Below, one piece after another: positions 1-64,000 of a DNA stretch of 64,000 bases. How positions within the stretch are numbered: the first letter of the stretch is position 1; the number at the start of each line of letters is the position of its first letter. Origin of the DNA: Alphaproteobacteria bacterium (GTDB lineage Bacteria > Pseudomonadota > Alphaproteobacteria > Micropepsales > Micropepsaceae); the NCBI GenBank assembly GCA_025361185.1, contig JANYAR010000061.1, positions 1 to 64,000 on the forward strand. The letters are read 5' to 3'. The position numbers and the translations under genes are program-made. Under the pieces are notes generated by a model. It had not been told where the DNA came from and made no database searches. It saw nothing but the letters and a program-made list of their open reading frames with translations.

Positions 1-741
1 TGTTATCGGGTTCGAGGTACAAACCGAACCGCCGACCGAGCCGGCGCCGGGCACCGGGCCGATGATCGTGCTGCTCTGGCCGAGCAGGACCTGGTCCTGG
101 CGGACGTGGATATCCTTGTAGGACAGGTCGACCAGCACGCCAATTTCGCCGATATCGGTGTTCCAGCGATCGGAGACCAGGAAGCTCATCTGAGGATCGA
201 TATGACCAGCCAGCGATTCATTCACCGCCTGGCCGCTGGCGGCAAATTTAAAGCCTGCAAAGTCGAAGGGACGGTGCAGACGAATGTCGATCAGACCCGC
301 GATGCCGCCTTGGATATCGGTGGCGGAAGAGGCCTTGTGCACATCGACACGGGCCAGCAATTCGGAAGGATAGTCAGGCAGCGACACGGCACGGCCGGTT
401 GCGGTGAACATTTCCCGGCCATTCATGAGGGTTTGGATGTCCGGCAAACCGCGAATAAGAACGACAGTCGGCTCAACATTGTTGCGAATGATCGCAACAC
501 CGGTGACATGCTGCAGCGATTCCACCACCGTGCTGTCGGGCAGCTTGCCGATGTCTTCGGACACGATTGAGTCGATGATTTGGGTGGCATCCCGTTTGAG
601 TACAAGTGCGCTTTCCAACGAGGCGCGTACGCCGGTCACCTCGACATTCTCGGTCGTCGTTTCCTGAGCCTGGGCAGCGGCTCCGGCGGACAGAAGCAGG
701 GCAAGCGCAGATACAGATCCGCGCAGAGTCTTCGTATTCAT
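1..741 (-). CDS. TonB-dependent receptor, N-terminal part (runs off the left edge)
   Basis: Outer-membrane TonB-dependent receptor; 247 codons are visible and the beta-barrel lies outside the window. The start MNTKTLRG is followed by a signal peptide ending near AQAQ, then a plug domain: VTGVRASLESAL, a SEDIGKLPDSTVVESLQ block and the VLIRGLPD / MNGREMFT block are typical of the plug of sugar- and polysaccharide-linked receptors of Caulobacter/sphingomonad type. The downstream-oriented genes (GH3, MFS transporter, esterase, sialidase-fold protein) fit a role in glycan or oligosaccharide uptake, but the substrate cannot be read. Two FadR-type operator matches lie about 155-190 bases upstream of the start, so GntR control is likely. 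The family is clear; the substrate is unknown. Confidence 0.93.
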   Translation of the reverse strand, partial: MNTKTLRGSVSALALLLSAGAAAQAQETTTENVEVTGVRASLESALVLKRDATQIIDSIVSEDIGKLPDSTVVESLQHVTGVAIIRNNVEPTVVLIRGLPDIQTLMNGREMFTATGRAVSLPDYPSELLARVDVHKASSATDIQGGIAGLIDIRLHRPFDFAGFKFAASGQAVNESLAGHIDPQMSFLVSDRWNTDIGEIGVLVDLSYKDIHVRQDQVLLGQSSTIIGPVPGAGSVGGSVCTSNPIT

Positions 742-1044
742 AGGTATCCTCCTCTTTCCTCTTCTTTCCGCAACCACGGTAAAGAGGTGTTTATGTTCCG
801 CGCCCGCCAGTTGCCCCCCGAAAACCAGCCGGAATGAACAAACGGATTTGGACCCTGCCCCATTCTAAATCGCATTTGTCAGAGCAGGTCAATATATTGT
901 CTGACAAATAAAGTGGCTTGGTCTGACAAATAACCGGCCCGGTCCTAATCTGTGCCGGCTTGGTTCAGCGGAAGTTCGGGATTTGTTCGCCCCCCCCAAG
1001 ATTTGGCGCCTTCGCAAATGCGAAAGGGCCCATCTACAGGAATT
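742..1044. other. Intergenic region with GntR-type operators
   Basis: 303 bases between the receptor start and the stop of the sialidase-like gene. No gene was seen. It holds three matches or part-matches to a FadR-type operator (876-929), a C-rich run near 991-997, and a short inverted repeat TTCGCA-AA-TGCGAA at 1011-1024. The inverted repeat could be a weak terminator of the sialidase-like gene, but no T-run follows it on the minus strand. Confidence 0.6.
897..929. promoter_or_regulatory. Tandem FadR-family (GntR) operators upstream of the TonB receptor
   Basis: TTGTCTGACAA at 897-907 and TGGTCTGACAA at 919-929 both match the FadR-subfamily consensus TNGTNNNACNA. A partial third copy, TTGTCAGAGCA, is at 876-886. 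The same palindrome, TTGTCAGACAA, lies upstream of the esterase at 13005-13015. Binding by a GntR repressor is inferred; no FadR-type regulator gene is in the window. Confidence 0.6.
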
Positions 1045-2646
1045 TCAGGGCTGAACCTGCGTGATTTCGAGATAATCGATGTCGAGCGCATAGGCGCCGC
1101 CGGCGATTTCGATGACGTTTTCCCCCGCCTTCAGATCGGAAGAGGCGGACAGCTGCGTCCTTTCGCCATTGCCGCGTGTCCCCAGATCCCGGCTGCGCAG
1201 CGCCGCTTTTGCCTCATCCAGCGCAGCCGGCGCGGTGACGCCTTTCAAGCCAGCTCCATTGGCACTGAGCCGCGGGGTCGCGGCAAAACCGATGCCGCCA
1301 TAGTTCACGCCAAGCTCATAGCGTCCGGCTTTGGCCATAAAGACGTGGAATATAACGCGTCCGACGTCCTTGGCGCCGAGCCGGACTTTCGCCCCATTGG
1401 ACATGGAGGCATCGCGCATCATCGCGGATCCCTGACGCGTTGCGTCCTCGGCCTCATAGCGATTGAAGTCGAGCATTCCGGACGCGAAAAGCATCTGGTT
1501 TTTCGAGGGGTTCGCTAGCGCCTCGGCCGACGCGGAGGACGTGATGTGCAGCAGGTTGCCGTCGGGTTGCGGCAGCATGGCCTGGGTCCAGCCCGCGCGT
1601 CCGTTGCCCAGCTTTTGAACTGGGGCGGGCACTTCCCACCATGGTCCGGCGCCGCCATTGGCGTTCCAGTAGAAGGAGCGTCCGCCGCCAAGGCCCAGAG
1701 CGCTGTCCCCACGGGCGCTGACCAGCAATATCCCCTTGGGGCCGCCGACCGGCAGCCAGCGAATTGTCGGACAGTTGATGGGATAAAGGCCGCTTTCGGT
1801 CTGAATCGGCGTGCCGTGATCGGCGGGATTGCCCCAGTTCAAGCCGTCATTGCTGTATTTCAGATAGACTTGGTTCTGGACGGGCCCTTCGACATCCTCA
1901 TAGGTCATCACATAACGGCGATCCGGCAGGCGATCGACGATGACCATTCCCGGCCTCTCGACACCGCCAAGCATCGCCGTGTCGTAAACTTCAATTCCCC
2001 AGGTCTTGCCGCCATCGGTGGACACTTTGTGGGAAAGTAGCTGGTTGTAACCGTCGGCCTTGTGAACCTCGCTGGAAAAATAAGTAACGAGCCTGCCGTC
2101 ATCCAGGACCAGCAGATGCGGTTCCCACACCGGCAGTTCGGCGGTGCCGTCCGCGATGGCGCCGATATACGTCCAGCTGCGGCCGAGGTCGGTGGAGGCA
2201 TAGAGCTGAAGCTGCATGGAGGCCATGCGGCCATTGTCGCCGTTGCACACCGAGCTGGCGGACAAAAGAATCGTCCCGGCCTTCAGTGCGCCGACCGTGC
2301 GCGGCATTTCGGTCAGATGCGGTTGCCAGTGCAGATTGCACTTGCTGCGGTCGGAGCGCGCGGGATCGGTCGCATGCATCACGAACTGCCAGCTCGCACC
2401 ATTGTCCTCGCTTTCATAAAGCGGGATGCCTTCCATGCCGTTTTCCTCGAACGAGAGCAAAATGCGGCCATTGTCCGCCCGGTTGGCCTGATGCGCCAGC
2501 TGCACGGCCGTGGCGTAGGCCTGGCCGTCGGCCAGCTTCTGCCCCACCGCCACGGGAGTTCTTTGTTGCGCCGAAGCGGATGTCGCGACAAAAGCAGACG
2601 ACATGATCAAGGCCGCGGCCGACAGGGATGAAATTTTCCAGCTCAC
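1045..2646 (-). CDS. Exported sialidase-fold (BNR/Asp-box) protein with C-terminal CBM-like domain
   Basis: 533 residues. It starts at GTG, chosen because TAGGAG stands about 8 bases upstream, and has a Sec signal peptide ending near ATSASA. The six-bladed propeller region carries Asp-box repeats (SEDNGASW, STDLGRSW, STDGGKTW), as in exo-alpha-sialidase-like glycosidases. From about residue 400 a separate domain begins with a YEAEDAT-type motif, as in CBM6/CBM35 carbohydrate-binding modules. It is clearly homologous to the gene at 57739-59040, which lacks the CBM part: both share an NQLL/SQLL...DGGKxWG...RPGM block. True sialidase activity is unproven, because this superfamily contains many other exo-glycosidases and non-enzymes. 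It sits between the receptor and a cupin gene in a degradation region. Confidence 0.85.
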   Translation of the reverse strand: MSWKISSLSAAALIMSSAFVATSASAQQRTPVAVGQKLADGQAYATAVQLAHQANRADNGRILLSFEENGMEGIPLYESEDNGASWQFVMHATDPARSDRSKCNLHWQPHLTEMPRTVGALKAGTILLSASSVCNGDNGRMASMQLQLYASTDLGRSWTYIGAIADGTAELPVWEPHLLVLDDGRLVTYFSSEVHKADGYNQLLSHKVSTDGGKTWGIEVYDTAMLGGVERPGMVIVDRLPDRRYVMTYEDVEGPVQNQVYLKYSNDGLNWGNPADHGTPIQTESGLYPINCPTIRWLPVGGPKGILLVSARGDSALGLGGGRSFYWNANGGAGPWWEVPAPVQKLGNGRAGWTQAMLPQPDGNLLHITSSASAEALANPSKNQMLFASGMLDFNRYEAEDATRQGSAMMRDASMSNGAKVRLGAKDVGRVIFHVFMAKAGRYELGVNYGGIGFAATPRLSANGAGLKGVTAPAALDEAKAALRSRDLGTRGNGERTQLSASSDLKAGENVIEIAGGAYALDIDYLEITQVQP

Positions 2647-2683
2647 ATTCCTACTCCTATGGTTGAGGCGGCGCCTTGGAGCG

Positions 2684-3859
2684 TCACTGTGTTTCGACCA
2701 GCACGACGCCGGCCTGCGCCAACATCGCCAGTCCTTGCTTCAGGTTGGCGGCCGCGATCCCGCCGCCAACCGCGGCGCACAGCTCGGCAAGCGCTATGGG
2801 ATGGCTGTCGCTGAGAAGCGCCAGCGCCGGCTTTACCGTGGCGGGCACGCTGTAGCTCTTGTCATAGGCATTGAACGTCACCTTGTCGCCCTGGACCGTC
2901 AGGGACAGGCGGGGCGATGACGCCAGGCGGATCAGGCTTTCGTCGCCGAGCGGCGCAACCTGATCATAGGGGGCTTGCGGCAACCGGATGGCCGGGCGGC
3001 CGTGAACATGCTCGCCCGCATCGCGCAGAAAATCGTCGATCGCGGAGTCGCCCAGCGCCTCGGCGACTATGGCGCGCAGCTGCGCCATATGCGCCTTTCG
3101 AGCCGCCGCATCGCTCAGCAGCGGCAAATTGCGACGCACATGGGCGTTGCCGCCCAACCGCTTCGCCGCCCAGTTCAGCAGGTTGAGGCCGTGCATCGGT
3201 GCGATGCCGAACGTCAGATGCATGCTTGGCTCGTTGACGGGATGGGCGGCATGCCACCAGCCGCGCGGCAGATAGAGAACATCGCCCGCATTCAGCATGT
3301 CGTTCCACACCGGGGTACCGGTGGGTTTTGGCGGCACCCCCGGAACGAGCGGGTGATCCTGGGTCGGAGCAAAGATCTGCCAGCGCTTGCGGCCATGCAG
3401 CTGCAGCACCATCACCTCATGGGTGTCCCAGTGCAGGTCAAAGCCGTTCTGACTCTGCCAGCCGGCGTAGAGATTGACATGATTGCGGGCCTGCAGCGTA
3501 TCGCGAAACGAATCCGACAGCGCCCGCACCTTTGGCGCAATATCTTCCACCCCATGAAGAACCAGGGTTGCGCCGTCAGCCAACTGCGCCACCAGCCGGC
3601 CGGGATCGATGCGCGGCGCATTTCCCGCGCCGGGCGGCGTATAGACGTAACGCTCCGGCTCGATGGTAAGATCATCCTTTGCCAGCCGGATATGCGGCGG
3701 CGCCAGCCGGGTGTTTTCCAGGATCGCGCTTAATTCGTCCCAGCTCAGCAGATCGGCAAAACGGTTCGCCGTCCCGCGCAGATGCAGCCAGGTTTTCTCC
3801 CAGTGATTGGCAAGAAAGGCGTCCAATCCCAACGGTGCAATGACCTGGTCGAACTTCAT
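2684..3859 (-). CDS. Cupin_4/JmjC-type 2-oxoglutarate Fe(II) oxygenase-like protein
   Basis: 391 residues, counted from the internal ATG (MKFDQVIAPLG), where family similarity starts; the 25 codons upstream look non-coding. The JmjC/cupin core has HWD at residues 143-145 and the distal His in GWWHAAHP at about 203, the Fe(II) ligands of the family. KRW and DVLYLPRGWWH match ribosomal-oxygenase (RoxA/YcfD)-like Cupin_4 proteins. It lacks a signal peptide and so is cytoplasmic. In glycan-uptake loci of Caulobacter and sphingomonads, cupin-like proteins often sit beside TonB receptors, as here. Whether it hydroxylates a protein or a small molecule is unknown. Confidence 0.85.
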   Translation of the reverse strand: MKFDQVIAPLGLDAFLANHWEKTWLHLRGTANRFADLLSWDELSAILENTRLAPPHIRLAKDDLTIEPERYVYTPPGAGNAPRIDPGRLVAQLADGATLVLHGVEDIAPKVRALSDSFRDTLQARNHVNLYAGWQSQNGFDLHWDTHEVMVLQLHGRKRWQIFAPTQDHPLVPGVPPKPTGTPVWNDMLNAGDVLYLPRGWWHAAHPVNEPSMHLTFGIAPMHGLNLLNWAAKRLGGNAHVRRNLPLLSDAAARKAHMAQLRAIVAEALGDSAIDDFLRDAGEHVHGRPAIRLPQAPYDQVAPLGDESLIRLASSPRLSLTVQGDKVTFNAYDKSYSVPATVKPALALLSDSHPIALAELCAAVGGGIAAANLKQGLAMLAQAGVVLVETQ

Positions 3860-3943
3860 GCCCTGCCTCGGATATCGGCGCAGCGGCGCATTTCCTGGCC
3901 CTTCACCAAGATAAACCGCCGCGATAGCCATCAATTTTCAAGG

Positions 3944-4336
3944 TCATTCGTCAGCGATCGATACAATCATATCCGCAGCATCAAGCGCAATCTGCATCGC
4001 AGCGCCACGATCATTGGTTGCAAGACCGGTTTTCAATTTATCTACGACCGATAGGTACTTGTCCTTCTTGACGGCGTCCGCGGTATCCGGGATCAGTCCA
4101 TTTCCGCTCGCAGCGCATGGGTTCGGCGCCACGGCATCGAATCCCTCCCCCTTGGGGCCGACAAGGCAGTTAATGGCGCTTTGCATGCGTTGATGCACAT
4201 CCTCGATGCGCTGGACGTTACGCGAAGCCGAACGGGCGGTGATCTGAGTCGCAATGATTTCAACGGGCAGGTCCGCTGCCAAGGCAGCAGCCCCGGGGCA
4301 AAATACAATTATCGCCGCCAGCGCTCTGAACTTCAT
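3944..4336 (-). CDS. Small exported protein of unknown function
   Basis: 130 residues starting MKFRALAA, with a signal peptide cleaved near ALAAD. The mature part has two Cys (in NCLVGP and NPCAAS) that could form a disulfide, and is otherwise polar and helical. An ATG five codons further upstream is possible but would only extend the signal peptide. It lies between the cupin gene and the DUF1552 gene on the same strand, with about 40 bases to the latter. I do not recognise the family. Confidence 0.7.
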   Translation of the reverse strand: MKFRALAAIIVFCPGAAALAADLPVEIIATQITARSASRNVQRIEDVHQRMQSAINCLVGPKGEGFDAVAPNPCAASGNGLIPDTADAVKKDKYLSVVDKLKTGLATNDRGAAMQIALDAADMIVSIADE

Positions 4337-4376
4337 GGCAATCCCTCGCAAGTGCGCCCATCCACCAACAATGGCG

Positions 4377-5750
4377 TCACGCCGCCGTCAGGCCCGAAAG
4401 ACGGCCGGTTGAATCGCCATGACGCTCCACCTTGGTTTCCATTCTGTCCATAAGAGACAACCACAGATTTGAAACCGGGGTGCCGTCCGGATATTTCACA
4501 TAACGGCCCGGATAGAGCGTCCCGCACCCCCGGCCGGCCAATACCGATAGGCAGTTTACGTGATCATGGTGGGCAGCATCGCCATTGCCATTGCCGAGCA
4601 TCACCATAGCGTTGTCCAGCATGGACTTGTTTGCTTCTTTCACCGACTTCATCTTGTCGAGATAGTAGGCGAACTGTTCAGCCATGTAGGTATCGATCTT
4701 CACCACCTTTGCGATCTTTGCCGGATCGCCTGCATGGTGTGTGAGGCCGTGATGTTCTTCGGGTATGTCGATCTCCTTGTAGGTCCGCCGGCTCTGTTCC
4801 ACGCCGAGCATGAAGGTGGAGATACGGGTCACGTCCATCTGAAAAGCCAATATCTGCAGGTCCGCCATCAAACGGAAATGCTCCTTGAAACTCTCCGGCA
4901 CCCGGGTAGGACGCACCGCGCCCCGCGGTAACTTCTGATTCGAAGGCGGGGCATCGAGGCGATGCTCAATCTCGCGGATGGAACTGAGATATTCGTCAAC
5001 CCGATGACGATCGTTTGTGCCCAGTTGTTCGTTGATTTGGGTCAGACCGTCCTTGGTATAGTCCAGGATGGAGCGGTTGTAGGTCTCCTGCTGGTCTCGC
5101 GACTCGCCTGCATGATCCAAGGCTTGCGCGTTACCGAACAGACGATCGAACACCACGCGCGGATTCACTTCCTTAATGGCCGGCGTCTGGGCATTCTTCC
5201 AAGAGACGTTATTGGAGTAGATGCACGCATATCCCGGATCGCAGCCGCCCTCCATGCGCCCATAATCCAAGCCCAGTTCCAGCGAAGGAAAACGGGTGCG
5301 ATTGCCAATATTGTTGACAATCACCTGGTCCATGGAGGTGCTGCACTGGATGTCATCCGAGGCTGTCTTGCGGATGCGCACGCCGGTCAAATAGCAGCCG
5401 ATCGCTTTGGCATGATCGCCTGCGGCGTCGTACATTGCCATCGGAACCGCCAGATTACCCAGCAGCAAAAAGTCCTTCTGATGGCGCTTCAACGGCTCCA
5501 TGGACGTCCCGGTGAGATCATAGTCGGCGCCGTCACCCTTCGGGTACCATGCTGCCGTGTGCAGGCCGTTGGGATAGTAGAGGAGAGAGAACCGGTTTTT
5601 CGGCATCGCGTGTTTTGCCCGCGCCGCTGCTTGGGCCGAGCCGATCAAGCATTCCGGAATCATCGCGTCCAGAAAGGGAAGAGCAATAGCAATACCACCG
5701 GCGCCTCGTATCAGGGCACGGCGGCTGAGCGGAGCGCGCGGGATCATCAT
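4377..5750 (-). CDS. DUF1552 family exported protein
   Basis: 457 residues. The N-terminus MMIPRAPLSRRALIRGAGG is a twin-arginine-type signal. The protein follows the DUF1552 pattern (FSLLYYPNGLHTAAWYPKG, SMEPLKRHQKDFLLLGNL, STSMDQVIVNNIG, SLELGLDYGRMEGG, HHGLTHHAGDP, MVMLGNGNGDAAHHDHVN). The family is abundant in Planctomycetes and Verrucomicrobia and is nearly always paired with a DUF1587/1592/1588/1585 cytochrome protein, as here: its start overlaps the stop of the upstream cytochrome gene by four bases. The biochemical function is unknown. Histidine-rich C-terminal motifs suggest metal binding and a periplasmic redox role; that is inference. Confidence 0.92.
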   Translation of the reverse strand: MMIPRAPLSRRALIRGAGGIAIALPFLDAMIPECLIGSAQAAARAKHAMPKNRFSLLYYPNGLHTAAWYPKGDGADYDLTGTSMEPLKRHQKDFLLLGNLAVPMAMYDAAGDHAKAIGCYLTGVRIRKTASDDIQCSTSMDQVIVNNIGNRTRFPSLELGLDYGRMEGGCDPGYACIYSNNVSWKNAQTPAIKEVNPRVVFDRLFGNAQALDHAGESRDQQETYNRSILDYTKDGLTQINEQLGTNDRHRVDEYLSSIREIEHRLDAPPSNQKLPRGAVRPTRVPESFKEHFRLMADLQILAFQMDVTRISTFMLGVEQSRRTYKEIDIPEEHHGLTHHAGDPAKIAKVVKIDTYMAEQFAYYLDKMKSVKEANKSMLDNAMVMLGNGNGDAAHHDHVNCLSVLAGRGCGTLYPGRYVKYPDGTPVSNLWLSLMDRMETKVERHGDSTGRLSGLTAA

Positions 5751-7780
5751 TTGCTGGGTCCTCCGACGGAAAGGCTGATCGGCTGCAGGCCGGACTTAGC
5801 CTTGGCATTGGCCGAAGTCGCGACGGCGACGCTGCCGCGCGCATTTTGAAAAGGGAAGCTCTTTACAACGTTTAAAATAACACTGTTGAAGGTGTCGCCA
5901 TCCTGCTTGACGTTGGCTGTGATCTGGTCGATCGCCAGTTTGTCATAGCCCTGAATGCCGCGCCCCAGAGAATATGACAGTACTTTGCGCACCACGGCCC
6001 GGCGGAAGTCATCCTTGCGGGTGGCCAGCGCCTGGCGGAACTCGGCCGGCGTGCTGAATTTATGACCGTTTATTTCGCCGGAGGAATCAATAGGAATGTT
6101 GTTCTCCTGCGTACGCCAGGCGCCGTTTCCGGCATAATTCTCAAGCGCGAAACCGTAAGGCTCCATGCGGGCATGACAACCCGCGCAAACCGGGTTGGTG
6201 CGGTGCTGCTCGAAGATCTGACGGGTTGTGCCCGTGAGAGGATGGCTGTCGTCCACCGCCAAGGGCGGGACATTGGGCGGCGGCGGCGGAATCTTTTGAT
6301 TGAATAGATTTTCCAGAATGAATTTGCCACGCACCACGGGAGATGTGCGAAGCCCAGTCCCCAAAGGCTTGGAGGTGAGTGTGAGAATGGAGGCTTGGGT
6401 TATCAGGCCGAAACGCTGCGCGGGATCGAGCGGCACCTTGCGGAACTCCTCGCCTGTTACGCCGGCGATGCCATAAAGCTTGGCAAGCCGCTCGTCGACA
6501 AAGGCATAGTCGGCGTCCAGCAAGTCGGTGATGGGCCGGTTGTTGGCCACGATATAGTTGAAGAAATGTTCGGTCTCCGCCTTCATTGAGGCCGCCAAAG
6601 TCTTGTCGAGATTGGGCGTATTTTCCAGGCCGCGAATCTCCAACCACTGCCCCATAAAATCCCGCGTCAGCGAAATTGCCTTGGGATCCTGGAGCATCCG
6701 CTTGATTTCGGCGTCCAGATTCTGACGCAGCGTCCCCGCCTTGGCCTGAGCGAACAGCGCATCATCCGGCATGGTACTCCAGAGGAAATAGGACAGACGG
6801 CTGGCAAGTTGATACTCGCTCAGCGCATAGACCTTGCCGCTGCCATCGGGATGGGCGTCCTGCTCCAGGCGGAACAGAAAGTTCGGAGACAACAGGGCGG
6901 CGCGAATGGCCAGGCCGGTGGCCTTGTCATAGGACTCCCCGTCATTGGCGAATGACAGAGCGGCGAATTTCATGATGCCGTCGACCTCCCCCTTTGTTAC
7001 CGGGCGCCGCCAGGCGCGCGGCAAGAAGGCTTCCATGTTGAGACGAATCTTGGCCTGCCGGTTGGCGAAGTCGACCTTGAAATCCTTTGATGGATCATTG
7101 AGCTGCGAAGACGCGGAGAGAGTTTGGTCCTTTGCGCTCCTTTGCGGCTTGAAGGCGGCGCTCACCGCTTTCTCCGCAGCCGCCAGATAATGCTCGATCA
7201 GCACGGGGGAAATGGTCAGCGTGTCGCTGTTATTATCAAAGCCGTCACCGCGCTCGTCAGCCGGAAAGTCGGTGGTGGGGTCATAGTCGGGCGGCAGGTA
7301 CAGAAGCTGCCGGATGGTGTTGGCATATTCGCGGTTGTTCAGGCGATGAAATACCAGCGAACCTGGGTCCGGCTTTCCGGCGATGGTCAGGACGTCATTG
7401 TTGATCCAGTTCACCAGCCGTTTGCGTTCCTCGTCACTGGGACGGTTCTTGACCATGGCCGGCGGCATGCGGCCGCTGGAAAGCTCGGCGGAGACTTTTT
7501 CCCAGAAGTCATCATTGGCCACGCGGCCACGCGCGTCGGCTTCGTCCTTGAATTTGAGCAGCATGTCGGCCTTGGGCTGGGCGCCCGCGTGACAGCCAAT
7601 GCAGTATTTGTTGAAGACAGGGACAATATCGGCATCGAAACTTGCATGGGGCCTCTGGCCGGTTGCAGAGTCCTGCGCGGCGGCAATATCACGCCCCCAG
7701 AGGGCGGGCAGAGCCACGGCACAGAGAATCGCGCCTCCAACCAGCGCCAATTGCAGGGAAAAGCGAGCATTCCTCTGCAT
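5747..7780 (-). CDS. DUF1592/DUF1588/DUF1585 cytochrome c-domain protein
   Basis: 677 residues with an N-terminal membrane/signal segment. A c-type heme motif, CIGCH, is at residues 60-64. After it come the successive domains of the planctomycete-type PSD family: DUF1587 (FHRLNNREYANTIRQLL), DUF1595/DUF1592 (RAWRRPVTKGEVDG, FLFRLEQD, LASRLSYFLWSTMPDD), DUF1588 (with a second CAGCH near residue 565 and MEPYGFALENY) and DUF1585 at the C-terminus (SLGRGIQGYD, ITANVKQDG). The protein is probably periplasmic and diheme. It is cotranscribed and translationally coupled (ATGA overlap) with the DUF1552 partner downstream. The substrate is unknown. Confidence 0.93.
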   Translation of the reverse strand: MQRNARFSLQLALVGGAILCAVALPALWGRDIAAAQDSATGQRPHASFDADIVPVFNKYCIGCHAGAQPKADMLLKFKDEADARGRVANDDFWEKVSAELSSGRMPPAMVKNRPSDEERKRLVNWINNDVLTIAGKPDPGSLVFHRLNNREYANTIRQLLYLPPDYDPTTDFPADERGDGFDNNSDTLTISPVLIEHYLAAAEKAVSAAFKPQRSAKDQTLSASSQLNDPSKDFKVDFANRQAKIRLNMEAFLPRAWRRPVTKGEVDGIMKFAALSFANDGESYDKATGLAIRAALLSPNFLFRLEQDAHPDGSGKVYALSEYQLASRLSYFLWSTMPDDALFAQAKAGTLRQNLDAEIKRMLQDPKAISLTRDFMGQWLEIRGLENTPNLDKTLAASMKAETEHFFNYIVANNRPITDLLDADYAFVDERLAKLYGIAGVTGEEFRKVPLDPAQRFGLITQASILTLTSKPLGTGLRTSPVVRGKFILENLFNQKIPPPPPNVPPLAVDDSHPLTGTTRQIFEQHRTNPVCAGCHARMEPYGFALENYAGNGAWRTQENNIPIDSSGEINGHKFSTPAEFRQALATRKDDFRRAVVRKVLSYSLGRGIQGYDKLAIDQITANVKQDGDTFNSVILNVVKSFPFQNARGSVAVATSANAKAKSGLQPISLSVGGPSK

Positions 7781-7921
7781 TCAAATTGGACCTCCCAAGC
7801 CCTGCCGTTGCCCCTTGAGAGGCTATGTTGTGATTATGTCTGAGTTATTATTGCAACATTTACAGCAGCTTGCAACCGAAAATCCGCTGGTGCGGCGCAC
7901 CGGCGCCGCACGCATAAAGGC

Positions 7922-10069
7922 CTATTTTCCCGCTACGGTGAGACTGGTCCGCAGCCGGATATCGTCTGACGCCGATCCGATCATCAGTTCAAACCTGCCC
8001 GGCTCAACCGCAAAACCCTTTTTGGCAGTGCTGTAATAAGCAAGCTGGGAAGCAGGCAGCATGAAGCTCACCCGATGGCTCTGACCTGGCGCGAGGGTCA
8101 CGCGCCCAAATGCACGCAGGGTCTGAATCGGCTGATAGGTGACGCTGTGCTGCTGGTGGGTATAGAGCTGGGCAACGTCGCTGCCCGCGCGGTCGCCGAT
8201 ATTGGTGATATCGAAAGACACCTGCACGCGCCCCGTCGCGGAAATCGCCGGCGCCGAGAGCGCGACATGGCTGTATTGGAACCTGGTATAGGACAGCCCA
8301 TGGCCAAAGGCATACAGGGGCACGCCTTTGAAATACTGATAGGTATAGCCCTTGGACACATCATATTCCTTCTGGGGCGGCACGCCGTCCAAATTGGCAT
8401 AGACGGTGTAAGGCAGATGGCCGCCGGGATTGATATCGCCGAACAACGCCCTGGCGATGGCGGTTCCGCCATTTTCGCCCGGATACCAGCCCGCCAGAAT
8501 GGCCGGCAGACGATCCTGGGCCCAGCCAACCGCCAGCGGCCCGGCATTCATCAACACCAGCACTGTCTTGGGGTTGGCGGCATACACCGCTTCCATCAAT
8601 TGCTGCTGGGCGCCCGGTAAATCCAGATTGCGCCGGTCCCGGCTTTCGGCTTCGATCTGCAGATTGGTTCCCAGGCACAGGATGACGACATCGGATTTGC
8701 GCGCCAGCTCCACCGCCCGCGCGATGGCGGCCGGATCGGCGGATTCGATAAAGCCCGCGCCTTTCTCATATTGCACGGAGACGCCAGGTCCCAGCAGATC
8801 GCGCAGGCCCTGCAACGGGCCGACCTTCTTGGCAGGCGTCCCAAAATAGTTGCCGGTCTCGTAATCCTGGTCGCCTGCCGGTCCGATCACGGCCACCGAA
8901 TGGATCGCGGCACGGTCCAGTGGCAGAAATCCGCGCTTGTTGCTGAGCAAGGTGATGGATTCCTCGGCGGTCTTCAAAGCCAGCGCCTGATGCTCGGGCG
9001 CGCGCACCACATTCATCCCGATGCTGCTGTAACGATTGACCGGATCGAACGTGCCCAGCCGGAAGCCGACCCGCAGCACGCGCGACAGCGCCAGATCGAC
9101 ATCCTTCTGGGACAGCAGACCGCGCTTCACCGCCAGGGGAATATTGGTCTGAAATTCGGGATCGTCGCTGTCATTGCCCGCCTTGATCGCCGCGGCCGCG
9201 GCCACCACGGGGTCTTCCGAGATCACCTGGCCCGGCTCGGCCGGGCGTACCGCGGTCAGAAGCGATACCGCGCCCAGATCATCGGTGACGAAGCCGTCGA
9301 AACCCCATTGCTTGCGCAAGATATCCGTCAACAGACGGTGGTTGACCGCGTCGGGCGTTCCGTTGATGGAATTATAGGAAGACATCACCGACTGGGCATG
9401 GCCTTCCATGATGCCGGCCTTCCAGTGCGGCAGGAAATATTCCATCAGGTTGCGGTCGTCGACCTGGGCATCGCCATGCTGACGACCCTGCTCGACATTA
9501 TATACGGCGAAATGCTTGAGGGTCGCCGCGACTTTCAGGTGATTGATATCGTCGCCCTGCAGACCCTTCACATAGGCGACCGCCATGCGGCCCGTCAGGT
9601 ATGGATCCTCGCTGAAGACTTCCTGGATACGGCCCCAGCGAGGATCGCGGCTGATATTGATCACCGGCGAGCGATAAACCAGACCATGGAGCGAGCGCGG
9701 GCCGGACGCATGCGCGTTATAAAGCGCGCGCGCTTCATCCGACATCGCATCGGTGATGGTGTGGACCAGCTCCGGGTCCCAGGTCGCTCCCATGGCGATG
9801 GGCGCGGGAAACAGCGTGGTGGGCTCCTTGGACCACACGCCATGCAGGGTCTGATTCCAGCCGCCCCACATCGCAATGCCCAGCCGCGCAATACCGTTGT
9901 TGAGATGATTGAGCTGAGACGCCTTTTCCTCCAGCGTCAGCCGGCCGATCAGGTCATGGATGCGCTTCTCGATCGGCTGGGCGGGATCGCGGAACAGCGG
10001 CGGCGCCTCCTGTGCGGCAGAGATGCTCGCAGCCATCATCAGCGGCAAGGCAAATAGAAGCTTTCGCAT
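7922..10069 (-). CDS. Glycoside hydrolase family 3 (beta-glucosidase/beta-xylosidase type), exported
   Basis: 715 residues with a Sec signal peptide (cut near SISAA). The GH3 N-terminal barrel includes SRDPRWGRIQEVFSEDP, the KHFAVYN and GRQHGD block, and the nucleophile in GFVTDDLGA (Asp263 by count; the usual SDW is TDD here). A GH3 C-terminal domain and a terminal Fn3-like domain (YTRFQYS to the end) follow. The sequence is most like the beta-xylosidase/BxlB-type branch, so xylo-, gluco- or mixed oligosaccharides are likely substrates. It probably acts in the periplasm on oligomers imported by the TonB receptor. The MFS transporter starts 14 bases upstream on the same strand, which suggests one transcript. 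Confidence 0.94.
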   Translation of the reverse strand: MRKLLFALPLMMAASISAAQEAPPLFRDPAQPIEKRIHDLIGRLTLEEKASQLNHLNNGIARLGIAMWGGWNQTLHGVWSKEPTTLFPAPIAMGATWDPELVHTITDAMSDEARALYNAHASGPRSLHGLVYRSPVINISRDPRWGRIQEVFSEDPYLTGRMAVAYVKGLQGDDINHLKVAATLKHFAVYNVEQGRQHGDAQVDDRNLMEYFLPHWKAGIMEGHAQSVMSSYNSINGTPDAVNHRLLTDILRKQWGFDGFVTDDLGAVSLLTAVRPAEPGQVISEDPVVAAAAAIKAGNDSDDPEFQTNIPLAVKRGLLSQKDVDLALSRVLRVGFRLGTFDPVNRYSSIGMNVVRAPEHQALALKTAEESITLLSNKRGFLPLDRAAIHSVAVIGPAGDQDYETGNYFGTPAKKVGPLQGLRDLLGPGVSVQYEKGAGFIESADPAAIARAVELARKSDVVILCLGTNLQIEAESRDRRNLDLPGAQQQLMEAVYAANPKTVLVLMNAGPLAVGWAQDRLPAILAGWYPGENGGTAIARALFGDINPGGHLPYTVYANLDGVPPQKEYDVSKGYTYQYFKGVPLYAFGHGLSYTRFQYSHVALSAPAISATGRVQVSFDITNIGDRAGSDVAQLYTHQQHSVTYQPIQTLRAFGRVTLAPGQSHRVSFMLPASQLAYYSTAKKGFAVEPGRFELMIGSASDDIRLRTSLTVAGK

Positions 10070-10083
10070 GATACATCCCTGGT

Positions 10084-11343
10084 CTATGCGCGGCGCGGCG
10101 CGCTTATATCAAATGACAGTAGTTGCAGCCGCGGCACAGCCACACAAATCAAGGCAAAAGCGAGCAGGTGCAGCGAAGCCGCGATGGTCAGGACGGGGGT
10201 GTAGCTGTAGCCGTGATCCAGCAGCCATCCCGCGGTTTGGCCCAGCACGATGCCGCCAAGCGCGCCGCCAAGCCCTACCAGCCCGGCAAATTTCCCCAGC
10301 GCACGGTGCGGTACCATATCGGTGGGCAGGATCATGATCAGCGTCGACCAGGATTGCTGGCCGAAGAACGCGATGGAGAAGATCAGTATCACCAGTGCCG
10401 TGTTCGGCATGCTGGGCACCAGCATCACCCATGGCATCAGAGCCGCGCTGGCGCCCAGCGCGATCTTGCGCGCTGCGTTCACCGACGCGCCGCGCCGCAG
10501 CAGATAGCTGGAAAGGCCACCCCCGAACAGACACCCTATGCCCGACGCGGCATAGGGAATCCAGCCGACACTGCCTGCCTGGCGCAGATCGAAATGCTGT
10601 GCCTCAAAGAGATATTTCGGGAGCCAAAATAGATAGAAATACCAGGCGGCATCGGTGAGGAACTTGGCGAAGGCCACGGCCACAATGGGGCGGCGGGCCA
10701 GCAACATGCCAACCGTGATGACGGGACCGGCAGCCGTCTCCCCACCGGGCGTGCCGCGCGGCGTATAATAGAGTGCGGCCCAGGCCGCCACCCACACCAG
10801 GCCCACCGCACCCGTCAGAAAGAACACCCAGCGCCAGTTCGAAAGACCCAACCAGTCGACACGGGTGAGAACCAGTACGATCAACGGCGGCGCGATCACC
10901 GCGCCCACGGCGGTGCCGGCGTTGATGATCCCCATGGCGGTGGCGCGGTCGCGGACGGAAAACCATTCGGCGACGGCGCGGGTCGCGGCGGGAAACCCGC
11001 CCCCCTCACCCAGCCCAAGCGCCAACCGGCTCAACGCCAACGACCAGGCATTGCGCGCCAAGCCGTGGCTGGCGCAGGCGAGAGACCAGAACGACATGAT
11101 AATGAGAAAGCCGCGCCGCGTACCGATGCGGTCCAAAAGCCAGCCGCCGCCCAGATACATCAGGCCGTAGGCGAGCAGAAATGCCGAATCCAGCGCCGCC
11201 TTGATCTGGTTGGAAATCGGGATATCGGCCTGCACCGCCTTGATCGCCCACGGCAAGGTCTGACGGTCCAGATAGGAAATAGCGATGGCGACGCCAATCA
11301 GAAAGGCGATGCCCCATGGCAATGCAGTCCGGCGTGATGGCAC
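10084..11343 (-). CDS. MFS transporter, hexuronate/ACS-like (anion:cation symporter)
   Basis: 419 residues with twelve predicted membrane helices. It starts at GTG, with AGGGAGA a few bases upstream. SYLDRQTLPWAIKAVQAD in the first helices, the GLGEGGGFPAATRAVAEWF block in helix 4-5 and the WAALYYTPRGTPG loop are typical of ExuT/GarP-like sugar-acid symporters. It lies between the esterase and the GH3 gene on the same strand (24- and 14-base gaps), so the three probably form an operon for de-esterifying, cleaving and importing a sugar or sugar acid. The exact substrate cannot be deduced. Confidence 0.9.
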   Translation of the reverse strand: MPSRRTALPWGIAFLIGVAIAISYLDRQTLPWAIKAVQADIPISNQIKAALDSAFLLAYGLMYLGGGWLLDRIGTRRGFLIIMSFWSLACASHGLARNAWSLALSRLALGLGEGGGFPAATRAVAEWFSVRDRATAMGIINAGTAVGAVIAPPLIVLVLTRVDWLGLSNWRWVFFLTGAVGLVWVAAWAALYYTPRGTPGGETAAGPVITVGMLLARRPIVAVAFAKFLTDAAWYFYLFWLPKYLFEAQHFDLRQAGSVGWIPYAASGIGCLFGGGLSSYLLRRGASVNAARKIALGASAALMPWVMLVPSMPNTALVILIFSIAFFGQQSWSTLIMILPTDMVPHRALGKFAGLVGLGGALGGIVLGQTAGWLLDHGYSYTPVLTIAASLHLLAFALICVAVPRLQLLSFDISAPRRA

Positions 11344-11367
11344 CTGTGTCTCCCTGGACCACGAGGA

Positions 11368-12930
11368 TCAGCTGGCGAGCTGATCCCACAAAAGGCGCAG
11401 CGTATGATTGGGGTCTTTTTCCACCCGGGTTTTGCTGTCGAACACCATGACCGGTTTCTCATCGGCGTTGTAGGCAGGCCAGTGCGGAATATTGGCGTTG
11501 TTGGGATTGCCCGTCTTGGCGAAGGCCAGATAGGCGGAACCCAACCGCGCGGCCATCAATTGTGCCTCGGATGAATTGGTGCCCACGTCCGTGTCGGCAT
11601 TGTAGAAGGACATGGACAGATCCGTGCCATGAATGGCGCCGAACTTTCCGCCAAAGGCCGGTGTGGGCCAGTCCCAGCGATACATATAAGCCGCGGCGCG
11701 CCCCTGGGCGGTCTTGCGCTCGGCCTGAAGCATGGCGTTGCGGCGCCAAGCCTTGTCTGTGGCAATCATGGCCTTGATCAAAAAGGGGCGCTTGTCGGGA
11801 TAGAGCTTGCGGTATTCCCCCAGCACCATGGCGGACTTTCCCGGCACGAGGGTTTCGGCCCAGGTCTTCAAACCGTCCTCGCCGATATCCCAATCACTCA
11901 TGCGCAGACCCTGATCTTCCAGGCAGGTGCCGATGATCATCGGCACGCCGGCGGAAATCGCGGGCGCATCGGGGTCAAACGGATCGCGCGGTATCACCGC
12001 ACCGTCCACCACCGGACCGGCGGTTGCCTGCGCTGCGATAATCTGTTCGAACGGCATGGTCTTGAGCTTGCCCAGATCGTCCTTGCCCAGACCGAGCTTG
12101 GCCAGCAGCGCCCGGGCATTCTTTTCCGCCTCATCGCGGTGGGTGAGCTTGATAGTCGAACCGCTCTGAACCGCGACGCGGTGGAAAAGGCCCTTGGCGG
12201 ACGGCATGCACATCAATGTCGAACATTTCGCGCCGCCGCCGGACTGACCAAAAATCATCACCTGGCCGGGATCGCCGCCGAAATTCGCGATATTATCGTG
12301 CACCCATCGAAGGGCTACGACGCAATCCATCATCCCGGCCACGCCGGAAGCGTCAAAATCCGCCCCACCCAGCGCGGACAGGTCCAGATAGCCCAGCGCC
12401 CCCAGGCGGTGGTTCACCGTCACCACCACAACGTCGCCGTTGCGAGCAAGACGGTCGCCTTCCAGTGCCACCAGATTGCCTGAACCGCTGGTAAAGCCGC
12501 CGCCATGGAACGCCACCATGACGGCCCGCCCGCCGCGGCCCTTTGCGGGAGCCCAGACATTGAGGTTGAGGCAGTCCTCGCTGAGACCGCCGCGATAATT
12601 ATTCCAGCCGACCATCTTGGTATAGTCGCTGACCTCGCCGGCCGAGACGCGTTGCGGTGCAATATGACCCCAGTCACTGCAGTCGCGCACACCCGCCCAG
12701 GCGGCGGCGCTGGTCGGCGGCATGAACCGGTTGCGGCCGGACGTATCGCCGCCATAGGGAATGCCGCGGAACAACCGAACCCCGTCATTGATGGTTCCCC
12801 GCACCTTGCCGCCGGCGGTTTCCACCACCAAATCGCGCGTCTGCGCCCCGAACAACAGTGGCGGCGCGACAAGCGCGCCAGCAATCGTCATTACGCTTTG
12901 CTGCAGAAACCGGCGGCGTCCCTGGGCCAT
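11368..12930 (-). CDS. Tat-exported type-B carboxylesterase/lipase
   Basis: 520 residues. The start at MAQGRRRFLQ is chosen because GGGAGG stands seven bases upstream; the earlier ATG at 12936 would be too close to this Shine-Dalgarno. RRRFLQ plus a hydrophobic stretch is a twin-arginine signal. The alpha/beta-hydrolase (COesterase) core shows the oxyanion loop FHGGGF (about residue 141), SEDCLNLNVW, and the nucleophile elbow GQSGG with Ser230. The catalytic Glu and His are likely in the DPF/GTCLED and IHGTDLS regions. It leads the esterase-MFS-GH3 gene string and has a FadR-type operator about 75 bases upstream. A role in removing acetyl or feruloyl groups from glycans is inferred. Confidence 0.92.
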   Translation of the reverse strand: MAQGRRRFLQQSVMTIAGALVAPPLLFGAQTRDLVVETAGGKVRGTINDGVRLFRGIPYGGDTSGRNRFMPPTSAAAWAGVRDCSDWGHIAPQRVSAGEVSDYTKMVGWNNYRGGLSEDCLNLNVWAPAKGRGGRAVMVAFHGGGFTSGSGNLVALEGDRLARNGDVVVVTVNHRLGALGYLDLSALGGADFDASGVAGMMDCVVALRWVHDNIANFGGDPGQVMIFGQSGGGAKCSTLMCMPSAKGLFHRVAVQSGSTIKLTHRDEAEKNARALLAKLGLGKDDLGKLKTMPFEQIIAAQATAGPVVDGAVIPRDPFDPDAPAISAGVPMIIGTCLEDQGLRMSDWDIGEDGLKTWAETLVPGKSAMVLGEYRKLYPDKRPFLIKAMIATDKAWRRNAMLQAERKTAQGRAAAYMYRWDWPTPAFGGKFGAIHGTDLSMSFYNADTDVGTNSSEAQLMAARLGSAYLAFAKTGNPNNANIPHWPAYNADEKPVMVFDSKTRVEKDPNHTLRLLWDQLAS

Positions 12931-13004
12931 GTCCATTCCTCCCGTCAGGCAGTGTCTTCCATGGGGCGCAAGCAAGACACAGCGCAGCCCGCACCACAAG
13001 CCAT

Positions 13005-13015
13005 TTGTCAGACAA
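13005..13015. promoter_or_regulatory. FadR-family (GntR) operator upstream of the esterase operon
   Basis: TTGTCAGACAA is a perfect inverted repeat (TTGTC-A-GACAA) that matches TNGTNNNACNA. It lies 75 bases before the esterase start and is the same motif as the pair upstream of the TonB receptor. Confidence 0.6.
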
Positions 13016-13159
13016 AAACTTTTGCGCTAGAAAATCCGCCCTTGCCGCAACTGGCCCGTCAAGAGACCACTGCGCAACGCGCCCATTCCAAAGTACCGGC
13101 GGCGCAGACTAGATGACCGGATGTCTTCGAACGAATGGACGCCCGCGGCTTTGCCGGGA

Positions 13160-14737
13160 CTACAAGTCGCTGGTCACGGGGTTCGCGTTGGCGACCCGGT
13201 CCGGCAGCGCGGCCTGGAAATTGGCCGCCGCCTTTTTGGCCGCCGCCCTGTCGGCAGCGTTCATCTGGTCTTGCAGCATACGGACGCGCGCCTTGGCCTC
13301 TTTGTCGCCATCGGCGGCGGCAGCGGAATACCATTTGTACGCGCTTCGCAGATCCTGCGGCACACCGTCGCCGCGTTCATACAAAAAGGCGAGGTTGAAC
13401 TGGGAATCGCGCAGGCCCAGAGAAGCGGCCTTGCCGAACCAGCGCGCCGCCTCCCGCATGTCTTTCCTGCCCAGCGCGCCCGTCGCATAAAACACGGCGA
13501 GATTGTGCATCGCCTTGCGATTGCCCTGGTTGGCAGCCATCTCGTACCAGTGCGCCGCCTTGACCGCGTCGGTCGCAACGCCTTGGGCGTGTTCATACAT
13601 GGAGCCTAGGCGAAACTGGGCCACGGGCTGCCCCTTTTGCGCCGCTTGTGTCAGAAACCGTACCGCATCGGGCAGATTCACGGGTGCGGCCCCTGCATCG
13701 TCCAGAGCGCGCAAGCCCAGAATGGTCAGCGCGACAGCGTTGCCGGAATTGGCTAGCTCGATCAAGCGGTCGTGCGAAGGGCCGCCGCGCTCGCTGAGCG
13801 GCGTCAAGTTGTTTTTCGCTTCGCCGCCGGGCAGAGCCACTGCCTGAGGCGCCACCACAAACACGGTTTCGCTGTCGCTGTCCGCCGGTTCGGGCAAGGA
13901 GTAGGTTTGCATTCCGGGTGCGGCGGCGGCAGCGGTGCGCATAGCGGCCGGTTCTTTGGTGTGCTCGCTGAGCACCAGTCCGGCCGCGAGCGCTATCACC
14001 AGGAACAGAGTTCCCGCGATCAGAATGAAATAGCGCGGCTGGGGCTTGCCATCGCGCGCGGCATGCCGGGCGAAATGATCTTCCACCCTGCCCGGGGATC
14101 GGACAAATACTTCCTCGAAGGACGGTTCTGTTCGCTCGGCGCGATCGCTCGCGTCAGTCGTCGCATCGGTTGGCGCCCAGAAAAAGGAGTCCGGCGGCTC
14201 AACAAAATCTGGAGCGTCAGAAACCGGCGGCGGCTCGCTGTCGGGCGATCCGGCCGGCACACAGGCCCGGGGGCGCAGTTCTTCCTGCAATTTCGCTTGG
14301 GCCTGCTCCAGGGATTCCAGCCGATCCATAACGGCCTGAAGCGAAGCCGCTATTCGCGTGCGCGAATCATCGCGCTTGAGTCTTGCGGCGGTATCGTCAA
14401 TGGCATACTCAAGCGCGTCCAACCGGCGGCAGATATCCTCGTCCGAAGCGCCCGATTTCAACCGCGCAAGGGATTCCGCCAGCCCGTCGTATCTTTGCTC
14501 CGTCTGCGCGGTGCGGCGCTGGTCCTCCGCTTGATCGACGGCGCGCTGGCTGGCAAATAATTCAATCCTCTCCAGCGCAAGACCCAAAGCATTCGTGTTG
14601 AATTGCGCGGTTTCTTCAGCGTTGGCAAACTTCTGCTCCAGGCAGTCGAGCCTGCTTTTGGCGTCGTTCCTGATCTGAACGACGGTTCCCGACAACTGTT
14701 CCAGTCCGGCGGCAAAAAGCCGTTCGCTCAATGCCAT
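13160..14737 (-). CDS. PodJ-like Sel1-repeat membrane protein
   Basis: 525 residues. The N-terminal 1-155 is strongly helical and coiled-coil-like (LERIEL, LDALEYAIDD, LESLEQAQAKLQEEL). An acidic/proline-rich linker follows, then one membrane helix at about 236-257 (ILIAGTLFLVIALAAGLVL), then a periplasmic part with at least four Sel1 repeats (ALDDAGAAPVNLPDAVRFLTQ, AQFRLGSMYEHAQGV, AMHNLAVFYATGA, SQFNLAFLYERGDGV). This coiled coil-TM-Sel1 order is that of the alphaproteobacterial polarity factor PodJ, but the peptidoglycan-binding end of full-length PodJ is absent and the protein is shorter. A polar-localisation or envelope scaffold role is inferred. Its nearest neighbours are regulatory genes. 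Confidence 0.8.
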   Translation of the reverse strand: MALSERLFAAGLEQLSGTVVQIRNDAKSRLDCLEQKFANAEETAQFNTNALGLALERIELFASQRAVDQAEDQRRTAQTEQRYDGLAESLARLKSGASDEDICRRLDALEYAIDDTAARLKRDDSRTRIAASLQAVMDRLESLEQAQAKLQEELRPRACVPAGSPDSEPPPVSDAPDFVEPPDSFFWAPTDATTDASDRAERTEPSFEEVFVRSPGRVEDHFARHAARDGKPQPRYFILIAGTLFLVIALAAGLVLSEHTKEPAAMRTAAAAAPGMQTYSLPEPADSDSETVFVVAPQAVALPGGEAKNNLTPLSERGGPSHDRLIELANSGNAVALTILGLRALDDAGAAPVNLPDAVRFLTQAAQKGQPVAQFRLGSMYEHAQGVATDAVKAAHWYEMAANQGNRKAMHNLAVFYATGALGRKDMREAARWFGKAASLGLRDSQFNLAFLYERGDGVPQDLRSAYKWYSAAAADGDKEAKARVRMLQDQMNAADRAAAKKAAANFQAALPDRVANANPVTSDL

Positions 14738-15017
14738 GCGCGTGCCCGCCTTTTGCTGAATTCATCCCAGTCCGTTCCGGTCCACGCCCGAAACCGCAAC
14801 CGGCGCGAGGCGCCATCATGCGCACCGCCATCGGCTGCCTGAAACAAGCTGAGATTGTGTCGCTGTTGACGTGTCCGCACGGAGTCCTTCTCCTTTGCCG
14901 GGCAGTTTTCTCCAAGTGGACAACGAGAAACAGATCGTATTTTTACTTACGCGTGCCGCGCTTCGCCGGCGAACGGATCGCTTTCAGGCCAACATCCTGC
15001 TTGTGTTCCCCAACATG

Positions 15018-15198
15018 CTATCCCGCGGCCAGAGCTTGTTTTACCAATTCCAGCCAGGCCAGGTCGTCAGACGGCTTGGAAAGTATCGCGGTGGCGCCCG
15101 CCGCCCTGACGTCCGCGTCCGGCGTGCCATCGCAGTGAGTCCCGCACTGTTTCATCGTCATCCACGATGGTGGCAAACCGCTCCACCGCGGCGTTCAA
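15018..15198 (-). pseudogene. Broken response-regulator receiver (internal deletion plus frameshift)
   Basis: Just after the kinase stop, reading on the minus strand, a TTG codon overlapping the TGA starts LNAAVERFATIVDDDETVRDSLR. This is the beta-1 acidic pocket of a receiver domain. About 40 bases later a different frame reads DVRAAGATAILSKPSDDLA...QALAAG and stops at 15018. That is the C-terminal third of a receiver, with the conserved Lys-Pro. The middle, including the phospho-acceptor Asp, is missing and the frames differ by one, so the gene is a remnant of the kinase's cognate FixJ- or CheY-type partner. No other feature explains these two in-order receiver fragments. Confidence 0.72.
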
Positions 15199-16715
15199 TG
15201 TTTTTCCGTTTGCATCAGGTCGAGCGGCAGGTGGATGACGAAGATTGCGCCGGGATCTCCATTGATCGCTTCGATGGTCCCGCCATGCGCCTCGACGATG
15301 GATTCGCAGATCTTGAGCCCGATCCCCATGCCGTCTTCCTTGGTGGTGACGAAGGGCTCGAACAGCCGGCTGGCGATTTCCGGGGAAAGGCCCGGGCCGG
15401 TATCGCGGACTGTAATCCGCACGCCCGCCGCCTCCGCCGCGGACGATATCACCAGTTTTGGGTGTTCGGTTTTGACCATCGCCTCCATCGCATTGCGGAT
15501 GAGATTGAGCAGAACTTGCTGAATCTGCACCTTGTCGATTGCGACCGCCGTGATAGCCGGGTCCAAGGTCAGGCTCAGTTTGACGTCGCTGTGCTTGTGG
15601 CCCAGCATGCCCAGGGTCACGGCCTCCCGGATCACATCGTTAAAATTCTGCAGCGATCGCTCGCTATCGCGTTTTTCCACAAAGTCGCGCAGAGTGCGGA
15701 TAATGGTGCCGGCGCGCATCGTCTGCCCCGCCGCCTTGTCCATTGCTTCGCGCGCGCTCTGAAGTTTGGGCGCCGCCGGACTGTCGCCCTCCAGCAGGCG
15801 CTGCGCGGCGTTGACGTAGTTGGCGACCGCCGTAAGCGGCTGGTTGAGTTCATGGGCGATCGCTGTGCTCATCTGTCCCATGGCGCTGAGGCGCCCGAAA
15901 TGGGCGAGTTCGTCCTGCAGGGCAAGCGTTTTCGCCTCGGCCCGTTTTTGTTCCGTGATGTCGCGCGCCACCTTGGAGGCGCCGATAAGGGTGCCGGACC
16001 CGTCATGAATCGGCGCGACCGACAGGGACACCAGGACTTCCCGTCCGTCCTTGTGCAGCCGGACGGTTTCGTAGCGCCGAATGCTTTGCCCGGACTTGAG
16101 GCGCGCCACGATCTCGTCCTCCTCGACCAGGCGATCGGGCGGAAATACCAGGGAGATGTGCTTTCCGATCGCTTCGGCGGCGCTGTAGCCGAATATCCGT
16201 TCGGCGGATGCGTTCCAGCTGGTGATCACGCCGTCCAGGGTTTTGCTGACAATGGCGTCGTCGGAGGACTGGACAATCTGCGCCAGCAGCCTGTTGGCGC
16301 CTTCGCGCTGTGCTGCTTCCTGTCTTATCGCGGACAGGTCGTGGATGATGCCGACGAAAAAACCCTGGTCGCCCAGCTTGCCCTCGCCCACCGACAGATA
16401 GATGGGAAAGGTAGAGCCATCCTTGCGGCGTCCCACCGCCTCGCGCCCAATGCCGATGACGCGCCGTTCGTGGGTTTTGTGATAGTGGGAAAGATAGCCG
16501 TCATGCTCCTGATGATAGGGAGCCGGCATCAACAGCTTGACATTCTGGCCCACAACCTCATCGGACGGATAGCCGAACAGGCGTTCGCAAGCCTGATTGT
16601 AGATCTGAATATCGCCCTTGAGATCAATGACAATGATGCCATCGACGGCGGTCGCAAGCAGGGCTGCGAACAATTCGTCGTGCTTCTCAAAACCGGGGGC
16701 GACAAGGTTCGGCAC
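15195..16715 (-). CDS. FixL-like PAS-PAS sensor histidine kinase
   Basis: 506 residues from a GTG with AAGGTGG about 8 bases upstream; a TTG at 16832 would add 39 poor-looking residues. The first PAS domain closely follows the FixL heme-PAS, with the HQEHDGYL segment (its second His, about residue 71, aligns with the heme-ligand His of FixL) and the VIGIGR Arg. A second PAS domain follows (SSDDAIVSKTLDGVITSWN to DITEQKRAE), then the phospho-acceptor block AIAHELNQPL and an HATPase with N box, DTGPGL and GMGIGLKI. The protein has no membrane helix and is cytosolic. It probably senses O2 or redox state. The 3' end overlaps the start of a decayed receiver gene, and a single receiver is encoded divergently. 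Confidence 0.9.
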   Translation of the reverse strand: MPNLVAPGFEKHDELFAALLATAVDGIIVIDLKGDIQIYNQACERLFGYPSDEVVGQNVKLLMPAPYHQEHDGYLSHYHKTHERRVIGIGREAVGRRKDGSTFPIYLSVGEGKLGDQGFFVGIIHDLSAIRQEAAQREGANRLLAQIVQSSDDAIVSKTLDGVITSWNASAERIFGYSAAEAIGKHISLVFPPDRLVEEDEIVARLKSGQSIRRYETVRLHKDGREVLVSLSVAPIHDGSGTLIGASKVARDITEQKRAEAKTLALQDELAHFGRLSAMGQMSTAIAHELNQPLTAVANYVNAAQRLLEGDSPAAPKLQSAREAMDKAAGQTMRAGTIIRTLRDFVEKRDSERSLQNFNDVIREAVTLGMLGHKHSDVKLSLTLDPAITAVAIDKVQIQQVLLNLIRNAMEAMVKTEHPKLVISSAAEAAGVRITVRDTGPGLSPEIASRLFEPFVTTKEDGMGIGLKICESIVEAHGGTIEAINGDPGAIFVIHLPLDLMQTEKH

Positions 16716-16972
16716 GCTTCTAACCACCTTCTTGCCCAGCCCTATCTCGATCAGAAACCCTACCCCTGGCGAAGGCAAGGCATGTGAATTGTGCGGTGCC
16801 GCAATGTTGCGCGGCCTTAACCGTAAAACCAATCAGTGGGGGCGGCCGGAGAGAAAAAACCCACGCTTCCCCCAAACTCCGGAAAATCCGGGCCAATCGA
16901 TACGTACAGTCCCGTATATCGCTGTTCATCCCTGACCCATAGCCTCCTTGCAAGCGGCGATGACGGAGAGAT

Positions 16973-17350
16973 GTGTTGGACACCGCAAAGTGCCTTGTGT
17001 TCCTTATTGAAGACGATGAGGGCGTGCGCGCCTCGATGCGCCTTCTGTTGGAAGCTTCAGGCTATTGCGTGAGGGATTTTCCCAGCGCGGAGCAGCTTCT
17101 TGCCGAAGCCGATGCCCGGCAAGCACGCTGCATCATCACCGATTACCACCTGCCCGGAATAACCGGCCTGGATCTGATCGAGACCCTGCGCGAGCAAGGC
17201 GTGGCGACACCCGCGATCATCGTCTCTGCCAACGGAAAAGACCTTGTCGCCCGAGCCAGCCAGGCGGGCGTCGTGGCCGTGTTGCGAAAGCCCATGGCGG
17301 CTGAGGCCCTGACCCAGTGGCTGGAACAGATCGTCGCCGATCCGCGCTGA
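16973..17350 (+). CDS. Single-domain response regulator (FixJ-type receiver)
   Basis: 125 residues, receiver only. Acidic pocket LIEDDEG, acceptor Asp in TDYHLPGITG, SAN at the Ser/Thr site, LRKP for the conserved Lys. GTG at 16973 follows GGAGAG by two bases; TTG at 16976 is an equally good start. No output domain follows, so it may act as a phosphate sink or a diffusible CheY/DivK-like partner. It is divergent from the FixL-like kinase, whose own downstream receiver is broken, so this one may be the working partner. Its 3' end is four bases from the convergent OmpR-type gene. Confidence 0.88.
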   Translation: MLDTAKCLVFLIEDDEGVRASMRLLLEASGYCVRDFPSAEQLLAEADARQARCIITDYHLPGITGLDLIETLREQGVATPAIIVSANGKDLVARASQAGVVAVLRKPMAAEALTQWLEQIVADPR

Positions 17351-17353
17351 TCC

Positions 17354-18034
17354 CTATGCGCTCTGCGGCAGCAGATAACCGTGCTGCTGCACGGTCTCGA
17401 TAAAATGGCCGCCGCCGGATGCCGCTGCCAGCTTCTTGCGCAACCGGTGCATGAAAAGACCGATGGTGGGACTATCGGGGCCCTCACCATCGGTATAGAT
17501 GTGATTGATCATGGTTTCCTTGCTCACAGGCTTGCCCCGTCGCAGCGATAAGAGCTCCAGTATCTGATATTCCTTGCCGCTCAAAGGCACGCGCCGCCCC
17601 CCGGCTTCCACTGTCTTGGCGACCAGATCGAGCGTCAACGAACCGAAGGAAATCCGGGAATCCGAAATACCCTTGGAGCGGCGCACCACGGCACGAAGCC
17701 GGGCGATCAGTTCCGGGCTGCTGCAGGGCAGTGTCACATAGTCGTCGGCGCCGGCATTGAGCGCCTTGACCTTGCTCTCCGTGTCGGCCCGGATCGAAAC
17801 CACGATAACGGGCGTGTCGATCCGGGCCACGCGCAGGGTGCGAAGGACCTCAAAGCCGCCGATATCGGGAAGGCTCAGATCCAGGATAATGGCGTCATAG
17901 TCGAAGTGCCGGGCCAACTGAATGCCATCCTCGCCAAGTTCGGTGCTTTCTACGCAGATATTCTCGCCGCGCAGCGACAGTTCGATATGCCGGCGGTTGG
18001 CGCAATCGTTCTTATTCAGCAGAATCCGCATCAC
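17354..18034 (-). CDS. CtrA-like OmpR-family response regulator with degenerate receiver
   Basis: 226 residues. The full-length pattern resembles the cell-cycle regulator CtrA: GEDGIQLARHFDYDAIILDLSLPDIGGFEVLRTLRV, then LIARLRAVVRRSKG, a winged helix with LSGKEYQILELLSLRRGKPVSKE, and LRKKLAAASGG...IETV...GY. The acceptor Asp (LDLSLPD) is kept, but the acidic pocket reads NKND where CtrA has EDD-type residues, and the conserved Lys is Leu (DDYVTLPC versus TKPF). Phosphorylation-dependent switching is therefore probably lost or altered. The ATG overlaps the stop of a 36-codon membrane peptide gene. This is likely a CtrA paralogue rather than CtrA itself. Confidence 0.85.
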   Translation of the reverse strand: MMRILLNKNDCANRRHIELSLRGENICVESTELGEDGIQLARHFDYDAIILDLSLPDIGGFEVLRTLRVARIDTPVIVVSIRADTESKVKALNAGADDYVTLPCSSPELIARLRAVVRRSKGISDSRISFGSLTLDLVAKTVEAGGRRVPLSGKEYQILELLSLRRGKPVSKETMINHIYTDGEGPDSPTIGLFMHRLRKKLAAASGGGHFIETVQQHGYLLPQSA

Positions 18035-18141
18035 AGCACCTGCACGTGGGAAAACGCCACGATCACGCCGGCCAATAGGATTGCTATGACGCCGGCCAGA
18101 AAACTGCCGATACGTTCCAGTCTCACCTGCCGGTCGGTCAT
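18031..18141 (-). CDS. 36-residue single-pass membrane peptide upstream of the CtrA-like regulator
   Basis: MTDRQVRLERIGSF, then a helix of about 20 hydrophobic residues (LAGVIAILLAGVIVAF), then SHVQVL. AAGGCAAG precedes the ATG and the stop overlaps the regulator's ATG (TGATG), which indicates translational coupling. The length and single helix suggest a small membrane protein, perhaps an anchor or modulator for a kinase or regulator. No family was recognised. Confidence 0.55.
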   Translation of the reverse strand: MTDRQVRLERIGSFLAGVIAILLAGVIVAFSHVQVL

Positions 18142-18749
18142 GACTTGCCTTTCTCTGAAATTGTCTGTTGGACCGCCAAAGGAAGATGATGCCAGCGCGT
18201 CTCGCCCGTCCGGTTGATCCGTTTCATCGCGCGTCTTGTGCCGGCGCGCCACACACCGAACGCCGAGATGTGATTGGTGCCCGTGGTGCAGCGCCGCCAG
18301 GACAGCTTCGCGGTTTGCAACAGGCCTTTGCGCTCGCGCTTGATGCGGGGACGGGATTCGCACCGTGGCGCGACAACCACGGACGGTTTAACCGCCGCGC
18401 GGCGGGTACGTTGATAAGATTGCGTGGGCCAAAACATTCTGCTGGGCTCCCATCGATGATGCCGCGCCTTCTGCGCGAGCCCTGATAAGAGGGCGTAAAT
18501 CGCCGATGTACGCATTGCGAATTGTCAAAAAACGACGCATCGCGCGCGGAAAAAGTGACGACCTAGGTAGTTCTGCTTGTGCCGAATCAGCGCAATTCTC
18601 TCGGCTTTCAGAAACTATAGGAAGAAGTCCTGACTGGTGGTCAGGCGAATCTACGTACGCGGAATCCCCAGCTACTGATTCGATTCAAAACCAATGATGC
18701 TTAACGACATCAGAACACAGCACGTGTTTGCACAAATGGGGGTCACAAT
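18142..18749. other. Gene-poor intergenic stretch with an FNR/FixK-like box
   Basis: About 600 bases. Open frames exist on both strands but show no recognisable protein, and their composition looks like shadow coding. Part of the minus strand next to 18141 should carry the promoter of the membrane-peptide/CtrA-like operon. The right end carries the Crp/FixK promoter with a near-consensus FNR box. Confidence 0.5.
18675..18688 (+). promoter_or_regulatory. FNR/FixK-like box upstream of the Crp-family gene
   Basis: CTGATTCGATTCAA matches TTGAT-N4-ATCAA at 8 of 10 defined positions. It lies about 62 bases upstream of the Crp/Fnr start, so autoregulation or control by another FNR-type protein is possible. 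This is a single-site visual match. Confidence 0.4.
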
Positions 18750-19487
18750 ATGCCGATCGTACTCAGCGCCGCGCGCGCCGCGACAATTCCCGCCGCCGCC
18801 TACAACCGTTTCTGCGCGCCGCCTCCATCACAGGATAATGCGGCAGCGGCGCCGGTAACCCTAACCGACCATCTGCATCGCATTCAGGGCCATGGGGCGC
18901 GGATGTATTTTACCCGCAACGAAACCGTCTTCAACCAGGACGATCCCGCCGATCAGGTCTATCGGATTCTCAGCGGCACGGTCCGGCTGTGCCGCTATAT
19001 GCCCGACGGCCGCCGCTACATTGTGGATTTTCTGCTGCCCGGCGATCTGATGGGTTTTGTCGAAAGCCCCGATTTGCCCGCATCCGCCGAAGCCGTCACG
19101 GAATCGACGCTCATCGCCTTTCCCCGCATCTGCTTCGACCGGCTGGCGAACGAAAATGCGGCGGTGCGCACCCAGCTGCTGTGTCATTTGTCGTCCAATC
19201 TTCTGACCGCGCACCAACACATGTTCGTGCTGGGTTGCCAGAAAGCCAAGGAGCGGGTTGCGTCCTTTCTGCTGCGGCTCGCCGATCGCATGGATCTGAT
19301 ATGCGGCGACCGCCTGGACCTGCCGATGAGCCGGCAAGATATCGCCGACCATCTTGGTCTGACGATCGAGACTATCAGCCGCATGATCACCGCGCTGCGT
19401 AACGAGGGCGCCATCCTCATTCCCAATACGCAACAGATCGTGCTGCGCGACATGGCCGCGCTTCGCAAACTTGCGGCAGAGGACTAG
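18750..19487 (+). CDS. Crp/Fnr-family transcription factor (FixK-type)
   Basis: 245 residues. A cNMP-binding beta-roll (FNQDDPADQVYRILSGTVRLCR, FLLPGDLMGF) is followed by a long helix (CQKAKERVASFLLRLADR) and a winged HTH (MSRQDIADHLGLTIETISRMITALRNEGAI). The HTH carries the E-S/T-x-x-R DNA-reading pattern of FNR/FixK proteins. The N-terminal cysteine cluster that binds the FNR iron-sulfur centre is missing (one Cys only), so it is FixK-like rather than a direct O2 sensor. The DivL-like gene starts three bases after its stop. With a FixL-like kinase and a FixJ nearby, a low-oxygen cascade is a reasonable inference. Confidence 0.9.
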   Translation: MPIVLSAARAATIPAAAYNRFCAPPPSQDNAAAAPVTLTDHLHRIQGHGARMYFTRNETVFNQDDPADQVYRILSGTVRLCRYMPDGRRYIVDFLLPGDLMGFVESPDLPASAEAVTESTLIAFPRICFDRLANENAAVRTQLLCHLSSNLLTAHQHMFVLGCQKAKERVASFLLRLADRMDLICGDRLDLPMSRQDIADHLGLTIETISRMITALRNEGAILIPNTQQIVLRDMAALRKLAAED

Positions 19488-19490
19488 GTC

Positions 19491-21152
19491 ATGCATTGGC
19501 TGATATCCTTCATTCAGTTCATCGCCGCACCGCTGATGCCGGTGATGGAGGCGCTGATTCCCGCGCTTGCGGCGAGCGCACATCGCAGTCCCAACAGTGA
19601 CGATTGCACCGTCGCGGCTTTTGCGGTTTCGACCGGCTTGATCGGGCTCGTCTGCATATTTTCGACTTGCTGGATTCATGCACGCTTGCGCAGATTGAGG
19701 GATCGCGCCAAGCATGACATCGCCGCCGCCGATGTGGCGCTGTACTTTCGTGAAGCTCTCCTGACCGGGGCAACAGACGGCGTGGTCGTCCTACGCAACG
19801 GCGAGCAGGAGCGGCAATATTACGGCGAAGGCAAGGCGCTCTATGAAGCCTGCATGGAGAGTCCGTTGGCAAGCAGAGCCATGCGGGCGATCGATGTTCT
19901 TGCCGAACAAGGCACATCCTTCGCGTTATCGCTTCCCGCCGATGAAGGTGGCCTGACATTGCGGGGATTGCCTGTCGCGGGACGGGCCGTCATCTATCTT
20001 CACCGGGAGTCCCATTGCGCCAACCCGGAGCGGTATCGCGAGATTCTGGAAGCGCTGCCCTTTCCGGTCTGGATCCGCGGCGCCGGCAATGCCATCGGCT
20101 GGGCCAACAACAGCTTCCTTTCCACATTGGGCTTTACCAGCCTGGACGACGCCATAGCAGCCAATGCCGCGCTGGAATGGTCGGAGCGTGACCTGGCCGC
20201 GAAGGCGCTGCAAAGCCGCCAGCCGGTGGAGGGGCGCGCGTCGGTGATCGTGAACGGCGAGCCTCGCACATTTTCACTGGGCTTGACGCCCATGTCGCAA
20301 ACCACCGTGGCCGGATTCGCCATGGATATCACGCAGAGCGCGCGTCTCGAATCCAGGTTGCAGCTTGCCCGGGACGCCCAGGGAGAAATGGTTCAACGCA
20401 TGCCCTTCGCCGTCGCCGTGTTCGACTGCAAACAAAAGCTCGTCAGCTACAATGGGGTCTATGCCGAGCTGTGGGAATTTTCCAAGGCGTGGCTGGATAC
20501 CTGCCCGTCCTATGGCGATATTCTCGACCGTCTGCGCGACAAGCGCAAAATACCGGAACAGCGCAACTTTGCGGCGTGGAAACAGGCACATCTCCAATCC
20601 TTGGCCAGTGCCGATCGCCAGAAAGAAGAGTTCTGGCACATGCCGAACGGCAAGAGCGTTCGCATCGTGACACAGCCGCAGTTGCAGGGTGGGACTTTCA
20701 CGCTGTTCGAGGACATCACCGAGCGCCTGCACCTGGAATCGTCTCTGAATCTTCTGACCCAGGTACAGAAGGCGACGCTGGATACGCTCGACGAAGGCAT
20801 CGCGATCTTCAGCACCGACGGCCGCCTGGTCCTACACAACACCCTGTTCGGCCGCATGTGGCAGCTGTCGGAAAGCGAGCTGGACGGTCAGCCGCACTTT
20901 GCCGAGATCGCCAGCCTTTGCACCGCGCGGATCGGACGGGACGGCATCTGGGGCATCGTGTCCGCAGGCGTCAATTCCGCGACACCGGAACGATTTGGCG
21001 AATGGGGCAAGGCCAAGCGCGCCGACGGGCGCGTCCTGTCGCTGGCGCTGTCACGCCTGCCCAACGGCGCCACAGTGGTAACCTTTACCGACATCACCGA
21101 TCTGGAACAGTTCGGCACGCAGCCAGCGGACTGCTCTCATGTTGCTGCCTGA
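19491..21152 (+). CDS. DivL-like multi-PAS membrane protein lacking the kinase domain
   Basis: 553 residues. Membrane segment at about 42-65, then PAS-type repeats: REILEALPFPVWIRGAGNAIGWANNSF, VQRMPFAVAVFDCKQKLVSYN, and a third starting LLTQVQKATLDTLDEGIAIF with LHNTLFGRMWQL. The last repeats and the FEDITERLHLESSL joint resemble the PAS array of DivL-type kinases of Alphaproteobacteria. The protein ends right after VTFTDITDLEQF, so neither a His-containing dimerisation domain nor an ATPase follows, and none is found in the next 600 bases. It may be a kinase-less sensor partner or a truncated kinase. It is cotranscribed with the Crp-type gene. Confidence 0.8.
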   Translation: MHWLISFIQFIAAPLMPVMEALIPALAASAHRSPNSDDCTVAAFAVSTGLIGLVCIFSTCWIHARLRRLRDRAKHDIAAADVALYFREALLTGATDGVVVLRNGEQERQYYGEGKALYEACMESPLASRAMRAIDVLAEQGTSFALSLPADEGGLTLRGLPVAGRAVIYLHRESHCANPERYREILEALPFPVWIRGAGNAIGWANNSFLSTLGFTSLDDAIAANAALEWSERDLAAKALQSRQPVEGRASVIVNGEPRTFSLGLTPMSQTTVAGFAMDITQSARLESRLQLARDAQGEMVQRMPFAVAVFDCKQKLVSYNGVYAELWEFSKAWLDTCPSYGDILDRLRDKRKIPEQRNFAAWKQAHLQSLASADRQKEEFWHMPNGKSVRIVTQPQLQGGTFTLFEDITERLHLESSLNLLTQVQKATLDTLDEGIAIFSTDGRLVLHNTLFGRMWQLSESELDGQPHFAEIASLCTARIGRDGIWGIVSAGVNSATPERFGEWGKAKRADGRVLSLALSRLPNGATVVTFTDITDLEQFGTQPADCSHVAA

Positions 21153-21768
21153 ATGGCTCTCGCATCTGACGAGCGGCCATCAGCGGCGGCCGCTGGATAT
21201 CGGTGATAAATTGTCATCTATTTCCTCGGCCTTCGCGCTACGCCACTGTCCCCGCGCGGCATGTGATGACGGTGCCAGCTTGGCGAGATAGACAGTGCCG
21301 CGCGCTGGCCATCGGCGAACCCTGCTTCGTCTCCAAAAATTCCGCAGGGCTTCACAGACGACCCTATACGGCATCAGTGAACTCCCCCTTCGTAATTCAC
21401 CCGGGGAAAATCTGTCGCCAGCGAGCCCGCGCAGTGAGCACTGTCAACGCTGAGAAACGAGCCGTTTTGACCAGCGCTCGTCGTGAAGATCGCGGCACTG
21501 CAAGTACGGCGTCATGCTGCATCGCGATAGAATGTCGGCCAGACGACAGGGCCGAGCCGGGATCACCCCATACACGATGGGATTGTGCCACCGGCATTGA
21601 AGCAACCACAGGGCTGCCGCGCATCTTGTGGTTAAAGGCGCGGACTCGCGAAATGCGCACGGCTTCGCTGGATTCTCCGTGTACGTCGGTATAACATTCT
21701 TGCGAGACTTGTTGAACGGCAAGCCGGGTTGCGCGTTGATTCTATTGCTTCGCTTTCATGGGTAAAGC
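21153..21768. other. Gene-free stretch after the DivL-like gene
   Basis: 616 bases. No kinase-domain remnant and no other recognisable protein could be read in any frame. The right end holds the promoter region of the FixJ-type gene. I see no strong hairpin or repeat. Confidence 0.45.
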
Positions 21769-22389
21769 ATGGCTGAAGAACAGTGCGTATTTGTGGTGGA
21801 TGACGACGCTGATGTCCGCGACTCGCTGCGCGTGTTGCTTGAAGCATCGGGTTTCACGGTGCGCGTTTTCACATCGGCGATTCATTTCCTGGCTGACTCC
21901 GGCCCCAAAAATGGCTGTCTGATCGCCGACATCCGCATGCCCGACATGAGCGGACTGGAACTGCAGGAAGAGATCGTCCGGCGGCAGATCCAGTTGCCGG
22001 TCATCGTCATGACCGGCCATGGCGATGTGCCCCTGGCGGTGCGCGCAATGAAGGCCGGCGCCGTTGATTTCCTGGAGAAGCCGTTCGACGACAATTTGAT
22101 GCTGGCCAGCGTCCGCCGGGGTCTGGAAGCGGGATCGCGGGCGGCCGGCCGCGCCGCGGAAGTCGAGGCAGCAAAGAATCTTCTCGCCGCGCTGACACCG
22201 CGCGAGCACAATGTGCTCGACAAGCTGGTAAAGGGACGCTCCAACAAGATTGCGGCCTACGAACTGGGCATCTCGCCTCGTACCGTGGAAATTCATCGTG
22301 CGCACATCATGGACAAGATGAACGCGTCCAGCCTATCCGACCTGGTGCGAACCGTGCTGGCGGTTGGTCAGAACACATCCGCCTCGTAA
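21769..22389 (+). CDS. FixJ-family two-component response regulator
   Basis: 206 residues. Receiver with pocket VVDDDAD, acceptor Asp in IADIRMPDMSGLEL, Thr in VIVMTGHGDVPLAV, and Lys in DFLEKPF. The LuxR-type HTH has LTPREHNVLDKLVKGRSNKIAAYELGIS, PRTVEIHRAHIMDKM. The length and arrangement are those of FixJ/TodT regulators. The kinase partner is not adjacent; the FixL-like kinase 5 kb away is a candidate. The last 22 bases overlap the convergent Hpt-like gene. Confidence 0.93.
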   Translation: MAEEQCVFVVDDDADVRDSLRVLLEASGFTVRVFTSAIHFLADSGPKNGCLIADIRMPDMSGLELQEEIVRRQIQLPVIVMTGHGDVPLAVRAMKAGAVDFLEKPFDDNLMLASVRRGLEAGSRAAGRAAEVEAAKNLLAALTPREHNVLDKLVKGRSNKIAAYELGISPRTVEIHRAHIMDKMNASSLSDLVRTVLAVGQNTSAS

Positions 22390-22919
22390 CGACGCATCAA
22401 GATTATATCGGCATCGCTGCAGGCCTGGGCCAATTCGTTGATAAGTTGGTACGTGGCGGCGTGATTGCCATGCTCACAGGCCGCTTCGAGACGGTGCGCG
22501 GCCGCCGCCGCGCGCAGGGCGCCCAGAATTTCGGTTGCCTTTGCAATCGCCTGCGCTTCCCGCGCCAGGGCTTCGAAGTCCTTGCTGGCACGCAAGCGGG
22601 CTATTCTCACCAGATGAAGCTGGATAGCTGCAAGGGAAAGAGAAATCAGGGTGCGAAATTCATTTGCCGGCAGCACCGATTCAAGAACCACGAAATCCGA
22701 CAAGGATGTCGGCGACGTTTCGGTCGTGACGGGGAGACTGCGAAGCGGCCGGTAGGTGGTGCCCCCCGGCCGCTTCGCTTCCGCGCCGCCCGTTGGCAAA
22801 GGCGGCGCATTTCCGTTCTCCTGTGTTCCGTCGACCAGGGCGCAGGGGATCGCTCCCGGGCCGGCGGACGCTTCGATTGGGTACTGGCCGGGTCGTATAC
22901 AAATCACATTCCGGCTCAT
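22368..22919 (-). CDS. Hpt-like helical protein without the phospho-histidine
   Basis: 183 residues from ATG at 22919, chosen for AAGGAG nine bases upstream. The first 85 residues look unstructured (Pro/Gly-rich). The rest forms helices that line up with an Hpt domain (DFEALAREAQAIAKATEILGA, then RLEAACEHGNH), but where Hpt has A-H-x-L-K-G this protein has A-Q-A-I-A-K. The phosphorylatable His is therefore Gln. It could be a regulatory pseudo-phosphotransfer protein, or the resemblance may be only structural. It converges on, and slightly overlaps, the FixJ-type gene. Confidence 0.6.
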   Translation of the reverse strand: MSRNVICIRPGQYPIEASAGPGAIPCALVDGTQENGNAPPLPTGGAEAKRPGGTTYRPLRSLPVTTETSPTSLSDFVVLESVLPANEFRTLISLSLAAIQLHLVRIARLRASKDFEALAREAQAIAKATEILGALRAAAAAHRLEAACEHGNHAATYQLINELAQACSDADIILMRRYEADVF

Positions 22920-23027
22920 CCCAACCGCTCCTTGATCGCGATCTGTGAGGGACATATAGATCGGACATCGCATGGTTGCTTAGGGTGGCTGTACAGGCGG
23001 TTAAACCGCTCGCAGAGCGAACTAAGC

Positions 23028-23121
23028 AGTTATACTTACAGCCGGTGCAAAGCCGCCCACACAGGGCTGTCGGCCTGAGATTCTGGGAGGACCGTTCCGA
23101 AGCGGGGCGCTAAGTATAACT
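23028..23121. repeat. 11-bp perfect inverted repeat pair upstream of a small gene
   Basis: AGTTATACTTA at 23028-23038 is the exact reverse complement of TAAGTATAACT at 23111-23121; 72 bases separate them. Slightly upstream, GCGGTT-A-AACCGC (22997-23009) is another palindrome. A related pair lies upstream of the paralogous gene at 57275. It could be a pair of operators or a loop-forming regulator site. Confidence 0.6.
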
Positions 23122-23146
23122 CCTAGCTTCACGTTTTGCCCCAATC

Positions 23147-23165
23147 GCGCATGATGGAACGGTCC
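23147..23165 (+). promoter_or_regulatory. Conserved leader motif before small gene (copy 1)
   Basis: GCGCATGATGGAACGGTCC ends 24 bases before the ATG at 23190. A nearly identical motif sits at the same distance before the paralogue at 57275. It may be part of the 5' UTR or a promoter element. Confidence 0.5.
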
Positions 23166-23189
23166 GAAGAACATCGGAGCGGAGGAAAA

Positions 23190-23363
23190 ATGGCCAACAT
23201 CACCGAAACCCTGGCCCTGGCGCAACGTCTTCGCCACGACGCGCAAGAAACCGATCTGCCCTCCTTTGCCCAGCTTTTTGTGCGCACGGCGGAAGAATTG
23301 GAAGAATTCGTCCGCCGCCAGCAGTCTGTCGACGCCTCGCGACTGTTGCGCAAAACCGGCTGA
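23190..23363 (+). CDS. Small helical protein (paralogue family, copy 1)
   Basis: 57 residues starting MANITETLALAQRLRH. GGAGGAAAA precedes the ATG, a strong Shine-Dalgarno that decides the start. The TLALAQRxRHxAQ...P..A.L..R.A..LExF pattern is shared with the protein at 57275-57466, with about 19 identical positions over 34. A looser version occurs at 51958-52143. It is predicted to be a helical hairpin, soluble, without cysteines. The function is unknown. It stands alone behind a region rich in inverted repeats. Confidence 0.7.
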   Translation: MANITETLALAQRLRHDAQETDLPSFAQLFVRTAEELEEFVRRQQSVDASRLLRKTG

Positions 23364-23459
23364 CGCTCCGATCGCGCGGGTATTTTCTGCATAGATATAT
23401 TGGCAGACGCCGGAACGGCTTCAGCACGGCGCTGATTGGGCGATCCAACAGCCGGCGCG

Positions 23460-24428
23460 TTATTGGTCCTGCTCGGAACCATCCAGGAGCGAGTCTGCCG
23501 GGCCCCAATAGCCCAGCCGTCCAGCGCACCCGGTAAGAGCAGCCGTCAGCACCACAGATTCCAATTTCGTGAGCCGGAGATTACGCGTAGAGCCGATTCG
23601 CTGCAAATCTCTCGGGCTCACAATGCCAAAATTCAAATACTCCGAGATCTTGGAAACGGTAGCGTCTTTGGAAAGATCCTCAAATCGAACACACAGGGCT
23701 CCGACGGCTTGCGCGTTGCGCTCAAAATCGGGAGCAAGCGATCGCCACATGCGGCCGAAGGACCAGGGCGTAAATATCGGCTTGTCCGGCCATCTTTGAT
23801 AGCTTCGCATACCGATGCCTTTATACGATGCCAGCGCGTCCCACGGATTGCGAACAAGGAATAGAAATTTGGCATTGGGAAACAGCCAACGCAGATATTG
23901 GGCGTGGCCAATCCCAAGACGCACTTCCTTAAATCCCCAACCAGATGCTTTGCGCCCGCGGGCCGTTTGGGCAAACATCTCCATAAGAAAAGCGCGGTGG
24001 GCGCTCTTCAGCCGATCGGGCCCGGGATAGAGATTTGCCACCCACGAATTGGTGAAGTTGGCGCGATCAGGCACAACGAACCAATCACGCCGAGGCCAAT
24101 TCTCATCGAAGGCCGCGAATTGCTGGCACATAGTGTCAACCAACTGGGAATTTGCGTACGGCTCCCCCCATATCAAAGCGTCGGTGCCGCCGGATATCAT
24201 TCGTTGCAACAGCGTCGATCCGCTGCGCCAGCCCGCCGCCAAAATAAATATCGGCGCCTGCTCCACATACTCCTCGGCGCAAAACTCGGGCCAAAACTTT
24301 TCAAGCCTCTGCAGCGTGGTTGAGAAATCGCCGCTTCTGACCGTGACGATCTGATGAGACTTTCTCGCCATGGAGCCGCCGAATATGGTCCCGATCTGGG
24401 TGCTAATGGAGCTGCGCAAGCCGGTCAT
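23460..24428 (-). CDS. Sulfotransferase-family protein
   Basis: 322 residues; the ATG at 24428 follows GGAGAGGG by about seven bases, better than the ATG at 24449. The PAPS-binding 5' loop is at AAGWRSGSTLLQRMI, the 3'-phosphate motif at FLFLVRNPWDALASYKG, and there is a late RFEDL block. This is the layout of Sulfotransfer_1/3 enzymes that move sulfate from PAPS to a carbohydrate, lipid or phenol. No signal peptide. The flanks are gene-poor and no sulfate-activation genes are near, so the acceptor is unknown. The isolated position hints at acquisition. Confidence 0.87.
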   Translation of the reverse strand: MTGLRSSISTQIGTIFGGSMARKSHQIVTVRSGDFSTTLQRLEKFWPEFCAEEYVEQAPIFILAAGWRSGSTLLQRMISGGTDALIWGEPYANSQLVDTMCQQFAAFDENWPRRDWFVVPDRANFTNSWVANLYPGPDRLKSAHRAFLMEMFAQTARGRKASGWGFKEVRLGIGHAQYLRWLFPNAKFLFLVRNPWDALASYKGIGMRSYQRWPDKPIFTPWSFGRMWRSLAPDFERNAQAVGALCVRFEDLSKDATVSKISEYLNFGIVSPRDLQRIGSTRNLRLTKLESVVLTAALTGCAGRLGYWGPADSLLDGSEQDQ

Positions 24429-25187
24429 GCCGCACCCTCTCCAACGCATGCTGCCAACCGGGAGCAGCCGGGCGCCGGCCCCAAAGAGTCACAGTCATGA
24501 TTCTCGACAGGGCACACGCCGGCGACCATCGCCGCGGTCCGCTTCAGCACATCGGGACAAAAACTGACGGAAGCATTCAACATGTGGGCCAATGGCACGT
24601 AACAATCCCAACCAATTCGATCCGGCCAATCGAGAAATCGAACTCGCTTCGATTTCCCGCTGCCGAAAGCGCCGCCCCACAGCACCTCACGAAGTATTTA
24701 TTCGCACATATCCGGTTGGGGGAGAAGCAAAATGCAAGCTTACGCACGGCGATTCGGGGCGCGCGCGGAAAGTTGTCATCGTCAATCAATAGAAGTTGAC
24801 TTAATTTTGATCACCGCTGCACGCGGAGAGAGCAACAGATTCTTCAGACTGGGCATCGATCGCACCGAAGTCCTGAAATGCTGGCAAAAAATTCGCCAGG
24901 CGAGCCGCGACTTTCCGTATTGCTTCAATCCGGTCTTGTGGCCGCTTCTAGAACATTCAGAAGACAAATATGAGAGTTCACTCCTCATAGATGCGAAATA
25001 AGCAAAAAATGAGGCAAAGGGTGCATGAACCGCCGGCTCCGGTGTGGGCGTTGGAAACATGCTGCAAGGCGCGCGCAATTGCTTCGATCTGCGTTTTCCG
25101 TGAAGCCATCTTTGCGCTTACAGGCAGCAACCGGCCGAACGGCCAGTGGGCGAGCTTGGGCGAACGGCTGCAGGAATATTCTACGAA
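24429..25187. other. 760-base stretch without a convincing gene
   Basis: Several short frames overlap on both strands, but none has a recognisable fold or a good ribosome-binding site. The base composition between about 24700 and 25000 is more AT-rich than the flanks. It could be decayed or foreign DNA beside the sulfotransferase. Confidence 0.4.
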
Positions 25188-25751
25188 TCAGGTGCGAAGA
25201 GACGACGGCACCTGAACGGATGCATCACTGGAGTGTCCTGGCCGGCTGAAAAATCTCCCGGAGCATGGACTGGAACCCATGAGATGGATGTCGACATTGC
25301 CTGCATCCGTCATCAGCGACCTGCTGGCGAAGATGGTGTTTTCGGGGAGATCGGTATCTTGAGCGCCATTCAGGACCACGGTCGGCGTGAGCGAGATCGC
25401 GGTGTCGGGCTCGCCCATATCTGCGAGCCAGTGGCCGACGATCATACTTGCGGCTTGCGCCAGAACGCTGCGGCGGTAAAGCATTCTGCGTTCCGCAGGA
25501 AACTCCTTATGGCCGGTGGCCTGGTGGAGCAAGTGGTCACCCAGTTCCTGGGAAAAGCTGAATGCGGTCAGCAATCCGCAAGACCCGCCAAGCCTCAGGA
25601 TCACCGTATGCTCGCTTAGCATCGCGCTGGCAGGGTCAACGGTTACATCCTCAAATGCCAGCGTATCGGCGGACATCTCGCCCGCCAGATAGGAGCGCGC
25701 CTGTTGCGCCAGGGATGCGGTCATATCCTCGAGAGATGCACCGGACTGCAT
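25188..25751 (-). CDS. CheX-like (chemotaxis phosphatase fold) protein, degenerate
   Basis: 187 residues from ATG 25751. The central part LLTAFSFSQELGDHLLHQATG, SVLAQAASMIVGHWLADMG, ISLTPTVVLNG and VDIHLM resembles the CheX/CheC-like fold (long helix, then strand with Pro before VxxG). The ExxN catalytic pair of active phosphatases is not visible (QAAS at that site). It may be an inactive relative acting as a regulator. The ribosome-binding site is weak and the first 30 residues could be misassigned. The assignment is tentative. Confidence 0.45.
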   Translation of the reverse strand: MQSGASLEDMTASLAQQARSYLAGEMSADTLAFEDVTVDPASAMLSEHTVILRLGGSCGLLTAFSFSQELGDHLLHQATGHKEFPAERRMLYRRSVLAQAASMIVGHWLADMGEPDTAISLTPTVVLNGAQDTDLPENTIFASRSLMTDAGNVDIHLMGSSPCSGRFFSRPGHSSDASVQVPSSLRT

Positions 25752-26064
25752 GGCATATGACCCCTGGCGGACCGTCGGCGCTCGTGCGTGCGCGGGGGGC
25801 CCAATTTTTCTGTACCGCAAAGGCCTTTATAATTATTTAATTATATCTTTTATATATATAATATATAACTATAGAATTCCCGCAGTGCCGGCGCGGTCAT
25901 GGGAGCCGCTGCGTGAGGCGGCGAGCCGATTCGGCCATGGCGCCTCCGGCCGGATTGTTGGCAGCGCTTGCGGTACCGGCTGGGACAGATCGCCCCCACA
26001 AGTTTTCTCCAATCCCTCTCGGCCCTGCTATAAGTTGGCCAAAACAAAACATGACGGGGGAAAT
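25752..26064. other. Intergenic region with a strongly AT-rich tract
   Basis: The segment at about 25827-25880 is almost only A/T (runs of TATATA), an outlier in this high-GC window. It lies between divergent starts (CheX-like on minus, PQQ dehydrogenase on plus), so it may be promoter or DNA-bending sequence, or a trace of inserted DNA. Confidence 0.5.
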
Positions 26065-27930
26065 GTGAAACTGCATCTCAGCCTTTGCGCTGCCAGCCTG
26101 GTGCTCACCTGTGCCGTATTCGCCCAGGCTCGCGACACCGATTATCGCTATCCGGGCGCCGATGCGGGCGCCACGCGTTATTCCCCCTTGACCCAGATCA
26201 ACGCCAAGAATGTCGGCCGCCTCAAGCAAGTCTGGCGCTACGATCTGAAGCCCGATAGCGAGCTGCAAAACACGCCCATTGTGGTGGGCGGCGTGTTGTA
26301 TGGGGTGGGCAGCGGCAAGGTGGTTGCCCTGGACGCGGCGACGGGGGCGGAAAAGTGGGTGTTCACGCCGCAGCTGCCGCAAAAATCGCGCGCCGGCTTC
26401 TTCGACCGCGGCGAAAGCTGGTGGAGCGACGGTCAGCAAAGCCGTCTGTTGGTGACGGCCTCCAACTTCGTCTATTCGCTGGATCCCGTCACCGGCAAGC
26501 CCGATCCCGCCTTCGGCGATGGGGGCCGCATCGATCTCAACGACAATCTGCGCGGACCGGCGTCCGAAAATTACGTCCGCATGGGCGGAGCGGTGAATGT
26601 CTGGCACGACCTGTTCATCACCTGCGGCGAGGTCGGCGAGCAGACCCCTGCCTCGCCCGGCGATATCCGCGCCTGGGATGTGCATACCGGCAAACTGATC
26701 TGGACCTTTCACACTATTCCCCATCCCGGCGAGCGCAATGCCGAGACCTGGGCCGCCGATGCCTGGAAGACGGCGGGCGGCGCCAATTCCTGGGCGGCCA
26801 TGACGCTGGATGAAAAGCGCGGCCTGTTGTTCGCCGCCACCGGATCAGCATCGGACGATTTCTATGGCGGCGGACGCCCCGGCAAGAATCTCTACAGCGA
26901 CAGCCTGCTGGCGATCGACGTCAAGACGGGTAAAATGCAGTGGTATTTCCAAGCCGTGCATCACGATGAGTGGGACAATGACTTCGCCTCCTCGCCCGTG
27001 CTGGTCACGGTTACGCGCAATGGCAAAAAGATCGATGCCGTCGCCGCCACCAACAAGACAGGCTTTGTCTATGTCTTCGACCGGGTGACCGGCCATTCCC
27101 TGTTCCCGATCGACGAGGTGCCCGTGCCGCCAGCCACCGCGCCGGGCGATACCGCCTGGCCGACCCAGCCGCGCCCCCGCCTGCCCCCGCCCTTGTCGCG
27201 CCAGACCATGACCGCGGAGGATCTCACCCAGCGCACACCGGAAGCCAACAAATGGGCGCGGGAGAAATTCGCCACGTTTCTGAACGGCCCGATGTTCACC
27301 CCGCCCGCCTACAACCAGGAAACCGTATCGCTGCCTGGTTTTTCGGGCGGCAATGAATGGGGCGGCATGACTTTCGACCCGCGGCTGGAGTATCTGTTCG
27401 TCAACACCGAGAATGTGATGTGGACCACGGCGGTGATGGATCGCAAGGGGGCACCGCCCCGCGGAGCGGAAGCCGCGCAACTGGCCGGCGCCCGTTCCCG
27501 CTACACCTTTTCCGGCTACAACAAGTTCAAGGATCCCGACGGCTATCCGGCGACCGCCGCGCCCTGGGGCCATCTCACCGCCATCGATCTGAAGACCGGC
27601 CAGTTCGCCTGGCGGATTCCGTTCGGCGAATATCCCGAACTGGTGGCCTTGGGGCTCACCAACACCGGCAGCGAGAGCTATGGCGGGGCCGTGGCCACCG
27701 CCAGCGGGCTACTGATCATCGGAGCGACGGATTTCGACCGCAAGCTTCACGCCTTCGACAGCAAGACCGGCAAGCTGCTCTGGGACACAGTCCTGCCCTA
27801 TGCCGGCAACGCCACCCCGATCACCTATATGGCCGGGGACAAGCAGTATGTGGTCATCGCCGCCAGCACCAACCACGACCACAAGGCGCCAAAGGGCAGC
27901 GCCTATGTGGCCTATGCGCTAGGGGATTAG
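26065..27930 (+). CDS. Exported PQQ-dependent dehydrogenase (glucose-dehydrogenase-like)
   Basis: 621 residues. The start is GTG at 26065, behind GGGGG and directly before a signal peptide (KLHLSLCAASLVLTCAVFAQA); the frame is open further upstream but not signal-like. It is an eight-bladed quinoprotein propeller: DTDYRYPGADAGATRYSPLTQI, repeated ALDAATGAEKW, AIDVKTGKMQW, AIDLKTGQFAW and AFDSKTGKLLW, and VHHDEWDNDF near the PQQ site. No membrane domain or heme is present, so electrons must go to a separate carrier. It probably oxidises a sugar or alcohol in the periplasm. It converges on the RraA-like gene across a hairpin-rich gap and may feed the enzymes beyond it. Confidence 0.9.
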   Translation: MKLHLSLCAASLVLTCAVFAQARDTDYRYPGADAGATRYSPLTQINAKNVGRLKQVWRYDLKPDSELQNTPIVVGGVLYGVGSGKVVALDAATGAEKWVFTPQLPQKSRAGFFDRGESWWSDGQQSRLLVTASNFVYSLDPVTGKPDPAFGDGGRIDLNDNLRGPASENYVRMGGAVNVWHDLFITCGEVGEQTPASPGDIRAWDVHTGKLIWTFHTIPHPGERNAETWAADAWKTAGGANSWAAMTLDEKRGLLFAATGSASDDFYGGGRPGKNLYSDSLLAIDVKTGKMQWYFQAVHHDEWDNDFASSPVLVTVTRNGKKIDAVAATNKTGFVYVFDRVTGHSLFPIDEVPVPPATAPGDTAWPTQPRPRLPPPLSRQTMTAEDLTQRTPEANKWAREKFATFLNGPMFTPPAYNQETVSLPGFSGGNEWGGMTFDPRLEYLFVNTENVMWTTAVMDRKGAPPRGAEAAQLAGARSRYTFSGYNKFKDPDGYPATAAPWGHLTAIDLKTGQFAWRIPFGEYPELVALGLTNTGSESYGGAVATASGLLIIGATDFDRKLHAFDSKTGKLLWDTVLPYAGNATPITYMAGDKQYVVIAASTNHDHKAPKGSAYVAYALGD

Positions 27931-27935
27931 GAGCG

Positions 27936-28033
27936 GTTTGCCGAAGGCAAACGAAATGGTCCAGCGGACCATTTCGAGCGACTAATGCCGCGAGCTAAGG
28001 CGAGCGGCCGGGTGGGTCAATTGCGACCCACCC
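27936..28033. terminator. Triple hairpin between convergent genes
   Basis: Three consecutive perfect stems: GTTTGCC-gaa-GGCAAAC (27936-27952), CGAAATGGTCC-agc-GGACCATTTCG (27952-27976) and GGGTGGGTC-N6-GACCCACCC (28010-28033). They lie between the stops of the PQQ dehydrogenase (+) and the RraA-like gene (-). They probably end transcription on both strands, although there is no clear T-run. Sequence between the second and third stems recurs near 59.26 kb. Confidence 0.6.
27976..28012 (-). repeat. Dispersed repeat, type 2, copy 1
   Basis: On the minus strand this reads CCCGGCCGCTCGCCTTAGCT followed by CGCGGCATTAG. The plus strand at 59254-59286 has the same with a few changes. It is probably a REP-like intergenic element. 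Confidence 0.5.
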
Positions 28034-28039
28034 CGCTCC

Positions 28040-29002
28040 TCACTTCGGCGCACCCGGAACGCCTTCGCTGCGGCGCTTGCGCTCCGCCAGAATGGCGTTG
28101 AACTCTGCCCGCGCCATCTTCAGCTTGGATGGGTTAGCGTTGATCCACTGAACGAAGGCATCATACTTGGCGGTGTTCCAGCCGCCCTCGAACGAGCCGC
28201 CATTCTTGCCCGAGCGGTTGAGATCGAAGTTGAACGCATCTTCCAGATTGATGAATTCGGCATGGGCCACCGCGTCTTCCGCCAGATAGGCCGGAATGAA
28301 GATCACGCCATCGTTCTTGGCCAGCACCAGATCGCCGGGCAACACCGTGGCGCGGCCGATGCGGATGGGGGCATTGATCGAGGTCAGCGTCATGTCCTTC
28401 CAGGCGCTGGGATCATAGGCGCGGTAAAGACCGTTCATATTTTCCAGCTCGCGATTTTCCTCCGCATCGCGGATACCGGCATCGAAGACAAAGCCGGTAT
28501 GGGAATGGGTGGCGATGCCCGACCCCAGGTTGGAGCCGATCAAGGTGCCTTCGACGATCTTGCCGAAGCCGTCGGCGACATACATGTCGCCGATCTGCAG
28601 TTCGGCGATGGGCCAGCTGTTGTTGCCGCTGACCCGGCCTTCACGTTTGCCCTCGGCGGCAATGGCGGTCCACATATCCGAGCGCAGCGGCATATACTGC
28701 GCCGTCAGCGCCCGCCCGGCGAAGGGCTTTTCGGGGTGCAGCATCTGGAAACCGGTGTCGAACTGAGCATTAAAGCCCTTGTCGCGCAGATAGTCCCACA
28801 AATCCTCGATCGAGACGTCCACCACCCGCCCCAGCAAATTGTCGGGAATCTTGGGGCGGCCATCGGCAAAGCGCTCGCCTTTCCATTGCGACGTATAAAA
28901 GGTCATCTGTTCGGGGGTCTGCTTGACCTGCGCCATGGCAGGCGGCGTGGCAATGGCCAGGGCGATGCACCCCAGCAGGACGAGTTTCAAGTTCTTCAAC
29001 AT
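28040..29002 (-). CDS. Exported RraA/HMG-aldolase-family protein
   Basis: 320 residues with a clear Sec signal (LKLVLLGCIALAIATPPAMAQ). The RraA-fold core has IGDMYVADGFGKIVEG, GSGIATHSHTGFVFDAGIRDAEE (Arg-Asp of the class II pyruvate-aldolase/RraA site) and VLPGDLVLAKNDGVIFIP. RraA relatives are RNase E inhibitors or 4-hydroxy-4-methyl-2-oxoglutarate aldolases; an exported form fits only the aldolase or another small-molecule role. It is last in a string of exported enzymes and could cleave a 2-keto-3-deoxy acid to pyruvate plus an aldehyde; that is inference. The cupin gene starts 29 bases upstream. Confidence 0.85.
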   Translation of the reverse strand: MLKNLKLVLLGCIALAIATPPAMAQVKQTPEQMTFYTSQWKGERFADGRPKIPDNLLGRVVDVSIEDLWDYLRDKGFNAQFDTGFQMLHPEKPFAGRALTAQYMPLRSDMWTAIAAEGKREGRVSGNNSWPIAELQIGDMYVADGFGKIVEGTLIGSNLGSGIATHSHTGFVFDAGIRDAEENRELENMNGLYRAYDPSAWKDMTLTSINAPIRIGRATVLPGDLVLAKNDGVIFIPAYLAEDAVAHAEFINLEDAFNFDLNRSGKNGGSFEGGWNTAKYDAFVQWINANPSKLKMARAEFNAILAERKRRSEGVPGAPK

Positions 29003-29031
29003 GGGTTCAATCTCCTTGGAGCGGTGTGAGG

Positions 29032-29493
29032 CTACGGGCGCGTCTTGACGACGGCGTAGCGGATGGTTTTTCCGGGCGCGAGGATCATGCGGTGCGGCGT
29101 ATTCACGGGGACATAGACATAGTCTCCGGCATGCACCACGACTGTCTTGCCGCCGGAAATGCCGCTTCCCCGCGTTTCGCCGCTGCTGACGGTGCGCGGA
29201 TTCTCGATGGTGCCGCCCAGGATCATGGTCGCCTCGCCGGCCTGAACGAAAATATCGTCGTTCCAGGCTGCGTGGCGTTCGGCTTCGCCGCTTTTTTCAC
29301 GCGCTGTAATCATGGCGAGCCCGTTGTCGCGCCGCGAAAGGATAGACTGGGAATAGAGCCCCGATGCGTCGGGTTTGAGCTTTTGCTCCGCCGAGGGAAT
29401 GAACTGGTGGCCGCCCGGCTTGGCGGGCTGGGACTGCGCGGCTGGCGCGATGAGGGCTGTGCAGAAAAGTCCGAGACAGAGAATTTTCTTCAT
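29032..29493 (-). CDS. Exported single-cupin protein
   Basis: 153 residues, signal MKKILCLGLFCTALIAPAAQS. One cupin fold: WNDDIFVQAGEATMILGG, then VHAGDYVYVPVNTPHRMILAPGK. The metal-binding set is only partly visible: His in the PHR motif is present, but the first HxH pair is replaced by WND. It may be a periplasmic binding or isomerase-like protein for a sugar acid. It is in line with the RraA-like gene on the same strand. Confidence 0.8.
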   Translation of the reverse strand: MKKILCLGLFCTALIAPAAQSQPAKPGGHQFIPSAEQKLKPDASGLYSQSILSRRDNGLAMITAREKSGEAERHAAWNDDIFVQAGEATMILGGTIENPRTVSSGETRGSGISGGKTVVVHAGDYVYVPVNTPHRMILAPGKTIRYAVVKTRP

Positions 29494-29549
29494 GATGTTT
29501 CCTTTCGTCCGCTTATGCTTGCGGCGTGTTGTCTGTTGCCACCCGGCCG

Positions 29550-29624
29550 TCGCTTACGCTCCGGCGTTCGACGCTCAAATCGATCCACTGGATCGATTTG
29601 ACCGGCTTCGCCGGTCGCGTCTCA
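29550..29624. repeat. Dispersed palindromic repeat, type 1, copy 1
   Basis: Begins CGCTTACGCTCCGGCGTTCG and ends GCCGGTCGCGTCTCAC. Inside it are two perfect hairpins, AAATCGATCC-act-GGATCGATTT (29577-29599) and GACCGGC-ttc-GCCGGTC (29600-29616). It lies directly after the stop of the enolase-like gene, and a divergent copy lies at 59388-59480, after the EF-G-like gene. It may also serve as the terminator. Confidence 0.65.
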
Positions 29625-30884
29625 CCCCCACCAACTCTCCCCCGGCGCCAGGTGTGCCTTGACGACGTCCGGATTGAGTTCGATGCCCAGGCCTGGCTTA
29701 TCCTGGATGACGAAATAGCCGTCCTGAAAGAACGGGCCTTCATGCGTGACCATGTCGAAGGTCCATTGATCGCGTCCGCCCGCCAATTCATGGACGCGGA
29801 AATTGCGCACCGATGCCGCGGCATGGGCCGACGCGATGGTGCCCACCGCGCTGGCCGGATTGTGGCATGCGGTCCAGATGCCATAGAGGTCGGCCAGGTC
29901 GGAAATGCGCTTGGCCTCGAACAAGCCGCCCGACTTGGGAATATCAATATGCACCCCGGCGCAGGCCTGGCGGATGATCAGCGGCGCGAATTGCGACAAG
30001 CCATAGAGATTTTCGCCAGTGCAGAGCGGCACAGTGGTGGCGCGCGATACCCGCTCCATGGTCTCCACATTCTCGGGCGGGGTGGCGTCCTCCACCCACA
30101 ACGGATTCACATGCTCGACCGCGTTGCAATATTTGATCACGTCATTGACGGAGTATTTCCAGTGACATTCGATCGCCATGTCGATGTCTGGGCCGATCTC
30201 CTTGCGCACGCGGTCCATGCGGTCCACCAAGCGGCGAATGTCCCGGTTGGTCAATTCGTTGGTGTAGCGGTCATGGCCCGGCTCCTTGAAATCCGGGTCG
30301 GCGGTGGTCGGGACGGAATCCCCTTGGAACTTGAAGGCGGTGAAGCCGGACGGATTGTGAGCGATCGCGTCGGCCGCCTGCCGCCCCCAGGAGGCGGGAT
30401 CGGCCGGATTGGGGTCCGGCGCCTGCAGGGTACGATAGAAGCGCACCTTGTCGCGGAAGCGCCCACCCAGAAGATTGCATACCGGCGTCTGCAACAACCG
30501 CCCCGCCAGATCCCATAGCGCAATCTCGATCCCCGAGGCGGCATGCATGGTAAGCCCGCCGGTGGCGCCATAGCCGCCATTGAGGAACAGCAGTTTGGTG
30601 TAAAGCTTGACCACGTTGATGGGGTCTTCGCCGATCAGTTGTTCCTTGAACCGCTTCAGGGTGATGTCCTTGGCGCCGGGCCCCCAATAGCCCTCGCCGA
30701 TGCCATGCACGCCCGCATCAGTTTCGATCTTGAACAGATTCCAGTCCCAGGTGGGCCCGCGCACGATCATCACCTTGACGTCGGTGATCTTCACCTTTTT
30801 GGTGAGATAGGCGGCCTTGGCCTGAAACGGCAGGGCGAAGCACGATACCGCTCCCAAATTGGCGAGCAGTTGACGGCGATCCAT
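29622..30884 (-). CDS. Exported enolase-superfamily (mandelate racemase/sugar-acid dehydratase) protein
   Basis: 420 residues starting MDRRQLLANLG, a Tat-like or Sec signal (MDRRQLL...CFALPFQAKA). The N-terminal capping domain is followed by a barrel with the acid ligands at MAIECHW, WVEDATPPEN and CTGENLYG, and the general His in TACHNPASAVGT. This is the pattern of D-galactonate/gluconate-type dehydratases of the MR subgroup. Export is unusual for this superfamily, whose sugar-acid dehydratases normally work in the cytosol. It is adjacent to a bicupin gene (23-base gap). A role dehydrating an aldonate made by the PQQ dehydrogenase and lactonase is inferred. Confidence 0.88.
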   Translation of the reverse strand: MDRRQLLANLGAVSCFALPFQAKAAYLTKKVKITDVKVMIVRGPTWDWNLFKIETDAGVHGIGEGYWGPGAKDITLKRFKEQLIGEDPINVVKLYTKLLFLNGGYGATGGLTMHAASGIEIALWDLAGRLLQTPVCNLLGGRFRDKVRFYRTLQAPDPNPADPASWGRQAADAIAHNPSGFTAFKFQGDSVPTTADPDFKEPGHDRYTNELTNRDIRRLVDRMDRVRKEIGPDIDMAIECHWKYSVNDVIKYCNAVEHVNPLWVEDATPPENVETMERVSRATTVPLCTGENLYGLSQFAPLIIRQACAGVHIDIPKSGGLFEAKRISDLADLYGIWTACHNPASAVGTIASAHAAASVRNFRVHELAGGRDQWTFDMVTHEGPFFQDGYFVIQDKPGLGIELNPDVVKAHLAPGESWWG

Positions 30885-30907
30885 CGTGAAATCCTCTCTT
30901 TGACTTG

Positions 30908-31849
30908 TTAGTTGCCCGGCGGCTGATCGGTCTGGAAGTAGTGAACCTGACCTTCCCTGTTGCGGGGCGTCATCGCCAGGCGCGTGCAGCTGCCGATATT
31001 GGGATGACAGGTGGCGCGGTGCCAGCGTTCGTTGGTGGCCTGGATCACATCGCCCACCTCGCCCGTCACCAGCGGCTCGCCGGTGATCAGCACGTCGAGC
31101 TGGCCTTCCAGCACCACCCAGGCTTCCACCATATTCTCGTGGAAATGGCCCCAACTGGTGGACGGCGGCAGTACCGCCACGTTGCCGCTGCGGATGACAT
31201 GGGCGGCGGTGTGACCGTCAAAGGCAAAGTCGCGGCTCTTGCCGCCGCCGGCGGCATAGGCGTTGAAATCCAGAAAGGGCTGGTTGGGCTCTTCATAGCC
31301 GCCGGTCGAGGTGATCTTGGCCTTGGCATAGACCCAGCCCTTGATCGGCGCAGGCGTTTCGTTCTCCGGATAAGACGGCACCTGGCCCGCCGGCGTGGAG
31401 CGATAGAACACCACCGGCTCGGTGCCGGTATTTTCCATGCAATAGGAAAGCCGGGGCGCCACGTCGAACATATACCCCTTGGTGGCGGTGAAGGGCTGCT
31501 GGCCGTCGATGGTGATCTTGGCCTGGCCGCTATAGACCCAGCCGAACACCCGGTCGTCGGCATAGAACATGCACTTGGTCTTCTCGCCCGGCGCCATGCT
31601 GATGTAATGGCCGTCATAGTCGCGGGTCAGCAGCACCGCCTGATCCCAGCTTTGCTTGCCGGCATGGGCCTTGAGAATGTCGGCAATATGCCAGATCGGC
31701 TTGTTGGGCTTGGTATAAGGCGACTCGGGCGTCTTGTGCGCCGCCCAAACGATGCGGACCGGGCCCTTTTCGCCCGCCGCTTGCGCAAACACCGGCGTTG
31801 CCGTCAGCGCCAGCCCCAATGCCATCAAACCAGATGCCACTACCCTCAT
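30908..31849 (-). CDS. Exported bicupin protein
   Basis: 313 residues with a signal peptide (MRVVASGLMALGLALTATPVFAQ). Two cupin folds: the first around GHYISMAPGEKTKC and the second around TSWGHFHENMVEAWVVLEGQLDV, whose GHFHEN...E pattern contains likely metal ligands. Similar bicupins act as isomerases or dioxygenases. It is first in the bicupin/enolase pair on the minus strand. The substrate is unknown. Confidence 0.85.
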   Translation of the reverse strand: MRVVASGLMALGLALTATPVFAQAAGEKGPVRIVWAAHKTPESPYTKPNKPIWHIADILKAHAGKQSWDQAVLLTRDYDGHYISMAPGEKTKCMFYADDRVFGWVYSGQAKITIDGQQPFTATKGYMFDVAPRLSYCMENTGTEPVVFYRSTPAGQVPSYPENETPAPIKGWVYAKAKITSTGGYEEPNQPFLDFNAYAAGGGKSRDFAFDGHTAAHVIRSGNVAVLPPSTSWGHFHENMVEAWVVLEGQLDVLITGEPLVTGEVGDVIQATNERWHRATCHPNIGSCTRLAMTPRNREGQVHYFQTDQPPGN

Positions 31850-31948
31850 AACACTCTCCCCTGCCGGTATTTTTTTGTTGCCGGGAGATTGCAGCGGCGG
31901 GAGAGACGCGTCAACGTCGCAGCCAACAGAAGATGACTGGGAGGATTT

Positions 31949-32656
31949 ATGAGCAGGTGCAGCATCAAAATCGCCGCGCTTTTGGGCGTGTTGGCAATTT
32001 CCGCCAGCGGCGCTTGGGCGCAGGATCAGACACTCTGGAAGTTCAACAACCTGTCACGCATCGGCGGACAGGCACCCAAGGTGGAAGGCGCGCCCCAGCT
32101 GGTGGACTCGCCGGTCGGAAAGGCGGTGCAATTCAACGGCGCCGACACCGCCCTGTTTTTCTCCTCCCGCCCGCTGGTGGGCGCCAAGACTTTCACCATC
32201 GAGGCGATCTTCCGTCCCGAAGGCGGCGCCTTCGAACAGCGCTGGATGCATATCGCCGAGACCGATCCCAAGACCGGACTGGACGCCAATCCCGGCGGTA
32301 CCTCCGATCCCAATCCGCGCTTCATGTTCGAGGTGCGCGTGAAGGATGGCCAATGGTATCTGGACGCCTTCGTCAACAGCGCCGCCGGCAGCAAGGCGCT
32401 GATCGACCCGAAAAAACTGCATCCCGTCGATCAGTGGTACGCGGTGGCGCAGAGTTATGACGGCAAGACCTACCGCTCCTATGTCAATGGCGTGCTGGAA
32501 AATGAAGCCGAGGTCGCGTTCACGCCCCATGGCGCGGGCCACATGATGGTGGGCGTGCGCATCAACCATGTGAACTGGTTCAACGGCTCGGTGGCGCAAG
32601 CGCGCTTCACCACCCACGCGCTCAAGCCGGAAGAATTCCTGAAAGTGCCAAAGTAA
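31949..32656 (+). CDS. Exported LamG/concanavalin-like domain protein
   Basis: 235 residues; GGGAGG precedes the ATG. Signal ending ISASGAWAQ, then one LamG-type jelly roll (AVQFNGADTALFFSSRPLVGAKTF, FEQRWMHIAETDP, WYAVAQSYDGKTYRSYVNGVLE, GVRINHVNWFNGSVAQARF). It is probably a periplasmic or surface sugar-binding protein. It is the only plus-strand gene in this block and converges on the lactonase gene. Confidence 0.85.
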   Translation: MSRCSIKIAALLGVLAISASGAWAQDQTLWKFNNLSRIGGQAPKVEGAPQLVDSPVGKAVQFNGADTALFFSSRPLVGAKTFTIEAIFRPEGGAFEQRWMHIAETDPKTGLDANPGGTSDPNPRFMFEVRVKDGQWYLDAFVNSAAGSKALIDPKKLHPVDQWYAVAQSYDGKTYRSYVNGVLENEAEVAFTPHGAGHMMVGVRINHVNWFNGSVAQARFTTHALKPEEFLKVPK

Positions 32657-32666
32657 TTTTCAACGG

Positions 32667-33776
32667 CTATTTCAGCTCGAGAAAATACATCCCGCCCGGC
32701 GTGTTGATCTCGCCGGTGACGCCGGTGGCGGTCACGTGCCCGCTTTTCTTGTCGACCTTGAACTCGGTGACATTGCCGCCATTCTCATTGGCGGCGAAGA
32801 ACCAGTTGCCGCTGGGATCAAAACGGATATTGCGTGGGGTGCGCCCGCCCGACGGCACATTCTCCCGATCGCTCAGCATCCCGCTCTTGGGATCGATGGC
32901 AAAGACCGCGACACTGTCATGGCCGCGATTGCCGATATAGAGATGGTGGCCGTCGGCGGAGATGATGATCTCGGCGGTGGTGTTGTGCGCCTTGGCGTCC
33001 TCGGGCACCGTGCCGGTCACCTGAATCTCTTTCAACGTGCAGCCATCGATGGTGTAGACGCCGACTTCGGAATCGGTTTCGTGATCGACATAAAGGAACT
33101 TGCCGTCCGGTGACATCTGCACCCGGCGCGGCCCCGCCCCGGCATGGGTGTTCACATACGGCGTCTCGCACGGCGTGAGCAACGGCGTTTTGGCGTCGAA
33201 GTGATAGCTATAGACCCGGTCCAGCCCCAGATCGGCGATGAACATGAATTTGTTGTCCTTGCTGAACTGGATGCCGTGCTGCTTGGGGCCGGGCTGCTTG
33301 GACGACAGCGGCTTGCCGGTGTGCTGGTCGACATAAAAGGCCTCGCCCAGCTTGCCGTCCGGCTCCAGTCTGTAGGCGGCCAGCGAGCCGTTGGTGTAGT
33401 TCACCGTCACCGCCACGCGGCCAGACGGGTCCACCACCACCTGGTTGGGCTGGGCGCCATGCGAAGACGTCTTGTTCAGAAAGCTCAGCGCGCCGGTCCT
33501 GGGATCGATGCGATAGGCGCTGACGCCGCCGGCGGTTTCCCAATTCACGCTGTAGAGCGTCTTGCCATTGGGCGCGATCCACAGATGCGCCGCTTGCGGC
33601 GCCTCCGCCATCAGCCCCAAAGGCGCGATGCGGCCGTCCTTGCTGTCGAACGTCCAGGCGTAAATACCCTTGGAAGTGCCGGCGGTGTAACTGCCGACAT
33701 ACATAATGTAATGCGCGGCGAAAGCGGGTGCGGGCGCCAGCAGCGCGGCCAGTAGGAATGGCACAAAGCGGCGCAT
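32667..33776 (-). CDS. Exported lactonase (6-phosphogluconolactonase-like, seven-bladed propeller)
   Basis: 369 residues, signal MRRFVPFLLAALLAPAPAFA. Lactonase_7-bladed family: YVGSYTAGTSKGIYAW, NQVVVDPSGRVAVTVNYTNGS, HGIQFSKDNKFMFIADLGLDRV, GAGPRRVQMSPDGKFLY, GGRTPRNIRFDPSGNWFF. Members hydrolyse sugar lactones or carboxy-muconolactones; the export and the position next to a PQQ dehydrogenase and cytochrome c point to opening an aldonolactone in the periplasm. The ATG overlaps the stop of the cytochrome gene by one base, so it is in the same operon. Confidence 0.9.
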   Translation of the reverse strand: MRRFVPFLLAALLAPAPAFAAHYIMYVGSYTAGTSKGIYAWTFDSKDGRIAPLGLMAEAPQAAHLWIAPNGKTLYSVNWETAGGVSAYRIDPRTGALSFLNKTSSHGAQPNQVVVDPSGRVAVTVNYTNGSLAAYRLEPDGKLGEAFYVDQHTGKPLSSKQPGPKQHGIQFSKDNKFMFIADLGLDRVYSYHFDAKTPLLTPCETPYVNTHAGAGPRRVQMSPDGKFLYVDHETDSEVGVYTIDGCTLKEIQVTGTVPEDAKAHNTTAEIIISADGHHLYIGNRGHDSVAVFAIDPKSGMLSDRENVPSGGRTPRNIRFDPSGNWFFAANENGGNVTEFKVDKKSGHVTATGVTGEINTPGGMYFLELK

Positions 33777-34645
33777 CAGTCGCGCTCCGGTCCGCCAGGC
33801 ATCCGGACCTGCGGCTTTTCGGCTGCGGGCGGCGTGCCGAGCCTGGTGAGATAGGCCAGCAGATTGTCGAATTCCGCCTTGCTGAGCTTTTTGTCGTAAT
33901 CGGTGGGCATCAAGCCTTTGGGCTCATAGACCACCTTCACCTTGGCACGGTCGAACAAATGCAGCTTTTCATCCATACCCATCACCTGCAGGGAGAAGCT
34001 GTCCTCATTGCGCAACAATCCGCGCACCGTCTTGCCATCGGCGGTGGTAACCCGCACCACCGGCGACACCGGCAGCGGCACGAGATAATGCGGCTGCGCC
34101 CCGCCCGGACCGTAGACACGATGCTGCTCCTTGGTCAGGGCGTCGATGATGGAGTTGGTCTTGCGCAAACCCGCCAGATTGGAAAGATCAGGGCCGATGA
34201 TGCTGCCGCGGCCCTTGACCATGTGACAGGAACCGCAACCGCCCTTGCCCCAGAACACCGCCTCGCCCGCCGCCACATCGCCCGGCGAAGGCGCGTCAAT
34301 GGCGGTGCCGCGCAGGCCCTTCACATAGGCGGTGACCTTCCAGATCTGATCGTCGCTCAGCTTGGTGCGATGCGCCGGCATCACGGTGGCGGGAATGCCG
34401 TTCTTGACGGCATCGAAAATCTCCGCGTCGGTCCGCTTGGCATAAGAACGGCCGGGAAGCGCCAGGCCGGGTCCGATCTCGCCCGCCGCGCCGTTGGCGC
34501 CATGGCAACCGGTGCAGGTGCCGTTATACAGCCCGCGGCCTTCCTCGACCGCCGCCGGATTGTTGGTATAGGGATTGGCCGCTGTCTGGGCGTGCGCCGC
34601 GGAAGCGGCGGCAGCGAAAGCCGCGATGAGAAGAACGCGCTTCAT
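33776..34645 (-). CDS. Exported diheme cytochrome c, partner of a PQQ dehydrogenase
   Basis: 289 residues starting MKRVLLIAAF, signal to AHAQ. Two heme motifs: CTGCH (about residue 43) and CGSCH (about residue 137), with distal Met candidates in AHRTK/PATVMPAH. The C-terminal region has a PQQ-dependent-alcohol-dehydrogenase-associated domain (TADGKTVRGLLRNEDSFSLQVM, GLMPTDYDKKLSKAEFDNLLAYL). It takes electrons from the quinoprotein to the respiratory chain. The start overlaps the stop of the PQQ dehydrogenase by four bases and the stop overlaps the lactonase start by one: a tightly coupled three-gene operon. Confidence 0.92.
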   Translation of the reverse strand: MKRVLLIAAFAAAASAAHAQTAANPYTNNPAAVEEGRGLYNGTCTGCHGANGAAGEIGPGLALPGRSYAKRTDAEIFDAVKNGIPATVMPAHRTKLSDDQIWKVTAYVKGLRGTAIDAPSPGDVAAGEAVFWGKGGCGSCHMVKGRGSIIGPDLSNLAGLRKTNSIIDALTKEQHRVYGPGGAQPHYLVPLPVSPVVRVTTADGKTVRGLLRNEDSFSLQVMGMDEKLHLFDRAKVKVVYEPKGLMPTDYDKKLSKAEFDNLLAYLTRLGTPPAAEKPQVRMPGGPERD

Positions 34646-36186
34646 TTCGCACCGCCTTCCGGCAAGCCAAAGCTGAAGACATTGCTGCTGGAGACGATAG
34701 CGACATATTGCATGCCGTCCACGCTGTAGCTGATCGGGCTGGCGGTGATCACATCGCCGGTGTTGAAGTGCCACAGCACCTTGCCGGTCTTGGAATCCAG
34801 CGCGGTGAACTGGCCGAATTCCTCCGGACTGAAGACCACACCGCCGGCGACCGACATCAACCCCGGACCGTAATGGTGCGAGGTGACCTGCTCATAGTCC
34901 CACACTTTCTTGCCGGTGAAGGCATCGAGCGCCCGGGTGAAGAGCTGCCACGTCTTGCCCTCTTCCGGACTTTCCAGATAGCCGGTGCCGGCATAGTTGC
35001 GGGCGGTGTCGCGGATGTTGATGCCGCAACCTTCCTGGGCCACGAAATAGAACATGTGCAGCTTGGGATCATAGGTGGGCGACGGCCAGTTCGTGGCGCC
35101 TGCCGTAGAGGGGCACGTCGTTGTTCCCTTCACCGACGGATCATGCGCCGGATCGGCAATGGGATGGCCCTTGTCGTCCCAGCCTTTCAGCCAGTCGACT
35201 TTCTTGACGAACTGGGTGGCCTGAAGGAATTCGCCGTTGGTGCGGTCGAGAATGTAATAGAAGCCGTTGCGGTTGGCCTGCAGCACCATCTTGCGCGGCT
35301 TGCCCTTCCACATCCCGTCCACCAGCACCGGCATTTCCAGCGAGTCATAGTCGTGGGTGTCGTGCGGCGTGTTCTGGTACCACCATTTGAGCTTTCCAGT
35401 GTCGGGATCGAGCGCGACGATGGCGTCGCTGTAAAGATTGTCGCCCTTGCGCCCCTCGCCCGCCCATTGCGGCTCGGGCTGGCCGGTGCCGTAATAGATC
35501 AGGTTCAATTGCGGATCGTAGGAACCCGACACCCAGATCGGCATGCCGTCGGGCTTTTGCCCGCCCCAGCTCGCCAGCGCAGGATCGTCATCGGCCGGAA
35601 TGGGCGACCAGCTCCACAGATATTTGCCGCTGTCGGCATCATAGGCCTGGATATAGCCATGGGGCTGGTTGCCGCTGACGATAAGCTTGCCATGCGCGAT
35701 CAGCGGCGCCTGGCCCGCCAGTTGCAATCCGTCATGCACCGCCACATCCCACAGCACACTGCCATTGCGCGCGTCCAGCGCCAGCAGACGCTTGTCGGAG
35801 GTGGTGACAAACAGTTTGTTGTTCCAGAAGCCGGTGCCGCGCTGCGCGCCGGTGGCGATGGGCTGGCGCTGAAACTGCCAGATGATATTGCCGCTGCGCG
35901 CGTCAATCGCGTCGATGCGGTTATATTGCGAGATATACATCACGCCATTGGCGACGATAGGCGTGGCCTCGAGATTCTTCTGGTCGGTCATGTGATAGAC
36001 CCATTTGGCCGCAAGCCGTCCGACATTGGCAGCAGTGATCTGGGTGAGCTGCGAATGGCGCTGGGCATGATTCTGGCCGGAATAGGTCAACCAGTTCTTG
36101 GGATCAGCCAAAGGATCGGGGGCCTGCGCCCAAACTGGGGCAGAGGTCAGCAGCAAAGCTGACAGAAGTAGGCATCTTGGGCCCAT
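34642..36186 (-). CDS. Exported PQQ-dependent alcohol/sugar dehydrogenase
   Basis: 514 residues; ATG 36186 (MGPRCLL) is preceded by AAGGGG seven bases away and is preferred over an upstream TTG. Signal to APVWAQ. Eight-bladed propeller of the methanol/ethanol dehydrogenase type: YSGQNHAQRHSQLTQI, IDARSGNIIWQF, GDNLYSDAIVALDPDTGKLKWWYQ, HDTHDYDS at the active site, NRNGFYYILDRTNGEF, ALDSKTGKVLWHFNTG. It lacks its own C-terminal heme domain, which fits the separate cytochrome gene just downstream. It is first in the dehydrogenase-cytochrome-lactonase operon; the product would be an aldehyde, acid or lactone. Confidence 0.93.
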   Translation of the reverse strand: MGPRCLLLSALLLTSAPVWAQAPDPLADPKNWLTYSGQNHAQRHSQLTQITAANVGRLAAKWVYHMTDQKNLEATPIVANGVMYISQYNRIDAIDARSGNIIWQFQRQPIATGAQRGTGFWNNKLFVTTSDKRLLALDARNGSVLWDVAVHDGLQLAGQAPLIAHGKLIVSGNQPHGYIQAYDADSGKYLWSWSPIPADDDPALASWGGQKPDGMPIWVSGSYDPQLNLIYYGTGQPEPQWAGEGRKGDNLYSDAIVALDPDTGKLKWWYQNTPHDTHDYDSLEMPVLVDGMWKGKPRKMVLQANRNGFYYILDRTNGEFLQATQFVKKVDWLKGWDDKGHPIADPAHDPSVKGTTTCPSTAGATNWPSPTYDPKLHMFYFVAQEGCGINIRDTARNYAGTGYLESPEEGKTWQLFTRALDAFTGKKVWDYEQVTSHHYGPGLMSVAGGVVFSPEEFGQFTALDSKTGKVLWHFNTGDVITASPISYSVDGMQYVAIVSSSNVFSFGLPEGGAK

Positions 36187-36260
36187 GACGTTCCCCTTAT
36201 TTTTGTTCAATAGAGCAAAAAAGGGTCGTGCTGGGAAGGCGAAGGCAGCCTACTCTTCAG

Positions 36261-36296
36261 GCCGCGCCATCTTCAAGCCGCGCCATCTTCAAGCCG
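36261..36296. repeat. Short tandem repeat after the flavoprotein gene
   Basis: GCCGCGCCATCTTCAA occurs twice in direct succession (36261-36276 and 36277-36292) with the first bases of a third copy. It overlaps the stop of the flavoprotein gene and may have arisen by slippage. Confidence 0.7.
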
Positions 36297-37422
36297 CTAA
36301 GGGCACCTTGCCGCTCAGCCGCGCACCCAGGCCCAACAGCCGGGGCGCCGCCGCCAGCACAGCCCGGCTGGCAAGCCGGCCGGTGTCATTCATCGCCAGA
36401 TGGGCGAACAGCGAAGCCGCCCGGATGCGGGGCGCGAACTGGCGCTTCCAGGCCTGCGCATAATCCTGCGCGCGGCCTTCGATCAGCAGCCTGGCCAGCA
36501 GGCCAGATGACTGGATCGCCATGCTGATGCCCTCGGCGATCACCGGATGCGCTTCACCGGCGATATTGCCGGTGAAAAAGACGCCGTCCGCGTAACGCCT
36601 GCGAATACCGGGATGGATGGGCCCGGTGGAAAGAAACTCGCCTTCCAACCGGGCACGATACAGCGCCTCATGCACACCCCTGGTGGTGGCCATGATGTGC
36701 GCCAGCACCGCCTGGGCCGCCTTGCCGCCATGGCGGGCGCGGGCCTTTGCCAGCGCGTCGCGCCGGATGCAGCAGGACAAAGACGTGCGGCCTGCATCGC
36801 TGTGCACCAATCCGCCATAGCCGCCGGGAAAAGCCAGCAGCGGCATCAGGCCCGCCGGCAAATTGCTATCCTGGAAATGCGCCTTGAAGGCGAACAGGTC
36901 GGACGGCGCGGCACGGCGGCTATTCACCGCGAAAGGTCCTTTGGCATTCCAGGAACCGCAGGCCGCGATGACCACCGGGGCCGTGAGCGTCCATCCACCG
37001 TCCAGGCGGCAGATGCTGCTCTCGCCTTCCCGCCACAAATCTGAAACTTCGGCCGGCTGAAACAACACCGCGCCGGCATCCCGTGCCGCATCGCGCAGCA
37101 TCAGGTCCAGATACTCGCGCCCCAAGGCACGGCCCCAGACTTTTTCCTCCGGCGCGGTCAGCTTGGCAGAGCCCGCATAGGCACCCACGCGCGTCACCGG
37201 CGGCCCCGCGGCGGCGGAAAATGCATCTGCGACCCCGCAGGCCTCCAGCACGGGCATGGTGGTGGCGGACAGGAATTCGCCGCACACCTTGCGGCGGGGG
37301 AATTGCGATTTTTCCACCAGCGCGACAGCCCAGCCGGCTCGCGCCAAAAGCCGCGCCGTAGACGAACCCGCAGGCCCCGCGCCGATAATGATGGCGTCAT
37401 AGCGCATGGGATTGGAACACAT
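36289..37422 (-). CDS. FAD-dependent oxidoreductase (geranylgeranyl-reductase/hydroxylase type) of type III PKS operon
   Basis: 377 residues. Rossmann FAD motif YDAIIIGAGPAGSSTARLLARAG at the N-terminus, RRKVCGEFLS, and a late GNIAGEAHPVIAEGISMAIQSS motif (GD-type FAD site, here GN). The ATG at 37407 (MRYDA) is equally possible; either way the start lies inside the end of the methyltransferase gene. In the srs type of phenolic-lipid operon of Streptomyces (PKS, methyltransferase, flavoprotein) the flavoenzyme oxidises the methylated resorcinol. The same order here supports that role. Confidence 0.88.
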   Translation of the reverse strand: MCSNPMRYDAIIIGAGPAGSSTARLLARAGWAVALVEKSQFPRRKVCGEFLSATTMPVLEACGVADAFSAAAGPPVTRVGAYAGSAKLTAPEEKVWGRALGREYLDLMLRDAARDAGAVLFQPAEVSDLWREGESSICRLDGGWTLTAPVVIAACGSWNAKGPFAVNSRRAAPSDLFAFKAHFQDSNLPAGLMPLLAFPGGYGGLVHSDAGRTSLSCCIRRDALAKARARHGGKAAQAVLAHIMATTRGVHEALYRARLEGEFLSTGPIHPGIRRRYADGVFFTGNIAGEAHPVIAEGISMAIQSSGLLARLLIEGRAQDYAQAWKRQFAPRIRAASLFAHLAMNDTGRLASRAVLAAAPRLLGLGARLSGKVPLAA

Positions 37423-38068
37423 GGGTAAAGGGCAAGGCGCCGCGCTCGTTCATTTTCCAATGTCCGCCCTTCGGCCACAGCGCCGACAGCTCCTGCCCAC
37501 GGAAGCCAGCCTGCACGCTGGCCACCGCATCGTGACGGGTGACATGGTTGGCGCCCAGCGCAAACACCAAGCGCGCGCCCAGCAGCGCCAGCGCCGAACG
37601 CCGCGGTTCGCAGGCAACAAAGCCCTTGGCCTGCGCCGACACCAGCGCCAGCAGCCGCGCCAGCGCCGCATCGTCCAAATGATGCAGGAACAGGTTGGCA
37701 ATAACGATGTCGGGTTTGACTTGCGGTAAACTCTCGAAGATATCGCCCCGCACGGTCTCGCAATGCCAGCCCTGCGCCGCAAAGCCTGCCCGCGTCTCGC
37801 CGCTCACGATATCCTGGCGATCAAGAATGACGGCCCTGACGCCGGGCCAGCGATTGGAGAGCCGCCTGGCCAGGCCCAGCAGAAAGCGTCCGTCGCCGCC
37901 GCCCAGATCGGCCAGCAGCGTTGGAGCCGCAAAGCCGGCCAGCGCCTTCGCCATGATCGCGCCCTGGAACATCACCCCATTGATGCGCGCCAGGTCGCGG
38001 CGTGAGCGGATGGCACCGGGATCACCGGGGGGAAGAAAATCCAGAATCTCCGGGGTCAGCACACGCAC
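37397..38068 (-). CDS. SAM-dependent methyltransferase of type III PKS operon
   Basis: 223 residues. Class I fold: LLADLGGGDGRFLLGLARR (SAM motif I), AVILDRQD, RGDIFE, ANLFLHHLDDAAL, ACEPRRS. It starts two bases from the PKS stop and its own end overlaps the flavoprotein start, so it is in the same operon. Likely O- or C-methylation of an alkylresorcinol-type product; which one cannot be told. Confidence 0.88.
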   Translation of the reverse strand: MRVLTPEILDFLPPGDPGAIRSRRDLARINGVMFQGAIMAKALAGFAAPTLLADLGGGDGRFLLGLARRLSNRWPGVRAVILDRQDIVSGETRAGFAAQGWHCETVRGDIFESLPQVKPDIVIANLFLHHLDDAALARLLALVSAQAKGFVACEPRRSALALLGARLVFALGANHVTRHDAVASVQAGFRGQELSALWPKGGHWKMNERGALPFTHVFQSHAL

Positions 38069-38069
38069 G

Positions 38070-39152
38070 TCATGCCGCCATGCGGAACATCATGGTCTCG
38101 GCCACCAGGCCCGGCCCGAACGACATGGCACATCCATTCTTTCCGGCATTTTTTCCGGCATTCCGGCCTGCCGCCGCTTCGCGCATGATCCTGTCCAGCA
38201 CGAACATCACCGTGCCCGAAGACATGTTGCCATAATCGTTCAGCACCGAACGCGAGGCCTTGAGCGCCTCGGGCGAAAGGCCAAAGGCCTGCTCCACCGC
38301 ATCCAACACCGTGCGCCCGCCCGGATGCACCGCCCACAAATCGATATCGTTGGCGCCGCCCAATATGTCGTCGCGCGACGCTGACAAGGCGGTGCGGATG
38401 GCGCCCGGCACCCCGCCGGACAGCACCATGTCGAAACCCTGCTGGCGGATATTCCAGCGGATCAGCTCTTTTGTGTCGGGCACCAGCGCGGCACGGAAAG
38501 ATTTCATCTCCACCCCTATGCTGTCGGCGCTGATCAATGCCGCGGCACAACCGTCGGCGAACAGCAGGAAGGAGAGAATTTCTTCCAGATCGTCGGTCTC
38601 GTGCAGGTGCAGGGTGCAGAGTTCCAGATTCACCGCCAGCACCCGCGCCGAAGGCTCGGAACGCACGATATGGCGCGCCAGCTTGAGCGCATTGATCGCG
38701 GCATAGCAGCCCATGAAGCCGACCATGGTTCGTTCGGTTGTGGACTTCAGTCCGCAACGCTCTATCAGCTCCAAATCGATGCCGGGCGCGGACAGGCCCG
38801 TACAGCTGGTGACAATCACATGGGTGATCCGCGAACGGTCTTCATCCTTGAGCAGCTTTTCGGCCGCTTCCACTGCGAGGCCCGGCGCGCAGGCCTCGAA
38901 CTTTTTCATGCGCACGGCCGTGTCGGGAAAAGCGCCCAGACGATAAAAGCCTTCGGTGTCCACCGCCGCGTCCTTGGCCGGTTCCAGAAACGAATAGCGA
39001 TGGGCGATGCCGCTGCGCGCCGCCATGCGCTCGAACAGCGCCTGGCGGCGGCGGTCGCCGCTCAGCATTTTCTGGCCGAAGCGCAGGAAGGTGTCGTGCA
39101 CATCATGGGGCGGCGTGGCGGTGGCGATACGGTTGATGAAGGCTTTGGACAT
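38070..39152 (-). CDS. Type III polyketide synthase (chalcone-synthase-like)
   Basis: 360 residues. Catalytic triad visible: Cys149 in GFMGCYAAINAL, His276 in WAVHPGGRTVLDA, Asn309 in NDYGNMSSGT. The rest fits bacterial alkylresorcinol/alkylpyrone synthases (TSCTGLSAPGIDLELIERCGL, LSFLLFADGCAAALI). A short AGRNAGKNAGKNG repeat near the C-terminus is unusual and comes from a tandem DNA repeat. It would extend a fatty acyl starter with malonyl units to a phenolic lipid or pyrone. It leads the PKS-methyltransferase-flavoprotein operon. Confidence 0.94.
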   Translation of the reverse strand: MSKAFINRIATATPPHDVHDTFLRFGQKMLSGDRRRQALFERMAARSGIAHRYSFLEPAKDAAVDTEGFYRLGAFPDTAVRMKKFEACAPGLAVEAAEKLLKDEDRSRITHVIVTSCTGLSAPGIDLELIERCGLKSTTERTMVGFMGCYAAINALKLARHIVRSEPSARVLAVNLELCTLHLHETDDLEEILSFLLFADGCAAALISADSIGVEMKSFRAALVPDTKELIRWNIRQQGFDMVLSGGVPGAIRTALSASRDDILGGANDIDLWAVHPGGRTVLDAVEQAFGLSPEALKASRSVLNDYGNMSSGTVMFVLDRIMREAAAGRNAGKNAGKNGCAMSFGPGLVAETMMFRMAA

Positions 39153-39275
39153 GGGGTGGTCCTAAGGGGGCGGGCGCACCCTAGCCCAGCTGTGGCCGCC
39201 GCGCTGCCTTTTTATTACAGTTGTAGGCGGTCGGCATTCATGCCCGGTTCAGCTTGGCCGAAAATTAAACCCAGT

Positions 39276-41342
39276 TCACCAAAGATGAACCCGCTCGGAC
39301 GGGGCCAGATCATATTTTTCCCCCGGTTTCACGCCAAAAGCGTCATACCAGGCGTCCATATTGCGGGTCGGGCCGATCACCCGGAACTCCGCCACCGTAT
39401 GCTCGTTGGACATGGTCTGGGTGCGGATCGCACTTTCGCGCATCTTGGTCCGCCACACCTGGCCAAAGGACAGGAACAGGCGCTGATCCCCGCTATAGCC
39501 GTCGATCACCGGCGCCGGCCTGCCATTCAGCGACAGATGATAGGCCTTGAGCGCGATGGCGAGCCCGGCATTGTCGGCGATGTTCTCGCCCAGCGTGTTC
39601 TTGCCGATGACATGCAGGCCGGGCAGCGGCTCGTAGGCGTCATATTGCTTGACCAGGGCCGTGGTGCGGGCATCGAAATTGGCCCGATCTTCCTTTGTCC
39701 ACCAATCCTGGAACACGCCCTTGCCGTCATATTTGCTGCCCTGATCGTCAAAGCCATGACTGATCTCATGGCCGATCACCGCGCCGATGGCGCCGTAATT
39801 CACCGCATCATCGGCAGCGGGATCGAAGAACGGCGCCTGCAGAATGGCGGCGGGAAACACGATCTCATTGAAGGAAGGATTGTAATAGGCGTTGATGGTG
39901 GACGGCGTCATGCCCCACTCACTCCTGTCCACCGGCTGGTTGATGCGGCCGACGTCGCGGTTCCATTCGTACATGGTCGCGCGCTGGGCGTTGCCGACAG
40001 GTTCGCCGCGCTCAACCTTCAAGGCGGTATAATCGCGCCACTTTGTGGGATAGCCGATCTTGGGCGTGAATTGGTGGATCTTTTCCAGCGCCTTGGCACG
40101 GGTGGCGGGACCCATCCAGTCCAAGGTTTGGATGTCGGCCTGATAGGCCTTGAGCAGGTTGGACACCAGCCGGTCGGCCTTGGCCTTGGACTGGGGCGGG
40201 AAATAACGCGCCACATACAGCTTGCCCAGGGCTTCGCCCAATTGCTGGTCCAGCAGATGCATGGCGCGGGTCTGGCGGTCGAGCTGTTTGGTGCGCCCGG
40301 TCAGCACCGTGCCATAGAAAGAGAAAGCCAGATCGTCGAACCGCTTGGGCAGATAGGCTGCGAATGTGTGCAGATAGTGCACCGTCAGATAATCGCGCCA
40401 GGTCGAGACCGGGGTGTTCTTGAAGATGGTGGCCAGCGGCGCAAAGGCGGTTTTTTCCGCCACAATGACGTAACGTTCATTGCCATCGGGCTTTTTGAGC
40501 GGAATGCCGCCCTCCGCCAGGAAGGCATCCCAGGCAAAATCCGGCGCCAGCGTCTTCAAGGCAGACACCGGCATTGGATTGTAGACCTTGTCCTCGTCGC
40601 GGCGGTCGGCGCGGGTCCACGACACTTTGGCAATCTCGGTCTCCAGCGCCAGCACGCGGTCGGCGCGCGCTTCGCTGTCGTCAAGGCCCGCCAGCGCCAT
40701 CATGTCAGCGAGATATTTGCGATAGGCGGTGCGGGTTTTGACGATCGCCGCGTCGCTGGACAGGTAATAATCGCGGTCGGGCAGGCCCAGCCCTGCCTGG
40801 CCCAGATTGACCGAATAATTGTTGGGATTCTTGTCGTCCACCCCCATACCGATATTGAAGATGCTCATGGTGGAGAGCCGCACCGATCCCATGGCGTGGG
40901 CGACATCATCGGGCGTCTTGAGGCCGGCAAGATAGTCCAAATCCGCGCGCACCGCCGTCAGCCCCTTGGCTTCGATTGTCGCGGTATCCATGAAGGCGTC
41001 ATAAAGGTCGCGCAGCTTACGCTCCTCCACGGGCAGGCGGTCCTCCGGCTTCTTTTCCAGATCGGCGACGATGGTCTTCAACCGCTCCTCGCTGAGGATC
41101 TGCAGATCCTGAAAGGAGCCGGTGGAGGCACGGTCGGCGGGAATCTCGGCTGTCTTCAGCCAGCCGCCATTCACATGCAGGAAAAAATCGTCGCCCGGCT
41201 TGACGGCGGTATCCAGCGAAGTGAGGTCAACGCCCCACGCTCCCAGCTTGGGCTTTTGCGCCGCGCCGCCCCATTGCCCTGAGGATGCGCACGCCGCACA
41301 CAGGAGGCCGCACAGAACAACCACGACAGCAAAACGGGACAT
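39276..41342 (-). CDS. M13-family metallopeptidase (neprilysin/PepO-like), probable lipoprotein
   Basis: 688 residues from ATG 41342 (MSRFAVVVVLCGLLCAAC); the signal ends at a Cys, so lipid attachment is possible. Zinc site HEISH with GFDDQGSKYDGKG, then ENIADNAGLAIALKAY carrying the third ligand Glu, and the MRESAIRTQTMSNEHTVAEFRV / PTRNMDAWYDAF C-terminal signature. Domain order and length fit M13. It acts on peptides in the periplasm. The region upstream overlaps the end of the DUF5666-like gene (41371). Confidence 0.93.
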   Translation of the reverse strand: MSRFAVVVVLCGLLCAACASSGQWGGAAQKPKLGAWGVDLTSLDTAVKPGDDFFLHVNGGWLKTAEIPADRASTGSFQDLQILSEERLKTIVADLEKKPEDRLPVEERKLRDLYDAFMDTATIEAKGLTAVRADLDYLAGLKTPDDVAHAMGSVRLSTMSIFNIGMGVDDKNPNNYSVNLGQAGLGLPDRDYYLSSDAAIVKTRTAYRKYLADMMALAGLDDSEARADRVLALETEIAKVSWTRADRRDEDKVYNPMPVSALKTLAPDFAWDAFLAEGGIPLKKPDGNERYVIVAEKTAFAPLATIFKNTPVSTWRDYLTVHYLHTFAAYLPKRFDDLAFSFYGTVLTGRTKQLDRQTRAMHLLDQQLGEALGKLYVARYFPPQSKAKADRLVSNLLKAYQADIQTLDWMGPATRAKALEKIHQFTPKIGYPTKWRDYTALKVERGEPVGNAQRATMYEWNRDVGRINQPVDRSEWGMTPSTINAYYNPSFNEIVFPAAILQAPFFDPAADDAVNYGAIGAVIGHEISHGFDDQGSKYDGKGVFQDWWTKEDRANFDARTTALVKQYDAYEPLPGLHVIGKNTLGENIADNAGLAIALKAYHLSLNGRPAPVIDGYSGDQRLFLSFGQVWRTKMRESAIRTQTMSNEHTVAEFRVIGPTRNMDAWYDAFGVKPGEKYDLAPSERVHLW

Positions 41343-41370
41343 GCGAATTCTCCGGATGGCGGGGGACAGT

Positions 41371-42147
41371 CTAGGGCAGGGATGGCGGCTTTTCCACGGT
41401 TGCGGTTTTTTCAACGATCACACCGGGGGTAACATTCTTGTCATCGCCGGTCTTGGTCATGGCCACGGTTACCAGACTTCCGGCAACCAGCAGGCTTTTA
41501 TCGCCCACGCTCAGCAGGGAAATCGGCGTACCGGGCAGAACTTCTATGGTGGCGGATGCTTCGCAGGCAAGCGGGCTGGCATAGGCCGGCGGCGATGCCC
41601 TGCCCTCGCAAAGTGTCCGGCCCCGTCCCAGCCCGGTCAGAAGCGCACCGCGATAATGCAAGGTCAGGGTTCCATCCTGCTGATCTTCCGGTGCGGTGAA
41701 CTTAATCTCGCTCACCGTGCCGTTGACGATCAGCCGTTCGCCTTCCGGAAAACGGCCCTCGCCCGTGCCACGCAGCGCCTCGGCATAGAGATAGACATCC
41801 TGTGCCCGCAATTTTCCGCCGCTTCTTTCTGTCACCGCCGCGCCGGCATAATCGCCCGGCTTGATGGTGGCGAAGGACGCCTTGTCCGAGCCGACATACC
41901 GCGTGTCGGGCCGTACAGAGACCGTGAAGGGCTCGGGCTTGGCCGCAATGTCCGCCACCATGGCCTTATTGTTACCCGCCGCATGCGCTGTTGGCGCAGA
42001 CGGCAACGGCTCCAGGGTCATGACCTGGCCGTCAAAGGCCGTAAGCCGGGCCTTGACCCGCACCACGGGCGCCGCCGCCCAAGCCACCGTAAAGCATTGC
42101 GCCGCGGTCGCGACGCAGGCAATCAGAAAGCCAAAACCTGATTTCAA
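41371..42147 (-). CDS. Exported hypothetical protein (DUF5666-like beta repeats)
   Basis: 258 residues with a signal peptide (to AVAWAAAP). Strand-rich repeats of the type VRVKARLTAFDGQVMTLEP, FTVSVRPDTRYV, LIVNGTVSEIKF, which resemble DUF5666/OB-like domains. Two Cys (RTLCEG, LACEAS) may form a disulfide. The start overlaps the stop of the exported methyltransferase by four bases. The function is unknown. Confidence 0.7.
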   Translation of the reverse strand: MKSGFGFLIACVATAAQCFTVAWAAAPVVRVKARLTAFDGQVMTLEPLPSAPTAHAAGNNKAMVADIAAKPEPFTVSVRPDTRYVGSDKASFATIKPGDYAGAAVTERSGGKLRAQDVYLYAEALRGTGEGRFPEGERLIVNGTVSEIKFTAPEDQQDGTLTLHYRGALLTGLGRGRTLCEGRASPPAYASPLACEASATIEVLPGTPISLLSVGDKSLLVAGSLVTVAMTKTGDDKNVTPGVIVEKTATVEKPPSLP

Positions 42148-42911
42148 TGACGCGGTTTCTGGAACTTGAGCATGAACTGGTCGGTCTTGCCCCGGATATC
42201 CGCCTCGAACACCCGCTTGGTGCCGTCGTCGCTGGTGTAATGCAGGGCATTGCTTTCAGCCACCAGCTTGAAGCCGGCCGCTTCGACTTCCTTCTTGGTC
42301 GTGGATTGCTTGATGCGGTGCAGAGCCTCGGTGACGTCGTCGCCGGCCGATTCCGCCGCCTTGTGGTCGATGATCACGTAATAGCCGCCCGGCTTCAGCG
42401 ATTTGTAGATCGCCTTGTTCACCTCATTCACGTCCATGGCATACTGCTTGTTGTGCATGTCGTGGTAATTCTGCGACGTCCACACCACATCAACCGCTTC
42501 GGGCGTGACGAACTGGGGCAGCGGACCGTGGATGACGCCCAGATTGGGATAGGTGTGCTTGAGAGCGGCGAACTGATTGTCGGGGTCCTGGCCCTGGGTC
42601 TTCAGCCGCGCGTCATACTGGCTGCCGAAATAGGCATAGACCCGGCCACCCGGCTCAACCGCCTTGGCGAAGATGCGGGTGAAATAGCCGGCGCCGGGCA
42701 GCATATCCACCACCACCTTGCCCGGCGTGATGCCGGCAAAGGCCAGCATCTCGGCAGGCTTGCGGTTCTCGTCGCGCTTCGTGTCGTCGGCGGGGCGGCT
42801 GGAATCGGCCACCGCCGCTTTCATTTTCTCGCTAACGGCTGGCGCGGCCATCGCGACGCCAGCAGAGGCGAGCATCACGGCGCCCGCCAGGAACAGAGTT
42901 CTGAGTTTCAT
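42144..42911 (-). CDS. Exported class I SAM methyltransferase-like protein
   Basis: 255 residues with a clear signal peptide (MKLRTLFLAGAVMLASAGVAMAAP). The mature part carries a methyltransferase motif I (GKVVVDMLPGAGYFTRIFA), a motif II (VYAYFGSQ), a DVVWTSQNYHDMHNK block and GGYYVIIDHKAAE. SAM is not known to be available in the periplasm, so either the fold is reused for another purpose or the signal acts as a membrane anchor. It is in one operon with the downstream DUF5666-like gene. Confidence 0.85.
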   Translation of the reverse strand: MKLRTLFLAGAVMLASAGVAMAAPAVSEKMKAAVADSSRPADDTKRDENRKPAEMLAFAGITPGKVVVDMLPGAGYFTRIFAKAVEPGGRVYAYFGSQYDARLKTQGQDPDNQFAALKHTYPNLGVIHGPLPQFVTPEAVDVVWTSQNYHDMHNKQYAMDVNEVNKAIYKSLKPGGYYVIIDHKAAESAGDDVTEALHRIKQSTTKKEVEAAGFKLVAESNALHYTSDDGTKRVFEADIRGKTDQFMLKFQKPRH

Positions 42912-42977
42912 CTTCCCACTCTCCCAAATTTTATTTTCTTGAGCCTAGCCATTTTCATGCCGCCGCTGAAGGGACTT

Positions 42978-43457
42978 CTACGCCGGTACGTCGATGGGAT
43001 AACCCGGTTCCTGCTTGGAGGCATGGATCACCAGGGAACTTTTCACGCTGGCCACATTCTTTTCCGCCGTGACCGTATCGGTAATGAAGCTCTGGAACGA
43101 CGACAGGTCCCGCGCCACGCATTTGAGGAGGAAGTCTATCTCGCCCGACAACATGTGGCATTCGCGTACCTGCGGCCAGCGCCGCGCGCTTTCCTCGAAA
43201 TGCTTGAGGTCGCCATCCTTCTGACTGGCCAGGCCGACAAAGACAAAGCCCGTGACCTCAAAGCCCAGCGCCTTGCCGTTCAACTCGGCGTGATAGCCAC
43301 GGATATAGCCGGCCTTCTCCAGCGCACGGATGCGGCGCAGGCAGGGCGGCGCGGTTATCTTGGCGCGGCGCGACAGTTCCACATTGGTGATGCGGCCATT
43401 GGCCTGGAGCTCCGCCAGAATGCGCAGATCGATAGCGTCCAGCTTGCGGGTGTCCAC
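42978..43457 (-). CDS. Lrp/AsnC-family transcriptional regulator
   Basis: 159 residues. N-terminal HTH (LDAIDLRILAELQANGRITNVELSRRA, APPCLRRIRALEKAGYI), then an AsnC_trans_reg/RAM domain (GFVFVGLASQKDGDLKHFEE, VRECHMLSGEIDFLLKCVARDLSSFQSFI). The length and motifs are typical of feast/famine regulators that sense amino acids. It is divergent from trxB with a 230-base gap; the target is unknown. Confidence 0.93.
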   Translation of the reverse strand: MDTRKLDAIDLRILAELQANGRITNVELSRRAKITAPPCLRRIRALEKAGYIRGYHAELNGKALGFEVTGFVFVGLASQKDGDLKHFEESARRWPQVRECHMLSGEIDFLLKCVARDLSSFQSFITDTVTAEKNVASVKSSLVIHASKQEPGYPIDVPA

Positions 43458-43689
43458 GGCGATCCTGTGTCGGAGTTTGGCCCGGTCCTAATAACGCGCC
43501 CCGGCGCCCCAAGCAATAATATTTCTCGAATCGCCACTTAATGGGCAGAAGTTTGCGCCGAAGCGGCACAGCATAACCTTATGCACCGGCTTAGCTTTTG
43601 ATCCGGCTTGACGCGGAGCCTTGCCATTACGATATGACATGGCAAGACCCGCAAATGCCGCAAAGCCCAATCTTCCAAAAATAAAAGCC

Positions 43690-44652
43690 ATGACCGCCAA
43701 CACCTCCAGACACGACCCCAAACATTCCAAAGTCATCATCCTGGGCAGTGGCCCCGCCGGCTGCACCGCCGCCATTTATGCGGCGCGCGCCATGCTGGAA
43801 CCGACCTTGATCGGCGGCATCCAGCCGGGCGGCCAGCTCACCATCACCACCGAGGTAGAGAATTATCCCGGCTTCGCCGAAGCCATCCAGGGCCCCTGGT
43901 TGATGGACCAGATGCAGGAGCAGGCCAGGGCGCTGGGCACCAATTTCATCAGCGACACCATCGCCAATGTGGATCTGTCGCGCCGGCCCTTCACGCTTTT
44001 GGGCGACAGCGGCGACGTCTACACCGCTGATACGCTGATCATCGCCACCGGGGCGTCCGCCAACTGGCTGGGTCTGCCCAGTGAAGGCCAGTTTCAGGGT
44101 TTTGGCGTCTCGGCCTGCGCCACCTGCGATGGCTTTTTCTTCCGGGGCAAGAAAGTCGCCGTGGTCGGCGGCGGCAACACCGCGGTGGAAGAAGCCCTGT
44201 TCCTCACCAATTTCGCCGACCAGGTGACCTTGGTGCATCGCCGCGATTTCCTGCGCGCCGACAAGACCAACCAGGCGCGCCTGGCGGCCAACAAGAAGAT
44301 CGCCGTGCTGTACGACACCGAAATCGCCGAAGTGCTGGGCACCGCCCAGCCCAAAGGCGTTACCGGCGTGCGTTTGCGCAACACCGTCACCGGCTCGCTG
44401 CACGACCAGGCCGTGGACGGGCTGTTCGTCGCCATCGGCCATTCGCCGGCGACCGGCCTGTTTCAGGGCCAGCTGGACATGGACGAGAGCGGCTATATCA
44501 AGACCGCGCCGGATTCCACCCACACATCGGTGGCGGGCGTGTTCGCGGCCGGCGACGTCAAGGACAAGATATTCCGCCAGGCGGTAACGGCGGCGGGCAT
44601 GGGTTGCATGGCGGCGCTGGAAGCCGAACGTTTTCTGGCGGCGTCACACTAA
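43690..44652 (+). CDS. trxB: Thioredoxin-disulfide reductase
   Basis: 320 residues from ATG 43690 (MTANTSR), the start that fits family length. FAD motif [20 protein letters not shown], the redox-active CATC at 143-146 ([11 protein letters not shown]), NADPH motif [17 protein letters not shown], and a second FAD motif [15 protein letters not shown]. It reduces thioredoxin with NADPH in the cytosol. A LysR gene follows on the same strand 33 bases later, an arrangement common in Alphaproteobacteria. Confidence 0.96.
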
Positions 44653-44685
44653 AAAAGACAGGCGGCTTTTCATTTGGGGGCGCGT

Positions 44686-45582
44686 ATGGACTGGGACAAG
44701 CTTCGCATCTTCCACGCTGTAGCCAGCGCCGGCAGCTTCACTCATGCCGGCCAGACTCTTGGTTTGTCGCAATCGGCGGTCAGCCGCCAGATCAGCGCGT
44801 TGGAAGAGGAAATCTCCACGCCCTTGTTCCAGCGCCATGCCCGCGGCCTGACCCTGACCGATGAGGGCGAACTCCTGTTCACCGCGGTGACCGACGTGCT
44901 GGGACGGCTGGCGGCGGCGGAAGAAGCCCTGAAGAATGTCCATGACGCACCGCGCGGCGCCTTGAAGATCACCGCCAGCCACGGCATCGGGGCCTATTGG
45001 CTGCTGCCCCGGCTGGGTGATTTCCTGGCGCAATATCCGGAAGTGGAAGTCCATCTGGTGATGGACGACAAGGAACTGGACCTGGCCCAGCGCGAGGCGG
45101 ATCTGGCCATTCGCATGCGCGCGCCCGTCCAGGCCGACCTGATCCAGCGCAAGCTGTTCACCGCCCATTACCACATGTATGCGGCCAAGAATTATCTCAA
45201 GGATCATCCCACGCCCAAAACGCTGGAAGAGATCGCCGACCACGCCATCATCGTTTACGGCGAGACGGCGGCGCCGGAAATCCGCGAGATCAACTGGCTG
45301 CTGGAAACCCACAAGAAGCACAGCAAGCCGGGCGGCCAGGGACGCATCATCCGCATCAACAACATGACCGGCATCTTGCAGGCGGTGGAAGCGGGTCTGG
45401 GCATCGGCCTGGTGCCCGACTATGTCGCGGCCCAGCATCCCGCGCTGGAACGCGTACTGCCCGAGGTCGCACCCTTGGGTTTCGACGTGCATCTGGTCTA
45501 TGCCGACGCGCTGCGCCAATCCAAGCGGGTGGCGGCATTCCGCGATTTCGCCGTCAAAAGCGCCAGGGACTGGCAGTATTGA
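44686..45582 (+). CDS. LysR-family transcriptional regulator
   Basis: 298 residues from MDWDKLRIF. N-terminal winged HTH (FHAVASAGSFTHAGQTLGLSQSAVSRQISALEEEISTPLFQRHARGLTLTDEG) and a LysR substrate-binding domain (GALKITASHGIGAYWLLPRLGDF to ALRQSKRVAAFRDF). It is likely cotranscribed with trxB, so a redox-linked regulon is possible. The inducer is unknown. Confidence 0.93.
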   Translation: MDWDKLRIFHAVASAGSFTHAGQTLGLSQSAVSRQISALEEEISTPLFQRHARGLTLTDEGELLFTAVTDVLGRLAAAEEALKNVHDAPRGALKITASHGIGAYWLLPRLGDFLAQYPEVEVHLVMDDKELDLAQREADLAIRMRAPVQADLIQRKLFTAHYHMYAAKNYLKDHPTPKTLEEIADHAIIVYGETAAPEIREINWLLETHKKHSKPGGQGRIIRINNMTGILQAVEAGLGIGLVPDYVAAQHPALERVLPEVAPLGFDVHLVYADALRQSKRVAAFRDFAVKSARDWQY

Positions 45583-45671
45583 GCCTGCTGCCGGCGGCAT
45601 TCTGCGCAAACGCCGGTTCAATCAGACGAGATCAAGTGCAGCCGTGCGGGCAAACAGCGCCTCTCGCGCCT

Positions 45672-46706
45672 CTACGGCGAGCGGGACGCCATATAGGCGG
45701 CGACATTGATGATGTCCGCATCCGACAGCTTGCCAATGATCTCCTTCATCTTGCCCAGCGCCGCACCCTTGCGCACCCCGCTGCGCATGTCCGCCAGTTG
45801 GCGGATCAGGTAATAGGCACTGCGGCCCGCGATGCGCGGCGCATCCGCATGACCCCGATAGTCGTCGCCATGACATGAGCCGCAGCTGCGCATCTGGCCG
45901 CGATTGCCCATCGCCACGATGCGGCCCTTTTCCAATGAGCCCGCAGGCACATAATCGACAAAGCCGACATGGGCGTTGCGCAATTCGACCTCTTCGCTTT
46001 CCGCCACTTCATAGATCATGTCGGGCGCGACCGGGACGGTCTGCGCGCCCTTGTCGAAGAAACGCGCGCCGCCGGCGCCGACATGGCTGGCGGGGGCACG
46101 GCTGGTTTCCACCACCCGCAGCCATTTCTGCTGCGCCCTGGGAATGTGCGCGTAATAGGCGGCAGCCTCGCGCAATTCTTTCTCGCTGATGTCCAGCGCC
46201 ATCTCGATCATGGCGGGCGCCCGGATATTGGTGCGCTCGCCGTCGCGGAAAGCGTGCATCTGCTGGGTGATATAGGGCGCCGTCAGGCCGGAAATGCTGG
46301 CGGACTCCGGATGACCATTGCCGTTGGGCAGATGGCAGAGGGTACAGGCCGGCACATGGGGGCTGCGGCCATGGCCGACGATCTGGGGCAGCGGGGCATG
46401 GTCCTTGGGGAACCAGTCCGGCGGGCCGAATGCATCGCCGACCTGGCGCATGGTCAGCTTCAGGTTCGGATCGGCGCCCTGTGCCGTGAAAGTGGCGGCG
46501 GGGTCGGGGCGCGGCAGACCGGTGGGGCCCACCGGATAGGCCCATTCGAACGGCGCCACCGGCTTGGCCATCAGGGGCGCGAGATCGCGCGCGGTTGTCC
46601 CTGGCGCAAAGGCGCTGGGCGCCGCGGGTTTGACGGCTTTTTGCGCCTGCGCGCTCAAGGCCAGCAGCGGCGCGAACGCCAGTGCGGCAAATAGAATTTT
46701 CTTCAC
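45672..46706 (-). CDS. Exported diheme cytochrome c
   Basis: 344 residues with a signal peptide (to LSAQAQ). Two c-type heme sites: CTLCH (about residue 119) followed by LPNGNGHPES, and CGSCH (about residue 277) followed by GDDYRGHADAP. Each half has the class I pattern with GLTAPYITQQMHAFRDG / GRSAYYLIRQLADMRSG, as in cytochrome c4/c553-like electron carriers. No dehydrogenase is adjacent; the quinoproteins at 26-36 kb are possible partners. Confidence 0.88.
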   Translation of the reverse strand: MKKILFAALAFAPLLALSAQAQKAVKPAAPSAFAPGTTARDLAPLMAKPVAPFEWAYPVGPTGLPRPDPAATFTAQGADPNLKLTMRQVGDAFGPPDWFPKDHAPLPQIVGHGRSPHVPACTLCHLPNGNGHPESASISGLTAPYITQQMHAFRDGERTNIRAPAMIEMALDISEKELREAAAYYAHIPRAQQKWLRVVETSRAPASHVGAGGARFFDKGAQTVPVAPDMIYEVAESEEVELRNAHVGFVDYVPAGSLEKGRIVAMGNRGQMRSCGSCHGDDYRGHADAPRIAGRSAYYLIRQLADMRSGVRKGAALGKMKEIIGKLSDADIINVAAYMASRSP

Positions 46707-46846
46707 GATGTCCCCGCCCTGTTCTTGTTGGAGGGAACATAGGCAGCGAATCGCGGAAAAGGAAAGCCGATGTGTCGCCTGCCCGCGGCAGCTAGGCTTG
46801 CCATTGCACAGGGCAAACGGCCCCGACCAACACCTTTAGAAACAGG

Positions 46847-48310
46847 TCACGGCCCGGAGGAACAGGTCATGATCCAATTCCCAGCGGTAGACGCGCCGGC
46901 GATCAGGGTGGTGCAGGTACGCGGATTCAGGCTGTGTTCTTTTTCATAATTCATGGCCAGGCCGCGGCCATCCGGCATCAGTTCCACGCCCTGCTGTTTC
47001 ATCCGGTCCCATTCATGTTTGGGCAAGCAGACCTGAGGGCCCCGGAAACGTGATCCCGGCAACGGCTGTGGCGGGCGGCAGACAGTCTCGTCCGCGTCGC
47101 TGGCGACGGGTTGCGGCTGAACTGCCGCGTTTGCCGGGCTGCCAACCACTGGCGGGACCGCAATGACGATGGCGGGCGCGCTGACGACTATCGCCGGGGG
47201 TATCAATATTTCTTCGCGGGGCGGTATCGCCGAGGCCGGCTTGCGTTGGCGATGCTGGTTTGAGGCATACGCGGGTGCGGCGGCCGCACGCTCGTCAATG
47301 GGTTGAACAAGCTCGGGGCCTGTGTGTTTCAGCGGCAAAACGATGTTGGCAAAACCCTGTGCCAGCCGCGCGGCGGGAACAGATTTCAGGCCGCCGGTCA
47401 CAAGCGGCGCCATGATGGTGAGCACCCCCAAACCCGCCAGCAGAAGCTTGCGGCCCGGATCCATGTCATGGATGTCCCGGTTTGCCATGATCGCGGCGAT
47501 CCGTATGTCCAGGTTCGCACCGGAAACCCCCGACGCACAGACAAGCGGCGAACGAATATACAGCCGGCAAACCTTGAGGATGGCCTGTGCGTATTCCCGC
47601 GGGTTCTTGCCGCAAGCCAGCACGCTCTCATCGCAGGCATGCTCGCGTTCCGCGACCAGCCGTGTGCCGATGAACCAGACCAGCGGGTGAAACCAGAAGA
47701 CGGCTTCCACCAGCATATGGGCCATCGCCAGAAGATTGTCCCGCCGCCGCAGATGACAGAGCTCGTGGGTCACGATCGCGTCTATCTCGGTGCGGGAAAG
47801 ATGGCGCGCGATGCCTTCGGGCAAAAGAATGACCGGCCGCCAGATGCCCACCAGGCCGGGCTCCAGCAGGGAAGATGTCGCTCGCACCGGAACCGGGACG
47901 TCCAGCGCCAGGGGTCTTGCACAAAGCGCCATGGCCCGGAGCCGGCGCCAGCGCACCAGCCACGATAGCACAAGCATAAGAAGTCCCAAGAGCCAGATCG
48001 CCACCAGGACGGACGGCCAGGCGGAATATACCGCGGTCGGAGCGGCCGAGAGCGGCGTGGCGGAAAAGGGCGCGGCCGCCGGTTGAATTCTGGAAAGAAT
48101 GAGAAAGGAACTGGCCGCAACGGGTTGGGTGAACGCCATGCGTCCCAGCGCCGCCAGAAGGGAACAAGGCAGGAGAAACTTCAGCGAGGCCGCGAACCAC
48201 AGCCAGTAGCGGACCGAGGCGCTGTTGTTGCGCAACAGCACGGTCAGGCCACAAACGAGGATCGCGACAAGACTTGACTGCCAGAGATGGTCGAGGATGG
48301 CGGCCGTCAT
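46847..48310 (-). CDS. M56-family (BlaR1/MecR1-like) membrane metallopeptidase with secreted-type sensor tail
   Basis: 487 residues. N-terminal membrane helices, then the cytosolic zinc-protease loop with HELCHLRRRDN at about residue 180 and EREHACDESVLACG, as in BlaR1. After a further membrane segment comes a Pro-rich periplasmic linker, then an 80-residue Cys-containing tail (TVCRPPQPLPGSRF to the end), not a penicillin-binding domain. The tail is homologous to the separate secreted protein encoded divergently at 48827. The gene overlaps blaI-like by four bases. It probably senses an envelope signal and cleaves the repressor; the signal is not a beta-lactam by sequence. Confidence 0.9.
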   Translation of the reverse strand: MTAAILDHLWQSSLVAILVCGLTVLLRNNSASVRYWLWFAASLKFLLPCSLLAALGRMAFTQPVAASSFLILSRIQPAAAPFSATPLSAAPTAVYSAWPSVLVAIWLLGLLMLVLSWLVRWRRLRAMALCARPLALDVPVPVRATSSLLEPGLVGIWRPVILLPEGIARHLSRTEIDAIVTHELCHLRRRDNLLAMAHMLVEAVFWFHPLVWFIGTRLVAEREHACDESVLACGKNPREYAQAILKVCRLYIRSPLVCASGVSGANLDIRIAAIMANRDIHDMDPGRKLLLAGLGVLTIMAPLVTGGLKSVPAARLAQGFANIVLPLKHTGPELVQPIDERAAAAPAYASNQHRQRKPASAIPPREEILIPPAIVVSAPAIVIAVPPVVGSPANAAVQPQPVASDADETVCRPPQPLPGSRFRGPQVCLPKHEWDRMKQQGVELMPDGRGLAMNYEKEHSLNPRTCTTLIAGASTAGNWIMTCSSGP

Positions 48311-48708
48311 GGTTTTTCGTCCCCCCTGCTGCTTTCTTTGGCGGCAAGTTCGCGCAAATGCCGTTCGGCATGCTGCACGTCCTCGAGGGTCAGTTTTCCC
48401 GCCTCGACAAAGTGCGCCATGATCGGCTGTGCTCTGCCCCCGAACAGCGCCAGGAATTCGTCGATCAGGCGGGTTTGAGCATTCTCGCGCGAAACCAGCG
48501 CGTCATAGATGTTCGCGCTGCCGATTTTCTTGACCCGCCCAACCGCCTTCTTGGCTTCCAGCCGGCCGACGGTGGTCTGCACGGTGGTGTAGGCGGGCCG
48601 TGTTTTCTGCGGAAAGCGTTCCTGGACTTCGCGGATCGAAGACGCGCCATGGTCCCACAGGGCTTCCATGATCTTGAGTTCGAGCTTGCTGAGCTTCGGC
48701 GGCGGCAT
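48307..48708 (-). CDS. BlaI/MecI-family transcriptional repressor
   Basis: 133 residues. Winged HTH: LSKLELKIMEALWDHGASSIREVQERF, AYTTVQTTVGRLEAKKAVGR, then a helical dimerisation tail (LIDEFLALFGG...HLRELAAKE). It forms an operon with the M56 peptidase (ATGA overlap). It probably represses this operon and the divergent pair from the palindrome at 48772-48797 until cleaved or otherwise inactivated. Confidence 0.93.
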   Translation of the reverse strand: MPPPKLSKLELKIMEALWDHGASSIREVQERFPQKTRPAYTTVQTTVGRLEAKKAVGRVKKIGSANIYDALVSRENAQTRLIDEFLALFGGRAQPIMAHFVEAGKLTLEDVQHAERHLRELAAKESSRGDEKP

Positions 48709-48771
48709 GCGCTATCCCCATGACTCCCATGAAAGCCTAGGGCCGGCCCTTGCTCCCGTCAAGCGCCGGTG

Positions 48772-48797
48772 GTAACAGTTACTATATATGTGGTAAC
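48772..48797. promoter_or_regulatory. BlaI-type operator between divergent transcription units
   Basis: GTTACTATATATGTGGTAAC (48778-48797) is an imperfect palindrome with 16 of 20 symmetric positions and resembles MecI/BlaI operators (TACTACATATGTAGTA). To its left GTAAC-a-GTTAC (48772-48782) adds a half site. It lies about 30 bases before the secreted protein start and 65-90 bases before blaI, so it can control both directions. Confidence 0.65.
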
Positions 48798-48826
48798 CTC
48801 TACTTCTTTTGTTGATGAGGCGTTCG

Positions 48827-49171
48827 ATGCGGCCAAAAAGCCTTTTGCTAGCGGCATTTTTCGCGTGCCTTGCCATGCCGGCCCTGGCGCAATCCGCCGG
48901 CCGGGCTGAATCGCGCCGGCCCGACGGCACCGGCGACCCGGACGCCACCACCTGCCGCCTGCCACAACCGCTACCCCAGTCGCGGTTCATGGGCCCCGAA
49001 GTCTGCAAGCTCAATAGCGAGTGGGCCCTGCTGCGCAAGAAGGGGCAGGACATGAGTGCCGATGGCACCCAGATCATTCCCGATCCCAAGGGCGGCAATA
49101 TTGCGCCCATGAACTGCAGTGCCGTGCCAGGCGGCGCAACCTCGGGCGGCGGCGCGGTCGTGTGTCGATGA
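48827..49171 (+). CDS. Secreted stand-alone copy of the M56 sensor domain
   Basis: 114 residues from ATG 48827 with GAGG seven bases upstream. Signal ending PALAQ, then TTCRLPQPLPQSRFMGPEVC, EWALLRKKGQDMSADG, and two late Cys. This lines up with the periplasmic tail of the M56 protein (CR.PQPLP.SRF.GP.VC....EW......G.....DG and the late Cys pair). It may be a ligand competitor, stabiliser or periplasmic antagonist of the M56 sensor. The next gene overlaps it by four bases, so the two are an operon. Confidence 0.78.
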   Translation: MRPKSLLLAAFFACLAMPALAQSAGRAESRRPDGTGDPDATTCRLPQPLPQSRFMGPEVCKLNSEWALLRKKGQDMSADGTQIIPDPKGGNIAPMNCSAVPGGATSGGGAVVCR

Positions 49172-50151
49172 ACGCGAAAATGCGCAGATGCATTTTCCCC
49201 GCCGCTCTAGCGCTGACGCTGTGCCAGCCGGTGTTTGCCGCGGCGCAAGGCGCCGAGACGAAACCCGCGGCGCCCACCGAAAGCGTCACGGTGACCGGAA
49301 TCAAGGACATCGAAGCCGCCGTCAGCAAATTCGTGGGAGCGATGACGGTGCCCACGCGCGTGGCCGAAAAACTGGCGCGATGGAAGGTGGGCGTGTGTCC
49401 CATCACCGCCGGACTGCGGCCGGAAGCTGCGAAATTCGTGACCAAGAGGGTGAAAGACCTCGCGGCCCAGGTGGGGGCGCCGGTGAACGACAGCAACTCC
49501 TGTCCACCCAATATCGAGATCGTGTTCACCACCACGCCGCAGGACTTGATTGACACAGTTCGGATCAAGTACCCCGTACTGCTGGGCTATCACGACAACA
49601 GCGCCCAGGCGGAACGCCTGGCCACCGTCACCCGCCCGATCCAGGCCTGGTACACGACTGCGACACAGGATTTGCGCGGAAATCCGCAGGTTGATGGCGT
49701 GCGGACGGGAGGAGTTACCATGCAAGTGCTCATGCCGGATGTGGGAGAGGGCGTCATTTCATCAGGCCCGAGTTACGTCACGATGAACATGCCCAATGCC
49801 ACCGCGGGGAGCGTGACCGGCAACAGGCTTGGCGACGGGTTGAGCAGCAATCTCCACCATGTCGTGATCGCGGCGGAGCCGGCCAAGCTGTTGGAATACG
49901 AAGTCGGCACCCTGGCGGATTATATCGCCATGCTGGCGCTCTCTCAGATCCAGCTATCGGACAGCTGCCAGGAATTGCCAAGCATCCTGAATCTTCTGGT
50001 GCCGGACTGCAGCCAAACCGCCAAGGCGCTCACGGCGGTGGACATCGCCTATCTGCGGGGCCTGTATAAAATGACCCCCACCGCCAACGTCCATGTGCAA
50101 CGCGGCGAGATGATGTACCAGATGGGCCGGAGCCTGGGCGCGCGCCCGTGA
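49168..50151 (+). CDS. Exported hypothetical protein, cotranscribed with the sensor-domain copy
   Basis: 327 residues from the ATG overlapping the previous stop (ATGA). Signal to PVFAAAQ. Mature motifs: VTVTGIKDIEAAVSKFVGAMTVPT, WKVGVCPITAGL, SCPPNIEIVFTTTPQDLI, LVPDCSQTAKALTAVDIAYLRGLYKM, and a GEMMYQMGRS end. The Cys at CPI, SCP, SCQ and DCS likely pair. The same family occurs widely in Caulobacterales and sphingomonads, but I know no function. The context suggests an output of the BlaI/M56 system. Confidence 0.78.
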   Translation: MNAKMRRCIFPAALALTLCQPVFAAAQGAETKPAAPTESVTVTGIKDIEAAVSKFVGAMTVPTRVAEKLARWKVGVCPITAGLRPEAAKFVTKRVKDLAAQVGAPVNDSNSCPPNIEIVFTTTPQDLIDTVRIKYPVLLGYHDNSAQAERLATVTRPIQAWYTTATQDLRGNPQVDGVRTGGVTMQVLMPDVGEGVISSGPSYVTMNMPNATAGSVTGNRLGDGLSSNLHHVVIAAEPAKLLEYEVGTLADYIAMLALSQIQLSDSCQELPSILNLLVPDCSQTAKALTAVDIAYLRGLYKMTPTANVHVQRGEMMYQMGRSLGARP

Positions 50152-50258
50152 CAGCCCGGCCATCGCGCGGCCAAACCGTGGAAGGCCGCTATTTTTGCGC
50201 GGCGCGCAGCTTTGTATTCTTGTCTTTGGCGCGGCGGACTTGGCAGGGCTGCGATCCA

Positions 50259-50495
50259 TCATAGGATGGACGCGCACAACAGCAGGAAAGCACCCAGCGC
50301 GAAAATCTTCATCCCCATCCGGGGGCCTGCACCCAGCCAGGAGGATGCAGGAATGGTGCCATCGCCATGTTTTGCGGCCCGCGCGTTCTCTCCGACAAAG
50401 TACACGCCGAACACGGCGACGCCGGCAAACATGGCAAGCAATCCGGCCAAGCGCAGAACAGTCGCCACTATCCAAACCAGATGCGGAATCGTCAT
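50259..50495 (-). CDS. Small membrane protein of unknown function
   Basis: 78 residues with two hydrophobic helices (IVATVLRLAGLLAMFAGVAVFGVYFV and MKIFALGAFLLLCASIL) and a short polar loop. It is in line with the gene at 50506 on the same strand (10-base gap). No family was recognised; the coding assignment rests on hydrophobic pattern and position. Confidence 0.6.
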   Translation of the reverse strand: MTIPHLVWIVATVLRLAGLLAMFAGVAVFGVYFVGENARAAKHGDGTIPASSWLGAGPRMGMKIFALGAFLLLCASIL

Positions 50496-50505
50496 CGGCC
50501 GTCGT

Positions 50506-50808
50506 TTAGCGAGGTGGCAACGTCTGGAGATCCGCCAGTGTCTTGTTGACGTCCACGATACTGAGGTCGCCGCCCGAGGCTTGCTGCATTTGTTTCAAGC
50601 TCATGGTCTTGAATATTGCGTAATTCGGATCGGTGAGCAGGCCGGGCAGGTCCTTGTTCAGTACAGCAGCCGCGGCGGGATCGGCCGCCATGGTCTCTAC
50701 GGGCGTGCGCAGCGTATAGGCCGGCGTGCCGGCGAAGGGGGGCAGTACCTCCTGCGCCCGCGCGGGAGCCGCTATCAGCAGCGCGGCCAATGCCATCTCA
50801 TATCTCAT
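50506..50808 (-). CDS. Small exported protein with a glycosidase-associated C-terminal-type domain
   Basis: 100 residues from ATG 50808 (GGAG in front). Signal to APARAQ. The mature part (TPVETMAADPAAAAVLNKDLPG, LSIVDVNKTLADLQTLP) resembles the small helical domain appended to the C-terminus of various exported hydrolases of sphingomonads. It occurs alone here. Function unknown. Confidence 0.65.
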   Translation of the reverse strand: MRYEMALAALLIAAPARAQEVLPPFAGTPAYTLRTPVETMAADPAAAAVLNKDLPGLLTDPNYAIFKTMSLKQMQQASGGDLSIVDVNKTLADLQTLPPR

Positions 50809-51131
50809 GCCATCTCCGCATGGCTGTTGGGCCAATCCGCCGCCAAGCCATCTGGCGGGAGGTATTGCTGGCTGGCCCGGCCATATGGTGGTAACGCCCA
50901 AAAACTATAAAGATCCATCCGATAAGTGCAGTTTTTCTAGGCCAAAGTAAGGCGATGCTCTCTCTGGCGAACCCAACCATGAGATTGGCACGCAAAGGGG
51001 ACTGTTAGGGCGTAGGATCAAGAAGAGATTTTGCAGCGGGCCACATCTGGGGCGGACAAGAGGCTCGACGACAAAATGCATGGTCCGAGCGAGAGGGTTC
51101 GCGCCATTCCTCCTCTCCACAAAGGTGTTCA
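50809..51131. other. Intergenic region without recognised features
   Basis: 323 bases between divergent genes. No protein, strong hairpin or repeat stood out; it should contain both promoters. Confidence 0.4.
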
Positions 51132-51677
51132 ATGCCTGAATTGCAGATTGACGTGCCGCCGCACATTGCGGAGACCAACCAAGCAATTGCTTTGTTGCAC
51201 GCGGAACATCATAGAAAGTCCACGCTTGCTGAACGCATCGTGGACAAAGCCACGACATATGTCGGGCGACCGAGATTCCTTTTGGCGCTCATCATGGCGG
51301 CCGCCTTTTGGATGGCGGCCAACCTATTGATCCGTCTTGGCGGCGGCTCACCGCTGGACCCGCCGCCTTTCGCCTGGCTCGAACTTACCCTAACCGCAGC
51401 AGCTCTCGTGATAGCCGTGATGATTCTCACCAGCCAAAGCCGCGCCGACAGATTTGCAAATCTTCGTGAGCAAATGACACTGGAGGCAACCCTGCTTACC
51501 GAACAGAAGACGCGCAAGATAATCGAGCTGCTGGAGGAACTGCGGCGAGACAGTCCACAGATCCCCGATCGGGAAGATATAGAAGCGGATCAAATGGCCG
51601 CGAAAGTCGATCCGCATGAGGTATTGGCGGCCGGCGTGACGCGGGAGATCGCAACAGCAACTATTCAGGAACCCTAG
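51132..51677 (+). CDS. DUF1003-like membrane protein
   Basis: 181 residues. Two helices (RFLLALIMAAAFWMAANLLI and WLELTLTAAALVIAVMIL) separated by DPPPFAWLE, followed by TSQSRADRFANLREQMTLEATLLTEQKTRKIIELLEELR, a coiled-coil-like tail. The DPxPF and SQ(N/S)R...DR signature is that of DUF1003. Function unknown in the family. Confidence 0.8.
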   Translation: MPELQIDVPPHIAETNQAIALLHAEHHRKSTLAERIVDKATTYVGRPRFLLALIMAAAFWMAANLLIRLGGGSPLDPPPFAWLELTLTAAALVIAVMILTSQSRADRFANLREQMTLEATLLTEQKTRKIIELLEELRRDSPQIPDREDIEADQMAAKVDPHEVLAAGVTREIATATIQEP

Positions 51678-51957
51678 CGCGTCTTGTTCTTATACGCCCT
51701 GAGCGAATATCAGCCCTGGTCAAGGCCCGCAGCGTGCCCATTGCGATGCGACGGGCCGGCGCCGGACCGGTGTCGTGTGGCAGCCAAAGTGTGCAGTTCT
51801 GCACAGAACAAAAACCGGCAAATGGCATACTGGCTCACGCCAGACTGGTGTTTCGCCACAGACCCCGGTTGATCGGCAAGCGGGCGGGGTCGCCTCCCCG
51901 TCCGCTTTCTTGGCCGCCCGCGCAGGAGTTCAATAGCTGCCTGAGGGATACTGTCTG

Positions 51958-52143
51958 ATGAGCAAAAAACTGCTGCCGCGTGACGACGCCCGCTCGGAAA
52001 TGCTTTTGTCTCTGGCCGAATACTGGCGCAAATGTGCCGCGCAGTCGAACGAACCCTGGCGCAGCGACATGATGCGGGGCACCGCTGAGGAGTTTGAACG
52101 CGCCGCGGCCAAAGCTGCCAGCCAAGCGCCAGCTCGTCCCTAG
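51958..52143 (+). CDS. Small helical protein (divergent member of the paralogue family)
   Basis: 61 residues, MSKKLLPRDDARSEML then LSLAEYWRKCAAQSNEPW and MMRGTAEEFERAA. The L-x-LA---R--A...M-R-xAEE-E spacing resembles the pair at 23190 and 57275. GAGGGAT is about 9 bases upstream. No fold is assigned; the relation to the other two is weak. Confidence 0.5.
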   Translation: MSKKLLPRDDARSEMLLSLAEYWRKCAAQSNEPWRSDMMRGTAEEFERAAAKAASQAPARP

Positions 52144-52236
52144 AACGGCTGCCCCGCCGCGGAGCGGCCCGACCTGAAGCAGGGGCAACCAAAGCCCGGT
52201 GTCTGCGTTGTTTCATTGACAACGAGACCAAATGCG

Positions 52237-52725
52237 ATGACCCAGAATGTTCGAGAATACTTTCGGCTAACCGGATTTGGCTGGGCCGACAGGGCCGCAC
52301 TGCTTGTGGGTTACTTATTTTCGTTCCTTCTCCTCTGCTTGTGGTCATTCGCATTCCTTGTGGTGGGAAAGCTTGGCGCCAAGCATTTGTGGGACTATTT
52401 TGGTATTCAGGGAGTTGAGCTGGAGATCCTGATCGTAGGATCAGCCTGGTTGGTGATGCGCGGTGCCGACTTCTTGGCAGGCGGACCCACCTATCGGCTT
52501 GTCAGCGATAAATCTGCACAGACGGTTGCGGGCCCCTATACGCCGTTAGGCGACGAACCAGACATTCTGGCCATGAGCAGAAGACCCCTACAACAGTCGG
52601 AAAATTCGATTGCAGATGCGACCCGGCAGTGCTTCGCCTTTTCGCAAGGCACTGCCAATCTTGTCACGCAGCAACTCCAGGCTGGGACATTGTCACCGGT
52701 ATGTCCTGCAGCAGCAGGCGTTTAA
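52237..52725 (+). CDS. Hypothetical membrane protein
   Basis: 162 residues from ATG 52237 (MTQNVREYF). A long hydrophobic segment (ALLVGYLFSFLLLCLWSFAFLVVG) and a possible second (LEILIVGSAWLVM). The C-terminal half is polar. The last 62 bases overlap the convergent GGDEF/EAL-like gene, so the true end of coding pressure is uncertain. No family was recognised. Confidence 0.55.
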   Translation: MTQNVREYFRLTGFGWADRAALLVGYLFSFLLLCLWSFAFLVVGKLGAKHLWDYFGIQGVELEILIVGSAWLVMRGADFLAGGPTYRLVSDKSAQTVAGPYTPLGDEPDILAMSRRPLQQSENSIADATRQCFAFSQGTANLVTQQLQAGTLSPVCPAAAGV

Positions 52726-53884
52726 CCGGCATCGGCGCGTCAAGTGCCTCACCCACCAGGGAACTGGATAGGTAGGTCATGCCGAGCTCCCGCAACGACC
52801 GCAGAAGGTCGTGATTGGGCACGTCGAACACGAAACTCTTAACCCGCTGCCTTTTGGCCGCAAGACTGAGCTTGAAGAGCTCACTGTCCATGTCCGTGCC
52901 GCTGAGCCCAGAAGCCGAGAACGAAAGACCTATCGCATAAAGACCCGCCCCCAGAGAGGCGCCGTAATTGGGTATTCGTGCCGGAAGTTGTGCGGCCACG
53001 CCCCGGCAAAATGGCCGCAGCGCGCCTGCAAGTTCAGACAGTCGGCTTTGCGGCACGCCGAGTGGCAGCTCACTCATCTCGAATATGAGATAGGGGCGCA
53101 AATCCGACGACAGACTGCGGCAGACCCCGGTGATCTCCATGCGCCCGACCGGAGAGGTCAGCACATTGAAGGCGATGGGAATCCACATCAGGAATCTTTC
53201 CCCCGCTTCCAGATGCTTGCCGAGAACCTCCGCTGCCTTGGCGATGTGCGAAATGGTAGCCGCGAGGTCGATTTTGGCCTGAACACTCGCGCTGTCCGCC
53301 TCGGAGACATCCTGCTCCACCGAAACACAGCGGTAGGTGGTCACGGCTTCGCGCTGCGCATCCCAGATGGGCGTGAATTTGTGGCAAACGCCCCCCTTGC
53401 CGCCGGCCCCTGTAACCGGCACCGCCTTTTGATCCGGCGCAGCGCGCGCGCCCTCTTCATCAAGACGCGCGGTTCTCGCCAAAGCAACCAGCTGCGGCCC
53501 GGTAATCGGCGCGTTTGCGAATACGCCCTCCCGCGCGCCCGTCACGCTTGCAAGCCGCAGCTTGCCGATGTCACAGCTCCCCAGCAGGCTGACATGAAGT
53601 TCGTGCGCCACGCGCAGGCAGAATATCCGCGATTCTTCGGGCGTGGCGCTGGGCATGCTCACGAGGAACGACGTATCGTCGACCTGGGTGTAGAAATCCG
53701 TGGCGGACAATTTTTGACGCAGCAGGTTCTCCAGCTTCGCCCAAACCGATGCTTTGATTTTTTCCCAGCCTGGCCCGACTTCGGTCTTGATTTCCTCCAG
53801 TCCGATCAGGTTCACGCAGCCGCGTTGAAGCAGTTCGGCGGACGCCGCAATTTGCATAACGGGGTTGGCGCGGTTCTGCATCAT
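52664..53884 (-). CDS. Degenerate GGDEF-EAL-like protein
   Basis: 406 residues, cytosolic. N-terminal part (WAKLENLLRQKLSATDFYTQVDDTSFLVSMPSATPEES) is in the place of a GGDEF domain, but no GG[DE]EF is present. C-terminal part ends in a block typical of EAL domains (VKSFVFDVPNHDLLRSLRELGMTYLSSSLVG, cf. the V-A-E-G-V-E region), without EAL or the metal-binding acids. It is therefore probably an inactive cyclic-di-GMP-family protein used for protein contacts. It lies beside a GAF kinase on the same strand. Confidence 0.65.
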   Translation of the reverse strand: MMQNRANPVMQIAASAELLQRGCVNLIGLEEIKTEVGPGWEKIKASVWAKLENLLRQKLSATDFYTQVDDTSFLVSMPSATPEESRIFCLRVAHELHVSLLGSCDIGKLRLASVTGAREGVFANAPITGPQLVALARTARLDEEGARAAPDQKAVPVTGAGGKGGVCHKFTPIWDAQREAVTTYRCVSVEQDVSEADSASVQAKIDLAATISHIAKAAEVLGKHLEAGERFLMWIPIAFNVLTSPVGRMEITGVCRSLSSDLRPYLIFEMSELPLGVPQSRLSELAGALRPFCRGVAAQLPARIPNYGASLGAGLYAIGLSFSASGLSGTDMDSELFKLSLAAKRQRVKSFVFDVPNHDLLRSLRELGMTYLSSSLVGEALDAPMPVKRLLLQDIPVTMSQPGVAA

Positions 53885-53938
53885 GTCAATGGCTTTCGGA
53901 TGCTCATAGTGTGGTGCGCATGGCCCCCATCGCGCCCG

Positions 53939-55303
53939 TCATGCAACGAGAGGCAAGGCGTAATCAGGCGCGATGGCGACCGGCAGGCAGAAGCGAAACG
54001 CCGTTCCCGGAACATTATCGTCCAGGCGCCAGAGGCGGCCGCCATTTGCTTCCGCCAGGGTTTGGCAGATCATCAATCCCAACCCCATGCCGTCGGTCTT
54101 GCTGGTGACAAAAGGCAGGAAAAGCCGTGCCACCACGTCAGCCGGCATTCCAATGCCGCTATCGCGGATAGTCACATCAACAAAGCCCGGTTGGCCCGGG
54201 CCGACCGTCAGCTCGAGCTTACGGATTTTGACGTCGCGCATCGCCTCGATGCTGTTGCGAATGAGATTGAACAAGATCTGCTGAATTTGCACTTTGTCTA
54301 TCTGCACCGCGGGCAAGGCATCTGCCACCGTAATGCTTAACGCGATTTGGGAATCCACCACGCCAAACATGGCGATGCTCATGGCCTCCCTGACCACGGC
54401 TTCAAGATTTTCCGCGCTGCGAACACTTTCGCGCTTTTCCACCATATCCCGCAATTTTTTTATGATCTCGCCGGCACGGATCGCCTGCTCTTGTGCCTTG
54501 TCGATCATCCCCTGCGCGTCGACCGCCCTCGCGGCGGGTTGGTCAGCCGATTCGAGTGTGATCTTTGCCGCACCGATATAGTTGGCAATCGCCGCCAGGG
54601 GCTGGTTGAGTTCGTGTGCGATGGCGGCGGTCATCTGGCCCATGGCATTCACCCGTGAAACATGCAAAAGCTCCGATTGCAATTCCCGCATGTCCTTTTC
54701 ACGCTTTTCGCGCTCGACCAGCAGCACGTCCTTCTCGGCGATCAAGAGCGTCATGGCGCGGATCGAGTCGCGCATGGCCACCGTTCGGTCCGATGTAACC
54801 ACCGCTTCGGCAATGACATTGGCGAAGCCGGTCAAGAACACGACGTCGTGCCGGTCAAATTTGCGCACGGAAGTGCTGTCCACTTCCAGAACGCCCCAGG
54901 ATCCTCCACACTTGCTCTGGATCAGAACATCAGCCGTCGAAACGATCGCATGCTCGGCATAGAAAGGGGGAAGCGCGTAACTGTTGTTCTTGCTGACATC
55001 CTCCAGAATAACGGGTTCGCCGGTGACGAAGGCGCGGCCCTGAGTCGAGGTTTCGTCTGCCCGGGATACGACCTTGCCGACCACGCCGCCGCGCCAGCCA
55101 CAGCCTGCCACCACAAAGAGATCGTCTTCCTCGGGCCGATAGCGGCAGATTTTGGCGAAGGTCACGTCCAGAGACTGGGCGCAGATGCGCGCCGCTTCCG
55201 TCAGGACAGCTAGAAGATTGTCTTCCCGGAAGGCAAAGCTTCCGAAGTCCGCCAGAGCCCCCTGCTGGTGGCGCAGTCGCTCAATTTCGTTCGGAGTGCT
55301 CAT
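53939..55303 (-). CDS. GAF-domain sensor histidine kinase
   Basis: 454 residues from MSTPNEIERL. GAF domain at about 20-165 (LTEAARICAQSLDVTFAKICRY, AFVTGEPVILEDVS, ADVLIQSKCGGSWGVLEVDS). A coiled coil leads to the H-box AIAHELNQPLAAIANY, then an HATPase with N-type LFNLIRNSIEAM, DSGIGMP and GMGLGLMIC. It is cytosolic and very like the kinase half of the FixL-like protein at 15195. A single receiver is encoded divergently at 55655 and is the likely partner. A cysteine near the GAF pocket (GCGW, SKCGG) may be a redox or ligand site. Confidence 0.92.
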   Translation of the reverse strand: MSTPNEIERLRHQQGALADFGSFAFREDNLLAVLTEAARICAQSLDVTFAKICRYRPEEDDLFVVAGCGWRGGVVGKVVSRADETSTQGRAFVTGEPVILEDVSKNNSYALPPFYAEHAIVSTADVLIQSKCGGSWGVLEVDSTSVRKFDRHDVVFLTGFANVIAEAVVTSDRTVAMRDSIRAMTLLIAEKDVLLVEREKREKDMRELQSELLHVSRVNAMGQMTAAIAHELNQPLAAIANYIGAAKITLESADQPAARAVDAQGMIDKAQEQAIRAGEIIKKLRDMVEKRESVRSAENLEAVVREAMSIAMFGVVDSQIALSITVADALPAVQIDKVQIQQILFNLIRNSIEAMRDVKIRKLELTVGPGQPGFVDVTIRDSGIGMPADVVARLFLPFVTSKTDGMGLGLMICQTLAEANGGRLWRLDDNVPGTAFRFCLPVAIAPDYALPLVA

Positions 55304-55654
55304 GGGGAATTTCCTTTTTGCGGCGCAGTATCTAAATACGAAGTGAAAATGCCAGGACGTAATACTTATCCAGGTGTCGGCACTTATTCGAATTTCCGCG
55401 CAACGCAACGATGAGCCCCTGGGGCTCACCGTTTCAAGCCACCCCTTCAATACGAAAACGCGGATGGAGGCATATCGATCCCCCGCCATGGGAACTATTG
55501 CTGCTCCTGCCACGCCTCTTTGCTGCCATGTTCCAGGCCTCCTTGCTGCCATGTTGCGGCTGTTTGATGTCGTCTGAGATGAAATCGTTGGTTAAAGCGC
55601 TATTGCAGCAGGCAGTTGCAGCATATTGCGGGAACATTCGAGCGAGGTTTGACA
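55304..55654. other. Intergenic region between divergent kinase and receiver genes
   Basis: 351 bases. A direct repeat TTGCTGCCATGTT occurs twice about 23 bases apart (near 55520 and 55543). CTTAT-[CT]-C occurs near 55365 and 55383. Both promoters must lie here. Confidence 0.45.
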
Positions 55655-56113
55655 ATGGATAGATCTGTATATGCCGAGGCCCGGCCTGAGGCACTTTCGC
55701 CAGCTTGCCCCCCAGAATGGATGACGATGCCGTCTTTGCCGAGCCGGATCGCGTACGTCGTCGATGATGACGCCAATGTGCGAAACTCGACGGTCGCGCT
55801 GCTGGAGGCCGCGGGTATCGCCAGCCGCGCTTATGCTTCTGGCGACGCGTTTCTGGAAGACCTCGATTCATCCGCCAGCGGCTGCGTCCTTTTGGATTTG
55901 CACATGCCAGGTCTGTCCGGTTTCCAGGTGCTGGAGTGCATGCGGGAGAAGGGCAGAATGCTGCCGGTCATCCTGTTCAGCGGGCGTACGGATTTGGCTA
56001 CCGAAGAACTCGCCAAAGCGTCAGGCGCCGTCGCGCTGCTTTGCAAGCCTGTCTTCCCCGCACAGTTGGTCGGATGGGTGCGGCAGCTGTTGGCCGAACA
56101 TTGCGTGGGATGA
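55655..56113 (+). CDS. Single-domain response regulator
   Basis: 152 residues from ATG 55655. About 30 disordered residues precede a receiver: VVDDDANVRNSTVALLEAAG, acceptor Asp in LLDLHMPGLSGF, Ser in LFSGRTD, Lys in LLCKPV. No output domain. The closest sequence type is the FixJ receiver. It probably pairs with the divergent GAF kinase. Confidence 0.88.
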   Translation: MDRSVYAEARPEALSPACPPEWMTMPSLPSRIAYVVDDDANVRNSTVALLEAAGIASRAYASGDAFLEDLDSSASGCVLLDLHMPGLSGFQVLECMREKGRMLPVILFSGRTDLATEELAKASGAVALLCKPVFPAQLVGWVRQLLAEHCVG

Positions 56114-56178
56114 GGGGCCGTGCTCCGGACCCTCGTTCATCCTCTATGCCGCTGCGCGCACCCTGGGGCTGAAGAGCC

Positions 56179-56955
56179 CTATGCCGCGAGGGACCGCCGG
56201 CGGTGCCCCAACGTGCCACCATCGGTCAGAACGTCCCATAGCGGGCGCTGTTCGCTTTTCACCCGTTCGAGCATCGGCTCCACCTCGCAGGTGCAGGGTT
56301 GCCGCGTCCCATGATACCGGACCAACGGCCCGAGCGGTTCGAACTTGATGCTCATGGCCGCAAGCAGGCGCAGCAGCGTAGGCTCCATCGTGGCGCACCA
56401 ATGGGTGATGCCCCGTTCGCTACTCATGCGGACGAGTGATTGAATGAGTCCGAGACTCATAAGCGGAGCCATATTCCGCCGTTCCCGGCGCGAGTCGTGA
56501 CCCTCGAATAGCGTATCGCACTGGCGTCTGCGAAATTCCTTTGAAATGCTGAACCGCGAAACCTCGGCGGTACGATTGAGCGGCAATTGGTTCAACTTGG
56601 GATGGCTGCAGACCTGCTGAAGCGGAAAGCTTTGTCCCAAATCGTGTTGAACCGGCATGACCAGGCGCGCCGTGCCCATGGCCTGCCCGCTTGCGCGATG
56701 GATCAGCAGGCTGTGCAACGAATGGGAATCGAATTCATCTCGTTCCAAACCATCGAGATGGTCAGCGGGATTCTCAAACGGATTTTCCACGCAATAGACC
56801 TGATAGCGAATGCGCAGAGCCTCTTGCAATTGCTCCCCGGAAACCGCTGTGGCGACCTGAAAATAGGTATTGAATCGGTCGAGCAGTGTTTCCTCGGTAT
56901 TTTCCAACCGCTTCGATTCGCTGCGTCCCGATGTGATTGTCGCGTTGATCGACAT
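56179..56955 (-). CDS. PEP-CTERM/exosortase-system-associated acyltransferase (GNAT/AHL-synthase-like)
   Basis: 258 residues. The sequence follows the exosortase-associated N-acyltransferase family: RIRYQVYCVENPFENPADHLDGLERDEFDSHSLHSLLIHR, MGTARLVMPVQHDLG, AEVSRFSISKEFRRR, MSLGLIQSLVRMSSERGITHWCATMEP, FEPLGPLVRYHGTRQPC. The fold is related to acyl-homoserine-lactone synthases. No exosortase, PEP-CTERM protein or EPS gene is in the window, so this is an orphan member. It may make an acyl-amino acid signal or serve another export locus. Confidence 0.88.
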   Translation of the reverse strand: MSINATITSGRSESKRLENTEETLLDRFNTYFQVATAVSGEQLQEALRIRYQVYCVENPFENPADHLDGLERDEFDSHSLHSLLIHRASGQAMGTARLVMPVQHDLGQSFPLQQVCSHPKLNQLPLNRTAEVSRFSISKEFRRRQCDTLFEGHDSRRERRNMAPLMSLGLIQSLVRMSSERGITHWCATMEPTLLRLLAAMSIKFEPLGPLVRYHGTRQPCTCEVEPMLERVKSEQRPLWDVLTDGGTLGHRRRSLAA

Positions 56956-57274
56956 GGTATCGCCTCAGCGTTATGTGCCGCGTGAACGCTGATCCCGAAT
57001 GCTTAAGCGCGGGTTACGAGTGACCCCGTTACAAATACCTAGCGGCCCCGCCATCGGCCAAATGGTGCTTCATCGGGCGTTACGTAGAAATACCTATCGC
57101 CGGTCGGCCACGGCAAAAGCGTGCGAAAAAACGCCCTGTATTGGTCTGTGCGGACATTGACGCTGGATAGTCGGCATCCCGATCCCGTGCGCCCATAGGT
57201 ACAATTCCCAATTTCGATAAATGCGCATTGGCGCATGATGGAGCGGTTCCAAGCTCTATCGCAGTGGGGCAAGA
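56956..57274. other. Regulatory-looking intergenic region before the small gene (copy 2)
   Basis: 319 bases. Contains two related elements, GTTAC followed by AAATACCTA (57028-57041 and 57079-57096), and TAGGTACAATTCCCAATTTC (57196-57215), which matches TAAGTATAACTCCTAGCTTC of copy 1 at 14 of 20 bases. The leader motif follows at 57231-57250. Confidence 0.5.
57231..57250 (+). promoter_or_regulatory. Conserved leader motif before small gene (copy 2)
   Basis: GCGCATGATGGAGCGGTTCC, 24 bases before the ATG; it matches the copy at 23147-23165 except one substitution and one inserted base. Confidence 0.5.
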
Positions 57275-57466
57275 ATGACCGACACCATCAGCACCCTCGC
57301 TCTGGCGCAACGTTTTCGGCATGTCGCGCAAGCGGCTAGCTCACCCGGATATGCCAGCCTCATGCTGCGCGCGGCGGTCGACCTTGAAGCGTTCATCTGC
57401 AATCAGTTCGCAACGCATGCCGATCAAGAACCGCCCCGCAGGTTCTCGAATGTTCTAAGTCCTTGA
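57275..57466 (+). CDS. Small helical protein (paralogue family, copy 2)
   Basis: 63 residues, MTDTISTLALAQRFRH. Shares the TLALAQRxRHxAQ core with the protein at 23190 (about 19 identical of 34) and the same upstream layout. GTGGGGCAAGA before the ATG is a weak Shine-Dalgarno. The C-terminal tail differs. The function is unknown. Confidence 0.7.
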   Translation: MTDTISTLALAQRFRHVAQAASSPGYASLMLRAAVDLEAFICNQFATHADQEPPRRFSNVLSP

Positions 57467-57610
57467 TTCGAGTGTCCTAGGCCCTCGGGAATTCGGACAG
57501 CACCCACCCCTTGAACCATGGCAAAGCCGCACTATTTCTCTTGTACTGCCTCTCCCCCCGGATGGCGGTCATGACTTCGCTCTCCTCCCCCTTGAGCGAG
57601 GTTTCGCACT

Positions 57611-57652
57611 GGGCCGAAGCGCGAAAAACGCTGCTTCGGCCCTTTTTCTTTT
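57611..57652 (+). terminator. Rho-independent terminator (+ strand)
   Basis: GGGCCGAAGC (57611-57620) pairs perfectly with GCTTCGGCCC (57633-57642), followed by TTTTTCTTTT. It ends plus-strand transcription about 145 bases beyond the small gene's stop, so it may close a longer transcript or a small RNA. Confidence 0.8.
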
Positions 57653-57738
57653 GATTGCGTAGTTTTCATGCTCCCGCCGTCGAAGGCTTGGTTGCCAGGA
57701 GACAACAGCAACGTCGCCCAGAGAATCTGCCGGAAGTC

Positions 57739-59040
57739 TCAGCGCGGCCCGGTGTCGGGCCCGCTGTCCCAGGGAAAGCCATAGGTGGGAATTTTTTCCG
57801 GCAGCTTGAACTTTGCATACTGCAGGCGGCTGCCGACAGTCACGAGCTGGAGGATTTCCTGGCCATCGCCCAGCGGGATCATGGTCTGGCTGTAGCCGTC
57901 ATTGTTGATGTCGTAATTGATCGGCGTTTCGATCAACGACCACACGCCCTCGCCGCCGCCCCGATTGATGAACATACCCTGGCCGATACGGCCGATATCG
58001 TCGCGCACGACCGAACGGCCGCTGACCAGAAGCGTGCCATTGGGACCACCCCAGGGGGACCAGGCGATGTAGGGGGTGCCGTTGGGGAATTGGCGCCAGC
58101 GGTCCTGGATCAGGACGCCGGCGGCCTTGGAGTCTCCCCAGTGCAGGCCATCGGCCGAGGTGCGAAAATGCGCCGCGTTCGTCCGCGGTTCCAGCGCATA
58201 ACCCGGCGCGCTGACCAGCTCATAGCTCATATAGTATTTGCCTTTGCCGTCCTTGATGACGATCGGCATGCCTGGCCGCGAAAGACCGTCGGGAATCGCC
58301 ACGTCATAGACCAGCGGCCCCCAGCTCTTGCCGCCGTCTTCCGAAACGACATGGTCCAGAAGCTGGCTATAGCCATTCTTCTTGTCGCGCTCGTCCGAAA
58401 AATAGGCGACCAGACGGTTTTGCGAGTCCGCGAAAAGATAAGGTTCGAAGATCGGGTTCTGATCGCGCGAAAGACCTGCCCGATCGGCGGGGTCGTAACG
58501 GCCGCTGCCGCCGGTGGCGATCGTGCTCAGATGGGCCCAGCTCTTGCCGCCGTCGCGGCTGTAGGCCACATCCAGCGTCCGCTTGCTGGGATCGGTGCTG
58601 GCGGTGCCGTTGCCGCAGGCCATGACCGTGCCCGCGGGAAATTCCCCCATTTTCGCCGGCAGCTCATAGAGACAGGGCTGACCGCGTAGCTGAGGCACCT
58701 CGGAAAAGAGAGTCCAGCTGTCGCCATTGTCGGTGCTGCGATAAATCGGCAGGTTGCCGCGGTGGCTGTAGCTGGCCAGCAGCGTGCCCTTATTGGCCCC
58801 GATCTTGAGCTGAATGACGCGCGGGTAACTGGCGCCGGGATCCCGGTCCATGGTGATAAAGCCGATCTTCGACGTGAAGCTGGTGGCCGTTGGCGCCCCA
58901 ACCATCGGCGCACCGTTCGCGCCCACTGCCGCGGGTGGTGCGCCAGATATCGGCGCCGTTTGGGCGGCAGCCTGAGCCACGGCAACAAGGGCGATTGCGC
59001 CGACCGTCAATTTGCTCAGCACGCCGCTAAAATTTTCCAT
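57739..59040 (-). CDS. Exported sialidase-fold (Asp-box) protein
   Basis: 433 residues, signal to VAQAAAQ. Asp boxes STDNGDSW, SRDGGKSW, SEDGGKSWG, plus ADGLHWG, and NGYSQLL...LSRPGMPIV, which are shared with the protein at 1045-2646. It lacks the CBM tail. The substrate is unknown. It stands alone between a terminator and a repeat-rich gap. Confidence 0.85.
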   Translation of the reverse strand: MENFSGVLSKLTVGAIALVAVAQAAAQTAPISGAPPAAVGANGAPMVGAPTATSFTSKIGFITMDRDPGASYPRVIQLKIGANKGTLLASYSHRGNLPIYRSTDNGDSWTLFSEVPQLRGQPCLYELPAKMGEFPAGTVMACGNGTASTDPSKRTLDVAYSRDGGKSWAHLSTIATGGSGRYDPADRAGLSRDQNPIFEPYLFADSQNRLVAYFSDERDKKNGYSQLLDHVVSEDGGKSWGPLVYDVAIPDGLSRPGMPIVIKDGKGKYYMSYELVSAPGYALEPRTNAAHFRTSADGLHWGDSKAAGVLIQDRWRQFPNGTPYIAWSPWGGPNGTLLVSGRSVVRDDIGRIGQGMFINRGGGEGVWSLIETPINYDINNDGYSQTMIPLGDGQEILQLVTVGSRLQYAKFKLPEKIPTYGFPWDSGPDTGPR

Positions 59041-59253
59041 CGCCCAGCCTCACACTTGAAAGATATCAATACCCCGGTCGCAGCGGCATAAAACCGATCC
59101 GTGCAGGCGCTGTCGACGGAATTCTACGGTCGCGGGCCTGCGCCGACTCGAAATACGTCGCTTTTGTCCTGGAAATGCGCAGCCGTCCTGTGCGCCGGCG
59201 GGCGGAGCGCCTTTAAAGGCTGCTTCGCCCGCCCGATCTTTTTCGTTACGCCG

Positions 59254-59286
59254 CCCGGCCGCTCGCTTTAGCTCGCGGCGTTGGCT
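59254..59286 (+). repeat. Dispersed repeat, type 2, copy 2
   Basis: CCCGGCCGCTCGCTTTAGCT then CGCGGCGTTGG; a diverged copy lies on the minus strand at 27976-28012. Confidence 0.5.
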
Positions 59287-59387
59287 TAGCTTTTCTTGGC
59301 GGTCCGTAGCGACAGCGTACGGACGCGAGCCTAGAAAAGCTTGCCCTATGCGAGCGTTAGCGAGCATGCGCGCCCGCAGCCCTTCGC

Positions 59388-59480
59388 TTACGCTTCGGGC
59401 GTTCGACCCTCAAATCGGTCCGTCGCTAGCGGCAGCGTCGTGCGACACCGATTTGCCCGGCAAGCCGGTCGGGTCTCACT
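59388..59480. repeat. Dispersed palindromic repeat, type 1, copy 2
   Basis: TCGCTTACGCTTCGGGCGTT, then CTCAAATCGGTCC, an insert of about 25 bases, ACCGATTTG, CCGGCaaGCCGG and GTCTCAC. Its order and sequence follow the copy at 29550-29624, and it too lies just behind a minus-strand stop codon. Confidence 0.6.
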
Positions 59481-59493
59481 CCACTGGACATGC

Positions 59494-61578
59494 TCACGCG
59501 GCCGCGCCGCGCCGCTCATCACCCTTGCGGGTTGCCACGATGGTATCGGCCAGTTTGCCGCCCAGTTCCGCCAGCCGGTCGAATTCCATCTCATAGGTGC
59601 CCACGCCCTGGGTGAGGGAACGCAGATCCACGATCAGGTCCGACACTTCCGACAGCGGCATCTCGCCGCGCACCGTCTCCCAGCCGCGCCAGCCGGGCCG
59701 CGCGTCAAAGCCCAGCGGTGCGCCCCGTCTGCCGCTGACCAGGCTGTTGACCTTGGCGGTAGCCTCGGCGGGGACATGCACCGACACGCGCATGATCGGC
59801 TCCAGCAACACCGGGGCGCAATCAGGCATGCCTTCGCTCATGGCCAGCCGCCCGGCGGTCTGGAAGGCGGCGTCGGAAGAATCCACCGTGTGATAGGAAC
59901 CGTCGAGCAGCGCCACGGTCACATCCACCACCGCGAACCCCAGCGGCCCCGCCTTCATATAGTCGCGCACGCCGCGCTCCACCGAGCCGATCCATTGCTT
60001 GGGCACAACCCCGCCCTTGATGCGGTCCTGGAAGACAAAGCCTGAACCGCGCGGCGCGGGCGCGATCTCCAGCACCACATCGCCGAACTGGCCATGGCCG
60101 CCCGACTGGCGCTTGTGCCGTCCGCGGGCCGTCACCGGTTTGCGGATGGTTTCGCGATAGGGCACGCGTGGGGCGGCGGTCGCCAAGGTCAGGGCGTAGC
60201 GGTCCTGCAGCCTTTCCACCGCCACCTTGAGATGGATTTCCCCTTGCCCCGCCAGGATCAGGTCGTGGGTTTCGGCATTGTGCTCGAACTTCAGCGAAGG
60301 ATCTTCCTCGCATAGCTTGGCGATCGCGGAACTCAGCTTGACCTCGTCCTTGCGGTCCTGGGCCGCGACCGCCAGACGGAAGACCGGGGTCAGTTTCTCC
60401 ACCCGCGCCTGGCCGCTGCCGGATTTGGCGGTGGAAAGCCTGTCGCCGGTGACAAAGGGTTCCAGCCGCGCCAGAGCCACCGTGTCACCTGCCTGTGCCA
60501 TGCCGCGCTTGATCTGCTTGTCGCCGGCCAGCGCGAAGATGCCGCCGATGCGCGCTTCGCGCCCGCGCGGACCCTGCAGCACTGCGCCGTCTTTCAGCTG
60601 GCCGCGCAGCACGCGCACCAGGCTGAGCTTGCCGCCATGACCGCTGTGCAAGGTCTTGAGCACCTGCACCACCGCATCGCCGCCCTCCGGCAGCTGGGCG
60701 CGCGCCGCCGCTTCTGCCACTTCCGGCACGTCATGGCGCAACGCCTTGAGCAGACGGCGCACACCATTGTCGCCTTCCGCCGAGCCGATCAGCACCGGCA
60801 CCACAAGTCCCGAGATCAACTCACGCTTCAGTTCACCGAATACTTCCGTGACGCTGGGCTCGATATCGCTCAGCAGTTCTTCCATCAGATGTTCGTCATA
60901 GTCGGCCAGCCTTTCCAGCATCTGGAAGCGGGCGTCCTTTTCGCGGGCATAGTCGGCGATACCGACCACCTGGCTGGCGGCATGGGGGCGATAGGCGAAG
61001 GCCCGCTCCAGCGCCAGATCGACAAAGCCGGTGGCGACGCCCTGTTCCCAGATCGGAATCTGGCGCGGCAAGAGCGGGATATCGCTGGCTTGCTGCAGCG
61101 ACGTCAAAAGGGCGCGCAAGGGCCCGCGCGCTTTGTCGAATTTGTTGATGAACAGCAGATGCGGCACATGGGCATCCGCCAGCCGCTTGAGGAAGGGCTG
61201 CAGCATGGCCACCTTGGCGGCATCGGGTTCGCATACCACCACGGCGGCGTCGATCCCCGGCAACAGGTTCAGCGCGTCGCCCAGAAATTCGATGGAGCCG
61301 GGACAATCCAGAAAGGTGAATTCCTCATCCAGATAGTTTGTGGTCAGCACATTCATATCCACGCTCATGGCCCGGGCGCGGGATTGGGGCGAGGTGTCGC
61401 CCAGGCTGGATTTGGCCGCCACCGAGCCCTTGCGCTGGATCGCGCCGGTAATGATGGCAATGCTTTCCAGCAGGGATGTCTTGCCGCCGCCATGCGGGCC
61501 GACCAGCGCGATGGCACGCGGCGTCGCTTTTATACGGCCGGAATTTTCCTTTGAATGTTCTGGGGATTGCTTAGACAT
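59494..61578 (-). CDS. Elongation factor G-like GTPase
   Basis: 694 residues from ATG 61578 (MSKQSPEHSKENSG). G1 motif ALVGPHGGGKTSLLES, G3 FLDCPGSIEF (DCPGS in place of DTPGH, so the catalytic His is missing), G4 NKFDKARG. Domains II-V follow EF-G order (VRVLRGQLKDG; LKVAVERLQDRYAL; KRQSGGHGQFGDVVLEIAP; EPIMRVSVHVPAEA). The His-to-Ser change at the GTPase site and the divergent G domain place it in the EF-G-like group whose role in translation is not established. It is shorter at the N-terminus than a frame-based call would suggest. Confidence 0.88.
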   Translation of the reverse strand: MSKQSPEHSKENSGRIKATPRAIALVGPHGGGKTSLLESIAIITGAIQRKGSVAAKSSLGDTSPQSRARAMSVDMNVLTTNYLDEEFTFLDCPGSIEFLGDALNLLPGIDAAVVVCEPDAAKVAMLQPFLKRLADAHVPHLLFINKFDKARGPLRALLTSLQQASDIPLLPRQIPIWEQGVATGFVDLALERAFAYRPHAASQVVGIADYAREKDARFQMLERLADYDEHLMEELLSDIEPSVTEVFGELKRELISGLVVPVLIGSAEGDNGVRRLLKALRHDVPEVAEAAARAQLPEGGDAVVQVLKTLHSGHGGKLSLVRVLRGQLKDGAVLQGPRGREARIGGIFALAGDKQIKRGMAQAGDTVALARLEPFVTGDRLSTAKSGSGQARVEKLTPVFRLAVAAQDRKDEVKLSSAIAKLCEEDPSLKFEHNAETHDLILAGQGEIHLKVAVERLQDRYALTLATAAPRVPYRETIRKPVTARGRHKRQSGGHGQFGDVVLEIAPAPRGSGFVFQDRIKGGVVPKQWIGSVERGVRDYMKAGPLGFAVVDVTVALLDGSYHTVDSSDAAFQTAGRLAMSEGMPDCAPVLLEPIMRVSVHVPAEATAKVNSLVSGRRGAPLGFDARPGWRGWETVRGEMPLSEVSDLIVDLRSLTQGVGTYEMEFDRLAELGGKLADTIVATRKGDERRGAAA

Positions 61579-61767
61579 GTGCGCCTCCGCTTTCAAAAAC
61601 CAGTGGCTTTGTCGCTGGTTTAAAGGCGCTGCCGCGAGATCGGGCTTACGCCCCTCCAGACCAGGAATGCTCGCGCCGTTGGGAGGCCAATGCAAGGCCC
61701 CGCAAACCACTTGTCACAAGATTTGTCCCGTACCACCCGCCAGGCGGAATGATATGGCTAACGTCTG

Positions 61768-61998
61768 TCAGTCGGCGGATTTACCGTCATACATCAGCCA
61801 GACAATGGCCAGGAAGCACAAGCCGAGTACGCCGGCGGCGGCGGGCTTGGTCCAGGCCGGCAGGTCGAACTGCCCGGGATCGAATAATTTGGCGACCAAT
61901 ATTGCCCCGCCCACCAGCAGCACAGTCGCCAGCCAGCCCTGCCAGTTGCGGGGGCCGATGCCATAGCCGTACCGCTTTGGCCCAAACCAGCCCGGCAT
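61768..61998 (-). CDS. Small membrane protein behind the SPFH gene
   Basis: 76 residues, MPGWFGPKRYGYGIGP then two helices (WLATVLLVGGAILVA and PAAAGVLGLCFLAIVWLMY). The GPKR.G.GIGPR.W.GW N-terminus is typical of small membrane proteins in alphaproteobacterial genomes. Its ATG overlaps the SPFH stop by one base, so it is in that operon. Confidence 0.75.
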   Translation of the reverse strand: MPGWFGPKRYGYGIGPRNWQGWLATVLLVGGAILVAKLFDPGQFDLPAWTKPAAAGVLGLCFLAIVWLMYDGKSAD

Positions 61999-63137
61999 CA
62001 GCTTGTCCTGGGCACTTGCAGCACCGAGGGTCCGGAGGGTCCAGAGGACGGCGGATTGCCCGCATCGGTCTTGGCCATGTTGAGCGCAAAGGCCGCCGCA
62101 CCGGGATTCATCGCATCCACCATGCTGGTCGGCATCAGAATGGTGGCGCCGCGCTCCTTGGTGGTCTCGTAGATGATGTTCATGGCGCGCAGCTGCAGCG
62201 CTTCCGGGCTCTGGGCATAAAGCTTCGCCGCATTGACGAATTTCTGCGCCACCTCCTCTTCCGCCGAACCCAGGATGACGCGCGCCTGTTTCTCGCGCTC
62301 GGCCTGGGCCTGTCGGCTCATGGCGTCCTGCAGATTGTCGGGAATGGCGACATCGCGGATTTCCACCGAATTGACGGTGACGCCCCACTCGGCCGTCTTG
62401 GCCCCGATCACGTCCTTGAGGGTGGCGTCGGCCTGTTTGCGTTCCGACAGAAGCTCGGACAGCAGCGAGGAGCCGATCATTTCGCGCAATGACGTCTGGG
62501 CGACACGTTGCACGGCGCTGTTGTAGTCGGCGATCTCCAGCGCGGCGCGCTCGGCGTCATGCACCATCCAGAATACGATGGCGTCGACATTCACCGGCAC
62601 GGTGTCCTTGGTCAGCGCTTGTTCGGCATTGACCTCGGTGGTGCGAATGCGTTGGTCGATCCACATCGCCACCGCATCGAAGATCGGGATCAGGATGAAA
62701 AGGCCGGGGCCTTTGGTGGAATGCAACTTGCCCAGCCGCAGGACCACCGCCCGCTCCCACTGCTGGGCCATCTTGATGGAATAGCCCAGGAAGATGCCGA
62801 TCAAGGCGAGGGTGATGGTGACGCCAAGCGGCAGGCCGGCCAGATGCGAGAGTACCGCCCCGCCGATAAAGACGATGAAGACAAGTGCACTGATGGGATT
62901 CATATGAACCTCCGTTGATGAACTGGTGGATGAAGACGTATCGAAAGATTTTTGCCGCGCCGCGCGGATGGCCGATGACAGGCCCAGACTGTCGGCTGCC
63001 GCCATCCGGTTCACGGCACGGGGCACGGGCCGGTTCCAGACGGATGCGCGCGGTGGTTTCTTGCGCAAAAGGTTGGATACTACGCCCCAGAAGACCACCA
63101 GCAGGACGACGAGAACAAAGGGGAAATTGTCCTTCAT
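61998..63137 (-). CDS. SPFH/slipin (stomatin-like) protein, possibly with N-terminal extension
   Basis: 379 residues from ATG 63137, which overlaps the GntR stop (ATGA). The first 30 residues form a membrane helix (PFVLVVLLVVFWGVVSNLL), followed by a basic and Ser-rich linker. At residue 79 (ATG 62903) a second, better Shine-Dalgarno (GGAGGTTCAT) precedes MNPISALVFIVFI, the usual slipin start: hydrophobic hairpin, SPFH core (AVVLRLGKLHSTKGPGLFILIPIFDAVAMWIDQRI, VNVDAIVFWMVHDAERAAL), coiled coil (QAQAEREKQARVILGSAEEE). Either a fused 379-residue protein is made, or there are two starts (301 residues from 62903). The role is membrane-microdomain scaffolding. Confidence 0.85.
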   Translation of the reverse strand: MKDNFPFVLVVLLVVFWGVVSNLLRKKPPRASVWNRPVPRAVNRMAAADSLGLSSAIRAARQKSFDTSSSTSSSTEVHMNPISALVFIVFIGGAVLSHLAGLPLGVTITLALIGIFLGYSIKMAQQWERAVVLRLGKLHSTKGPGLFILIPIFDAVAMWIDQRIRTTEVNAEQALTKDTVPVNVDAIVFWMVHDAERAALEIADYNSAVQRVAQTSLREMIGSSLLSELLSERKQADATLKDVIGAKTAEWGVTVNSVEIRDVAIPDNLQDAMSRQAQAEREKQARVILGSAEEEVAQKFVNAAKLYAQSPEALQLRAMNIIYETTKERGATILMPTSMVDAMNPGAAAFALNMAKTDAGNPPSSGPSGPSVLQVPRTS

Positions 63138-63505
63138 CCATCCCGCTCCGCCAGCCGCGTCAGCGCCTCGGCCAAATCGTCCAGCGCGATTCCTTGCGCT
63201 TTTGCCTGGGCGGCGATGCGATGGGCGAAATCCTGCACCGGTTTCTTCGCATTGCGCGGCGGCGGCGCCTGGGTGACGAAGGTGCCCACACCGCGCTGCT
63301 TGGCCAGCACGCCATCGCGCTCCAGCTCGGCATAGGCGCGCTGCACCGTGTTGAGGTCGATCTTCAGCGTCACCGCCACCTGGCGCATGGTGGGAAGCTG
63401 CGTTCCCGGCTTCAGCACCCCGCGCCCGATCAGCGCCAATATCTGCTCACGCAGCTGGACATAGATCGGAACGCCGCTGTTGTGGACGGAAAGGCCCTCA
63501 AGCAT
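63134..63505 (-). CDS. GntR-family (YtrA-type) transcriptional repressor
   Basis: 123 residues. N-terminal HTH: VPIYVQLREQILALIGRGVLKPGTQLPTMRQVAVTLKIDLNTVQRAYAELERDGVL, then a short helical tail (AEALTRLAERDG), the layout of the YtrA subfamily (no ligand domain). It leads the operon with the SPFH protein and the small membrane protein. It probably represses from the inverted repeat just upstream of its start. Confidence 0.92.
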   Translation of the reverse strand: MLEGLSVHNSGVPIYVQLREQILALIGRGVLKPGTQLPTMRQVAVTLKIDLNTVQRAYAELERDGVLAKQRGVGTFVTQAPPPRNAKKPVQDFAHRIAAQAKAQGIALDDLAEALTRLAERDG

Positions 63506-63513
63506 TGTATGAG

Positions 63514-63534
63514 TGTATGATACTTTTCATACAC
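63514..63534. promoter_or_regulatory. Putative YtrA/GntR operator
   Basis: GTGTATGA-TACTTT-TCATACAC, a perfect 8-base inverted repeat, lies about 10 bases upstream of the GntR start codon. Its position over the expected promoter fits autorepression. Coordinates may be off by one base. Confidence 0.65.
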
Positions 63535-63657
63535 AATACAACCCCCTCCGGCCTTCGCATCGCAAGCGCGTCCATACGCTGCTGCTATGGACCGGCCACC
63601 TCCCCCTCTTGTGCGCTGCCGCGCACGATGGGGAGGCGGGCCTGTATATTCCTGAGA

Positions 63658-64000
63658 TTAGAAGGAAAACCGCGAAGCGAACTGGACCTGGATGTCGCTG
63701 CGGTTATAGCCCAGGCCGGCGGGGACATATTCGCCGCGCCGCGAATTCATGGCGATGATCTCCGCGGTCAGCCGCACGCCATCAAGACCCGACCAGGAGA
63801 TCGCGCCGGTGGTGGCGTGGCCGTCTTCCGACCAGGTATTGTTCAGGGCCCCGACGCGCCTTGTCTGAAACAGATCCTCGCGCACGCTGAAGCGCCAATC
63901 CTCCACATCATAACTCGCCAGCAGGAAGCCGGATTGGAACTTGGTGTCGGCTTCAAATCCAGGCCCTGCGATTTCGGTATAGCCGCTGAGCTGCTGGGCG
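63658..64000 (-). CDS. C-terminal part of an outer-membrane-barrel-like protein (runs off the right edge)
   Basis: 114 visible codons, no start in the window. Alternating hydrophobic/aromatic strands (GFLLASYDVEDWRFSVREDLFQTR, GHATTGAISWSGLDGVRLTAEIIAM, SDIQVQFASRFSF) and a terminal Phe fit an outer-membrane beta-barrel. The family cannot be identified from this part. Confidence 0.6.
   Translation of the reverse strand, partial: AQQLSGYTEIAGPGFEADTKFQSGFLLASYDVEDWRFSVREDLFQTRRVGALNNTWSEDGHATTGAISWSGLDGVRLTAEIIAMNSRRGEYVPAGLGYNRSDIQVQFASRFSF

Follow-up and report, generated by a model that had tools for sequence, protein, structure and literature searches.

Sugar-acid dehydratases are textbook cytosolic enzymes. 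In Gluconobacter and Pseudomonas, glucose and gluconate are oxidized in the periplasm by PQQ dehydrogenases; this oxidation stops at ketogluconates, and the products are taken up. To our knowledge, the known periplasmic PQQ oxidation systems contain no exported dehydratase. In the open-access literature without preprints, represented mostly by titles and the starts of abstracts, we found no report of an exported acid-sugar dehydratase or an exported RraA. One described RraA-family enzyme of sugar-acid catabolism is FlDet of Flavobacterium UMI-01, which excerpts of its description (PMC8563752) present as a dehydratase/decarboxylase that converts 2-keto-3-deoxy-glucarate to alpha-ketoglutaric semialdehyde and is inactive on KDG. 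According to the same excerpts, FlDet (237 aa) retained its initiator Met when purified from cell extract, and it is therefore not exported with a cleaved leader.

Judging from its genes, a soil alphaproteobacterium appears to export both a sugar-acid dehydratase and an RraA-family partner, and part of a normally intracellular sugar-acid breakdown may take place outside the cytoplasm. The genes lie at positions 26065-36186 of the window, the whole 64,000-nucleotide stretch that we analyzed:

26065-27930, plus strand: PQQ-type dehydrogenase (PQQ1); PF01011, 586.6 bits; GTG start; soluble, leader-bearing relative of membrane glucose dehydrogenase; accessory
28040-29002, minus strand: RraA/HMG-CHA-aldolase-fold protein; PF03737, 59.5 bits (cut-off 24.5); leader-bearing; 320 aa; core member
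29032-29493, minus strand: small cupin; PF07883; leader-bearing; accessory
29622-30884, minus strand: enolase-superfamily (MR/MLE) dehydratase of the galactonate/mannonate-dehydratase type; PF02746 and PF13378; core member
30908-31849, minus strand: larger cupin; PF07883 in two stretches; leader-bearing; accessory
31949-32656, plus strand: LamG/concanavalin-like domain protein; PF13385; leader-bearing
32667-33776, minus strand: 7-bladed propeller lactonase-family protein; PF10282, 317 bits; leader-bearing; accessory
33776-34645, minus strand: c-type cytochrome; PF00034/PF13442; TIGR02603, 72.8 bits (cut-off 68.15); leader-bearing; variable
34642-36186, minus strand: PQQ-dehydrogenase-like propeller (PQQ2); TIGR04528 'acido-empty-quinoprotein', 472.6 bits (cut-off 650); leader-bearing; variable

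The open reading frame positions of the initial annotation were borne out, and the ten consecutive genes for exported proteins that it counted come to nine. All nine match a Pfam family above its gathering score, and among them the cytochrome alone reaches a curated NCBIfam cut-off. The tightly overlapping operon that had been described is seen in the lactonase, cytochrome c and PQQ2 genes, which overlap by 1 and 4 bases, but the nine genes are not one operon, because PQQ1 and LamG are encoded on the plus strand.

Alignment of the window dehydratase with Escherichia coli DgoD placed D183, H185, E209, E235, D258, H285 and E310 at E239, H241, E265, E291, D314, H341 and E366, so that six of the seven catalytic positions are identical and the seventh is an Asp-to-Glu change. 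We take E239, E265 and E291 to be the metal ligands, H241 the beta3 His, and D314 and H341 the His-Asp dyad; with these, the protein has the full residue set of an MR/MLE acid-sugar dehydratase, and the earlier assignment to the enolase-superfamily dehydratases is upheld. Among 65 related loci, 60 of them readable (4 or 5 of the 65 sequences are gapped per column), the equivalents of His185 and Asp258 are invariant (60/60 each), His285 is kept in 59/60, and the first metal ligand is Glu in 57 and Asp in 3. The best NCBIfam match is galactonate dehydratase, with a score (187 bits) below the cut-off of 311 for that equivalog (NF010624). The commonest neighbor of the dehydratase is a cluster of large proteins read as TonB-receptor-like (14/65 loci). 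No fixed neighborhood was found in the Bryobacterales, where no other window gene scored above our thresholds.

The same protein also matches a muconate cycloisomerase model at 101 bits. Might the locus instead be an aromatic ring-cleavage set, with a muconate cycloisomerase, a cupin dioxygenase, a carboxymuconate-type cyclase propeller and RraA as the HMG/CHA aldolase? One member of the RraA fold does catalyze the final step of protocatechuate 4,5-cleavage, as stated in excerpts of PMC5065237. However, the muconate score falls below both the galactonate dehydratase score and its own cut-off (335), the His and His-Asp set is conserved, and sugar-acid genes neighbor related pairs. We consider this reading very improbable and set it aside on the NCBIfam scores and the conserved dehydratase residues.

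By a crude, home-made score, each of the nine N-termini of the set combines a basic n-region with a hydrophobic core and an A-x-A-like site. The claim that these proteins are exported is upheld as far as these leader-like N-termini go, but the core score overlaps that of controls: 14 presumed cytosolic proteins reached a maximum of 2.24, and the window dehydratase and large cupin scored 1.79 and 2.14. Comparison of orthologues gave stronger support for a dehydratase leader than the score did. The window protein begins with a Tat-type leader (MDRRQLL...AKA), and among orthologues from 65 loci in two phyla, 55 of the 57 script-readable N-termini carry RR-x-hydrophobic-x; the remaining two read RRTFF and RREFF. 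The other eight of the 65 were unreadable by script (six RR by eye, one mis-called start and one fragment). A strict hydrophobic-core test was passed by 41 of the 57 and failed by 16. With a twin-Arg motif and hydrophobic core kept in its orthologues, the dehydratase is predicted to be a Tat substrate. By eye, twin-Arg leaders occur in 5 of the 10 MR/MLE proteins of the same genome.

The RraA protein belongs to the RraA/HMG-CHA fold family, with PF03737 above its gathering score. Of the class II pyruvate aldolase motif of Pseudomonas putida HMG/CHA aldolase (Asp102/Arg123/Asp124), two residues of three are kept: R123 and D124 align with R178 and D179, and D102, which we take to be a motif residue, aligns with S157. 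The protein thus lacks the full residue set of HMG/CHA aldolase, and the aldol cleavage put forward in the initial annotation is putative. Ser occupies this position in 12/12 aligned type-A RraA sequences, and Asp occupies it in the type-B and Bryobacterales rows. Excerpts of PMC5065237 assign roles to Arg123 and Asp124 and identify Glu199 as the second acidic metal ligand of HMG/CHA aldolase. In the Glu199 column, where the aligned stretch ends, the window protein has Glu and the others have Arg, His or other residues. The score against TIGR02798 was 46.7 bits (cut-off 304.5). AlphaFold models were too poor for use, both for RraA (12 sequences; mean pLDDT 54, with nearly all of residues 78-220 below 50) and for the large cupin (7 sequences; pLDDT 38). 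The large cupin has a metal-binding-type HxH...E...H motif (H235, H237, E242 and H277) identical in 7/7 aligned sequences. A protein beside RraA in genomes G140 and G396 was considered as an HpaI aldolase and rejected, with no Pfam or NCBIfam match.

Of 96 genomes of the family, 14 carry close orthologues of both the dehydratase and RraA, counting as present a 101-aa RraA match in G452 and a dehydratase covering only residues 237-420 in G463; 82 genomes had neither, and none had only one. This co-occurrence is more than chance. The two genes are adjacent in 12 of the 14 genomes, and both are kept in G140, where ~60 kb separates them, and in G396, where each lies on its own contig. Beside the pair, at 14 alphaproteobacterial loci (three from one MAG, RYN_537), we found LamG at 9, the large cupin and the lactonase at 6 each, the small cupin at 4, PQQ1 at 3, and PQQ2 and the cytochrome at 1 each; L014, L018, L019, L021, L025, L026 and L027 end less than 5 kb from the gene on one or both sides. 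The lactonase, at an identity of at least 60%, occurred in 8 of the 96 genomes, every one of which also has the core pair. The gene set of the initial annotation therefore recurs as a dehydratase/RraA pair, but its oxidation and lactone genes are not regular companions. These data support a conserved unit in the family consisting of a catalytically plausible, putatively exported sugar-acid dehydratase and a putatively exported RraA.

Could the locus nonetheless encode a complete extracytoplasmic non-phosphorylative Entner-Doudoroff route, in which PQQ oxidation, the lactonase, the dehydratase and an RraA aldolase would release pyruvate and an aldehyde outside? Every step type is present in the window as a leader-bearing protein, the dehydratase residues are nearly intact, R178/D179 are kept in RraA, and the lactonase tracks the pair. 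However, only the dehydratase and RraA are regularly kept together, with the oxidation genes rarely conserved. When PQQ2 (34642-36186) was aligned with quinohemoprotein alcohol dehydrogenase 1kb0, the vicinal Cys pair of PQQ-dependent alcohol dehydrogenases fell in a gap, and of the Glu, Asn and Asp that are presumably the calcium ligands, Glu is Pro, Asn is Gln and Asp is kept; PQQ2 looks unable to bind PQQ/Ca normally. In PQQ1, of seven E. coli Gcd positions taken as functional residues, D466, K493, W404 and N607 are kept and H262, D354 and N355 are replaced by Gly, Glu and Gln; its TIGR03074 score is 397 bits (cut-off 832.65). Among the PQQ synthesis genes, PqqC was not found in the draft genome and exceeded its cut-off in 1 of 21 genomes searched (this one and 20 relatives), and no PqqE over the cut-off was found in the draft genome (best 56 bits versus 381). 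It is possible that PQQ comes from the environment. In addition, the window proteins include no aldolase equivalog by NCBIfam, and in two other clusters exported dehydratases sit next to genes for a kinase and a KDPG/KDPGal-type aldolase. We regard this route as quite unlikely. Accordingly, neither oxidation by a quinoprotein with its own cytochrome c nor the complete oxidative pathway of the initial annotation was sustained: PQQ2 lacks most residues of the PQQ/Ca site, PqqC and an over-cut-off PqqE were not found, and the other genes are accessories.

The genome also carries a second, distant leader-bearing pair, RraA-B/ENO-B, which shares 42% and 33% identity, respectively, with the first pair. 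ENO-B adjoins RraA-B in 10/13 genomes, and the RraA-B pair sits in a hexarate region that includes KdgD and galactarate dehydratase. At L149 of the same genome, a leader-bearing MR/MLE gene adjoins DgoA and DgoK genes without leaders. In ZG23-2, leader-bearing UxuA-type, ENO2 and RraA genes surround a KDG-kinase-like PfkB, an Eda-type aldolase and an IclR regulator. MFS genes, galactonate-transporter-like but below the cut-off, adjoin RraA in G140 and in a Granulicella MAG. Because L149 and ZG23-2 pair exported dehydratases with leaderless kinase and aldolase genes, the keto-deoxy acid may be finished inside the cell.

One potential explanation is that only dehydration is periplasmic, with the keto-deoxy acid imported for a kinase and a KDPG-type aldolase, and that RraA acts on a different keto acid, such as a hexarate-derived one, in the manner of FlDet. 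The L149 and ZG23-2 clusters, the hexarate setting of RraA-B, and the chemistry of FlDet and its inactivity on KDG (excerpts of PMC8563752) are consistent with this possibility, but FlDet as described there lacks a cleaved export leader, and no kinase or aldolase gene was recognized beside the window cluster. We hold this explanation to be possible, if doubtful.

Our best explanation overall, to which we give slightly better than even credence, is an extracytoplasmic sugar-acid unit. From the gene content, leader-like N-termini, catalytic residues and co-occurrence observed, we infer export in vivo, the substrates and each reaction as follows. The Tat-exported dehydratase would remove water from an aldonate in the periplasm, yielding a 2-keto-3-deoxy acid; the aldonate may be galactonate-, gluconate- or mannonate-like, as suggested by family membership only. 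The exported RraA would act on this acid or a related one by putative retro-aldol cleavage, decarboxylation or dehydration; characterized relatives of its fold handle keto acids with a divalent metal. The cupins, LamG, lactonase and PQQ-type proteins would be accessories with a probable role in supplying or funneling substrate through lactone opening and oxidation. Some or all of the keto-deoxy acid would most likely be imported and finished in the cytoplasm. A bolder version would place an entire non-phosphorylative sugar-acid pathway of Alphaproteobacteria and Acidobacteriota outside the cytoplasm, with exported enzymes opening the lactone, removing water and cleaving a C-C bond. Only pyruvate-size products and electrons would then enter the cell, and RraA would be a novel type of exported lyase for keto-deoxy acids; this version seems unlikely to us.

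Across the Acidobacteriota, the dehydratase/RraA pairing is loose. RraA was found at E <= 1e-80 in 9 of 297 genomes (seven at 60% identity or more and two at 46-49%), one of which has a close dehydratase. Testing 20 of the remaining 288 genomes gave no close dehydratase, only a 33% relative in one. The dehydratase is present in the three Bryobacterales genomes examined, but their RraA relatives reach only 38-42%. A dehydratase-family gene was adjacent in 2 of the 11 RraA regions inspected (8 of the 9 Acidobacteriota matches plus G477, G140 and G396), as sought by BLAST with a self-chosen panel that could miss an unlike one. In Acidobacteriaceae, RraA adjoins other leader-bearing dehydratase-family genes, ENO2 in L028, L030 and L031 and a UxuA type in L124/L146. 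The beta3 His of ENO2 is replaced by Leu in 3/3, so the DgoD mechanism of dehydration may not apply to ENO2.

A twin-Arg dehydratase conserved in two phyla, co-inherited with RraA in one family and echoed by a second pair, suggests that sugar-acid dehydration may move outside the membrane. Exported RraA proteins have been named only by fold, and the pair offers a concrete route to their function. The window dehydratase resembles E. coli DgoD and other MR/MLE acid-sugar dehydratases in domain families and catalytic positions but differs in its twin-Arg leader, in Glu rather than Asp as the first metal ligand, and in scoring below the equivalog cut-off. The window RraA shares PF03737 and the Arg123/Asp124 equivalents with HMG/CHA aldolase (PDB 3NOJ) and differs in its leader, its length of 320 aa, Ser for Asp102, and the residues at 144, 145, 147 and 195. 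Compared by description rather than sequence, and from excerpts, FlDet is likewise an RraA-family enzyme of sugar-acid catabolism, with 237 aa and an initiator Met against the leader-bearing 320 aa of the window protein. With periplasmic PQQ oxidation in Gluconobacter and Pseudomonas, the window shares quinoprotein-type proteins predicted to be exported and a lactonase-family protein.

Nine consecutive genes, all with Pfam matches above cut-off, occupy positions 26065-36186 of the window, rather than the ten counted in the initial annotation:

26065-27930, plus strand, PQQ propeller (PQQ1)
28040-29002, minus strand, RraA
29032-29493, minus strand, Cupin_2 (small cupin)
29622-30884, minus strand, MR_MLE, enolase superfamily (dehydratase)
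30908-31849, minus strand, Cupin_2 (large cupin)
31949-32656, plus strand, Laminin_G_3 (LamG)
32667-33776, minus strand, Lactonase
33776-34645, minus strand, Cytochrome c
34642-36186, minus strand, PQQ propeller (PQQ2)

The contig spans 72.5 kb of a 3.53-Mb assembly in 182 contigs. The last three genes do overlap tightly, as had been described (by 1 and 4 bases); because PQQ1 and LamG lie on the plus strand, the nine-gene cluster is not a single operon. Elsewhere in the window, positions 4377-7780 hold a gene pair resembling DUF1552-type and cytochrome/DUF1592-type proteins, which we take to be commoner in Planctomycetes and Myxobacteria.

The complete oxidative pathway proposed for this cluster was not borne out; the part supported is a conserved pairing of a plausible dehydratase with an RraA partner, both predicted to be exported. 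In an alignment with E. coli DgoD, the catalytic residues D183, H185, E209, E235, D258, H285, and E310 correspond to E239, H241, E265, E291, D314, H341, and E366 of the window dehydratase; the set is thus kept, with one Asp-to-Glu change at the first metal ligand. Across 65 related enolase loci, grouped by record title as 14 alphaproteobacterial (L014-L027) and 51 acidobacterial (L028-L078), this ligand is Glu in 57, Asp in 3, and a gap in 5, and the beta3 His (60/60), dyad Asp (60/60), and dyad His (59/60) are conserved. On the basis of the DgoD match and this conservation, the window protein should work as an acid-sugar dehydratase. Its score against the galactonate dehydratase equivalog (187 bits) falls below the cut-off of 311 and so does not single out a substrate.

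The gene set was expected to recur in other genomes, and its core does. A close RraA (63% identity or more) occurs in 14 of 96 genomes of the alphaproteobacterial family, and the dehydratase (75% or more) occurs in the identical 14; the other 82 have neither. The two genes are adjacent in 12 of the 14. They lie ∼60 kb apart in genome G140 and on different contigs in G396, and both are retained. These unlinked cases matter more than the chance of matching sets (∼10^-16), which assumes independent genomes when the genomes are not independent. The lactonase (60% or more) was found in 8 of the 96 genomes, every one among the 14, and is therefore associated but dispensable. Within the 14 alphaproteobacterial loci, several of which end near the dehydratase gene and three of which come from a single MAG, we counted RraA in 10, LamG in 9, lactonase and large cupin in 6 each, small cupin in 4, PQQ1 in 3, and PQQ2 and the cytochrome in 1 each. 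A FAD-dependent, geranylgeranyl-reductase-like protein (below cut-off) is encoded at window positions 36289-39152 with methyltransferase-like and type III polyketide synthase-like genes (both named by eye); its gene is present in 8 of the 14 loci, so the exported cluster often occupies the same place.

The partnership is firm within this family and loose beyond it. A search of 297 Acidobacteriota genomes found RraA at E ≤ 1e-80 in 9, only 1 of which had a close dehydratase, and the close dehydratase was absent from all 20 tested genomes lacking such an RraA. Many Bryobacterales carry the dehydratase, with RraA relatives just 38 to 42% identical in the three genomes tested, and a dehydratase-family gene adjoined RraA in 2 of 11 RraA regions inspected. 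Two acidobacterial genomes encode a relative of PQQ1 (∼37% identical) downstream of RraA, at a distance of ∼2.1 kb in one (L139, 10426-12561) and ∼0.4 kb in the other (L140, 9283-11409).

Are these enzymes exported? All nine proteins bear a basic n-region, a hydrophobic core, and an A-x-A-like site, in agreement with the initial annotation. Our crude leader score overlaps that of presumed cytosolic controls (top control, 2.24, versus 1.79 for the dehydratase and 2.14 for the large cupin; the other seven, 2.39 to 3.03), and we therefore base the export argument on conservation among relatives. RR-x-hydrophobic-x was present in 55 of 57 readable dehydratase-orthologue N termini from the 65 loci (the other two read RRTFF and RREFF), 41 of the 57 passed a strict hydrophobic-core test, and RR was visible by eye in 6 of the 8 that were unreadable by script. 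The presumed cleavage site is A/S-QVK in 12 of 12 aligned RraA orthologues. Five of the ten MR/MLE proteins of the genome carrying the window have twin-Arg leaders; of the other five, four do not, and for the fifth, L087, the start was chosen by eye. A leader-bearing protein of ∼365 amino acids, without a Pfam or NCBIfam match, is encoded beside the unlinked RraA gene of G140 (L147, 8676-9776), with two copies in G396 (L148, 4999-7295).

The aldolase motif is kept in RraA only in part. In the Pseudomonas putida HMG/CHA aldolase, Arg123 is essential and stabilizes the pyruvate enolate, and Asp124 binds metal (PMC5065237). Both are kept in the window RraA (R178/D179), but Asp102 is replaced by Ser157, and positions 144, 145, 147, and 195 are also changed. 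Ser157, R178, and D179 are invariant in the 12 orthologues. The window RraA could be an aldolase. Set against this reading is FlDet, an RraA-family enzyme of Flavobacterium, which converts 2-keto-3-deoxy-glucarate to alpha-ketoglutaric semialdehyde and is inactive on KDG (PMC8563752). In G544 (L138, 1156-6859), RraA adjoins genes that by eye resemble those for malate synthase and for subunits of glycolate oxidase, which points tentatively to a role for glyoxylate or glycolate.

A second, divergently oriented leader-bearing RraA/MR_MLE pair lies on contig C83 of the same genome (L091, 15798-18130; RraA 42% and MR_MLE 33% identical to the first), and its RraA keeps the Asp at the Asp102 position. 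This RraA type occurs in 13 family genomes, adjoined by its MR_MLE partner in 10. The surrounding region also encodes KdgD (425.7 bits against a cut-off of 374), galactarate dehydratase (892 against 731), rhamnonate dehydratase (759 against 393), and a putative glucarate dehydratase named by eye. Also close to this second RraA, at L091 1819-5284, enzyme kinds that are usually cytosolic carry leaders: a protein that by eye resembles RidA and matches no NCBIfam model, a PLP ammonia lyase similar to DgaE (twin-Arg, below cut-off), and an amidohydrolase (above cut-off).

Other neighborhoods bear on where cleavage takes place. Three Acidobacteriaceae loci (L028, L030, and L031) carry, in this order, the dehydratase, a second MR/MLE gene (ENO2), and RraA, all with leaders by eye; Leu replaces the beta3 His of ENO2 in all three, so ENO2 may catalyze something other than DgoD-type dehydration. 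In Acidobacteriaceae ZG23-2, RraA adjoins a leader-bearing UxuA-type protein (Pfam above, NCBIfam below cut-off). Beyond it come genes for an Eda-type aldolase (181 bits against a cut-off of 156), a PfkB protein that resembles KDG kinase but scores below cut-off, a regulator of the IclR family, and then ENO2 and a cupin. Another twin-Arg MR/MLE protein of the window's genome, in which Thr takes the place of the dyad Asp, adjoins DgoA (267 bits; cut-off, 207) and DgoK (PF05035). Both G140 and a Granulicella MAG have an MFS gene resembling galactonate transporters next to RraA, with scores of 193 and 227 bits against the 395 required. By analogy, these clusters suggest that dehydration would occur outside the cytoplasm and that the keto-deoxy acid would then be imported and split inside the cell.

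Quinoprotein oxidation, claimed as the first step, is the weakest, given the residue losses of PQQ2 and the lack of PqqC and of an above-cut-off PqqE. Aligned with the quinohemoprotein alcohol dehydrogenase 1kb0, PQQ2 has a gap at the vicinal cysteines, and two calcium ligands are exchanged, Glu for Pro and Asn for Gln; the catalytic Asp alone is kept. Its top NCBIfam match is "acido-empty-quinoprotein" (472.6 bits versus 650 required). PqqC was not found in this genome (above cut-off in 1 of 21 searched), and PqqE was far under cut-off. Compared with E. coli Gcd, PQQ1 keeps Asp466, Lys493, Trp404, and Asn607 and has Gly for His262, Glu for Asp354, and Gln for Asn355; it could work on environmental PQQ.

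The open-access literature searched yielded no published description of an exported acid-sugar dehydratase with an RraA partner. Acid-sugar catabolism in which both are relocated outside the cytoplasm, by predicted export, appears to be a new variant, and its dehydratase differs from DgoD in a Glu for Asp at the first metal ligand that is unusual yet conservative.
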